Origin: a virus
IMG/VR virus record: IMGVR_UViG_3300010151_000038
Coordinates: 1-38,588 of that record
DNA: 38,588 nt
Reading direction: 5' to 3' (one strand)
Shown: piece after piece, positions 1 to 38,588 of the stretch
Position numbering within the stretch: position 1 is the stretch's first letter
How the letters are laid out: the number at the start of each line of letters is the position of its first letter
Position numbers and translations under genes: made by a program
Notes under the pieces: model-generated
What the model was told of the DNA's origin: nothing
The model's database searches: none
The model's input: only the letters and a program-made list of their open reading frames with translations

Positions 1-1727
1 GTAATTCCTGCAAGTGTTAATGCTCCGCTAGCTCTATTGTGAGCAATTGAAGTAGTTCCAATGTAGAATGTATCTGCTGGCTGAACTGCTGAATCTGCCG
101 TTCCCCCTTGCGTTGATGTTGCAAAGTCTGAATATGTAATATTCTTTACATTATCTGAATCAGAGTTATCGAGTATAAGTATTTTATCTGCAGCTGCTGG
201 GGTAACTTCTGTAGTTGTCATCCCATTTAAAGCACTAGGGAAACTATATGTTGTATTATTATCAGGTGGGGCTACCCATGTACCATCTCCCCTTAAAAAT
301 GTTCCACTATCAGCAGATGTCCCACTATTAAAACAATCAACAGGAATTTGTACTGCCGATGCAAGTGCAGTTGCAGTTAATATTGAGTTACCAGCAATTT
401 TATACACCTTACCAGAAGCAACGTCAATGTCAGTATTAGCAGATAGAGCTGTATTAGCATGTACATATTTCCAATATAGATTTGTTGTTGAAGTACAATC
501 GATTTCCATACCAGAACCATCAGCATTTGCCAGAGTATCGTTACCTTTAGAAACAGTAATTATGTCATCAACCACCTCTAATGTTGTCGATGATATTGTT
601 GTAGTTGTACCATTTACTGTGAGGTTACCACTAACTGTAGTAGTTGAGGTAGCTCCAGCTCCTAATGTTACATCAACTACATTTGCAGTTGAAGTCCCAA
701 CAACCGCTAAACCTTCTTTTAATGTTCCATTATTTTCAGTAGCTACCTTTAGAGACATCCTTCCCTTTTCATCTCCATCTGATGCATCTTGAATCATCCC
801 ATCTAACTGTGCATAGACTACATTAGCATTGCCTTGGTCATCATCAGCTAACATTTGTAATGTACCACAAACAAAATCATCTGCTCCCGCTGCAGTGCTT
901 CTCAATGTAATATAAGGCCCAGCAGATGCATTGGAGCCAGTCATAAAAAGCTGTGGTTTACCACTAGAAGTGCCTGACAATGTTAATAACGTAGTGCCCG
1001 CGTCATAGGTTGCTACAGACTCAACATCTATTTGGTCTGCTCCTCCATATGTACATAGTCCATTAGCAGTAGCTCCACTAAATGCTATATCACTATCACC
1101 TGTACCATAACCTGATATTTCAGTTTGAACATATGCGGTTGTAGCAATCTGTGTTGAGTTGTCATCTTCAGAAGGGGTTGGTGCAGCAGGTGTTCCAGTA
1201 AATGTAGGGCCAGCAAGAGGAGCTTTAAGTGCTATTGCTGTAGCATTAGTAGCTATGTCCGTGTCGTTACTAGAAATGTTTGTTGCATTGGTTGCTATGT
1301 TTGTAACATTAGTAGCTATGTTTGTAGCATTTGTTGACACTGCTGTGGATGTACCAATACCAGCTTCAGAAAGTGTATAATTTCGCCAAGCATTAGCACT
1401 TGTTTGGAATAAAATTTCATTTGCACCTGGAGTATCAATAGATACATCAGATAATTCCGATAGTGCATCTGCTGTATCTACCTGAGCATCTACATAAGTT
1501 TTTACTGCTTTTTGTGTAGGTATTTTTTGGTCTGAATCACCCGCTACATCCCCAGTATCTACTAAAGCTCCTATTCGTACATGACTTCCATCCGCCGCTG
1601 CATGTCCTACATATAAATCTGCCCTAGAGCCATCTGCTGCATAATAGAGTAGAGGTTCTCCAACTACCGCGCTAGTGCCCGCTCCTGGTGCAGATGTATT
1701 TCGCTTAAATTGAATTGTTGTTGCCAT
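1..1727 (-). CDS. tail fibre-like protein, C-terminus cut by window edge
   Basis: The frame starts at the ATG at 1727 behind an AAGGAGT ribosome site and stays open to base 1, giving about 575 residues with the C-terminus missing. The N-terminus begins MATTIQFKRN and continues with GEPLLYY and ADLYVG, a pattern common at the start of phage fibre and minor structural proteins. Around residues 125-155 there is a run of TNATNIATN-type repeats, as in trimeric fibre shafts. The rest is low in Cys and rich in Thr, Ser, Ala and Gly, with beta-type segments such as NLTVNGTTTT and ASGALTLAG that are typical of fibres. It is the last gene of the leftward block seen here. A role as a receptor-binding or side fibre is inferred from composition and position. 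No enzymatic motif was noticed. Confidence 0.75.
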   Translation of the reverse strand, partial: MATTIQFKRNTSAPGAGTSAVVGEPLLYYAADGSRADLYVGHAAADGSHVRIGALVDTGDVAGDSDQKIPTQKAVKTYVDAQVDTADALSELSDVSIDTPGANEILFQTSANAWRNYTLSEAGIGTSTAVSTNATNIATNVTNIATNATNISSNDTDIATNATAIALKAPLAGPTFTGTPAAPTPSEDDNSTQIATTAYVQTEISGYGTGDSDIAFSGATANGLCTYGGADQIDVESVATYDAGTTLLTLSGTSSGKPQLFMTGSNASAGPYITLRSTAAGADDFVCGTLQMLADDDQGNANVVYAQLDGMIQDASDGDEKGRMSLKVATENNGTLKEGLAVVGTSTANVVDVTLGAGATSTTTVSGNLTVNGTTTTISSTTLEVVDDIITVSKGNDTLANADGSGMEIDCTSTTNLYWKYVHANTALSANTDIDVASGKVYKIAGNSILTATALASAVQIPVDCFNSGTSADSGTFLRGDGTWVAPPDNNTTYSFPSALNGMTTTEVTPAAADKILILDNSDSDNVKNITYSDFATSTQGGTADSAVQPADTFYIGTTSIAHNRASGALTLAGI

Positions 1728-1749
1728 ATTTAACTCCTTATTTTATTTT

Positions 1750-1995
1750 TTAATATTCCCCACCATCTATTTCATCTATAACGGCGCCTGAAATTGTTGA
1801 ACCATCTATTGTAATATCATCCACAACAAGTCTTCTTGCTAAAACAGTTGTACTGGATAGTGAAAGTGCAGTTTCATTACCTCTTCCATCCTCTATTGGT
1901 CTAAGAGTTGTATCTATTGTGGTGTTTGCTTGATTGCCAACATTTAATAAACTTTTATATGTACTAGATGGTTTTGTATTTAAGAAATCTGTCAT
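1750..1995 (-). CDS. small structural protein upstream of the fibre
   Basis: This 81-residue protein starts at the ATG at 1995, which overlaps the TAA of the preceding gene as TAATG. A GGGAGGA ribosome site lies about ten bases upstream. A TTG nine bases further out is possible but less likely. The sequence has no Cys. It carries phrases such as TTLRPIEDGRGNETALSLS and LVVDDITIDGSTISG, which look like short beta-rich fibre or decoration segments. It sits between a 90-residue protein and the fibre gene, 22 bases from the latter, so a tail or fibre accessory role is plausible. The family is not recognised. Confidence 0.6.
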   Translation of the reverse strand: MTDFLNTKPSSTYKSLLNVGNQANTTIDTTLRPIEDGRGNETALSLSSTTVLARRLVVDDITIDGSTISGAVIDEIDGGEY

Positions 1996-2267
1996 TAGTT
2001 CCAATCCTCCCAGTTAACATTGCTTGCTGTTACCCAAGATTCTGTAAAAACCCAATCCCAAGTCCTTTTAAAGTCTCCACCACTTGTATCATCTGGAGTA
2101 TATACTATATCCCTAGAAGGTTGTCTATAAATAGCTCCAGAAGTCACAGTCCAGCCTGGACTATCTTTACCTAGATTATGTATAAAACTATTAGCAGATA
2201 TATTTTTATCATGTACCCAGCTATTATTTTTTATTCCACTATCTTGTGTAAACTCTTCGCCTGTCAT
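1995..2267 (-). CDS. hypothetical small late protein
   Basis: The chosen start is the ATG at 2267, giving 90 residues (MTGEEFTQDSG...). An AGG lies seven bases upstream, and the start falls just after the stop of the preceding gene at 2272. The frame is open further upstream, but that part would overlap the preceding gene by more than 130 bases and reads like an out-of-frame shadow. The C-terminal third is rich in aromatics (KRTWDWVFTESWVTASNVNWEDWN). The stop overlaps the next start as TAATG. It is probably a virion component by position. No family is recognised. Confidence 0.6.
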   Translation of the reverse strand: MTGEEFTQDSGIKNNSWVHDKNISANSFIHNLGKDSPGWTVTSGAIYRQPSRDIVYTPDDTSGGDFKRTWDWVFTESWVTASNVNWEDWN

Positions 2268-2271
2268 AATT

Positions 2272-2799
2272 TTACCTAACAGAATATACGCCAGAAGGGG
2301 CCATAATTGGTACACCAAACTTATTACTTTGTGCATCTCCTGCCTTCTTCCAAAACTCACGCATATAATATTCTTTCTTTTGTAAATCACCACTTTTATC
2401 AGCAAACATTGCCTTTAAATAGTCAATAATTGCTAATGAAAATGTTCTGTTTAAATTTATATGACTCTCCTCATCTAATGTTTCTAAAGCATAAGTTTCT
2501 TCCGTTAGCTCAGGGTTTGATAAGTTACCATTTTCATCCTCAGCTAATTCATTAGGGTCTAAATCTACAAAAGGTTCTATAAATGCAGTGCCCTCAAACA
2601 TCAACCCTCCATCAATAGCCTCTGACGGATAAACTAATTTCTTACTAGAGGCAACACCAGGCATCCTTATTTTATATGCTGGTGTTTCTCCCTCTCCACC
2701 TCCCAAAGAATCAATAGAACCCCCAATAACAACTTCCCATAGTTCTACATTCCTTCCTACTACCTGATAAACCCAATTTTTATTAGTATCAGTACTCAT
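2272..2799 (-). CDS. hypothetical neck/tail-region protein
   Basis: This 175-residue acidic protein has its ATG overlapping the previous TAA as TAATG, which indicates translational coupling. The middle is rich in Glu and Asp (LDPNELAEDENGNLSNPELTEE). The last third is helical (FSLAIIDYLKAMFADKSGDLQKKEYYMREFWKKAGDAQ), resembling small head-tail joining or tail-completion proteins. It lies in a run of small genes after the capsid and the large coiled-coil gene, where head-tail connector and tail proteins are usually found. That role is an inference from order and size, because no motif identifies it. Confidence 0.6.
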   Translation of the reverse strand: MSTDTNKNWVYQVVGRNVELWEVVIGGSIDSLGGGEGETPAYKIRMPGVASSKKLVYPSEAIDGGLMFEGTAFIEPFVDLDPNELAEDENGNLSNPELTEETYALETLDEESHINLNRTFSLAIIDYLKAMFADKSGDLQKKEYYMREFWKKAGDAQSNKFGVPIMAPSGVYSVR

Positions 2800-3095
2800 T
2801 ACGCATTTGGTTCTGTGTCTTCAACCACAACTGGGTCTACTGTAATCCTTCTTATTTTCTTATATTTATTTCCATCCTGTGTATCTTTGATAGATATAGA
2901 TTTAAGTTTTATAAGATTGACAGGAAACCCATACTTATTATCAATCTGAGAAGTCGCTTTATTTACATCTGTCTTCCATGTTGATACATTATCATCATAC
3001 TGAGATTGTATGAGATGGATAGCATCCTTTATCCAAGCAATAGCTACTCCAGTCTCATTCATCCCAACTCTTTCCATTACTTCCTGTACAGTCAC
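2799..3095 (-). CDS. hypothetical head-tail connector-like protein
   Basis: This 98-residue protein starts with GTG overlapping the upstream TAG (TAGTG). The first half is helical: VQEVMERVGM and then AIAWIKDAIHLIQSQYDD with alternating hydrophobic positions. The second half holds beta-type segments (NLIKLKSISIKDTQ, KIRRITVDPVVVED). A small protein with helices first and strands after, placed downstream of the capsid gene, fits the head-tail adaptor type, but no specific family can be assigned by eye. It is translationally coupled on both sides. Confidence 0.55.
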   Translation of the reverse strand: MTVQEVMERVGMNETGVAIAWIKDAIHLIQSQYDDNVSTWKTDVNKATSQIDNKYGFPVNLIKLKSISIKDTQDGNKYKKIRRITVDPVVVEDTEPNA

Positions 3096-3634
3096 TATAC
3101 AGACCAGGTAATTACTTCTATTACTGCTGGTTTAGAAACAACTGTATTTTCATTTACAACAAAGTAACTACTCAAATTAAGTGCTGAATATGGGATTACA
3201 AACACATCATTTTTAGTTGATAAGTCTACTATTGTACCAGTGTCAGCTATTGTCGCTGCACTAGCAACTCCAATTCTAACTATTGAGCCATCGTCAACTT
3301 CAGTAGTTTTTGCTACTTCCTCATAACCAGTATATCTTATAATCATTGTTCCTCTAGCTGCTACTGCTGAGCAAGCAAGTGATGTTAATGTACTCCCATC
3401 AGTACTCGAAAGAGCAATAACCTCACTTTGAGTAATTGTTATATCAGGTTGTGTACCGTCAGTGATTGCTTCAATAGTTGTTTGCATACTTCCGCCTGCA
3501 AAATATCCAGTAGGAAAAGCGCCTGAGGCTAGAGATGATGATGTTTTAGGCATATCAGCTCCTGCTAAAAACTCTAAGAAGGGGGTTACTGATACATCTA
3601 CTTTAGTGATTGCATTTGAACTTATGTCTGCCAT
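3095..3634 (-). CDS. hypothetical virion protein
   Basis: This 179-residue protein starts MADISSNAITKVDVSVTPFLEF. It is rich in Thr, Ser, Ala and Val with many short beta-type segments (ITQSEVIALSSTDGS, GTMIIRYTGYEEV, GSIVRIGVASAATI) and only one Cys. The composition is that of a phage structural protein such as a decoration, tail-tube or adaptor protein, but no family is recognised. The start lies three bases after the stop of the 892-residue gene, so the two are almost certainly on one message. Confidence 0.6.
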   Translation of the reverse strand: MADISSNAITKVDVSVTPFLEFLAGADMPKTSSSLASGAFPTGYFAGGSMQTTIEAITDGTQPDITITQSEVIALSSTDGSTLTSLACSAVAARGTMIIRYTGYEEVAKTTEVDDGSIVRIGVASAATIADTGTIVDLSTKNDVFVIPYSALNLSSYFVVNENTVVSKPAVIEVITWSV

Positions 3635-3637
3635 TTT

Positions 3638-6316
3638 CTAACTCCTATATTGTTGTTGGGACTGCCTTTGCGCTTCCATTTGTTGGTCTTGTTGCGAAAG
3701 CTGTCGATTAATCATTCTTTCATTGCTTTGAATATATTGCTGTAACTCTTGTATAGACCATTTATAATATTTATCAGCCATGTTTGCATAATAAGTAGCG
3801 TTCTGAGTAGATAATCCTACTTTCTGAGCTAGTTCTCCATATTCCGATTGATATTTCTGTATATCAGCTCCATACAAAGCAATTTTACTTTGGTATTCCT
3901 GTGTCTTTGTCTGAAGAGAATTTACATAAACTTGTATTTCTTTATTAACATCATGTTGATACTTTTGTACCTCAGCTTGATATTTTTGAATCTTTTGTGC
4001 ATCGTCCTGAGAAGAGAGTTGTGCATCTTGTAAGGATATTTGCAACTGGGCCTGGTACTCAGTAGACTCTTTATTAAATTCATTTAATTCATTTTGAATA
4101 TCAGCTTGATAAGTTTGTATTACACTTCCATAATCAAGTTGATATGTATTAAAACTTTGTGTCCACTCTTCTATTGTCCATTTATTAATAGATGCTTGAG
4201 ACTGTGCATTATAACTTTCTAACTCCGCAGAAAACTTCTTTATATCAGCATCATATTGTGCGACATCTAGTTGAAAATCTTGTATAGCATTTTGTAAGCC
4301 TAACTGAACAGATGCATCTAATGTAGATTTATGAGTTGTATAGTAATTTTGTGCATTTGCAGTAGCCTGCTGTAATTCTTTTTGTAAATTTTGTGTTTTT
4401 CTCTGTATCTCGGCCTGATACTCTGCATTTTCTTTATTAAACTTATTTAAAGCATTTTGTGTATCACTACCATATTTCTGTACTCTTACAGTATTCTCTT
4501 GTGACCATACTGCAGTCAATCCTTGATTCTTTGCTACTATGGATTGTATATCAGATTGGTATCCTTGAACTGCTGAATTATATACTGCTACATTTGTTTG
4601 AGCGACTGAATTAGCTTCATCAAGTTGTTGTTGTCTAACTTGTATTTGCTGAGCTGATACTTGAGTCTTGCCCTGTATTGTAGCCTGATAAACATTCACT
4701 TTTGCGCCTGTCTCAGCTGAAAACTTTTGTACTTTTGTTTGCCACTCACTATTCCATACTTGAATAATCCCTTGGTTCTTTGAAACTAGAGCATTTACAT
4801 CAGCCTGATATGCTCCTATCTTTGCTTGGTATGTCTGTACTTCAGATTGGTTCCTTGCTACCACTTCTTGTATTTGTGCATTTAAAGCTGCCGTCTGAGC
4901 ATCAGCTATAGCTTTTCTCCCACTTGCCTCAGATTGATACTTATTAACTAATGCACTCAACTTGCCAGTGAATACTTGTACCCTAGCATTCCATTCATTC
5001 CCCCATACTGATATAATACCTTGATTTTTTGCAACTTCACCATTTATCTTAGCCTGATAAGCAGCTACACTTTGCGAATATTCATTAACCTTAGTCGATA
5101 TTTCTTGTAATCTAGAAGAAGCTAATTCAACATCTTCTTCATCTCTTATTAATGTATCTGCGTGTTCAAAGTCTACATCTCTTATGATAGGAGCTGAAGG
5201 AAAATTCCAAGAAATAGGGTCTGGTTCAGTTACATCTAACGATGGGACAACTGTATCAGGAGGTAAAACTACATCATCTATTAATTGTGATACTCCACTC
5301 CAATCTAATGTAGGCTGAACTGGAACCTCAGGGAATATCCATTCTAATGTATCTGGCTCTGTAAACCCTAAATCAGGTAGTATAACATCTCCTGGTAGTT
5401 GCAACTCCTGTACTAACTGTTGAATAACACTAAAATCTGCTATTGGAGCTATTGGTATGGATGGGAATATCCACTCAATCTCAGCAGGGAAATCACTTAA
5501 TTGTAATTCTGGTGCCATATATGTAGGAGCATCTACATCAAAACTTGCCATATCAGAAACATTCATTATTGGTTCAATAAAATCTTCTACACTTGCATCT
5601 GTATAAGTAAATGAAGGACTCTCAGGTGCAGTCGGAGGAGCAGGTAAAACAAGTCCTGCCACAGCCCTCATTGTAGGAGGAGTTAATACTGGTTTAGCAT
5701 ATGTAGGAGCATCTGTACTAAATGATACTACACTGTCTGTAACCTCAGGTGGAAGACCAACAGTAAGGGATACAGTTAAATCCTCCCCAAAATCAGGGTC
5801 TGAAGGTGGATTAGGAACTACAGTATCGCTCCAATCTACCATCTTACCACTAGCTAATTTTTCAAACTCAGAAGCACATGCTCTGTAAACAACTGCATTT
5901 CTTAAATCACTATCAGAATCTATTTTAGCAGGGTCAATATAGAATATATATCCCGCCCCTGCAGAAGCACTTGTGGCTGGAGCAATTTTTACAGCTCCAT
6001 GTTGTTGCCAGTAAACTGGGTGTTTGTTTGTAGCCTTTTTCAGACTACCAGAATCGGTAGCCCATACAGACTCAGAAAATGGTATTTCTTTACAACTAAA
6101 TCCATTTCTCTGTACATCTACAATAGAATCCCCATTCGCAAAATCTATTGCATCACCATTAGTAGAGTTAGTTGGCCATACACTCTGTGCATGGAGTAAT
6201 GTCTCTTTTGGTACACTTGAAACGACAAATCGCTGGGCAGACTCCAGAAAATCCGAGTTGGAATTTCCAGAACCTATCCCAGTGATTTGTTCTATGTGAT
6301 TTGTTAATTCACTCAT
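3638..6316 (-). CDS. large repeat and coiled-coil virion protein
   Basis: This 892-residue protein has three zones. Residues 1-155 look globular (SAQRFVVSSVPKETLLHAQ, and later NAVVYRACASEFEKLASG). Residues 165-390 are rich in proline and contain repeats: EWIFP, EWIFP and SWNFP at 281, 325 and 369, exactly 44 residues apart, and DAPTY at 202 and 262. Residues 395-890 are Gln- and Ala-rich long helix, with a KNQG-x5-W unit at 430, 513 and 596, exactly 83 residues apart, and many YQA-x-I phrases. It lies in the late block after the capsid genes. A long fibrous or tail-associated virion component, or an ejected protein, is plausible. No enzymatic motif was seen, and the family is not recognised. 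Confidence 0.7.
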   Translation of the reverse strand: MSELTNHIEQITGIGSGNSNSDFLESAQRFVVSSVPKETLLHAQSVWPTNSTNGDAIDFANGDSIVDVQRNGFSCKEIPFSESVWATDSGSLKKATNKHPVYWQQHGAVKIAPATSASAGAGYIFYIDPAKIDSDSDLRNAVVYRACASEFEKLASGKMVDWSDTVVPNPPSDPDFGEDLTVSLTVGLPPEVTDSVVSFSTDAPTYAKPVLTPPTMRAVAGLVLPAPPTAPESPSFTYTDASVEDFIEPIMNVSDMASFDVDAPTYMAPELQLSDFPAEIEWIFPSIPIAPIADFSVIQQLVQELQLPGDVILPDLGFTEPDTLEWIFPEVPVQPTLDWSGVSQLIDDVVLPPDTVVPSLDVTEPDPISWNFPSAPIIRDVDFEHADTLIRDEEDVELASSRLQEISTKVNEYSQSVAAYQAKINGEVAKNQGIISVWGNEWNARVQVFTGKLSALVNKYQSEASGRKAIADAQTAALNAQIQEVVARNQSEVQTYQAKIGAYQADVNALVSKNQGIIQVWNSEWQTKVQKFSAETGAKVNVYQATIQGKTQVSAQQIQVRQQQLDEANSVAQTNVAVYNSAVQGYQSDIQSIVAKNQGLTAVWSQENTVRVQKYGSDTQNALNKFNKENAEYQAEIQRKTQNLQKELQQATANAQNYYTTHKSTLDASVQLGLQNAIQDFQLDVAQYDADIKKFSAELESYNAQSQASINKWTIEEWTQSFNTYQLDYGSVIQTYQADIQNELNEFNKESTEYQAQLQISLQDAQLSSQDDAQKIQKYQAEVQKYQHDVNKEIQVYVNSLQTKTQEYQSKIALYGADIQKYQSEYGELAQKVGLSTQNATYYANMADKYYKWSIQELQQYIQSNERMINRQLSQQDQQMEAQRQSQQQYRS

Positions 6317-6353
6317 CGTTATACTAAGCTATTACCTCTTAGATTTTAGATGT

Positions 6354-6557
6354 TTAGGCATCATCGTTAGATGCCCACAAACCTATGTAATAGGTTACAC
6401 CATTTATAGTGATTGGGAGAACCATCTCAGCATCTGATTTAGCTGGTTCGCCTGCAGAACCTGTACCAGTTCCAGCAGTTACGATATTATCAGCCGCGTG
6501 AGCCAGTGCGTCAAGAAAGTTGTCCTGTTTGTTTGAGCCGTATTGTGGATTAGCCAT
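6354..6557 (-). CDS. small protein following the capsid gene
   Basis: This 67-residue protein has a GGAGG ribosome site that begins just after the stop codon of the capsid gene, 13 bases away. Its sequence MANPQYGSNKQDNF is followed by an Ala/Gly/Thr-rich stretch and then a beta-type end (VLPITINGVTYYIGLWASND). Small proteins directly after the major capsid gene are often decoration or head-completion proteins. That is an inference from position only. Confidence 0.6.
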   Translation of the reverse strand: MANPQYGSNKQDNFLDALAHAADNIVTAGTGTGSAGEPAKSDAEMVLPITINGVTYYIGLWASNDDA

Positions 6558-6570
6558 TATTCATAACCTC

Positions 6571-8133
6571 CTATTTCCATACCGCGTGAGCTTCAGGCAT
6601 TTGCCATTCCATTCCCGCTTCAGTTTGAATTAAGTCTACTCTACGGTCAACTCCACTATTCTCAAGAGTCTGTACACCAACATAAACTGCAGTATCACGA
6701 TTCAAGCCGTTTCCGACAAGAGGTCTATACTTACAATGTTTCATGTTGATTCCAAGCATCTTAATGTCTGTGCCATCCAAATGGATATTGCGTGACACAT
6801 TCATTACACCATAAGGAGTATAGATTTGTGTTACTGCAACACCAAATGCATTTTTCTGTCCACCAACTGCGAAGTTAGCGCGACCTGCTCCATTAGAAAC
6901 GCCTGCAACCTGTTGTACATTAGCTGAGAAATACCCTGCTAATTTATGCAACCAGTTGTAAACATCCGTTGGAACAAAGAAAAGTGTAGCATTTCCATTA
7001 TTATATCTTGGGTCAAGGAATTGTGACATATCATCTAAGAAATCGTCAGATGATTTTGTGCCAGCAGCACCCATTCCGCTACCAGAGAAAATATTCCCAT
7101 AACCGAGAATAAAATCAATAGCACCTTGAGTGTACTGAGAGCCGTCTACGCTTCCTTGCGTACCAAAGAGTAGTGATTGTTCTATATCCCACTTGTGTTC
7201 AATCAACTTTTCTCTCCAGATTCGAGAAAACTCATTTGCTTCATACTTTAGCACGGTAGCACGAGTCGTGTTATCCATTGCCATAGCTGTTTTCCAAATT
7301 TGAGTTAACCCAAAGCCAGTTGTGAAAGGTTGGTCTTTCCAAGTCTCAGGGTAGCCAGTGCCTTGTCCATGTCCTGTACCTACTACATAGCTCCTCATTG
7401 GTTCAAGTTGAGTTGCAATAGTTAAACCATTGAGCTCTGCTTGTGTCAAGTTAGATGGTGCAGTGCTTTCAGCAGCTGAACCACTCCATGTGTTAGTATA
7501 GGAACAAGGATATGTAGCTGCAGCAACACCTGCTGGTGCTCTTACAACTACAGTTTCAAGAATCTGGAAATTACCACTTGCTGTTATACTCTTAACTTTT
7601 ACAAGGGCATAGTCATTAGCAGTTGCCAATACTACACCACTGTCAGCATCAGAGGCCGCAGCCGCAGCGGTACTTAATGGAATCTTTACGATTGAGTCAA
7701 CAACAAAAAATGAAGGAGCTGTACCATCTGCTCCTATCAATCTACCTGCTGTTTGTCCGTAAACATTACCAAGATTACCGCTACTTTCGTAGTCAGTGCC
7801 CATTTTAAAGTAATAGGTATTTCCAGACGCTAAGGCATCGGCTGGTATTACTCCATCGTCCTGCGTTGCTGCTGCAAGGACATCGGAATCCTCAACATAA
7901 GCATAACGCTTATGCCAAGAAGGTCTCCGTTCTGTGAACTTAAATTCAGGGTCGTCCGTTGATTTTTTGGCTACCTTAGATACGAAGCGAAAGAAAGGGT
8001 CTTGTGCTATTGCTAGCTCGGAAACTCTGTCTCCGAAATTAAACTTTCTTCTTAAGTCGCCAGTATCCTTTAATGTACCATTTGACCAAGTTCCGACATC
8101 ATTATAAGTTTCTAGATTAAAGATGTCAGCCAT
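6571..8133 (-). CDS. major capsid protein
   Basis: This 520-residue protein starts MADIFNLETYNDVGTWSNG. It is assigned as the shell protein from its place directly after scaffold and portal, its length, and its composition, which is rich in Gly, Ala, Thr and Asn with almost no Cys. An N-terminal helix-rich arm (RVSELAIAQDPFFRFVSKVAKKS) is followed by mixed alpha/beta sequence, including the stretches NATLFFVPTDVYNWLHKL and YGVMNVSRNIHLDG. These resemble HK97-fold capsid proteins of the larger (about 500-residue) class. There is no N-terminal protease-like domain. The 29-base gap from the scaffold gene holds a good ribosome site (AGGAGG). Confidence 0.85.
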   Translation of the reverse strand: MADIFNLETYNDVGTWSNGTLKDTGDLRRKFNFGDRVSELAIAQDPFFRFVSKVAKKSTDDPEFKFTERRPSWHKRYAYVEDSDVLAAATQDDGVIPADALASGNTYYFKMGTDYESSGNLGNVYGQTAGRLIGADGTAPSFFVVDSIVKIPLSTAAAAASDADSGVVLATANDYALVKVKSITASGNFQILETVVVRAPAGVAAATYPCSYTNTWSGSAAESTAPSNLTQAELNGLTIATQLEPMRSYVVGTGHGQGTGYPETWKDQPFTTGFGLTQIWKTAMAMDNTTRATVLKYEANEFSRIWREKLIEHKWDIEQSLLFGTQGSVDGSQYTQGAIDFILGYGNIFSGSGMGAAGTKSSDDFLDDMSQFLDPRYNNGNATLFFVPTDVYNWLHKLAGYFSANVQQVAGVSNGAGRANFAVGGQKNAFGVAVTQIYTPYGVMNVSRNIHLDGTDIKMLGINMKHCKYRPLVGNGLNRDTAVYVGVQTLENSGVDRRVDLIQTEAGMEWQMPEAHAVWK

Positions 8134-8162
8134 AATAACCTCCTAGTTATTAGGGAAGTGCT

Positions 8163-9032
8163 CTAGATACCTAGAGCAGCTTCTAGTTCATTGTCATTCC
8201 CTAATACTGAATCGAACACTTGGTCATCAAAAGATTTGGTAGTAGTTCCTGCGGAACCTTGACTTGCAGCTGATAAAGGCTTCTGTCGAACCCTCTTCAT
8301 CTGGTCAGTCATATCTTTCCTAGCAGAATCTGCTACATTTTTATCTCGATTTTCACGGTTCTTGAGGTAATATACATCATCTATCGTAAGAGTACGGTTC
8401 TGTGCATAGTCAACAAGGGATTTCCATTCGTCTGAACCCATCTCGTGTCTTTTTCTGAAATCATCTTCCATTTTGTCACGATTTAATTCAGCTTGTTGAG
8501 CTTGGGCATATCTGCCTACTTTTGATTCTACTTGACTGTCTACCATTTTCCGAAGAACCTTAGCTGAATCAGAATTTGAATCTGTTACAGCTTCATCCGC
8601 ATCGAAGATAAAATCTTCATCAAGACCCAGTTGTTCTTTCACATTAGGGGCTTTTGCGTCACCACTAAAATAATTTTGCACATGCGTAATTAAATTAGGG
8701 TCTTTTCTCATTGCGTCTAGGATAGGTGTATAAGGTTCAATTTCTTTCAAACGGGAGTTAATCCGTTGAGCTTCAGAACTTGAGTCTTTATACCTTTTTT
8801 CCCAGTTATGACTTCCTTCATCTGTTTGTGCGCTCGATTGCGAGGTTGCACTACTAAGATTCTGGTTATCAGCTGTGGCTGCTTCGTCTGCTGGCTCCAG
8901 TATACCTCCGTTTACTTGACGGTCAAGAGCACCAAAAAAGTCTTCAGCGGTCGGACTATTTTCTTCAGGGCTAGGAGGAGGAGCATCTACTGCTAAAGCC
9001 TTCTCTAGGTTGTCTGTGTCATTCATAGTCAT
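8163..9032 (-). CDS. scaffolding protein
   Basis: This 289-residue acidic, helical, Cys-free protein lies directly between portal and capsid, the usual place for a scaffold. The first 80 residues are disordered (PPPSPEENSPTAED). NWEKRYKDSSSEAQRINSRLKEIEPY then starts a helical region, a phrase very common in phage scaffold proteins, and a basic C-terminal part (DQMKRVRQKPLSAAS) probably contacts the shell. Two starts are possible: the ATG at 9032 lies only three bases after the AAAGGAG site, while the ATG at 9026 has a better nine-base spacing. The true protein may therefore be two residues shorter. Confidence 0.8.
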   Translation of the reverse strand: MTMNDTDNLEKALAVDAPPPSPEENSPTAEDFFGALDRQVNGGILEPADEAATADNQNLSSATSQSSAQTDEGSHNWEKRYKDSSSEAQRINSRLKEIEPYTPILDAMRKDPNLITHVQNYFSGDAKAPNVKEQLGLDEDFIFDADEAVTDSNSDSAKVLRKMVDSQVESKVGRYAQAQQAELNRDKMEDDFRKRHEMGSDEWKSLVDYAQNRTLTIDDVYYLKNRENRDKNVADSARKDMTDQMKRVRQKPLSAASQGSAGTTTKSFDDQVFDSVLGNDNELEAALGI

Positions 9033-9072
9033 AATCTCCTTTTAAGTTAATAAAAAAATCTTTTGGAACATA

Positions 9073-11322
9073 CTATTTATTTTTATCTAGTTTTTCTATT
9101 GATTGTTTCTGTTTTAAATCCATTTCTTTCACCTTAAAAGCAGTGTCACTTCTCAATTTATCTCTCAAAGCTACTTGCTGAGCCTCAGTTTGTGATACTG
9201 ATTTATCTATTCGTCCTTCAGCTTTTTGTACCTGTGACTGAATATTTGCTTGGACTACTTGTCTTTCTAATGTTTCGATAGTACCTTCTCTATCTACCAT
9301 CATACCTTCAAGTTCTTCAACTCTGCTCCTTAATTGCATATAAATACTCTTTCTCTCTATAATAGATTCTTTATTTCTTACATCTGTTTCTTGTAACATT
9401 GCAATATCATCTATTAACCCTGATTGATACCATTTAAAATATTCTTCAAGTAGGGCCCATCTGTTTAAAGGTAATGTAGAACCTCCTATTATTCTAACAT
9501 CAAACTTAGCGGTTCCGTAATCATTAAATTTTTCAATAGTTTCACCAAAGTCATTATAAATAGGAATATTAATTTCCATGACTTTTTCCTCATTAATATT
9601 ATTAGGCTGTACAATTCTAAATACTTTATTAGCCTGATATGTAGCCTGTGATAAGTCTTTAAAAATCACACCTAAATGCTCTAAAGCAGGTTCTATTACA
9701 TTCTGCATCCAAGACTTTATCCTTCTTGTTCCATACTCATCTTGAGCAAGTAGACCACGATATGTATCTTGAGAATCCTTTCCACTCCCTTGCATTGAAG
9801 AATAGATTCCAGATATGTATTCCATATCTTCTCTAGCAGTTTCAGTAATCCCAAAGAAAGCTGAGTTAAGTGGAGCTGGTTGGACTGGAGTTGGAGGAGT
9901 AAATCCTTGTCTATATTTAAGTAAAGCCCCTGGGGAAGAAGAATACTGTTCCCATTCTTCCTCTGGTACAGAACCTTCTTCATATAACCATCTAAGATTT
10001 GATGCTAAGTTTGCATTATGTATTAATATTTGATGTGCTTTATTTAATTCTCTTTGCTTACCAACCATAGGTTGCACAGCTCCTAGTGGATAAGGCGTCC
10101 CAGTGTATTGATAAACAAATGGGACAATAGGGTATTCCTTTACAGGTAGCATCTCGTCAAATAATAATTTATCTCCTGCGACTATACATACTTTAATTCT
10201 TGTTTCAAAAAACTGAATTGCATCTACAATATTATCCTTTGTTAAGTCTTGTAGTTGTATTTCTTTAAACTCTGCCTCAGTAACAACATAATTCTTTACC
10301 CTAGTTCTTTCTTCCTGCATCCCACTCTCAAGGACTTGTCTTTGATTCTCTAACTCTGACTGCATTTGTTTCTGGGCTTTTTCTAATTCTAAAGCAGCCC
10401 TTGATTCAATCATTTCTCCTTTTTCAACCTGCGACTGAAGGCTAATAGCAGTTTCTTCTATCTTAACAAACATCTCTTTTTGCATATCAGATAATTGTTC
10501 TTGCACTTGCGCTCTTATTTCTTCCATCTGATGAGGAGAAGGCGGAATATTAATATACAAATTATAGTATGAAACCTTCTCTTTTGAATAAACTTCATAA
10601 TAATCTAAAAACTCGTCCTCTTCTCCATCTTCCTTGTAAGCTGGGCCTCTAATATCAGTAGGAAAAACTACATCTGACTGGTTTATATCTCTCCCCGAAT
10701 ATGATGTTACTCCAGTGGAATTACCACTAGCATTTTTTATCATAGCCTTTTTACTAGGGAATAAATCTATTAACTGGCTTTTAGGTAAATCCTTCCTTAT
10801 CATTATATAATTTGCATCTCTAAAAAGGAAATCTCTTGAAGTTGGGTCTACAAAGACATCAAATGGGTCAATCCTCTTATAAACTACTTCCCCTAACCCT
10901 CTATCCTGGTCTGGGTCAACATCAATTTGCATATAACCAATACCCTTTACTAAAGAGTCTTGGATAATATGACTAAAAATACTATCACCATTAGAGTTAT
11001 GCCAACAATACTCAGCAATATCAGAGTGCATAGCCGCTACATCTGCATCACTTCCCTCAGCACCAACTGCCTGCCATCTTGGGTTATTCGCAGTAGCAAA
11101 ATACTTCATCATCTCTATAACTGGAGTAATTCTATTAACAACAAAATCAGGCATACCTGACTCTTGTAATATCCTTATTTCTTCTTTAGAAAGTTGGTCT
11201 CCTAAGAAAAACTCATACGATGTTTGTGCTCCAGATTCCCACTTAGTTCTCTCATAGCAATTAGCTTTAAGAAATAAATCTTTTACCTTATCTGCTTTTT
11301 TCTTTTGACTCTGTCTAGGCAT
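9073..11322 (-). CDS. portal protein
   Basis: This 749-residue protein forms the portal ring through which DNA is packaged and released. The length and the course of the sequence match podovirus-type portals: an N-terminal helical part with MPDFVVNRITPVIEMMKYF, then the FSHIIQDSLVKGIGYMQIDVD and RIDPFDVFVDPTSRDF phrases typical of the wing region. A long Gln/Glu-rich helical insertion follows (about 265-345), then a clip and stem part near YQYTGTPYPLGAVQPMVGKQRELNKAHQ. The last 80 residues are coiled coil (VEELEGMMVDREGTIETLERQVV). Its start overlaps the endolysin stop by eight bases, so it is coupled to the preceding gene. Confidence 0.85.
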   Translation of the reverse strand: MPRQSQKKKADKVKDLFLKANCYERTKWESGAQTSYEFFLGDQLSKEEIRILQESGMPDFVVNRITPVIEMMKYFATANNPRWQAVGAEGSDADVAAMHSDIAEYCWHNSNGDSIFSHIIQDSLVKGIGYMQIDVDPDQDRGLGEVVYKRIDPFDVFVDPTSRDFLFRDANYIMIRKDLPKSQLIDLFPSKKAMIKNASGNSTGVTSYSGRDINQSDVVFPTDIRGPAYKEDGEEDEFLDYYEVYSKEKVSYYNLYINIPPSPHQMEEIRAQVQEQLSDMQKEMFVKIEETAISLQSQVEKGEMIESRAALELEKAQKQMQSELENQRQVLESGMQEERTRVKNYVVTEAEFKEIQLQDLTKDNIVDAIQFFETRIKVCIVAGDKLLFDEMLPVKEYPIVPFVYQYTGTPYPLGAVQPMVGKQRELNKAHQILIHNANLASNLRWLYEEGSVPEEEWEQYSSSPGALLKYRQGFTPPTPVQPAPLNSAFFGITETAREDMEYISGIYSSMQGSGKDSQDTYRGLLAQDEYGTRRIKSWMQNVIEPALEHLGVIFKDLSQATYQANKVFRIVQPNNINEEKVMEINIPIYNDFGETIEKFNDYGTAKFDVRIIGGSTLPLNRWALLEEYFKWYQSGLIDDIAMLQETDVRNKESIIERKSIYMQLRSRVEELEGMMVDREGTIETLERQVVQANIQSQVQKAEGRIDKSVSQTEAQQVALRDKLRSDTAFKVKEMDLKQKQSIEKLDKNK

Positions 11323-11710
11323 CTTTTAACTCATAGTGTGGGAAGTCATCGAACTTATTATCATTTACTTGCCAATTTTGATTCCAGTCTCCACCCCATC
11401 TTAGGTTAATCCCCATGCTTTTTGCAATTCCAAGTACGAACCCAGCGAATAGTGTAAACCTTTCCCTATCGTTCCAATCAATAGGGTAAGGACATACATC
11501 CACAGCACGAGAAGGAGAAGCATTATGACGACCCTGAGGAAATGTAACTTTTGTCTTCCCTTCTTTGTATAGCGCATTCTGACGATTTTTGCCCCTGTGA
11601 CCTTCCAGTACAGAACAATCCACCGTCTTGATAACTTCATTCAATACCTTTTGCAGCCTTTCATCACAAGTGCGTAAAGCATTTCGTGACCTTGTGCCAA
11701 ATTTTGGCAT
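11315..11710 (-). CDS. endolysin, M15-type zinc peptidase (D-Ala-D-Ala/L-Ala-D-Glu type)
   Basis: This 131-residue protein cuts peptide bonds in peptidoglycan at lysis. The zinc-site pattern is clear: H62 in GRHNASPSRAVDV, D71 in the same segment, and H125 in FDDFPHYEL, with D122 as the likely catalytic acid. CSVLEGHRG near residue 32 is the other conserved segment of the family. Length and motif order agree with phage T5-type L-alanyl-D-glutamate peptidases. It has no signal peptide, so a holin is expected elsewhere, and none was recognised. It is unusual that the gene sits inside the packaging cluster between terminase and portal. Its start overlaps the previous TAA as TAATG. Confidence 0.85.
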   Translation of the reverse strand: MPKFGTRSRNALRTCDERLQKVLNEVIKTVDCSVLEGHRGKNRQNALYKEGKTKVTFPQGRHNASPSRAVDVCPYPIDWNDRERFTLFAGFVLGIAKSMGINLRWGGDWNQNWQVNDNKFDDFPHYELKDA

Positions 11711-11838
11711 TATTTAAACTTTCCGCCTTTTGTTCTCTTGTATTTTCTATTTGATTTCCAGTCCTTTAGATATGCAGACCTTATATTTTTAAATATTAAG
11801 TCTACCATATATTTTATACTTGGCGTAGTTATGTCCAT
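11710..11838 (-). CDS. 42-residue basic protein
   Basis: This short frame is easily missed, but it fits exactly into the coupled chain: its ATG overlaps the TAA of the gene before it (TAATG) and its own TAA overlaps the ATG of the endolysin (TAATG). An AAAGGA ribosome site precedes it. The product starts MDITTPSIKYMVDLIFKN and ends in a very basic tail (KSNRKYKRTKGGKFK) with 11 Lys or Arg in the last 18 residues. No family is recognised. With no membrane segment it is not an obvious holin. Confidence 0.65.
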   Translation of the reverse strand: MDITTPSIKYMVDLIFKNIRSAYLKDWKSNRKYKRTKGGKFK

Positions 11839-12035
11839 TATTTTTTCCTTTGTGAGTATAACACTGACAACTTATTTTTTACAAATTTTTTATGTTGTGG
11901 CATAAATGATTGCCAATATGAATGTTTTGGGCCTCCAACATCTACTTCAGTAGAGCCAATATTTGCTCTAGTTTCTAGCGATGACTCTCCAGTACTCTTT
12001 GGCAAGTCTATATTATTAGATTGCTTTCCAGCCAT
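11838..12035 (-). CDS. hypothetical 65-residue late protein
   Basis: The frame starts one base after the large-terminase stop and ends in a TAATG overlap with the 42-residue gene. The product is hydrophilic: an N-terminal Ser/Thr/Asn-rich half (MAGKQSNNIDLPKSTGESS) and a basic C-terminal half (PQHKKFVKNKLSVLYSQRKK). It has no Cys and no membrane segment. Its function is unknown. Position suggests a packaging or head accessory role. Confidence 0.6.
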   Translation of the reverse strand: MAGKQSNNIDLPKSTGESSLETRANIGSTEVDVGGPKHSYWQSFMPQHKKFVKNKLSVLYSQRKK

Positions 12036-12036
12036 T

Positions 12037-13629
12037 TTAGGCCACTACCCAGCTTTTTGGTACTTTTTTGTGTCTTAACCATTTATTACTGTCCTTGTCC
12101 CGTACCATATTAGGTGGGAATGCGTGTAAATTTGCATAAAACAGAGTCTCTATTGTGTCGTCATGAGCCATACGAGGCCCAAATGTAACTATTTCGTTAA
12201 TTAAATCAAACATATTTGTTCTAACATGAACAGTTCCTGTACTGAATCTTCCAGAGAGCCCTGAGTATACTCTATTTATCTTATTTTGACCTCCAGGTTT
12301 CTCAGGTATAACAGCTACATCAAACTTATTAAGTCTTCTACGCTCTTCATTTAATGCCTGAAAAATTGACCTATTCATGGCAACATCCTCTACAGTACTA
12401 GCTATACAATTATACTTTTCGTGCATTTCAATAATATAGTCCACTACTCCTTTCTTATTTAAAAGTTCCCCTTTAATATCTTTAGCACCTATTGTTGGTA
12501 TTGACCTATGTCTTTCATATTCTATAACATATAGATTATTATTAGAGTCAATAGCAATGCACATAATAACGGAAAAATCTGCTTCTTTGGTATCAATATC
12601 CGTAGCAGGGTCACAACCAATGAAAGTATTAACTGGAACTCTTTCACCATCAACAACAAGATACCCTTGATTTTCCTCACTATCATAATCGTAATAACCT
12701 TTCCAAAACTTAATTTGGTCTCTTGTGAATAAAGCATCTTCAGCACTTTGAACCTCCATCATATATTCTTGGAAGAACTTAGAATGCTGCCCAGAATCTT
12801 TATAAAACTTTTTCTTCTCGTCTAGTTTACTTTGAGGAAAGAATGACGGCCATAGAGCTTCTCCCGATGGGAGTATCGCTTTATATGTAACTATTTTCCA
12901 CGCAAAGTCTTCACCGTCTGAAATAGCGCGTTCGTAATTGATAAGCAAATTATTAATAAAGCTGTCATAATGTACGGGAGTACCATTAACACGCAACCTC
13001 CCAGTATGAGGCTCAATCGCAGGGTAAACGACAGCAGTGACCAAATTCGCATTTTTGTCCCTGGACTCTCTGGTGATTGTATTTGCTTCGTGTTCAAAAT
13101 CATCCAAAATGATAAGGTCATAGCGCTTATGGAGTTTAGCACCTCCCCTGATTCCTGCAACATTGCTCTTAGAAATAAGTTTACATCCATTAGTAAGTTC
13201 AACATCCTCCTCTGTCCATTTCCTACCCTTAGTTAAACCAAAGTAGTATAGGATTTTCTCATTAAACTCCAAATGATGTTTAATGTAATCCATATTTCCG
13301 ACAGACAATTTATGAGTGGCGGACACCCAAGCATAGAAGTGCATGTCGTCTTTAGGACAGAAAAGGAAGTCTTTTAATATAGATGCTTTTGTTAAGACTG
13401 TCTTCCCATGTCCTCTTGGTAATATAATAGCTAATTGCTTTACATTCAAATCATCTATTGCATCAGCCATTGTGTAGTGAAAAGCAGGAGTTTCTGACCT
13501 CATAAAATCGTCTGGTAAGAACAATTTCCCAAAGGCGATTAGGTCTTTATGAGCTAGTTGTAGCTCTTCTTCAGCTTTATTTATGTTTCGTGAATTTATA
13601 TTCATATATCCAATTCCATTCAGCCCCAT
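12037..13629 (-). CDS. terL: terminase large subunit
   Basis: This 530-residue DNA-packaging motor and nuclease carries the full set of motifs. A Walker A site, PRGHGKT, lies at residues 71-77 and a Walker B, LIILDDFE, at 172-179 with E179 as the likely catalytic glutamate. The RNase H-like nuclease follows, with acidic residues D340 (FIGCDPATD), E414 (STVEDVA) and D490/D491 (MAHDDTIE). Length and motif spacing are normal for phage large terminases. The start is uncertain between the ATG at 13629 and an ATG eight codons later, as neither has a strong ribosome site. It is separated from small terminase by a metallophosphoesterase gene and a 75-base gap. Confidence 0.93.
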   Translation of the reverse strand: MGLNGIGYMNINSRNINKAEEELQLAHKDLIAFGKLFLPDDFMRSETPAFHYTMADAIDDLNVKQLAIILPRGHGKTVLTKASILKDFLFCPKDDMHFYAWVSATHKLSVGNMDYIKHHLEFNEKILYYFGLTKGRKWTEEDVELTNGCKLISKSNVAGIRGGAKLHKRYDLIILDDFEHEANTITRESRDKNANLVTAVVYPAIEPHTGRLRVNGTPVHYDSFINNLLINYERAISDGEDFAWKIVTYKAILPSGEALWPSFFPQSKLDEKKKFYKDSGQHSKFFQEYMMEVQSAEDALFTRDQIKFWKGYYDYDSEENQGYLVVDGERVPVNTFIGCDPATDIDTKEADFSVIMCIAIDSNNNLYVIEYERHRSIPTIGAKDIKGELLNKKGVVDYIIEMHEKYNCIASTVEDVAMNRSIFQALNEERRRLNKFDVAVIPEKPGGQNKINRVYSGLSGRFSTGTVHVRTNMFDLINEIVTFGPRMAHDDTIETLFYANLHAFPPNMVRDKDSNKWLRHKKVPKSWVVA

Positions 13630-13704
13630 ACCAACTTATATCTGTATATCTTGTGTCAATTTTGTATGGTAAAACGATGACCAAATTTTTAATTTTCAGT
13701 TTCA

Positions 13705-14583
13705 CTAGTTCTCCCAGCACTTAATTTCATCTTCAGAGAACTCCATTGTAACCCAACCTGTTCTTATCAGAGGGAAGAACGAATATCTTGCGTACTCTGC
13801 GTACCTTAAAAAACTTCCTCCTCTTACATACCATCTTCTTCTGAGGACTTCTTCATCGTCTTGTATAACTAATGAGTCCATTGGTTTTACATACAGATGG
13901 TGATTGTGACCTAAGAAGAAAACATCTCCTTCACTATATACTGCTGACATCTTATTAAGTTCAAGGTCACCATTCTGGGCCCCAGACTTACCATGTCCTG
14001 ATACTAGATTCCACTTTGTATCTCCTATTTTTATCCTTGTATATCCTGGCATCCTAAAATATGGTACATTTAATTCTTTAGCTAAAATCTGACATACATC
14101 AAAGTCTAATATATTGAAGCTCCTTAAAAAATCATGGTTTCCACCCCTAATGAATAAACATTTTTCAGCGATTGGCTCTACTAACCTAATAAATTCAAGG
14201 TATTGTTCATCTGGGGGGATTTCTTGACCTCTTTGATTAATCTTATAATGTGGAGGTATTAACTCTAATAAGTCCCCATTACCAAACCATCTTGCATCGT
14301 CATCCTCTTCAATCATTTTAACAGCTTCATCAAACTTCCTATGGTCAAACTCATTAGCTCCAACATGAATATCTGTTAATCCATGAACCCTAAGAGTCTT
14401 ATCACTCTTTACTTTGAATATTTGACCAGGAACAATAGTAGGAAGCTCTTCTACATCAGAACTTATAGGAGTAGAAAAACTTTTTTTGCATGAATGACAT
14501 TTGAATTGCTGTGATATACTTTTTTGGTTATACCTCTTCCCATCTTTTTTCGTATGGGCAGATGTACAGTGTGGACATATCAT
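13705..14583 (-). CDS. zinc ribbon-metallophosphoesterase fusion
   Basis: This 292-residue protein joins two parts. Residues 3-32 form a four-cysteine zinc ribbon (C3, C6, C29, C32) of the kind seen at the N-terminus of IS1-type InsA proteins and some transposases, so it probably contacts DNA. Residues 65-230 hold the complete calcineurin-like phosphoesterase set: DIH at 71-73, GNGD at 101-104, GNHD at 148-151, GHG at 196-198 and GHNHH at 225-229, so an active two-metal enzyme is expected. The substrate is unknown. Candidates are DNA ends or structures during packaging, or a nucleotide. The ribosome site lies in the end of small terminase, one base before the start. Confidence 0.85.
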   Translation of the reverse strand: MICPHCTSAHTKKDGKRYNQKSISQQFKCHSCKKSFSTPISSDVEELPTIVPGQIFKVKSDKTLRVHGLTDIHVGANEFDHRKFDEAVKMIEEDDDARWFGNGDLLELIPPHYKINQRGQEIPPDEQYLEFIRLVEPIAEKCLFIRGGNHDFLRSFNILDFDVCQILAKELNVPYFRMPGYTRIKIGDTKWNLVSGHGKSGAQNGDLELNKMSAVYSEGDVFFLGHNHHLYVKPMDSLVIQDDEEVLRRRWYVRGGSFLRYAEYARYSFFPLIRTGWVTMEFSEDEIKCWEN

Positions 14584-14584
14584 A

Positions 14585-15361
14585 TTACTCCCCCTTAATT
14601 TGCTTTCTCTCTACTCCTGCTAATTCGTCTTGGCTGAAACCTTGGAACATACCTACCAACCCAACTTCTCTTTGTTTGATTGTTGTACCAGCTGTTCCAA
14701 TTATCTTACCTAACTCCTTAGTGGATTGTAAAATTATGTTGTCATCTTCACTAAAGTCTGCTAAATGTCTTAGTTTATTTAAAATATATTCATGGTCTAT
14801 CCCTAAGTCTTTCGCAACATCTAAAGCTGATTTTTCTATTTCTTTCATTACTCTATCCTGTTTTAATAAAATTGTGGCTTTCTTCCTAGCCTTCTGATTA
14901 GACATCTCATTGTATGCATTTTTGTATGCATCAACTGCTCCCATCCCAACAACAACATTTGTAGCAAACTCTTTTTCTTTATTTGTAACCTTCGTTCTCT
15001 CCTTAACCCTATTGCTAGTATTCTTAATAGTCTTACTGAATGTATACCTGTTAGGGTGGGAATCAAAGTCTGTATCCATTTGAACATTATCTCTATTCAA
15101 GAAAGAACCTACAACCGTTCTTACCCAACCTTTAGCAAATTTATAATTCTTCCTATCACTAGGGTGATTGACACTTGTGCTGACTTTTAATAATTGAACG
15201 ACTCTCCCATCATCGCTCATTACCCAATCTCCCTCTTTTGAAGTTCTCCAATTTTGCTGAACACCTAATTTTTCTGGGTTATCAGCATGGAACTCCTCTA
15301 CTGAATCATATACAAAATGCTTAATTCCCTTTATCTTACGATGTTCCTTCAATCCCACCAC
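14585..15361 (-). CDS. terS: terminase small subunit
   Basis: The C-terminal half matches the Terminase_2 type of DNA-recognition subunit: NKEKEFATNVVVGMGAVDAY, then AYNEMSNQKARKKATILL and a helical stretch ending in KSALDVAKDLGIDHEYILN. This is the usual helix-turn-helix plus helical oligomer region. The first 120 residues are extra and not recognised (DWVMSDDGRVVQLLKVS). Together with the large subunit it selects and cuts phage DNA. No ATG start exists near the 5' end. GTG at 15361 or 15358 and TTG at 15352 or 15388 are all possible, and every choice except one downstream overlaps the preceding gene, so the end given is provisional. Confidence 0.8.
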   Translation of the reverse strand: MVGLKEHRKIKGIKHFVYDSVEEFHADNPEKLGVQQNWRTSKEGDWVMSDDGRVVQLLKVSTSVNHPSDRKNYKFAKGWVRTVVGSFLNRDNVQMDTDFDSHPNRYTFSKTIKNTSNRVKERTKVTNKEKEFATNVVVGMGAVDAYKNAYNEMSNQKARKKATILLKQDRVMKEIEKSALDVAKDLGIDHEYILNKLRHLADFSEDDNIILQSTKELGKIIGTAGTTIKQREVGLVGMFQGFSQDELAGVERKQIKGE

Positions 15362-15536
15362 TCTCGTATTTTTCAATCTGACAAGCAAGATTATCTATTA
15401 AATCATTGACTGCACTTGGAATCATATATACCTGTTCATTAATCTCTATCGGAGTATATTTCTCAGTAAGGCTACTGAAGAGGATTTCTAATTCCTCTGT
15501 TGATAATGTCGATAATCCGTTTAATGCTTCTGCCAT
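15336..15536 (-). CDS. first gene of the leftward block, hypothetical
   Basis: This 66-residue acidic helical protein (MAEALNGLSTLSTEELEILF ... VNDLIDNLACQIEKYESGG) has no recognisable family. It is the first gene transcribed leftward from the divergent control region and overlaps the start of small terminase, so the two are probably coupled. Unlike nearly all its neighbours it has no purine-rich ribosome site before the ATG at 15536 (the upstream bases are GTAAAATT), which may mean a leaderless or weak start. Confidence 0.55.
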   Translation of the reverse strand: MAEALNGLSTLSTEELEILFSSLTEKYTPIEINEQVYMIPSAVNDLIDNLACQIEKYESGGIEGTS

Positions 15537-15740
15537 AATTTTACACTATTATTTATATTATTTCCCTACCACCCACCCTGAATCTAATGATTTTAAAAAC
15601 TATAATCAAACATATTTTGCCCAAGTTATTTAGGAAAAAAAATACACCATTTTGATATACAGAGTAAATCACCTCGAAACCTCGTAAATAGGATTATGGA
15701 AATCCTATTTTACATTAGAAATTAATATAGGAGTAATACA
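15537..15740. promoter_or_regulatory. divergent intergenic control region
   Basis: This 204-base AT-rich gap separates the leftward late block from the rightward early block, so promoters for both must lie in or near it. Visible features are AATATAAAT on the minus strand near 15548-15558 as a possible leftward -10, a short direct repeat ACCTCG-AA-ACCTCG near 15670, and the hairpin at 15684-15713. No pair of sigma70 hexamers with 16-18 base spacing is convincing on either strand, so phage-specific promoters are possible. A TAGGAG ribosome site for the rightward gene lies near 15730. Confidence 0.5.
15684..15713 (+). promoter_or_regulatory. inverted repeat / hairpin, possible operator
   Basis: GTAAATAGGATT and AATCCTATTTTAC are complementary over 12 pairs with one bulged T and enclose the five-base loop ATGGA. 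It lies 28 bases before the first rightward start. The lack of a following T-run and of GC pairs argues against a normal terminator. A binding site for a regulator, or a 5'-leader hairpin that protects the message, fits better. Confidence 0.45.
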
Positions 15741-15974
15741 ATGAACAAGAATGTAAGTGTAGTAATTGGTAATGGACTGGATAAGAAAGTAATTTCCATT
15801 GACGTATTGATTAGTGATGAGACAAGGGAATTTGAGGGGACTGACTTCCATTTGGTAAAGCACGACAATGCAAAGGGATTTCGTTACTTAGCAACCCCCA
15901 AAGCAATTGCAAACCTTGACAAACAATCAGAGAAATCACTAAGCATTATGGATGAATTAGAGGAAACTCTGTAA
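15741..15974 (+). CDS. first rightward gene, hypothetical
   Basis: This 77-residue protein (MNKNVSVVIGNGLDKKVISI ...) is preceded by a good TAGGAG site. The N-terminal half is beta-type, and the C-terminal part is helical and acidic (ANLDKQSEKSLSIMDELEET). No family is recognised. As the first early gene, followed two bases later by a terminator-like hairpin, it probably has its own short abundant transcript, which fits a host-takeover or regulatory protein. That is inference only. Confidence 0.65.
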   Translation: MNKNVSVVIGNGLDKKVISIDVLISDETREFEGTDFHLVKHDNAKGFRYLATPKAIANLDKQSEKSLSIMDELEETL

Positions 15975-15976
15975 TG

Positions 15977-16001
15977 AAAGGGGGGAAACCCCCTTTGTTT
16001 T
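15977..16001 (+). terminator. hairpin terminator or attenuator after first early gene
   Basis: AAAGGGGG and CCCCCTTT form an eight-pair stem around a GAAA tetraloop, followed by GTTTTG. It lies two bases after the stop of the 77-codon gene. The stem is strong but the T-tract is short and interrupted, so partial read-through into the long downstream gene run, or antitermination control, is likely. Confidence 0.65.
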
Positions 16002-16110
16002 GCAACCATATATAGGGGATTAGTGGTGAACATCATGTAGATTAGTAGCCACTCATCCTTATTAATAGTATCAATTCACATATAACTTGGACACTAACTA
16101 GGAGAATAGC
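16002..16110 (+). other. non-coding leader between first and second early genes
   Basis: This stretch of about 110 bases after the hairpin contains no frame with a plausible start. It has an imperfect direct repeat (GATTAGTGG near 16018 and GATTAGTAG near 16040), a weak AGTGG/CCACT pairing, and CATATAAC near 16079 that could serve as a -10. No good -35 is seen. A TAGGAG site precedes the next ATG. A second promoter is possible but not shown. Confidence 0.35.
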
Positions 16111-16455
16111 ATGAACACACATAGCACACTTACAAAGGGTACACAATCTATAAAGATTACAACTGTTAAGACTAAGGCCCAACCTGATAAAGAGCCAGAC
16201 TTATACGACCTTATAACTAACAACAACCCATTGATTGCACACATACAGAACGAATATTATTGCCAATACAATTATGAGATTGAAGATAATTGTGGGATGA
16301 GACAGTATTCTAGTGAGTATTGGGAGCGTAGATACTTAGCCGAATTAAATTCATCAATGAGGTTAGATAATAGAATATTCGCACAAAGATTTAAGAAATA
16401 CCATAGTAAAGCACAATCAAACAATAGCAAATCACAATTCAAAGGGAGAGCATAA
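16111..16455 (+). CDS. hypothetical early protein
   Basis: This 114-residue, basic, Asn- and Gln-rich protein has a TAGGAG ribosome site. The middle section (NEYYCQYNYEIEDNCGMRQY, then SSEYWERRYLAEL) is rich in Tyr, and the C-terminus is basic (RFKKYHSKAQSNNSKSQFKG). It could bind nucleic acid, but no motif proves it. No family is recognised. It begins the long gene run that reaches 19171 with only short gaps or overlaps. Confidence 0.6.
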   Translation: MNTHSTLTKGTQSIKITTVKTKAQPDKEPDLYDLITNNNPLIAHIQNEYYCQYNYEIEDNCGMRQYSSEYWERRYLAELNSSMRLDNRIFAQRFKKYHSKAQSNNSKSQFKGRA

Positions 16456-16456
16456 A

Positions 16457-16747
16457 ATGACCGACATAAAGAAAATTAAAGGACTAACAGTAATTGATAT
16501 AGTTAACGATATAGCCAATATGTGTATCAAACTTGGCATTAGATGTGAGAAGAACAAATTACTTAATTGGGAGGAGAAACAGGCAATCATTTCAAATACT
16601 AGTGGAGCATTAGCAGCTATAGCTACCATACTTGAAGTATCTCAAGAGGATATTGAGGAATGGATGGAGAAAGAATGTGAAAAGCACGGCACTAAATGGG
16701 AAGACATTGTTAGATATGTTGACAGACCACATCAGGAGGCTAATTAA
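16457..16747 (+). CDS. hypothetical early protein
   Basis: This 96-residue protein starts after a GGGAGAGC site that overlaps the end of the preceding gene. The sequence is predicted helical and has a possible dimerising or helix-turn-helix-like middle (TSGALAAIATILEVSQEDIEEWMEKE). No family is recognised. Translation is coupled: the stop of this gene touches the ATG of the next. Confidence 0.6.
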   Translation: MTDIKKIKGLTVIDIVNDIANMCIKLGIRCEKNKLLNWEEKQAIISNTSGALAAIATILEVSQEDIEEWMEKECEKHGTKWEDIVRYVDRPHQEAN

Positions 16748-17056
16748 ATGACATTAGGCAGAAATATTAAACTAAAGGAATCATCATCTATACTTGATGC
16801 AATGGATTACTTGATATTCCAGTCTACACCTGAACTACCTTATGACTATGATGAGAGAGTATCGGAAGAATGTCCAGACTATAATAAAGATGATACACAA
16901 TATTCTTTTTCAACTCCAAAGGGAGTACCTTGCAGTGATTGTCTTTATATGATAGATTTAAAAACAACCTACGATAAGGAAGTTGAACAACACAAACTAG
17001 CAGCTAAAATAATTAAGGACTGGGATAAAATAACAGTTAAAAGGAGAATAAAATGA
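16748..17056 (+). CDS. hypothetical early protein with few Cys
   Basis: This 102-residue protein is preceded by CAGGAGG. It has cysteines at 42, 62 and 65 (EECPDYN, GVPCSDCLYM), so a metal site is possible but incomplete by eye. The first 30 residues are helical (SSSILDAMDYLIFQS) and the last 30 are basic. The stop overlaps the next start by four bases (ATGA). No family is recognised. Confidence 0.6.
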   Translation: MTLGRNIKLKESSSILDAMDYLIFQSTPELPYDYDERVSEECPDYNKDDTQYSFSTPKGVPCSDCLYMIDLKTTYDKEVEQHKLAAKIIKDWDKITVKRRIK

Positions 17057-17490
17057 CCGACTGGATACAAACTAAAGCAGGATTACAAATGGCTGAGAGC
17101 CTCATCAGAACATTAAGAGTTATAAAGCAAGAGATAACAGCACTTGGCACGATAGCATTAAATACTAATTCATCAGGACAAACTACTCATCTGTACTCAA
17201 TATCTAAATCTCTTGAAGAGATAGTAAAAGACAAACAAATAATGAGAAGTTATGCAAAAGATATATTAAAGCTCTGCGATGAAATGGATATAAGGAAGCA
17301 AGAGAATATTAACCTTAGTCATAGAGTTAAAGAACTTGAAACAATGCTGAAAGGTTATCAACCAGAGTTTAAAGGCAGATGTTGTTCTAATAATAGATTA
17401 AAGACACTTGACCAAAAATATCACACATTAACAGAGATACTAAGAGATAAAATAACTAGGCTTGAAACAATTATAGAGGAGAGGAAATAA
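17053..17490 (+). CDS. coiled-coil early protein
   Basis: This 145-residue protein is almost entirely helical with regular hydrophobic spacing (SLIRTLRVIKQEITALG, NLSHRVKELETMLKGY, LTEILRDKITRLETIIEERK). This indicates an oligomeric coiled coil. There is no enzymatic motif. A CC pair at residues 110-111 is the only cysteine feature beyond one single Cys. Overlaps of four bases before and one base after show that it is coupled to its neighbours. Its function is unknown. Confidence 0.6.
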   Translation: MTDWIQTKAGLQMAESLIRTLRVIKQEITALGTIALNTNSSGQTTHLYSISKSLEEIVKDKQIMRSYAKDILKLCDEMDIRKQENINLSHRVKELETMLKGYQPEFKGRCCSNNRLKTLDQKYHTLTEILRDKITRLETIIEERK

Positions 17491-17963
17491 TGAGCGAAGG
17501 AACAAAATGGTACAACTGTCCAGTATTCTGTGGACAAGAACCAGGGTTTATGGGTGGAGCATTTGATGATGAAGACACACATAAAGAGAGAACTGTGCAA
17601 GCTAGGAAGTTAGCAGGTAACCCAATAGATAAATCAGATGCAGACTTCTCAATATACTTTCATGGTGAGTTAGAATACATGATAGGATTTGATATAGTTT
17701 CATTCATTGATGGTACATTCCCTAAGATAAAATATGGTGATAAGATTAAGAGTATTACATACACACCTGATGGTAAAAAGCACGACACCATTGTATATGT
17801 TGGTGAGTACAAGAGTGGTTCACCATGGTCAGGTGATAAATTATACTGTATTGTATTATTAGCAAGTGAAACACCAGATTTAGAAGACATGGAAGGTGGA
17901 ACAGTTAAGTTCCACTTACCCTCATTAGGAAATAAAATAAATAAAAAGGAGAAACAACAATGA
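17490..17963 (+). CDS. hypothetical early protein
   Basis: This 157-residue acidic protein has a GGAG-type site in the end of the preceding gene. The first part (WYNCPVFCGQEPGFMGGAF) is followed by mixed alpha/beta sequence, and the middle YGDKIKSITYTPDGKKHDTIVYVGEYKSG reads as a beta-sheet. The C-terminus is basic (KINKKEKQQ). No family is recognised. Its stop overlaps the next start (ATGA). Confidence 0.6.
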   Translation: MSEGTKWYNCPVFCGQEPGFMGGAFDDEDTHKERTVQARKLAGNPIDKSDADFSIYFHGELEYMIGFDIVSFIDGTFPKIKYGDKIKSITYTPDGKKHDTIVYVGEYKSGSPWSGDKLYCIVLLASETPDLEDMEGGTVKFHLPSLGNKINKKEKQQ

Positions 17964-18160
17964 GTTATAACAATCTTAAAAACACAATAGATAGCCTTCA
18001 TGAAATATCAACTACTCAAGCAGGAATGAATGAGAAGCAGTTTAATATAAATGACAGAATAATAAAAATGATTGAAGAGTTAGGCAAGCGACTCAGAATA
18101 GTTGAGATGATTATAAATGATGAAGCCGAAGAAAAAGCACATTTAACAAGAGAAAACTAA
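17960..18160 (+). CDS. short helical early protein
   Basis: This 66-residue protein is fully helical with a heptad-like second half (FNINDRIIKMIEELGKRLRI, then VEMIINDEAEEKAHL). It is preceded by an AAAAGGAG site and linked by ATGA-type and one-base overlaps on both sides. A small coiled-coil dimer is likely. Its function is unknown. Confidence 0.6.
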   Translation: MSYNNLKNTIDSLHEISTTQAGMNEKQFNINDRIIKMIEELGKRLRIVEMIINDEAEEKAHLTREN

Positions 18161-18393
18161 TGAAATGCTGTTTATGTGAGGCAACTATAAAGGCAGACAA
18201 AGACAACTATCGTTGGACAGGTGGGCATAATCCTTACCCTATTGTGCATAAAAAGGGTGAGAAGTGTTGTTGGGACTGCAATCAAGAGATAGTATGTGTA
18301 GCACGACTAGCTATATATATGAGACATCAAAAACAAATAGAAAAAGGAGAAGTAAAAAATGGGAAAGTTCGCAGAGATGAGTTTGTTAATTGA
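18160..18393 (+). CDS. small zinc-finger-like protein
   Basis: This 77-residue protein contains CxxC at residues 3-6 and CxxC at 37-40 (KCCLCEAT, EKCCWDCNQEI), separated by about 30 residues with a conserved-looking HNPYPIVHKKGEK loop. This is the arrangement of a small treble-clef or HNH-like zinc binder without the nuclease His motif. The C-terminus is basic. It overlaps the next gene by 35 bases in a different frame. Confidence 0.65.
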   Translation: MKCCLCEATIKADKDNYRWTGGHNPYPIVHKKGEKCCWDCNQEIVCVARLAIYMRHQKQIEKGEVKNGKVRRDEFVN

Positions 18394-18586
18394 ACAAGGT
18401 AACGAAAAAGACCTCATAGCCTTCTTAGCAGGTAGAGGTATAAAGAACCCAAGTGACGAGGCCCGTAAGATGATTAAAGAATATGACGATGAAATAAATG
18501 ACGCAATGCAATATGAATACTCAAAACAATATGAAACAGACATCATTGAAGGTAGAGTTGATGATGGAAGTTGGGAGGGTAGATAA
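18359..18586 (+). CDS. hypothetical acidic protein
   Basis: This 75-residue protein is preceded by AAAAAGGAG within the end of the zinc-finger gene, which supports this start despite the 35-base overlap. It is helical and acidic (EARKMIKEYDDEINDAMQYE) and ends in DDGSWEGR. No family is recognised. The next gene begins at the following base. Confidence 0.6.
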   Translation: MGKFAEMSLLIEQGNEKDLIAFLAGRGIKNPSDEARKMIKEYDDEINDAMQYEYSKQYETDIIEGRVDDGSWEGR

Positions 18587-19171
18587 ATGGGATTTGACCT
18601 AAGTGGATTAGCACCTGAAAATACATCTAACCTTGTTAAACCATCAATAAACTGGAATGAAGCAGCTAACGATGAAGAAAGAAGTCAATACTTTGATGAG
18701 TTAAATAAATTCCAAGAGAAAGTACCAGGAGATTACTTTCGTGCAAATGTGTGGTCTTGGAGACCTTTATGGACATATGTATGTTTAGTATGTGATAATA
18801 TATTAACTGACGGAGATGAACATAGTGGTAGTTATAACGATGGACATATAATATCTAAAACTAAATCTAAGAGAATAGCATCAAGACTAAGACGATTATA
18901 TAAATCTGGGCAGTTAGATAAATATCTTGACGATAGAGATAAATATCTTAATGAATTAGACCCCGAAGAGTGTGAACTATGTGAAGGTACTGGATGGAGA
19001 GACGATGCTATCGGTAAAAAAGCAAGAGAGGCAGACCCATTGTACTCTTGTAACGGATGTAAAGGTAAAGGAGAGAAAAAAAACTGGCAATGTTCATACT
19101 ATATAGACAAAGAGTTCGTAAAAGAATTTGCAATATTCTGTGAAAAGTCGGGAGGGTTTGAGATATGGTGA
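18587..19171 (+). CDS. phage protein with DnaJ-type CxxCxGxG pairs
   Basis: This 194-residue protein opens with MGFDLSGLAPEN and has the phrase FRANVWSWRPLWTYVC, a type of segment seen in many uncharacterised phage proteins. C66 and C69 form one pair. C129 and C132 (CELCEGTG) and C155 and C158 (CNGCKGKG) form two DnaJ-like zinc half-sites. It may therefore fold around zinc and handle protein or nucleic acid. It is the last gene before a promoter and a 59-base gap. Confidence 0.65.
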   Translation: MGFDLSGLAPENTSNLVKPSINWNEAANDEERSQYFDELNKFQEKVPGDYFRANVWSWRPLWTYVCLVCDNILTDGDEHSGSYNDGHIISKTKSKRIASRLRRLYKSGQLDKYLDDRDKYLNELDPEECELCEGTGWRDDAIGKKAREADPLYSCNGCKGKGEKKNWQCSYYIDKEFVKEFAIFCEKSGGFEIW

Positions 19172-19179
19172 AAACATCT

Positions 19180-19208
19180 TTGACCGCAACTCAATATATT
19201 GTTATATT
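19180..19208 (+). promoter_or_regulatory. sigma70-like promoter for the recombination cassette
   Basis: TTGACC (19180-19185), a 17-base spacer and TATATT (19203-19208) each match five of six consensus bases. Transcription would start near 19215, just ahead of the TAGGAG site of the nuclease gene at 19231. It lies in one of the few real gaps of the rightward block, which supports a true promoter read by host RNA polymerase. Confidence 0.7.
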
Positions 19209-19230
19209 TAGAATCATATAGGAGAGAATA

Positions 19231-19995
19231 ATGGATATAATCGGTAACTACCTAGAATACATTAGGGATGTTAACTCTAAGAGAGAGAGAACCACCGAAG
19301 TATTTCACGCATCTGCAGCTGGTCGGTGTTATAGACAGCAAATGTATGCATACTACAACCATCCACAAGACCCATTGGATGATAAATCATTAGCATTGCT
19401 CAGGCTCGGTACTATTATTCATGAAGATGTGGATAAGTCGAACCAACTCTTTATTGCTAAGAATACTTTAGAGATGAGTACAAGAAAAGTATACTCTGAA
19501 GAGAGAGTAGAGCTACCTGATTTAAGAGTTGTCGGTACATTTGACGCTGGTGAATACATTGAAAGTGAAAACAAGTTTAAACTGTATGACCTTAAATCAG
19601 CAGCAGCATATAAGTGGCAGACACACTTCGGATTAAAGAAAAATAGAATACCAAACTCTGATGCTAACTATAAACTACAGTTAGGTACATATGCAGCAGC
19701 TTGCATAGATAAATTCTTAGACCCTACAAAAGACCATACAATAGAAATGTATCTCTTGTGGTATAATAAGAATACATCAGCAATGAGACTACAACCAATA
19801 CCTAATGAATGGATAGACAATGCATTAGAATATTGGGGTGAAGTAAATGAATTATTAGAGGAACTTGGCAATGAATATATAGACGACTTAGAGCCAGGGT
19901 TTTCACCTGGAGTACCATTCCAAGATTGGGAATGTAAATACTGTCCCTATTATAGCACTTGTCCAAGTATATTAGCAGACAAAAAGAGCAAATAA
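19231..19995 (+). CDS. Cas4/RecB-like PD-(D/E)XK exonuclease with Fe-S cysteines
   Basis: This 254-residue nuclease carries the family motifs in order: H64 (GTIIHED), D105 (GTFDAG), D120-x-K122 (YDLKSA) and Q150-x3-Y154 (QLGTYAA). One cysteine in the N-terminal part (C33, AGRCYRQQ) and three at the C-terminus (C235, C238, C244 in ECKYCPYYSTCP) match the four ligands of the iron-sulfur cluster in Cas4 and AddB. It should resect DNA ends. The next gene is a Rad52-like annealing protein, so the pair forms a phage exonuclease-annealase system. No cas genes or repeats are present, so a CRISPR role is not suggested. Confidence 0.88.
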   Translation: MDIIGNYLEYIRDVNSKRERTTEVFHASAAGRCYRQQMYAYYNHPQDPLDDKSLALLRLGTIIHEDVDKSNQLFIAKNTLEMSTRKVYSEERVELPDLRVVGTFDAGEYIESENKFKLYDLKSAAAYKWQTHFGLKKNRIPNSDANYKLQLGTYAAACIDKFLDPTKDHTIEMYLLWYNKNTSAMRLQPIPNEWIDNALEYWGEVNELLEELGNEYIDDLEPGFSPGVPFQDWECKYCPYYSTCPSILADKKSK

Positions 19996-20007
19996 CAAGG
20001 AGAGCAA

Positions 20008-20604
20008 ATGAGCACTGAAATAATGTTAGCAGATACTGGTGTCAATAAGGCTTTAAAAGCCATTACTAGAAAACACAAGCAAGTATCTGAGATAGTTACA
20101 CCACCACCATTTATCAAGAAGAAAATGGGAATGGAATATGTCGAATACTCTTATATGAGAGAAGTAGCCGACAAAGAATATCCAGGGTGGAGTTGGACAA
20201 TAATAAAGACTGAAGTACTAGGTAGTGAGGCATATGTAATACACGGAAGATTAACATGGTTCGATAATGGTGTATGGCGAAAAGGTGATATGACTGCTGC
20301 ACATAGGATTCAGAAAAAGAGAGGTACTGCAGAGTTTGTAGATATTGGTAATGATATAAAAGCAGCTAATACAGACTGTATTAAGAAGGCTTTTAACCAA
20401 TACCTAAACATTGCAGATGATGTGTATCGTAATCAAGTTGATGACCCTCAACTAGATGATGACCAGAAAGAGCATATATTACTAGCCGCTGGAAGTGTAA
20501 GCGATGAAAAGCTGAAACAAATCACAGACCTAGTCAATAATATGACAATCCATAAAGGAAACTATAAGTCATCACTAATGAAGTTAGAAAGAGAGGCACA
20601 ATGA
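20008..20604 (+). CDS. Rad52-like single-strand annealing protein
   Basis: This 198-residue protein aligns by eye with the Rad52 core: YPGWSWTI (58-65), a beta-hairpin with AYVIHGRLTW (75-84), a basic stretch around 98-105, and the helix NDIKAANTDCIKKAFNQYLN (115-134). The last resembles the conserved Rad52 segment that ends in A-x-TD-x-KRAL. Such proteins anneal complementary strands during phage recombination and replication. It lies 12 bases after the nuclease that would make its substrate and upstream of an SSB-like protein. The match is by pattern only, so other annealase families such as RecT remain possible. Its stop overlaps the next start as ATGA. Confidence 0.75.
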   Translation: MSTEIMLADTGVNKALKAITRKHKQVSEIVTPPPFIKKKMGMEYVEYSYMREVADKEYPGWSWTIIKTEVLGSEAYVIHGRLTWFDNGVWRKGDMTAAHRIQKKRGTAEFVDIGNDIKAANTDCIKKAFNQYLNIADDVYRNQVDDPQLDDDQKEHILLAAGSVSDEKLKQITDLVNNMTIHKGNYKSSLMKLEREAQ

Positions 20605-20840
20605 TTAAAACAAGCATATCATATGATGAAGGACTGTTAACCACAGAAGGTCGTTATACCATTGGTACAAATGACGGAAAAGAGTTTAGAAAGGTTAGGT
20701 TTATAGGTAACAAACTCATGTACGGAAAGCAGATAATGGTATTCAAAACAGAAGATAATGAGGAACTAACAGTTAACCCATCATATCATACATTCACACT
20801 AACACATAAACAAGGAGAGAGCAACGATGGCACTACTTAA
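20601..20840 (+). CDS. hypothetical small beta-rich protein
   Basis: This 79-residue protein is coupled to the annealase by an ATGA overlap. The sequence alternates short strands (GRYTIGTNDGKEFRKVRFIG, QIMVFKTEDNEELTVNPSYH), suggesting a small barrel or sheet. Its function is unknown. It overlaps the next gene by 14 bases. Confidence 0.6.
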   Translation: MIKTSISYDEGLLTTEGRYTIGTNDGKEFRKVRFIGNKLMYGKQIMVFKTEDNEELTVNPSYHTFTLTHKQGESNDGTT

Positions 20841-21222
20841 AATAAAAAGCCAAACAATGATAGATGCTATGAAACTAATGCATACCGCTGGGATACCAGC
20901 AGTTAAAATAGCAGAAGTTCATAACATATCATCAGCTACTTACCAAAATGTAAAGAAATCTGGATGGAATTTAGATTCTTACAAAGAGTTGGTAAATGGC
21001 CAAATGAAGTCTTGGAAGGTTAGAAGAAACGAAACAGCTAAAACTGTTGAGAATAATCAACCTAAGAGAGAAAGTGAACTAGATGTAGCATATAGAAAAT
21101 ACTATAATGTTCTTACTCAATTATCAAGCTCTATTGCAGAATTGATAATAGTGTTAAGAGAGCATACTGAGAGGTTTGATAGAGTATTTCCTAAGTCATA
21201 TAATAATAATAAAGGAGACTGA
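20827..21222 (+). CDS. helix-turn-helix protein
   Basis: This 131-residue protein has a likely helix-turn-helix at residues 20-45 (AGIPAVKIAEVHNISSATYQ), similar to the resolvase and MarR-like pattern of a short helix, turn and recognition helix. A basic linker and a helical C-terminal part (LTQLSSSIAELIIVLREHTE) that could oligomerise follow. It may regulate middle genes or serve replication. Its start has a GGAGAG site inside the previous gene. Confidence 0.6.
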   Translation: MALLKIKSQTMIDAMKLMHTAGIPAVKIAEVHNISSATYQNVKKSGWNLDSYKELVNGQMKSWKVRRNETAKTVENNQPKRESELDVAYRKYYNVLTQLSSSIAELIIVLREHTERFDRVFPKSYNNNKGD

Positions 21223-21223
21223 G

Positions 21224-21505
21224 ATGAGCAAAATCACTCAAAAAGATGCTGACGCTCTTGTAAATAGTGGAATATTGTCTGACAAGGCAAGAGAAGCTAT
21301 GGAAGGAAAAGGGTTTGTTAGCAAGAAAAGAAGTACCATTCGCAAGTTTATGAAAACTGCAGATGGTAAAATGGTAGAACCTATGTTCTACTTTAGAGGT
21401 GGTAAAGATACCACAAATAGCAAAAGACAAAACGAGTTCATGACTAAATACAATACATTAGTTAATGAATACGCAACAACAGTAAAAGCAACAAAAGGAG
21501 AATAG
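21224..21505 (+). CDS. hypothetical basic protein
   Basis: The start is taken as the ATG at 21224 because AAAGGAG lies directly ahead of it. An earlier in-frame start would run back into the previous gene and add an unlikely Ile-rich leader. The resulting 93-residue protein is basic (GKGFVSKKRSTIRKFMKT, YFRGGKDTTNSKRQNEFM). No family is recognised. It sits directly before the SSB-like gene and may bind DNA. Confidence 0.6.
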   Translation: MSKITQKDADALVNSGILSDKAREAMEGKGFVSKKRSTIRKFMKTADGKMVEPMFYFRGGKDTTNSKRQNEFMTKYNTLVNEYATTVKATKGE

Positions 21506-21510
21506 CAAAC

Positions 21511-22149
21511 ATGGCAACAACAATAGATGCGGTATACAACCCAGAAGACACATGGTTACCAACGGAAGAAGGTAAATATCCAGCTCATATTTCATCTTTA
21601 TCTACTAAGGATGTAAATACAAGAGCAGGCCAGGCCATAGTAGTGAATATGCAGTACAAGATAGCATCAGAGGCTGCAGACCTTACACAAAAACTATGGG
21701 AAATGGATGGATATGACTATACCCTCGACAGTGATGGTGAAAAGATACCAAAGTCAAATGGAAGTGGTAAACAAGAAGAAGGTAGTTGTAAGCACCTTGT
21801 AGGTCGTGAATTTTACGACAATGGATGGTTTATATTCGTGCAGGGGACATCCTCTGGCAAGAATAAAAGGTACTTTGAACTACTTGACACATTAGGTGTA
21901 AAATGTGAAGAAACTACTGATGAAGACGGAAAGACAGTAAAGAAACTAGTACTCTTAGAAGAGTCAGATGTCGTAGGTAGACCAGTCGAAGTAAATGTCG
22001 AAAGGACTACATATGTGACTAAAGATACTAGGCACCTTCCATCAGACCAACAAGAGCATAAAGTCGCTTTTAAAGTCAAGACTATTGCTAATTGGGAAGG
22101 TGGAACTCCTATATCACCAGAGGAACTAACAGAAGATGTTCCTTTCTAA
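21511..22149 (+). CDS. single-stranded DNA-binding protein-like
   Basis: This 212-residue protein ends in EELTEDVPF, the acidic tip with terminal Pro-Phe that in SSB proteins recruits replication and repair partners. The body (GKYPAHISSLSTKDVNTRAG, then AIVVNMQYKIA, and later DVVGRPVEVNVERTTY) reads as an OB-type beta barrel with a long insertion, as in several phage SSB-like proteins. It sits in the recombination and replication block. The assignment rests on tip, size and context, not on a full motif. Confidence 0.7.
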   Translation: MATTIDAVYNPEDTWLPTEEGKYPAHISSLSTKDVNTRAGQAIVVNMQYKIASEAADLTQKLWEMDGYDYTLDSDGEKIPKSNGSGKQEEGSCKHLVGREFYDNGWFIFVQGTSSGKNKRYFELLDTLGVKCEETTDEDGKTVKKLVLLEESDVVGRPVEVNVERTTYVTKDTRHLPSDQQEHKVAFKVKTIANWEGGTPISPEELTEDVPF

Positions 22150-22163
22150 CTAGATAAACAAAC

Positions 22164-22237
22164 AATGGGGGGCTATATCCCTCTAGACTAGTCGCTAAGT
22201 AGGATACTGAAGCGAGGCCCTACAATAGTCCCCCATT
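22164..22237 (+). ncRNA. compact structured element, possible cis-acting RNA
   Basis: AATGGGGGGCTAT (22164-22176) pairs with ATAGTCCCCCATT (22225-22237) over 13 positions with one G-U pair. Inside, TCGCT (22192-22196) pairs with AGCGA (22211-22215), and GTAGG (22199-22203) pairs with CCTAC (22219-22223). The two inner stems cross, so a pseudoknot is possible. The element fills the gap between the SSB-like gene and a 118-codon gene and ends 16 bases before its ATG. There is no T-run, so it is not a simple terminator. It shares a sequence pattern with 22725-22760. Confidence 0.55.
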
Positions 22238-22253
22238 TACTTGAGGATAAAAT

Positions 22254-22610
22254 ATGAAAACAGCATTAGTTACAGAGGTTAAAGGAAGAAAAATATACTT
22301 AGGTAAGCACATAGACAACACCATTGTTAGAGAGTTTCCTTTCAGAAGTGCAGTATTATGGAAGGATAATGCAATAGGTTTTGACATAAGGCTATTAAAT
22401 TATGCTAAAAATAATAAAGTAAAAGGATTTGTATTTACAGATTCAATTAGGAAAGAATCTTTTAAAATTGGAATTAAGTCAATGATAAATAACCATTGGA
22501 TTAATACAGAGAATGAGACTGAAGGAGAACAAGTCTATATTAACAGAGACTTACTCAAGAAAACTGCTTATTATAAGTACCCATACATTAAAAATGAATT
22601 GTATTTATAA
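22254..22610 (+). CDS. hypothetical protein between two structured elements
   Basis: This 118-residue basic protein has a TTGAGGAT site. The first 60 residues read as beta-strands (KTALVTEVKGRKIYLGKHID, AIGFDIRLLNYAK), and the C-terminal part is basic and rich in Tyr, Asn and Lys. No family is recognised. It is the only gene in the stretch 22150-22915, and both flanks are folded-looking non-coding sequence that share a motif. An RNA- or DNA-binding protein that acts on these elements is an attractive guess but is not shown. Confidence 0.6.
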   Translation: MKTALVTEVKGRKIYLGKHIDNTIVREFPFRSAVLWKDNAIGFDIRLLNYAKNNKVKGFVFTDSIRKESFKIGIKSMINNHWINTENETEGEQVYINRDLLKKTAYYKYPYIKNELYL

Positions 22611-22625
22611 TATATATTTCATAGA

Positions 22626-22888
22626 TTCGAGATGAGGGTGCCAGAAAATTTCCTTCATTTGATTTATCCTCTCATCTCTCTCTCGAACGCACGACTGGCA
22701 CCCTCCCTTCCTTTATCTGCAGCTGTCGCTCTTCTCTACTATACAAAAGCGAAAACCCTATCCACATACAAAGTGGCAGCTGCAATCTTTTTAGTGGGCA
22801 GTATAGTAACTTGAACAAAAAGGATGAGTTACGGCAAGTGAAATTGTCTTTGGTTGGCGAATTAAAGATACTGCCCATAAAATTTCAC
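22626..22888 (+). ncRNA. large structured intergenic element, candidate non-coding RNA
   Basis: The 305-base gap 22611-22915 holds three strong inverted repeats in series. Module A is GAGGGTGCCAG (22634-22644) with CTGGCACCCTC (22695-22705), crossed by TTCGAGA (22626-22632) with TCTCGAA (22681-22687). Module B is a 13-pair stem, 22718-22730 with 22772-22784 (two G-U pairs), or a three-way junction with inner TCGCT/AGCGA and CCAC/GTGG. Module C is TGGGCAGTAT (22795-22804) with ATACTGCCCA (22868-22877), crossed by GTGAAATT (22838-22845) with AATTTCAC (22881-22888). The plus strand is pyrimidine-rich from 22645 to 22740, unlike the coding neighbours. It could be an RNA or a replication origin. 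Confidence 0.55.
22844..22872 (+). promoter_or_regulatory. weak possible promoter inside module C
   Basis: TTGTCT (22844-22849), 17 bases and GATACT (22867-22872) each match four of six sigma70 consensus bases. Transcription would start near 22879 and feed the gene at 22916. The match is modest and overlaps the inverted repeat, so it may be chance. Confidence 0.25.
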
Positions 22889-22915
22889 ATAACAATAATA
22901 ACATAGGAGAGTTAA

Positions 22916-23344
22916 ATGAGCATGCAAATAGAGTTTAAAGATGAATATAATCAAACCACATACTATTTTGGTACTGTTAAAGAACCAGAATTATCAAGTC
23001 ACGGAGAATATGAATTTTCTGTCCAAGTAGTTTATTTTAATACAACAGGAAAATATACTATTACTGAAATAAATTGGAGTAAAGAGCCAAAAGGAAAAGA
23101 TAAAGCTGAAAAGAGAATATCTGATATGGTCAAAGAATGGCATGGAAAGAAATGTGATATTCATATGATGATAGAACCAAAACCAGATGATTGTATGATA
23201 AAATACCAAGACCCAGGAGATGAACATCAGGGAAAATCACCACTTATTGATGTAAAAAAAGCAAATGAAGTAATTAAGCAAACACCTGAATACAAAAGAG
23301 GTAAAAGCATAATATCCAGCATAGGATATAGAGGTGAAGAATGA
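22916..23344 (+). CDS. hypothetical early protein
   Basis: This 142-residue protein is preceded by TAGGAGAG. The N-terminal 60 residues are beta-type (MQIEFKDEYNQTTYYFGTVK, EYEFSVQVVYFNTTGKYTIT) and a Lys-rich helix follows (KGKDKAEKRISDMVKEW). No family is recognised. A second ATG two codons in (22922) is also usable. The stop overlaps the next start (ATGA). Confidence 0.6.
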   Translation: MSMQIEFKDEYNQTTYYFGTVKEPELSSHGEYEFSVQVVYFNTTGKYTITEINWSKEPKGKDKAEKRISDMVKEWHGKKCDIHMMIEPKPDDCMIKYQDPGDEHQGKSPLIDVKKANEVIKQTPEYKRGKSIISSIGYRGEE

Positions 23345-23538
23345 GTAATGAAGGAGATTGGAAAAATAAGATTCCATACCCATACAAAGGATTAAATGAC
23401 CCTAAATACATTATAGCAAGAGAGAAATTATTTAAAGGTCAGAATGGATGGTGGTGGGGTAGAGGATGGTGGAGTGATGTACAAAAAGAATCCCCATTGG
23501 AATATAGTAGAAGAAAACGAAGAGAAAGAGGAGAATAA
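23341..23538 (+). CDS. tryptophan-rich small protein
   Basis: This 65-residue basic protein has an unusual cluster, NGWWWGRGWW, near residue 35, followed by a very basic end (SRRKRRERGE). Such Trp and Arg patches can bind nucleic acid or membranes. The start overlaps the previous gene as ATGA, behind a GAGGTGAAG site. Its function is unknown. Confidence 0.55.
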   Translation: MSNEGDWKNKIPYPYKGLNDPKYIIAREKLFKGQNGWWWGRGWWSDVQKESPLEYSRRKRRERGE

Positions 23539-23751
23539 ATGATAGTAATTAAGGTAGGCAGAATAGAAGGATACTATTATGTTGCAGAATCTGAGTTAAT
23601 ATATTGTCATTCTGACAATGATGCAGATACTGTTCAAGTAAGCGATTTAACTGAATTAAGAATATGGCAATATAATCAATTAGTAAGGGATTTAAAGAAA
23701 GCATACCCTAACTGGTTTGAAATGGAAGAACTTAAAGGAAGGTTCATATAA
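23539..23751 (+). CDS. hypothetical small protein
   Basis: This 70-residue protein starts at the base after the previous stop, behind AGAGGAG. A beta-type N-terminus (MIVIKVGRIEGYYYVAESEL) leads into a helix (ELRIWQYNQLVRDLKKAYPN). No family is recognised. Its stop shares one base with the next ATG. Confidence 0.55.
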   Translation: MIVIKVGRIEGYYYVAESELIYCHSDNDADTVQVSDLTELRIWQYNQLVRDLKKAYPNWFEMEELKGRFI

Positions 23752-24005
23752 TGAAAGAATCAACAGTTACAATTAAAATGACAAGAGGGGAATTAGTTAC
23801 ATTAAACGAAATGATTACAAAATCCCCTGATGAGAAACTCCCATCATATGTTGTAAAACTAAGAAAACAATTAAAGGATATAGAGGTTAGGCTAGATGAA
23901 AAAATCCGTGAAGCAATTAACGACCAAAGAGATGGTGAAGAGAGCGCTAAAAAACAAACCGAAGTGGAAACCAGCAAAGGGGTATGTATACCTTGCGAAG
24001 ATTAA
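23751..24005 (+). CDS. hypothetical helical protein
   Basis: This 84-residue protein has a GGAAGG site. A central coiled-coil-like helix (VVKLRKQLKDIEVRLDEKIR) is followed by an acidic tail ending in GVCIPCED. The last 110 bases of this gene are shared, in another frame, with the next gene. Both frames look codon-like, so the overlap appears real. Confidence 0.5.
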   Translation: MKESTVTIKMTRGELVTLNEMITKSPDEKLPSYVVKLRKQLKDIEVRLDEKIREAINDQRDGEESAKKQTEVETSKGVCIPCED

Positions 24006-24171
24006 AATAGGAAGCCTTGTTGCAACAGAACATCTATCTAAGGCTGTCTTACTCTCTAAAACTCCCTCAGCAGCTACAGTATATGTAGTAGAAAGCCCAC
24101 ATAATGATGACCAGTACTATTTAGGTAAACACTTATGGTCATTGTCAACCGAAGTAAAGGAAATAAAATGA
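23896..24171 (+). CDS. hypothetical protein in overlapping frame
   Basis: This 91-residue protein begins inside the preceding gene (110-base overlap). It has a GAGG about eleven bases before the ATG. The part beyond the overlap reads as a good protein, GYVYLAKIKIGSLVATEHLS, then AATVYVVESPHNDDQYYLGK. Its stop overlaps the next ATG as ATGA, which supports real translation. If the early part were not used, an internal start would be needed, and none is obvious. A programmed frameshift from the preceding gene is an alternative. Confidence 0.55.
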   Translation: MKKSVKQLTTKEMVKRALKNKPKWKPAKGYVYLAKIKIGSLVATEHLSKAVLLSKTPSAATVYVVESPHNDDQYYLGKHLWSLSTEVKEIK

Positions 24172-24590
24172 ATATTAATGATGAGATTAAACACTTAGTA
24201 TGTCCAGCATGTGGATATAATTATTTCAAGAAAAAGAACTACGGACAAGAAACTGCTAGGTTGATGAATAATAGATTTAAAAGTGCGAAACAATCTATAT
24301 CTAAGATTTCTAAATTAATAAGAGAGAATGTCCCTACTGATAGCACCAGAAGTGCATTTTATTATTTCCTATTAGGTATTAAAGACTGTACTGACGGTGA
24401 AGTATTATGGGGTATAGATATGTTCTATAAAGGAAGACACTATAATCAAGGCAAAGGATATAAATACTTACAAAGCATAATTAAAAATAGAAACAAAAAC
24501 TTAGTAAAAATAGCGGAAAACGAGAGGAAAAGGATTGGCACGGCGCCACCGCTAGTAGAATCAATAACAAAAGGAGAGAATAATGAGTGA
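24168..24590 (+). CDS. hypothetical protein with N-terminal CxxC
   Basis: The start is the ATG at 24168, behind AAAGGAA and overlapping the previous stop. An earlier in-frame ATG would add eleven residues within the previous gene. The 140-residue product begins with VCPACGYNYFKKK, one half of a zinc knuckle, and goes on with basic helices (RFKSAKQSISKISKLIREN). No second CxxC pair was seen. It may bind nucleic acid. It overlaps the next gene by eight bases. Confidence 0.6.
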   Translation: MNINDEIKHLVCPACGYNYFKKKNYGQETARLMNNRFKSAKQSISKISKLIRENVPTDSTRSAFYYFLLGIKDCTDGEVLWGIDMFYKGRHYNQGKGYKYLQSIIKNRNKNLVKIAENERKRIGTAPPLVESITKGENNE

Positions 24591-25365
24591 TTACGAGAGA
24601 GCATTGTTTCCAATAAAGGAAGCAGCGGTTACATTTGATACACCACAAGGAGATGTCCCAACTGACTATAAACTAATAGTGAGAGAAGATAAGAACCAAA
24701 TTCTTAGTTGTATGACAAATGAATATAAAGTAGTAAAGAATGAAACAATCCTTAAATATGCATTACCTGTTATACAAAAAGCAGGTGGTAGATTTAAAGA
24801 ATGTATGACATTTGCTAATGGAGCAAGGACTACTATGACATGGCATTTCCCAAAAGAGAAGGTTAAAGTTAGTGAAAATGACCTTCTAACTCCAGAGATT
24901 ATCATTAAGAATAGCTATGATGGTAGTGTAGGAGTAAACATAATGGCAGGGGCCTTTAGATTAGTATGTAGTAATGGTATGATTATAGGAGTAATATCCT
25001 CTGATTATAAAAATAAACATAGTATCTACAATCCAGCCTTAGACGATATTGAAGGTATCATTAAAGAGACCATTGAATCTACCAAGAATATCTTTACAGA
25101 AGAGTTCCCTGTATTAATTAACAATAATATTAAGGAAAATCATATAGTAGATTTCTTAAAAATGTTTCCAATCCAAACAAATAGCATAGTTACACAAAGA
25201 CTGATTGCAGATAGACCTAAGACATTCTGGGACTTATTCAATGTAGGGACTAATGTCACATCTCATCATATGAATAGAGATGCTGAGTCAACTCATAAGT
25301 TAGAAGATAGGCTATACAAAGCAGTTAAAAGCATGGCTCTCAGGGAAGATAAAGCAATTGCCTAG
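24583..25365 (+). CDS. DUF932-type phage protein
   Basis: This 260-residue protein matches the DUF932 (phage/plasmid-like, TIGR03299-type) family by the phrases MTNEYKVVKNETILKYALPV near residue 45 and GAFRLVCSNGMIIG near 120. The second is the hallmark Arg-Leu-Val-Cys-Asn segment of the family. The biochemical role of the family is unknown, though members are frequent in phage and plasmid replication regions. Its ribosome site is AAAGGAG. Its end overlaps the methyltransferase start by eight bases, so both are probably made together. Confidence 0.75.
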   Translation: MSDYERALFPIKEAAVTFDTPQGDVPTDYKLIVREDKNQILSCMTNEYKVVKNETILKYALPVIQKAGGRFKECMTFANGARTTMTWHFPKEKVKVSENDLLTPEIIIKNSYDGSVGVNIMAGAFRLVCSNGMIIGVISSDYKNKHSIYNPALDDIEGIIKETIESTKNIFTEEFPVLINNNIKENHIVDFLKMFPIQTNSIVTQRLIADRPKTFWDLFNVGTNVTSHHMNRDAESTHKLEDRLYKAVKSMALREDKAIA

Positions 25366-26197
25366 TGTAGACTGGTATGACTGCCCAGTAGTGATACCTT
25401 ACTATGGGGGTAAGTACGAACTTTCTCGGAGGTTAGTTCCAATGCTTGCCCCTCATAGTAGATATATAGAGATGTTTGCTGGTGGATTGTCGATGTTCTT
25501 CAGAAAACCCAAAGCCAAGTGGAATGTGTTGAACGATAAAGACAATGACATAGTAAATCTATATATGACAGTCATTTATGAGATTGATACATTGATAGAT
25601 ACTCTATTTTGGCTTCCGAAATCCCGTCATTTATTCTTAAATTTCAGAGAGGAATTAAGGGATAATAAGATAAATATCCCTGACCCTGTTCGAGCCGCTA
25701 AATACTTCTATTGTATAAGACAGAGTTTTAACAAACTTATCAATACACCATTTAGTAAGAATAAAGACATGGTCAAAGACTGGGATAAGGAGTTGAGATA
25801 TTCTCGGAAAGCAATAGGCGGAGCGACATTAGAGAATCTTGACTTTGAAGAACTAGTAGATAAATACCCACCGACAAAAGATGACTTTTGGTATTTAGAC
25901 CCTCCGTATTTCATAGCAACTGATAAGGCTAAAGAAGGTAGAGACTATTATAGACAGTGTTTTGAATCAGAAGACCATAAAAGGCTTAGAGACTGTGTTA
26001 AGAGGATACACGACTCAGGAGCTAACTTTATGATTAGTTATGATTATAGACCTGAGGTATTAGAATATTATAGTGATTATGATATAATTACTTTAAATCT
26101 AAGATACACAGGAGCAACAGGAACGGCAAGAGAGAAGGAAAGAAAAGAGTATGTAGTAATGAACTACAAACCGAGAGAACAAATAACCATATTTTAG
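25358..26197 (+). CDS. Dam-type (D12 class) N6-adenine DNA methyltransferase
   Basis: This 279-residue enzyme methylates adenine in DNA using SAM. The family motifs are YYGGK (15-19), the SAM-binding FAGGLS (40-45), NDKDNDIVNLY (59-69) and the catalytic DPPY (181-184), followed by MISYDYRPEV in the target region. It begins with TTG at 25358, since no ATG lies before the first motif. A GGGAAG site stands ten bases upstream, and the start lies inside the DUF932 gene. No restriction enzyme gene is next to it, so protection of phage DNA or marking for replication is more likely than a restriction-modification pair. The target sequence cannot be told. Confidence 0.88.
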   Translation: MPSVDWYDCPVVIPYYGGKYELSRRLVPMLAPHSRYIEMFAGGLSMFFRKPKAKWNVLNDKDNDIVNLYMTVIYEIDTLIDTLFWLPKSRHLFLNFREELRDNKINIPDPVRAAKYFYCIRQSFNKLINTPFSKNKDMVKDWDKELRYSRKAIGGATLENLDFEELVDKYPPTKDDFWYLDPPYFIATDKAKEGRDYYRQCFESEDHKRLRDCVKRIHDSGANFMISYDYRPEVLEYYSDYDIITLNLRYTGATGTAREKERKEYVVMNYKPREQITIF

Positions 26198-26207
26198 GAG
26201 AGAGATA

Positions 26208-27527
26208 ATGAATGATGAAATAAAAGCACTGCCTAGCGCAGTTGAAGCTGAAAAAGCATTACTAGGATGTATGATTTCTGGAGGTGCTCGTGAACAAGAA
26301 ATAGGTTTAGCATGGATAAGAGATGATAAGGCTTTCTATGACAAATCCTGCAAGAAAGTATGGAAAGCAGTAAAGAGTCTATACAAAAATAATATAGAGA
26401 TAGATTTTATTACATTAAATGATAAAGTAAAAGACAACACAGGAGAAACCGAGGCTTACTTTATTACAGGTTTAGCAGAATCAGTACCAACAACAGCAAA
26501 TGTTGAGCAATATGCAAGGATTGTTTGGGAAAAGTTCATACAAAGAGAAACTGCCAAATCTGCATCAAAGCTAGTAGACGCATCTTATGATGATTATGAT
26601 GAAGTAGGTAAGATATTAGATGAACATACAAGGCTTCTTAACGAATTAAAAGATGTACAACCATCTAAGAATAGAGATATTGAAGACCTAGTTGATGAGA
26701 TGAAAAATACAGTACATGAAGGGACTAATATAATACCATTTAATAAAGGATATTTAGATTTCTCTGCAGGTGGGATGACTAGGAAAGAGATTACAGTATT
26801 AGGTGGAAGACCTGGACATGGAAAAACAACTCTTGTAGTTAATATGATAAGAGGTTTAATTGCTCAAGGGTATCGTGTAATGATGTTTAATAGAGAGATG
26901 AGCAATACTGAAATGTTAAAGAAATTAGTTGTGATGGAAAGTAAGTCACTAGAGTATAGCAATATCAGAGCAAATGCAGTTGTCGATGAGACTAAAAGAG
27001 AATTTGATAGAATGGCTGAGAATATAAAAAGCAACTATAAAAACTTAATGATGTATGACACAATTAGAGATTTGGATGACACATTAAGAGAAATATCAAA
27101 GCATAGACCAGATGTTGTATTAGATGATTACATACAATTAATACAAGCCAATGGAGTAAAGGATGGCAGGAGATTTGAAATTGAGAAAATTATGCAAGAA
27201 TATAAATGGATATGTAAAACAGAGAATTGTAGTGCATTATTAGTATCTCAGTTAAATAGAGAAATTGAAAAGAGGTTAGACCCTAGGCCCAGAATGAGTG
27301 ATTACGCAGAATCAGGTGTAATTGAACAAACTGCAGAAACAGCTATGTTTGTATTCTATGGATATAGTTTTGACCATAGTAAATTTAATGAACATCAAGC
27401 AGAGATTATTGTAAGCAAATCAAGGTATGGAAAGATTGGTACACATAGAGTAGGATTTAATGGTAATAGATGTAAATTCTACATGAATCACGATATGGCT
27501 AAGGGAGATGGAAAAGGAAGCTCATAA
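26208..27527 (+). CDS. dnaB: replicative DNA helicase, DnaB type
   Basis: This 439-residue hexameric helicase unwinds the replication fork. The N-terminal domain opens with the typical LPSAVEAEKALLGCMISGG. The ATPase core has Walker A GGRPGHGKTT (199-208), a Walker B VVLDDYIQL (303-311), and the SQLNREIEKR segment (H4-type) before DYAESGVIEQTAETAMFVFY. Length and order are those of DnaB. No fused primase domain is seen, so it is not a T7-type primase-helicase. Its ribosome site is TAGGAGAG. Confidence 0.92.
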   Translation: MNDEIKALPSAVEAEKALLGCMISGGAREQEIGLAWIRDDKAFYDKSCKKVWKAVKSLYKNNIEIDFITLNDKVKDNTGETEAYFITGLAESVPTTANVEQYARIVWEKFIQRETAKSASKLVDASYDDYDEVGKILDEHTRLLNELKDVQPSKNRDIEDLVDEMKNTVHEGTNIIPFNKGYLDFSAGGMTRKEITVLGGRPGHGKTTLVVNMIRGLIAQGYRVMMFNREMSNTEMLKKLVVMESKSLEYSNIRANAVVDETKREFDRMAENIKSNYKNLMMYDTIRDLDDTLREISKHRPDVVLDDYIQLIQANGVKDGRRFEIEKIMQEYKWICKTENCSALLVSQLNREIEKRLDPRPRMSDYAESGVIEQTAETAMFVFYGYSFDHSKFNEHQAEIIVSKSRYGKIGTHRVGFNGNRCKFYMNHDMAKGDGKGSS

Positions 27528-27831
27528 CCATAACTGTTGGGACTGCGCATACAGAAAAGACTCTCAACTATCATTGTTTGGGAAGTGTTATTATTTCGTT
27601 GAACTTAATAAAGAACCAAAGGATATTCATGAAGGTATCATTGATAAAGGATGTAAGTTTTTTGTGTGGGTAAAAGATAATAAAGCAGACAGAATCATAA
27701 GACACATAGTTAAAGTTTTTAAAGGTGAACTATTGAAAAATAAAAACCCAAGACAGGTATCGTTGGGATTCCAAAAGAAAAGAAAGTATAAAGACACTAG
27801 GCATAAATATGGTGAAAGGAAAGATTGGTGA
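27508..27831 (+). CDS. small four-cysteine protein
   Basis: This 107-residue protein overlaps the helicase gene end by 20 bases, with a GGAG site there. Four cysteines at 10, 13, 27 and 49 (NHNCWDCAYR, FGKCYYF, DKGCKFF) make a probable zinc site. The C-terminal 30 residues are very basic (KKRKYKDTRHKYGERKDW), fitting a nucleic-acid-binding accessory protein. It is coupled to the resolvase gene by a GTGA overlap. Confidence 0.65.
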   Translation: MEKEAHNHNCWDCAYRKDSQLSLFGKCYYFVELNKEPKDIHEGIIDKGCKFFVWVKDNKADRIIRHIVKVFKGELLKNKNPRQVSLGFQKKRKYKDTRHKYGERKDW

Positions 27832-28325
27832 CAATAATAGGAATTGACCCTGGCAAAGGTGGAGCAATAAGTGTTTACAGCAATGGTATCAACAGAGCTG
27901 CAAAGTGTCCCAACAGTACAGCAAAGATGGCGGATATAATATCGAGTATTAAGAACACACATTACATAGATGGAGAAGGACAATGTATAGCATACATAGA
28001 ACAAGTACACGCCTTCCCAACAGATGGTAGGTCATCAGCTTTTAAGTTTGGAGTAAACTATGGTGAGTGGTTAGGGATACTAGCCGCTTATAGAACTCTT
28101 ACAATAATGGTATCACCACAGAGATGGCAAAAATATTGGAAGGATAAACTAGGTATTACATTTCCAAAAGACAAGCAAGATAGGAAAAGAGCAATAAAGG
28201 AAATAGCAATGAAGTATACTGATGAGAAGGTTACACTTTACAACGCAGACTCTATACTTATAACAATGTATGGAGTAGAGAATGCTGCAGAGGACTTAAT
28301 AAAACTAGAAATGGAGAAAAAATGA
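27828..28325 (+). CDS. RuvC-like Holliday junction resolvase
   Basis: This 165-residue protein has the RNase H-fold pattern of RuvC: D7 in IIGIDPGKGGA, E58 in IAYIEQVHAFP, and acidic residues in the C-terminal part, KDKQDRKRAIKEIA and NADSILI (D141). It should cut branched DNA before packaging or during recombination, together with the annealase and nuclease. The start chosen is GTG at 27828, which overlaps the previous TGA and stands seven bases after AAAGGA. A TTG one codon earlier is also possible. The length is normal for phage RuvC-like enzymes. Confidence 0.85.
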   Translation: MTIIGIDPGKGGAISVYSNGINRAAKCPNSTAKMADIISSIKNTHYIDGEGQCIAYIEQVHAFPTDGRSSAFKFGVNYGEWLGILAAYRTLTIMVSPQRWQKYWKDKLGITFPKDKQDRKRAIKEIAMKYTDEKVTLYNADSILITMYGVENAAEDLIKLEMEKK

Positions 28326-28555
28326 GAGAAGACAAGAAATTGGAAATAATCAGAGACTGGGAAATCGGATACTTCCCAATCATAAAGATGTACAGAGAAA
28401 CTATACTATGTTGGATAGAACAAAGGTTTTATAGAATATCATTATTAATGGGTATACTATGGATACAATTAGAAATGTCAAGAAACAAATCTAACATAAG
28501 TATTGGGATGTATAAACTACATATAACATGTGGATTCGGGATAGACTATGAGTGA
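28322..28555 (+). CDS. hypothetical small protein
   Basis: This 77-residue protein overlaps the resolvase end by four bases (ATGA). It has a hydrophobic and aromatic middle (RISLLMGILWIQLEM) too short for a clear membrane helix, and a basic, charged start. No family is recognised. A shorter gene starts inside its end. Confidence 0.5.
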   Translation: MREDKKLEIIRDWEIGYFPIIKMYRETILCWIEQRFYRISLLMGILWIQLEMSRNKSNISIGMYKLHITCGFGIDYE

Positions 28556-28658
28556 GAAAGAGGAATTAAAAGAACTCATAGTAGAATTATCAAAACTATT
28601 AGAAAAGATGCAATTTGTTTTAGATAAGATTGGAAGACTAGTGTCCTCTTACTCCTAG
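28548..28658 (+). CDS. 36-residue helical protein, last rightward gene
   Basis: The ATG at 28548 overlaps the end of the previous gene by eight bases. The product (MSEKEELKELIVELSKLLEK and on) is a regular amphipathic helix of coiled-coil type, which argues for real coding despite its size. The end of the gene lies within the loop region of the hairpin at 28633-28676. Its function is unknown. Confidence 0.5.
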   Translation: MSEKEELKELIVELSKLLEKMQFVLDKIGRLVSSYS

Positions 28659-28676
28659 GTTCCATACCTAGTCTTC
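28633..28676 (+). other. hairpin spanning the end of the last early gene
   Basis: GAAGACTAG (28633-28641) and CTAGTCTTC (28668-28676) are perfectly complementary over nine pairs, enclosing 26 bases that contain the stop codon of the 36-codon gene. There is no T-run after it. It may protect the 3' end or act with the terminator that follows. Confidence 0.45.
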
Positions 28677-28685
28677 TATAAGATA

Positions 28686-28722
28686 GCGCAGGTGGCTTAA
28701 TTGCTGCCTGCGTTATTTTTTT
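28686..28722 (+). terminator. rho-independent terminator of the rightward block
   Basis: CGCAGGTGGC (28687-28696) pairs with GCTGCCTGCG (28703-28712) over ten positions with two G-U pairs and a TTAATT loop. GTTA and seven T follow. It lies where the two blocks meet, and its T-run overlaps the stop codon of the leftward gene. On the other strand no T-run follows the stem, so it mainly stops rightward transcription. Confidence 0.8.
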
Positions 28723-31700
28723 AGTCATCATTCAAAATTTCGTATACTTCTTCAGCACTTCCTGCTGCCTCTTTAATAGGAGTAGGTAGATACTGTTGTA
28801 TACCTCTATACATATTACCATAAAAATCAGCAATCAACTGCCATGCACTAACAACAATGCCAGGGAAGTAATCTCTTAGTACATCTTCTACTGCATCATC
28901 TTCCTCATCTCTGTTAAGCATATCTAAAGCAAACATACCTATCCATAGTAAATGTAATGTTCTAGTTAATAAAGGACTTGCCAATCCAAATACACCTCTT
29001 TGAGTGATAGGATTCCCAAATCCAAACTTCTTAGCTAATTTTACTCCCATCCTCCATACACCATATGTAGGAGTTTTATAAAACATAGCTACTGACATTA
29101 GAGATGCTAGACCCCTTATAACCATCATATTAGTAGCTCTATCTAAATTCTTATCATCTAGCTCCTTGTTCATATTAAGATATTTTGCTAATTTTTGATA
29201 CCTCTTACTCAATAGTCCTGGTGCCCTAACCATTTTCTTTAATATTTGAAGAGACATTCTTGGAGCTAGTGTTGCCCATCCTCCTATTGCATCGTACTTA
29301 CCTGATAAAGCTGCCCCCCTAAGAGTTTCATGCTCAAGTATAATTTCATTCCAGTCATATTGTTTCCATTGTAGATATGTTCCAGATGTTCCACCTCTAA
29401 ACATTTTAGCTAGCATAGGCTTAGTAAACCCAAAAAGGTTATAATATACATATAGCCTACCCATTCTAACTGCCGCAGGAGAGTCAGTATATTTCCACTT
29501 CCTACCTGCAGGAGGCTTTTTAACCCTACCTAATTCATCAGCTTTATAAAACCCTGATAGTGTAGCCTCTTCTCTCATTTGCTGTTCAGAGCCCTTCATA
29601 GTAACAAATGGTTTTAAAATTCCCAACCAAAACCAATCAATCTTCCATTTAACTAACCTATTTATATGTCTTCTAGTAAGCCCCATCCTCAATTCAGAGA
29701 ACTGTTTCCTTAATAACTTCTTATCTTTAGACTCACCACTTACAATATCAAATAATAGAGTCTTAATTCTTCTTAACTCTTGAGTCTCTATCTTCTCCCC
29801 AGAACTTCTTTCAGCAGCTGAGGCTATCATTTTATCCCAACCTTTACTATTTGTCATCCACCCTTTAAGAGATGTTGCCTTCATTAAAGCAGCTATATCT
29901 TTAAAAGGTAGTAGTGCATCTTTTACCCCAGTGTCCCCTGCAGCTAAACCCATAGTAAGCATATCAATGAAAGCATTAAATGGTTCAGTTACACCAGTTT
30001 CGTGTATTTGCTGTTTTAACTCATCTGCACTGTGATTAGCATCCCCATGCTCAAGAGCCTGAACAGCGTTCCACCAAGGTTCTATACCATAATTAACTAA
30101 TTGTGATACCCTCTGAAAGTTATTTGTTATAGATGTCCATGTACCAAGATTCATACCAGTCTTTAAACCTCTCCACATCAGATTAACATCCCTTACATCT
30201 TGAGCATCCCATTGCCCAGATAGAAAAGATGCTACATTTTCATCAGAAGTGTCAAACCATAGAAACTGTGATTCAATATCTATATGTCCAGTAGAAGCCT
30301 TAGTCTGGTCTACTAAAAATTGAACAAGAGGAGGGTTTTCGTGTACTGCTAGTATAGTTTTTAGAAGCTGAGTCTTCAATCTAGTATACTCTATTGTTCT
30401 CATAGCCTGGTCAACATATTGGTTATGGACATCTCTAGTTTTTATTCTTTGCTTTTTATCTGCAAATAGAGTCCTACCTTTGCCAGCTACTATCTTATCT
30501 GATAATTGCATAGACCTACGACCATCTTCAGAATTATAGTCACCATAGAGCCTATTCTTCATATGCTCTACTATCTCATCATAATGAGCCAACCTTTCCT
30601 CTATTAATGATATATCTTCTAGGGCCTCAGATTTTTCCCCACTATCAGCATCCTCAGATTCAAGTATATTCTTTGAGTCTTCTAAGTGAGCTTCCATCTC
30701 AGGTATATGTGATTTTTCGATAGAAGATATAGCTTCCTGTAACATTCCCTTATATATAATATCTTCATACTTAACATGTCCCCAACTCCATCTAGATACC
30801 TTTCTTATAAATGAATTAGCACCTACAAAATTACCTTCACTATCCTCTCTTAGATTATACTCTAACCCACCAATTTCATCAACCTTATTAAGGACAGCTT
30901 CTAAATCTTCTGCAGAGTATCCAGCCTCAACTAGTTGGTCAGCTACTCTATTAAAGTGGTCTCCAAAATCAAGCATAGTATCCTTATATTCCTTTTTTAA
31001 TACTTGATTAAAGAAGGCTTCAGACCATTCCCTCTGTTTCTCTAAAGTATCCCACATAGCTACCATCCATTTTTTAGGAGGTTGATATGTAGTATCCTCA
31101 TATTGTATGCCATATGTCCAATCATTCCACTTTCTCTTAGGCATCATAGTACCTGGTATAGGGTCAAACGGGTAAGGAACATCAGACTGTGCAGTATAAA
31201 ATCCTTCTTCAAGACCATTTTGTTTTAAATGAGAAATAAGATTCTTTTCAGTTAATCCTTTATTTGTCCGAATATCATTTAAAAATGTAGTTACATCATC
31301 AGGTATTCTATACACAAGATATGCATTTTCATTCTCACCAGGGTATTCTGCTTTCAGTAAAGTCCCATCATCTATTTGAGCATCTCTAACATTCTTTAAA
31401 GCAGCCTTAGGTTTCTCCTCTTGGTGTAATGGTATAAGAACATATTGCTCTCCCCCTTCACCTATAGTATGTCTTTCAGACTCCGTAGCTAACTGTTTAA
31501 AGAAACTTTTACCTTTCCAAGAATTTCTCCAAGCCTGAAACTCCTTTGGAGTCGTTGGTATTTGACCAGGTATAATATTTCTAGCCTCAGTATGCATTAA
31601 CTCATCAAAAAACTGCGCTATTGCTAAACCAGTATGTTTCTTATTAAGTCCAGGCACTTGTCCGTGAGCAATTAATGAAGTTAGTTCATCAGTTATACCC

Positions 31701-32410
31701 CTAAGATTAAAAGTACTCTTCTTACCAGTAGTAGGGTCAATAACACTTTCTTTCCATTTAAACCCTTCCATTAAATACATATCTAATACTTCTTGTGACA
31801 TCTGTACCAATTTGGTAGCACTACCAGTTGGGTCTAATGATGCAGCTACTATGCCAGGGGCCTTCATTTGTTGTTCAAATTTAGTTAGACCTAGCTCTTT
31901 CTTTATCTGACTAACAGCCATCTTTTCCCATTTTGATACCTTCAGTCTAATATATTTTATCTTACCAGCATCCCAATCCGCAATGTTATTTAAACCAGAC
32001 ATTTCTACGCCTTTTGCTCTATGCTTATATACTGACTGTCCATATGCTCCCTCAATAACACTTTGTATATAATTAACTCTTTCATCTATAAATTGGTTAG
32101 GAGTAACAGTTACAGGGACAGACTCTAATAGTCTCTTTGAACTGTCAAGTAAATAGTTATATAGTTTTAAGTGTTCATTATATCTCTTCTTTTCTATTTT
32201 CGCTAAGGCTAGATTTTGTCTTTTCTCAGTTGGGGTCTTAGCATCTTTAGACCTTTGAAGGAATATTTTTGTACTATCAAATGGAAGTTCTATTATATCA
32301 GTTACACCATCATCAATACCAGCCATTATAGTCTTTATAGAGGCATCATCTATCTCCATAGCTAGTCTTTTAAACTCACAATTTGTAAATGGATTTTTAC
32401 TTTTAGCCAT
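28721..32410 (-). CDS. giant late protein, probable internal virion/ejection protein
   Basis: The start is the ATG at 32410, overlapping the TAA of the preceding giant gene as TAATG. A TTG 12 bases earlier is less likely. The 1229-residue product is mostly helical and charged in its first 900 residues, with one acidic coiled-coil part (HIPEMEAHLEDSKNILESED). The C-terminal 250 residues carry three hydrophobic helices (IRGLASLMSVAMFY, PLLTRTLHLLWIGMFALDML, FPGIVVSAWQLIADFYG). Large proteins of this type in podoviruses are packaged in the head and pass into the cell with the DNA, and the hydrophobic end fits membrane passage. No enzymatic motif was recognised. It is coupled to the RNA polymerase-like gene. 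Confidence 0.65.
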   Translation of the reverse strand: MAKSKNPFTNCEFKRLAMEIDDASIKTIMAGIDDGVTDIIELPFDSTKIFLQRSKDAKTPTEKRQNLALAKIEKKRYNEHLKLYNYLLDSSKRLLESVPVTVTPNQFIDERVNYIQSVIEGAYGQSVYKHRAKGVEMSGLNNIADWDAGKIKYIRLKVSKWEKMAVSQIKKELGLTKFEQQMKAPGIVAASLDPTGSATKLVQMSQEVLDMYLMEGFKWKESVIDPTTGKKSTFNLRGITDELTSLIAHGQVPGLNKKHTGLAIAQFFDELMHTEARNIIPGQIPTTPKEFQAWRNSWKGKSFFKQLATESERHTIGEGGEQYVLIPLHQEEKPKAALKNVRDAQIDDGTLLKAEYPGENENAYLVYRIPDDVTTFLNDIRTNKGLTEKNLISHLKQNGLEEGFYTAQSDVPYPFDPIPGTMMPKRKWNDWTYGIQYEDTTYQPPKKWMVAMWDTLEKQREWSEAFFNQVLKKEYKDTMLDFGDHFNRVADQLVEAGYSAEDLEAVLNKVDEIGGLEYNLREDSEGNFVGANSFIRKVSRWSWGHVKYEDIIYKGMLQEAISSIEKSHIPEMEAHLEDSKNILESEDADSGEKSEALEDISLIEERLAHYDEIVEHMKNRLYGDYNSEDGRRSMQLSDKIVAGKGRTLFADKKQRIKTRDVHNQYVDQAMRTIEYTRLKTQLLKTILAVHENPPLVQFLVDQTKASTGHIDIESQFLWFDTSDENVASFLSGQWDAQDVRDVNLMWRGLKTGMNLGTWTSITNNFQRVSQLVNYGIEPWWNAVQALEHGDANHSADELKQQIHETGVTEPFNAFIDMLTMGLAAGDTGVKDALLPFKDIAALMKATSLKGWMTNSKGWDKMIASAAERSSGEKIETQELRRIKTLLFDIVSGESKDKKLLRKQFSELRMGLTRRHINRLVKWKIDWFWLGILKPFVTMKGSEQQMREEATLSGFYKADELGRVKKPPAGRKWKYTDSPAAVRMGRLYVYYNLFGFTKPMLAKMFRGGTSGTYLQWKQYDWNEIILEHETLRGAALSGKYDAIGGWATLAPRMSLQILKKMVRAPGLLSKRYQKLAKYLNMNKELDDKNLDRATNMMVIRGLASLMSVAMFYKTPTYGVWRMGVKLAKKFGFGNPITQRGVFGLASPLLTRTLHLLWIGMFALDMLNRDEEDDAVEDVLRDYFPGIVVSAWQLIADFYGNMYRGIQQYLPTPIKEAAGSAEEVYEILNDD

Positions 32411-35400
32411 TACTTTGGACAATCCTTTAGAATTTCATTAACCTGTTTATCGTGTTTATCTTCATATCTAGTTCCTAGTTTAAGTCTCCCAGGTGATTCC
32501 TCACCAGCTGCTCTGATATTAGCTCCTAATCTTTCAGCAAATTCTCTCCATACTCTTTTGTCCATTAGTTGCATTGGCATATATTTTTCAATATCTCTTA
32601 CTCTGGACTGGTACAATAAACTCTTCGGACTAATAGTTTTATCTAAATCCCTAGTTTTCTTTTCTATTTGGTCTTCAATCATTTCTCTGCGAGATTCTTT
32701 CATATCAGGTTCATTAATAAGTTTTTCTCTAAGAGATGTTATGCTCTTAACCATGTCTTTACTTCTCTTCGTAAGTATTGCAGTTCCTTTTTCTTTCTTT
32801 ATAATACCCCTCAGAAATCTCAATGTTGCATACGCTTGCTGTTCTTTAGTTAAATCATTCCAAGATGGGAGCTTTAACTTTTTATCTCCCTCAGTTAACC
32901 ACTTCTTAATAAATCTTGTCATTTCTTCTGAGTATGGATAACCTGATGCAGTAAGACGACTTTTATTAGCATCATCATAAGCCTTAGCTCTCATAGCAAC
33001 TTTATAAAACTCACCTCCAGCATTATTTATCCATCTTCTAGCTAGTTTTTTATCCTTTTCCCACAATGCATTAGGATACCACTTACCCCCTATCCCACTA
33101 TCCTCTTGCTTTTGTATACTATATAAATCTTTCTGTGTTTGTACGATAGCATTAATCATCCTATTAGAACTATACCCCCACGGGTGTTGATATACCTTAT
33201 CATCAGGGTTATCATTTTCATATTCTACCCATTGTTCATGTGGTATAGAAAGTAATTGTTCAAGAGATGTTAGTTTATTATTAAATGATAGCTTATCTAC
33301 TTCTTTTGTCCCTTTAACTAATCTACTTGAATCACCAAATCTTAGTCTCATCTTATTAGCTCTTTCTTTTATTTCTTCTCCTCTTTCAACATTGCTAAGT
33401 TGATTCAATTCATATATGTTTTTACTTGCTTCAAACATATCAGCCATACTCTTAGATTTTAATGTAGATTGGTCTCTTCCTCTTCTTTCATATCCATGCG
33501 ATAATAATTTTCTAAGTATTTGTGAGATTGTCCTAGCTTGAGCATTCCCTATCTGAGAACCATTAGACTGTATAAACATCTTCTTTATAAGGAATTTATA
33601 ACCTTCATACTTCCAATGAGATAATAAATACTCTTTTGCATTATCGACAGCTGCTTGGAATAATATTTTCATCTCCATAAGAGGATTAGTTAATAGATAC
33701 TTTTCTCCACTTGTCCATTTATTTCCGTCCTTATCTACAAGAGTACCCATACCAGACTCTTCTAACATCTCTGAAGTGACATCATCTCTAAGAGGGGCAT
33801 AGTCTATCACTCTACTATTATTTTCAGGGTCTCTAGCAACGATTTCTTGGCCACCAATAGTTGCTTTAAATCCCTTAAAATACATATCCTCAAAGAATTG
33901 GATAGCATTTGTCATTACACCCTGAGAGTATAGGCCAGCTCCAATCTTACCTCCCACTTTATACATATCCTTCTTGCTAGTCATTTTGTATTCTGTTTCA
34001 TCATTCTTAAAATACTCTAGTCTAGCAAAATCAGCTCTTCTTTCTAATGCCTTTTTCACCTCAGGGCTCTTCATAAGATTAACTATTGAAGCATCTGTAT
34101 AGTTTTCACCAAAATACATCATTAAAAAGAAAGAATTATCTCCATCATGGTCTGCCTGTAATCTACCCTTTACTGTATCAGGGTGTAACCATGTCACATT
34201 TCCATGACCTCTAGGCATTACCTTCTCTACAGTTGCTAAAAATAATCCTGCAGGCGTATACACAGGCTGTCTACCAACAAGTAAATATTGTTTATTTGTC
34301 CTTAATGATTCATTTATATTATTTAATAACTCATCACCAGAACCAGTTACATTAAGTCTTTTCTTTAAAAAGTTTACAGTTGTAGTGTCATCTCCACTAA
34401 CAACAACCCCATCCTCATTCTTAACAATAGTTCTGGTTAAATCAGGCTTAATAACTGGGAAATTACCTAATCCTCTCCTTCTACTTCTATATGAATTTTC
34501 TTTCAGCATCCTACTCTTAATTGGTTCTATAAGACCACCTATAATATGAGGGATATTATATCCATCTTTTAACATATTACCCTTATCTGGCTCAATTAAT
34601 CTATCGACTTCATTCACTATTGAAAGACCATCTGATTTCATTTGTCCCATAAGAGCTGCTAAAACTTCAGGATTTTTTCTTGATGTGAACATTGCCCTAA
34701 TATTTCCTCTAGCAACATTTAACATTTTAACGAGGATAGCATCTCTTAATGCATCAAAATCAGAATGGAATAAGTGAGACATCCAAGGCCACGGGAAAGC
34801 TGAACTATTATGCGCTCTTTGTTTAGGAACCTTAACAATCCTTCTAGACTCCTCAGGTAGTGTTAAAATATCAGTTGATACTCTTCCATCCAACTTAAAT
34901 GCTCCACTACCACCATCAGGCTCTTTAGCTTCATCTAATGTAGCAAACTGATTAACTCTATTATGGTCACCATCAAATATCCTGATATTACCTGAATCAT
35001 CTTTAGTCGTATAAATAATTACATTACCATCTCCGTCAGTAATATATATGTTCTCCTCAGGCACAAATTCATTATGCTTAGAAGCAAAGTAATGTATCCC
35101 TTCCCAATCATCTTCATTACGAAATAATTTAGGTTCATAATTATCTTTAGAGAATGAATCATTCTTACTAACAAATCTTATTCTGCTCTTAATCTCTCTT
35201 ATAGGAACTCCCTTTTGCAAAGGTACTCTACCTAACATTTCTCCAGTATCATCTAACATTTCACTATCAGTCCATAAGGCTCCATCAGAGTTATATACAT
35301 CATCTAGACCTGCAATATAGTCCTTCATAGGAATAGCCTTTGATGCTCCAGCAGTTCCTGGTTCCCCTTTACTAACAAAAGTTTTACTATGGTCAACTAT

Positions 35401-38400
35401 CTTTATAGTTCTATCTCCAACGCCAATAGCAACTGCCCCTTCTCCGTCATCTATTGCTAGTCTTCTAAAGTGGTGTGTCATATCAGGTGTTCTCATAAGA
35501 TAGTCTGCTCCACGAGCCCTCTTTCTCATTTCATGCTCCAATATTTTCTGAGCTGCAGGATGTTTATTATTGGTAGAATATCCACCTACTATATCATTGA
35601 GTATCTCAGTCTTTTGAGATTCAGTCATCCTTCCTCTCTCGACTTCTACATCAAAGTAATCAAAAATAGCATCAGTATCCTCTGCTAAATCCATAATCTC
35701 TTTACTAGCTCTAGCGACTAAAAATGATGGTTTATTACCTCCAGATTTTATCCCCCATATAGTCCTAACTACTCCACCTCCAATTTCCCCATCATCAGCC
35801 ATTTTTGAGAGCTTCATATCCCATCCCGCTATATCCTTTTCACCTAACTCAAGAAAGGAGCCTTTAGAGTAATACTGAGTTTCTCCTTTATCATTTCTGT
35901 CACCCTTCCATACATCAACAATATCATTTAAATATATTCTTGTTACTTTTATATCACCCGTCTCATATTCATAACTCTTAGCATCCCAATCTAGAAAAGA
36001 CACTGGCAGAGATGTAGGTAAGTCTTTATTACTTCTTATATCTTTACCATATTTAGGGTGACCACCAATTTTAGGGACTAGTCTTTTGTCATCAGTATTT
36101 TTAATCCTCTTACCATCCTCAGTTAAGTTAGCATACCACCATGATGGCTTGTCAACTGCACTCTGTCTATTAATATGTTGATTCCTAACCCAAAAAGACC
36201 TCACCATATTATAATCTTCTACAGTCTGTATTTTAAAATCATAGACATCAAATAAGTAATCTTTTACAAATGTATCAAAATCTTTAAACCTAGCATTTTC
36301 CATTAGGTCTCTAGTCTGCGATGGGTCTAGCCATCCAGTAGACATTGTTCCTTCAAGAAATTTAAAGAACCTATCTCCTCTAAAGTCATAAGATTCAAAT
36401 GTTAAATCACTTGCTATCTCCTCTACATCAGAAGAGTCAAGATTCTCTAACCCTTCTCTAGTTGTATCATGGCTAAACACCTCGTCCTTACCATCTAGCT
36501 CTGATTGTATTGCTTCCATAACTCTACCACCAACAACTGTTTTATGGATACTGCTTTGCAGTTTGCCACCTTTGCCCATTGCCTCTACAATACTGATAGC
36601 TTTATTAAATCTTCTCTTTTTAACATTTACATTAGGGTCTTGCTCTCTTGCCCATTTTACAACTATATTCTTATAAGCATTTTTTGAAGGCCCATCTGCT
36701 CTACCTCTACCAAACATTGATGTAAGCATCCTCTGCTCTGGAGTACTCAACTTTCCAAATGCTCTATACATATATGAAGAGAAGTCTTCTAAAGGAATAT
36801 TATACTTACTATTCAGATGCTTAAAGGTTGAGGTTAGTATAGCCCCAATAGCCTCATATTTAGTAGGGTCACCAACTACAGAAGCAACTGCTTGTGAAAT
36901 AGCATCCCTTATAGGAGCATATTTTGATTTAGCAGTTGTCTTACTTGCTATCTCTATTACATTATCACCATCAGGCTGATACTGTTTAACAATCTTATTT
37001 TCTCTTGGCCTTCTAACTGGCTTATGGAGGAATCTTGGTATTCTAACCTCAAGACCTGGTTCTAAACGAACTGCAACAAGCATTGCTCTAGTCTCTGAAT
37101 GAATTTTAGGTGATAATTCTAGTCCTAAATCTTTAGCAACCTGTTTTAATGCTAATGAAAATACACCTTCTCTAGGTGCATCCTTATAGACCTTCATTGC
37201 TACATCTTTAGTTACTCTACCTCTACCATTTATTTGTTTATGAGTTTTAGGATTAGCAGTCACCCAAGTTTGGTCGTAACCACCTTGGGTAATCTCATAT
37301 CTTTTACTATTCCAATCATCTCCAAGATTCTCATTATAGTCCTGCAGAAGGGTATCGTACATCTTCTGCCAATACTCTAAAGGTTTACCATTGTAAGTTT
37401 TATCTTTATCATCTTGACCCTTCTTAGGGTCTAAAGGTGCAAGTCCTTCTTGTCCCTTAAAGGCTTGAAAAATCTTTTTAAACTCTTCAATCCTTGCTTC
37501 CATCTCTTTTTTATCAATACGATGTATTCTTACTTTATTACCATAAGCTCCATGATTCATTTCTGAGCTAGAAGTATTTAGCCATGCATCAAACTGATGA
37601 ATCAGCATGGGTTCTGACATAGTATGGTTACCTGTTCCGTTGCCAAATTCTTTATCTACCCAGGGTAGATTATGATTTTTCTTCCTAGACTGCCAATCTT
37701 CAAAACTAATAGCTCTTCTAGAATCTTTTACTTCAAACTCAGAGACATACTGTCTTGATGATGTAGAACCACCTTCCCATATAGTATTAGCTTCTCCAGT
37801 GGGAAAATAAACCCATTCCTTACCCCTACTAGAAGCCATCTGAATTGCTTTATAAATTTGCCTCTTTCTAAAATTATTTAGCTCAAGAGAAAGATTCTCC
37901 TTCATATCCATTTCTTCAAACTTCTGATTCTTTCCTGCTTGAGATGCTCTTATGTCTTCAAGTTTCATCCCCCACTGTTGAATGAAATCACCATATGTAT
38001 CCATCAACCCATCCTGCATCCTCCTAGCCATAAATAGATACCAATCAACAATAGTTTGAACAGCTTCTTGGCTATTATACTTTCTTGCTCCCCATATATA
38101 TCGACCTTTTTTAATAGATTCTTTCTTTGCCTTATTATCACTTAAATACTGACCATCCTCAAAAAGTTTTTGTAAAACCTTTATGCGACTAAATATATAT
38201 TTTTTTTCTGCTTCGTATGATAGATAAGCATGTTCATTTCCCATCACGGCTCTTGCTCTTAGTCTTTCTGCCTCAGACTTCGCACTTTCTATAGAATGCT
38301 GACTAACATCAATAGACTTAATCCTTATTCTTGGAAATACCTCCCCAACTAGGCTACCAAACTGATGTGATTTTGTACTAGTCTCTAAAGATAGCTCTGC

Positions 38401-38588
38401 TTCATCCTTTTTAGTAAATTTCTGCACCATCATCGCCCAAGGGCCTGATTCTACATTTCCTTCATTATCCTTATATGGTTTATTAGTCCTAGAGCCTCTA
38501 CCGATTGGTTGAATAGTCCTTGTCTGAGTAATCCACTCTTTAATTTTGTAAACTAAATCTCTATGGAGGTCATACTCTAAAGAATTAA
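32410..38588 (-). CDS. giant two-barrel RNA polymerase-like protein, N-terminus outside window
   Basis: The frame is open to the right edge (2058 codons visible), reading EYDLHRDLVYKIKEW and so on before the Met at 38433, so that Met is internal. Numbering from it: VGRQPVYTP (R1388, P1390), WLHP (H1417) and LQADHDGDN (D1428, D1430, D1432) follow the order of NRAPT, LHP and NADFDGD in RNA polymerase beta-prime, after a GNFPVIKPDL segment (1323-1332) like the start of that barrel. Upstream, YNSDGALWTDSEML (D1050) resembles the GYNFEDAI-LISE segment of beta, followed by K1074 and K1082, eight residues apart like the catalytic lysines of beta. The protein is probably a single-chain polymerase carried in the virion. 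Confidence 0.7.
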   Translation of the reverse strand, partial: NSLEYDLHRDLVYKIKEWITQTRTIQPIGRGSRTNKPYKDNEGNVESGPWAMMVQKFTKKDEAELSLETSTKSHQFGSLVGEVFPRIRIKSIDVSQHSIESAKSEAERLRARAVMGNEHAYLSYEAEKKYIFSRIKVLQKLFEDGQYLSDNKAKKESIKKGRYIWGARKYNSQEAVQTIVDWYLFMARRMQDGLMDTYGDFIQQWGMKLEDIRASQAGKNQKFEEMDMKENLSLELNNFRKRQIYKAIQMASSRGKEWVYFPTGEANTIWEGGSTSSRQYVSEFEVKDSRRAISFEDWQSRKKNHNLPWVDKEFGNGTGNHTMSEPMLIHQFDAWLNTSSSEMNHGAYGNKVRIHRIDKKEMEARIEEFKKIFQAFKGQEGLAPLDPKKGQDDKDKTYNGKPLEYWQKMYDTLLQDYNENLGDDWNSKRYEITQGGYDQTWVTANPKTHKQINGRGRVTKDVAMKVYKDAPREGVFSLALKQVAKDLGLELSPKIHSETRAMLVAVRLEPGLEVRIPRFLHKPVRRPRENKIVKQYQPDGDNVIEIASKTTAKSKYAPIRDAISQAVASVVGDPTKYEAIGAILTSTFKHLNSKYNIPLEDFSSYMYRAFGKLSTPEQRMLTSMFGRGRADGPSKNAYKNIVVKWAREQDPNVNVKKRRFNKAISIVEAMGKGGKLQSSIHKTVVGGRVMEAIQSELDGKDEVFSHDTTREGLENLDSSDVEEIASDLTFESYDFRGDRFFKFLEGTMSTGWLDPSQTRDLMENARFKDFDTFVKDYLFDVYDFKIQTVEDYNMVRSFWVRNQHINRQSAVDKPSWWYANLTEDGKRIKNTDDKRLVPKIGGHPKYGKDIRSNKDLPTSLPVSFLDWDAKSYEYETGDIKVTRIYLNDIVDVWKGDRNDKGETQYYSKGSFLELGEKDIAGWDMKLSKMADDGEIGGGVVRTIWGIKSGGNKPSFLVARASKEIMDLAEDTDAIFDYFDVEVERGRMTESQKTEILNDIVGGYSTNNKHPAAQKILEHEMRKRARGADYLMRTPDMTHHFRRLAIDDGEGAVAIGVGDRTIKIVDHSKTFVSKGEPGTAGASKAIPMKDYIAGLDDVYNSDGALWTDSEMLDDTGEMLGRVPLQKGVPIREIKSRIRFVSKNDSFSKDNYEPKLFRNEDDWEGIHYFASKHNEFVPEENIYITDGDGNVIIYTTKDDSGNIRIFDGDHNRVNQFATLDEAKEPDGGSGAFKLDGRVSTDILTLPEESRRIVKVPKQRAHNSSAFPWPWMSHLFHSDFDALRDAILVKMLNVARGNIRAMFTSRKNPEVLAALMGQMKSDGLSIVNEVDRLIEPDKGNMLKDGYNIPHIIGGLIEPIKSRMLKENSYRSRRRGLGNFPVIKPDLTRTIVKNEDGVVVSGDDTTTVNFLKKRLNVTGSGDELLNNINESLRTNKQYLLVGRQPVYTPAGLFLATVEKVMPRGHGNVTWLHPDTVKGRLQADHDGDNSFFLMMYFGENYTDASIVNLMKSPEVKKALERRADFARLEYFKNDETEYKMTSKKDMYKVGGKIGAGLYSQGVMTNAIQFFEDMYFKGFKATIGGQEIVARDPENNSRVIDYAPLRDDVTSEMLEESGMGTLVDKDGNKWTSGEKYLLTNPLMEMKILFQAAVDNAKEYLLSHWKYEGYKFLIKKMFIQSNGSQIGNAQARTISQILRKLLSHGYERRGRDQSTLKSKSMADMFEASKNIYELNQLSNVERGEEIKERANKMRLRFGDSSRLVKGTKEVDKLSFNNKLTSLEQLLSIPHEQWVEYENDNPDDKVYQHPWGYSSNRMINAIVQTQKDLYSIQKQEDSGIGGKWYPNALWEKDKKLARRWINNAGGEFYKVAMRAKAYDDANKSRLTASGYPYSEEMTRFIKKWLTEGDKKLKLPSWNDLTKEQQAYATLRFLRGIIKKEKGTAILTKRSKDMVKSITSLREKLINEPDMKESRREMIEDQIEKKTRDLDKTISPKSLLYQSRVRDIEKYMPMQLMDKRVWREFAERLGANIRAAGEESPGRLKLGTRYEDKHDKQVNEILKDCPK

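Follow-up and report, generated by a model that had tools for sequence, protein, structure and literature searches.

A predicted giant two-barrel RNA polymerase and facing terminal cysteines in a phage lineage not placed in Crassvirales

The window, i.e. the whole stretch of DNA analysed here, comes from IMG/VR, where it forms a virus record of 38,588 bases. It carries a giant ORF, the next gene, whose product is hereafter called the partner, and genes for a large terminase and a portal protein (Table 1). In the first-pass annotation, the giant was described as a late gene at 32410-38588; the ORF is present, but it is open at the window edge, so that the 2007 aa counted from the first in-window ATG are a minimum. 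Two numberings are used for this protein, one starting from that ATG and the other following the open frame (the ATG number equals the open-frame number minus 51). The motifs on which the annotation had based its reading as an RNA polymerase (RNAP) were found, with GRQP at 1387, LHP at 1416 and QADHDGD at 1426 (ATG numbering), and R1388 is separated from the first Asp, D1428, by the 40 residues it had reported.

Table 1. Coordinates of the features discussed in the window.
Feature	Position	Strand	Remarks
Giant ORF: N-terminal part and predicted two-barrel RNAP core	32410..38586	-	at least 2058 aa of open frame; 5' end cut by window edge
Beta-prime-type catalytic block GRQP...LHP...QADHDGD	34138..34275	-	open-frame residues 1438-1483; family profile matches crAss RNAPs
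D-H-D-G-D, predicted metal-binding triad, D1428/D1430/D1432 (ATG) = D1479/D1481/D1483 (open frame)	34138..34152	-	3 Asp invariant in 25/25 members
Invariant Arg R1388 of R-x-P (open-frame R1439)	34270..34272	-	family conservation
Invariant Lys K1170 (ATG) = K1221 (open frame), candidate beta-type barrel Lys	34924..34926	-	conservation; co-linear with conserved Lys of crAss 'VKVG'
Stretch with K1074 and K1082 (lysines of the first-pass annotation)	35188..35214	-	not conserved in family
Codon of the giant's only Cys, third from C-terminus, DCPK (open-frame C2056)	32419..32421	-	
Codon of the partner's only Cys, residue 11, MAKSKNPFTNC	32378..32380	-	
Partner gene, starting with the ATG at 32410 (1229 aa)	28721..32410	-	shares bases with the TAA of the giant (TAATG); product may be homologous to the third virion protein of the crAss RNAP block
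Large terminase (phrog_38), through which the lineage was found	12040..13629	-	
Portal protein (phrog_156)	9076..11322	-	PHROG family differs from phi14:2 portal

Neither a crAss-type portal nor a crAss-type capsid was found in the window, whose portal and capsid belong to phrog_156 and phrog_1328, as compared with phrog_6547 and phrog_11589 in phage phi14:2. By these two families, the phage is not placed in Crassvirales. Its large terminase (TerL) is only about 22-25% identical to those of N4-like and other phages, among which the lineage's TerL has its weak matches. A scan of the early block for sigma-70 promoters gave no excess over shuffled sequences (75 vs 72.6).

Relatives of the giant were reached through TerL: with the terminase of the window, over 500 related IMG/VR contigs were retrieved, some of which had giant ORFs, and a profile built from four of these giants retrieved 29 loci in the same database. 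Single-protein scans of IMG/VR with the window giant gave no match. Its similarity to the nearest relatives had E-values of 2.5e-17 and 1.4e-9 in BLASTP, and the subgroup to which it belongs was aligned with the rest of the family at an E-value of 7.9e-8 over 382 columns (hhalign). Complete giants in the relatives are 2773-3254 aa long, the gene that comes next encodes about 890-1280 aa, and the 25 giants that could be aligned are only 12-22% identical to that of the window. Both R-x-P and D-x-D-x-D are invariant in these 25 giants, as well as in 22 non-redundant members. All invariant columns among the 25 members were one Gly, K1221, R1439, P1441, D1479, D1481, D1483 and C2056 (open-frame numbering). 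Where the window has DHDGD, relatives carry DWDGD, DFDID, DHDYD, DHDLD, DFDGD, DMDGD or DYDVD, always behind R-x-P.

Two other elements of the first-pass annotation did not hold in the family. It had proposed K1074 and K1082 as barrel lysines; neither is conserved in the 25 aligned giants, whose sole invariant Lys is K1170 in 'TLDEAK'. It had also pointed to YNSDGALWTDSEML upstream of the catalytic block, which is not a family motif. In the set of crAss RNAPs, the order of conserved elements is K...K...R-x-P...D-x-D-x-D, and the subgroup of the window does not conserve the second, crAss-like barrel Lys.

The giant is almost certainly a single-chain two-barrel RNAP, as the annotation had suggested, and three lines of evidence agree on this reading: conservation of the active-site residues, a profile match to relatives of crAss gp66 and the fold predicted for a relative. 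The family profile matched the crAss RNAPs with an E-value of 2.3e-5 and a score of 59.5 (hhalign); the highest score among 60 controls, shuffled or reversed, was 21.4. In a weaker co-linear segment (E-value 0.3), the SASK of the family is paired with the lysine of crAss VKVG. The window's subgroup alone (3 sequences) had no match to the crAss RNAP profile, and the link to crAss proteins goes through the wider family. In phi14:2 gp66 the corresponding block reads RIP...SS...VGI...DFDIDK, and similar blocks are present in other crAss RNAPs.

For the relative L142 (residues 1170-2368), AF2 produced a model with a pLDDT of 71 and a pTM of 0.68, rising to a pLDDT of about 90 around the catalytic block. 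Its best Foldseek matches in PDB were the phi14:2 virion RNAP (6VR4, E-value 2.6e-10), QDE-1 (about 1e-7) and RDR2. Structural alignment by VIA-align gave a Z-score of 14.4 to QDE-1 (461 residues, 4.4 A) and 10.3 to 6VR4 (688 residues, 5.9 A), and Z-scores of about 10.7 were obtained for the single-chain phage RNAP structures 8f72 and 8f5m (titled gp64 and gp62). The core of the window giant itself gave an AF2 model with a pLDDT of 37, which is not usable, probably due to the lack of close relatives; its fold is therefore derived from homology. No T7-like single-subunit RNAP domain was matched in the window protein by Pfam or PHROG, and the L142 model fits the two-barrel fold instead. By profile comparison and modelling, the giant is placed within the crAss gp66/QDE-1 clade, with D-x-D-G-D and R1388 predicted in the beta-prime-type barrel and K1170 as a candidate for the beta-type barrel.

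The expectation of a divergent branch was also borne out. Neither the window protein nor the family profiles had an RNAP match in Pfam, PHROG or PDB sequences, and no relative of the window giant was found among 50,697 annotated phage records. No host is named, since two scans of GTDB genomes with the family profiles gave no relative. On the other hand, several viral proteins that are nameless in the BFVD tables, such as A0A516L9L2 and A0A516M3R5, match the L142 RNAP model with E-values down to 2e-45, far better than crAss proteins do, so that relatives appear to be already present in UniProt.

Additional features were observed in individual relatives. The relatives L122 and L123 (giant of L123 at 3171-11738) have a segment resembling PD-(D/E)XK nucleases (PF12705, E-value 0.0068, below the cut-off of Pfam; of the two, L123 was the one scanned) and an HExxH motif, the latter absent from the window protein. 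The sites of the nuclease-like segment or HExxH motif (L123 residues 1094-1217 and 1390-1394, L122 residue 402) are upstream of the RNAP core. Contig 3300030329_001359 (G001, 111116 bases) has two ORFs of portal size as well as two genes for giant RNAPs that belong to different subgroups, and may represent two phage genomes joined in assembly.

One of the closest known systems is the virion RNAP of phi14:2 (gp66, PDB 6VR4; Phi14:2_gp077 in KC821624), which shares the two-barrel core with R-x-P, a conserved Lys and D-x-D-x-D, very large size, a large protein encoded directly downstream and terminal Cys pairs at the junctions. It differs in that it has no pairwise similarity to the window giant, and in that the RNAP chain of the window's lineage bears a long N-terminal part. 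This N-terminal part had no detectable match to the first crAss protein. The partner was aligned with the third crAss protein at an E-value of 0.005 and a score of 37.1 (maximum of 28.3 in 60 shuffles), which is suggestive, and the two may be homologous.

A 4401-aa 'structural protein' of Flavobacterium phage Fpv1 (ANB40275) also carries its RNAP behind a long N-terminal part in one chain. It contains only one Cys, next to the last residue, and the following protein has a Cys at residue 3. Unlike the window giant, it has clear crAss-type sequence (a tblastn match of gp66), and its partner has a second Cys at 1461. Fpv1 (KU599877; L166, 9369-22574) lies outside Crassvirales and carries a crAss-type RNAP motif. 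QDE-1 and RDR2, although matched in fold by the L142 model with Z-scores up to 14.4, are cellular RNA interference polymerases that are RNA/DNA-dependent and have no ejection context. Phage N4 gp50 is a giant virion RNAP of 3500 aa, but has a T7-like single-subunit polymerase fold and not a two-barrel one. The giant gp96 of P23-45 contains a two-barrel RNAP (PMC10770324), in this case fused to a tail tape measure in a long-tailed phage, and lacks the terminal Cys pair. Neither N4 gp50 nor P23-45 gp96 has any Cys at all.

The terminal Cys pair is a new observation, absent from the first-pass annotation. All 30 giants with the C-terminus present have exactly one Cys, located within the last 10 residues, and the divergent L093 fits as well (31/31); this count includes a few giants cut at the N-terminal end, that of the window among them. 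Two truncated giants have none. Partners likewise have a single Cys, located at one of residues 3-11, in all of the 29 loci that show a partner together with the window and the neighbour of L093 (31/31, including some partners cut at the far end). At 50% identity, the loci counted group into 15 clusters, to which L093 is added. At the Cys content of the other window proteins (0.99%), the giant should have about 20 Cys and the partner 12, as compared with one observed in each. The two Cys codons in the window are about 40 bases apart and flank the TAATG, and the sequences surrounding the terminal Cys are not conserved. In nine relatives (L125, L130, L133, L134, L137, L142, L143, L150 and L153), one or two Cys-free proteins of about 340-550 aa are encoded just upstream of the giant; these ORFs resemble the Cys-free cargo genes that precede the crAss RNAP block.

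The same Cys pair was observed in crAss phages and Fpv1, in which it is present in all 10 separate RNAP-to-third-protein junctions examined, but not in fused ones. The 1797-aa protein of phi14:2 has a single Cys, at its very end; the two Cys of gp66 are at residues 3 and 2179 of 2180, and the only Cys of the next protein is at 3. Matching terminal Cys were also found in crAss001 gp47, gp50 and gp49 and in DAC15, with a few internal Cys in some of them. RNAPs that appear, as judged from length, to share a chain with the first module (Fpv1, cr55_1, cr118_1, cr50_1, cr109_1 and cr125_1) lack the N-terminal Cys and retain the C-terminal one. Those of crAss002 and crAss ZA, which are fused to the third module, have no C-terminal Cys, and their N-terminal one is at 35 and 24, respectively, possibly because of start-site annotation. 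Several internal Cys occur in some of these proteins, and for the two stop-recoded genomes, cr125_1 and cr109_1, stops were retained in the translations. The terminal Cys were not attributed to gene overlap, as crAss001 gp47 ends alike although its gene and those of gp50 and gp49 are on opposite strands. Literature searches, the reach of which did not extend to the phi14:2 RNAP structure paper (Drobysheva et al.), returned no mention of cargo proteins of this type being linked through cysteines or disulfides.

Packaged RNAPs of the two-barrel type have been described in crAss-like phages (PMC7886860) and in P23-45 (PMC10770324). In crAss001 virions, gp47, gp49 and gp50 are cargo and are thought to be ejected partly unfolded, and disulfides are present in the tail (PMC10172136). 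By analogy with crAss phages, the giant RNAP would be packed in the head together with its downstream partner, and both would pass in a partly unfolded state through the portal and tail, after which the RNAP would transcribe the first phage genes in the host. The C-terminal Cys of the giant and the N-terminal Cys of the partner could form a disulfide in the virion, giving one covalent chain that would be ejected in order and then parted in the reducing host cytoplasm. A Cys-free chain might avoid wrong bonds during unfolding and refolding, and with one bond at every junction the cargo would become a single thread, to be separated on reduction.

It is quite likely that the giant is virion cargo. 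Packaging and injection of the enzyme, which the first-pass annotation had proposed, are inferred here by analogy, and this view is strengthened by the gene block and the Cys pattern, both of which are in common with crAss virion cargo. We somewhat favour, from the distribution of Cys residues, an end-to-end disulfide between the giant and the partner as ejected cargo proteins. Extended to the ejected virion transcription proteins of crAss-like phages, Fpv1 and this lineage, the sequence pattern would suggest a common rule, to which we give even weight: these are Cys-poor or Cys-free chains that may be joined by C-terminal-to-N-terminal disulfides into one ordered thread, parted in the reducing host cytoplasm, and fusion would replace the Cys pair.

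A serious, if less favoured, alternative is that the terminal Cys do not join the giant to the partner and that each is self-paired, metal-binding or anchored to another virion component, given that which thiol pairs with which cannot be read from the sequence. The residues, however, occur only at the facing ends, with none at the outer ends, are absent where the two proteins are fused and have no conserved sequence around them, all of which speaks against this alternative. It is rather unlikely that the two-barrel RNAP is made after infection and not packaged, like P23-45 gp64 or YonO. Such non-virion single-chain enzymes do exist (PMC10770324; PMC5467207), and the lineage is known here through its genomes only; against this stand the large size of the giant, its conserved large downstream partner, the Cys-free ORFs upstream of it in relatives, and a Cys pattern common to crAss proteins whose presence in virions is known from mass spectrometry (PMC10172136; KC821624 annotation).

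That the protein keeps the RNAP fold in a structural role, with no catalytic activity, seems very improbable: the window has Gln and His where E. coli beta-prime has Asn and Phe, but the catalytic residues and the C-terminal Cys are the most conserved positions of the family. A chance match of the motif in an unrelated protein, for which one could cite the lack of a direct sequence match between the window protein and any RNAP, has a negligible probability in view of its invariance in 25 divergent relatives and the structural matches. Taken as a whole, a two-barrel RNAP that is packaged, ejected with its partner and joined to it by a disulfide is probably the best explanation.

The enzyme appears to be a divergent representative of a known kind; the sources searched contain no description of it in this phage lineage. 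Packaged-type two-barrel RNAPs would thus be extended to a lineage that is not crAss-like by portal and capsid, and that has no isolate in the records searched. The junction Cys have a significance that extends beyond the window, and the Cys rule offers a directly testable hypothesis for how very large protein cargo may be delivered in order through a narrow tail.
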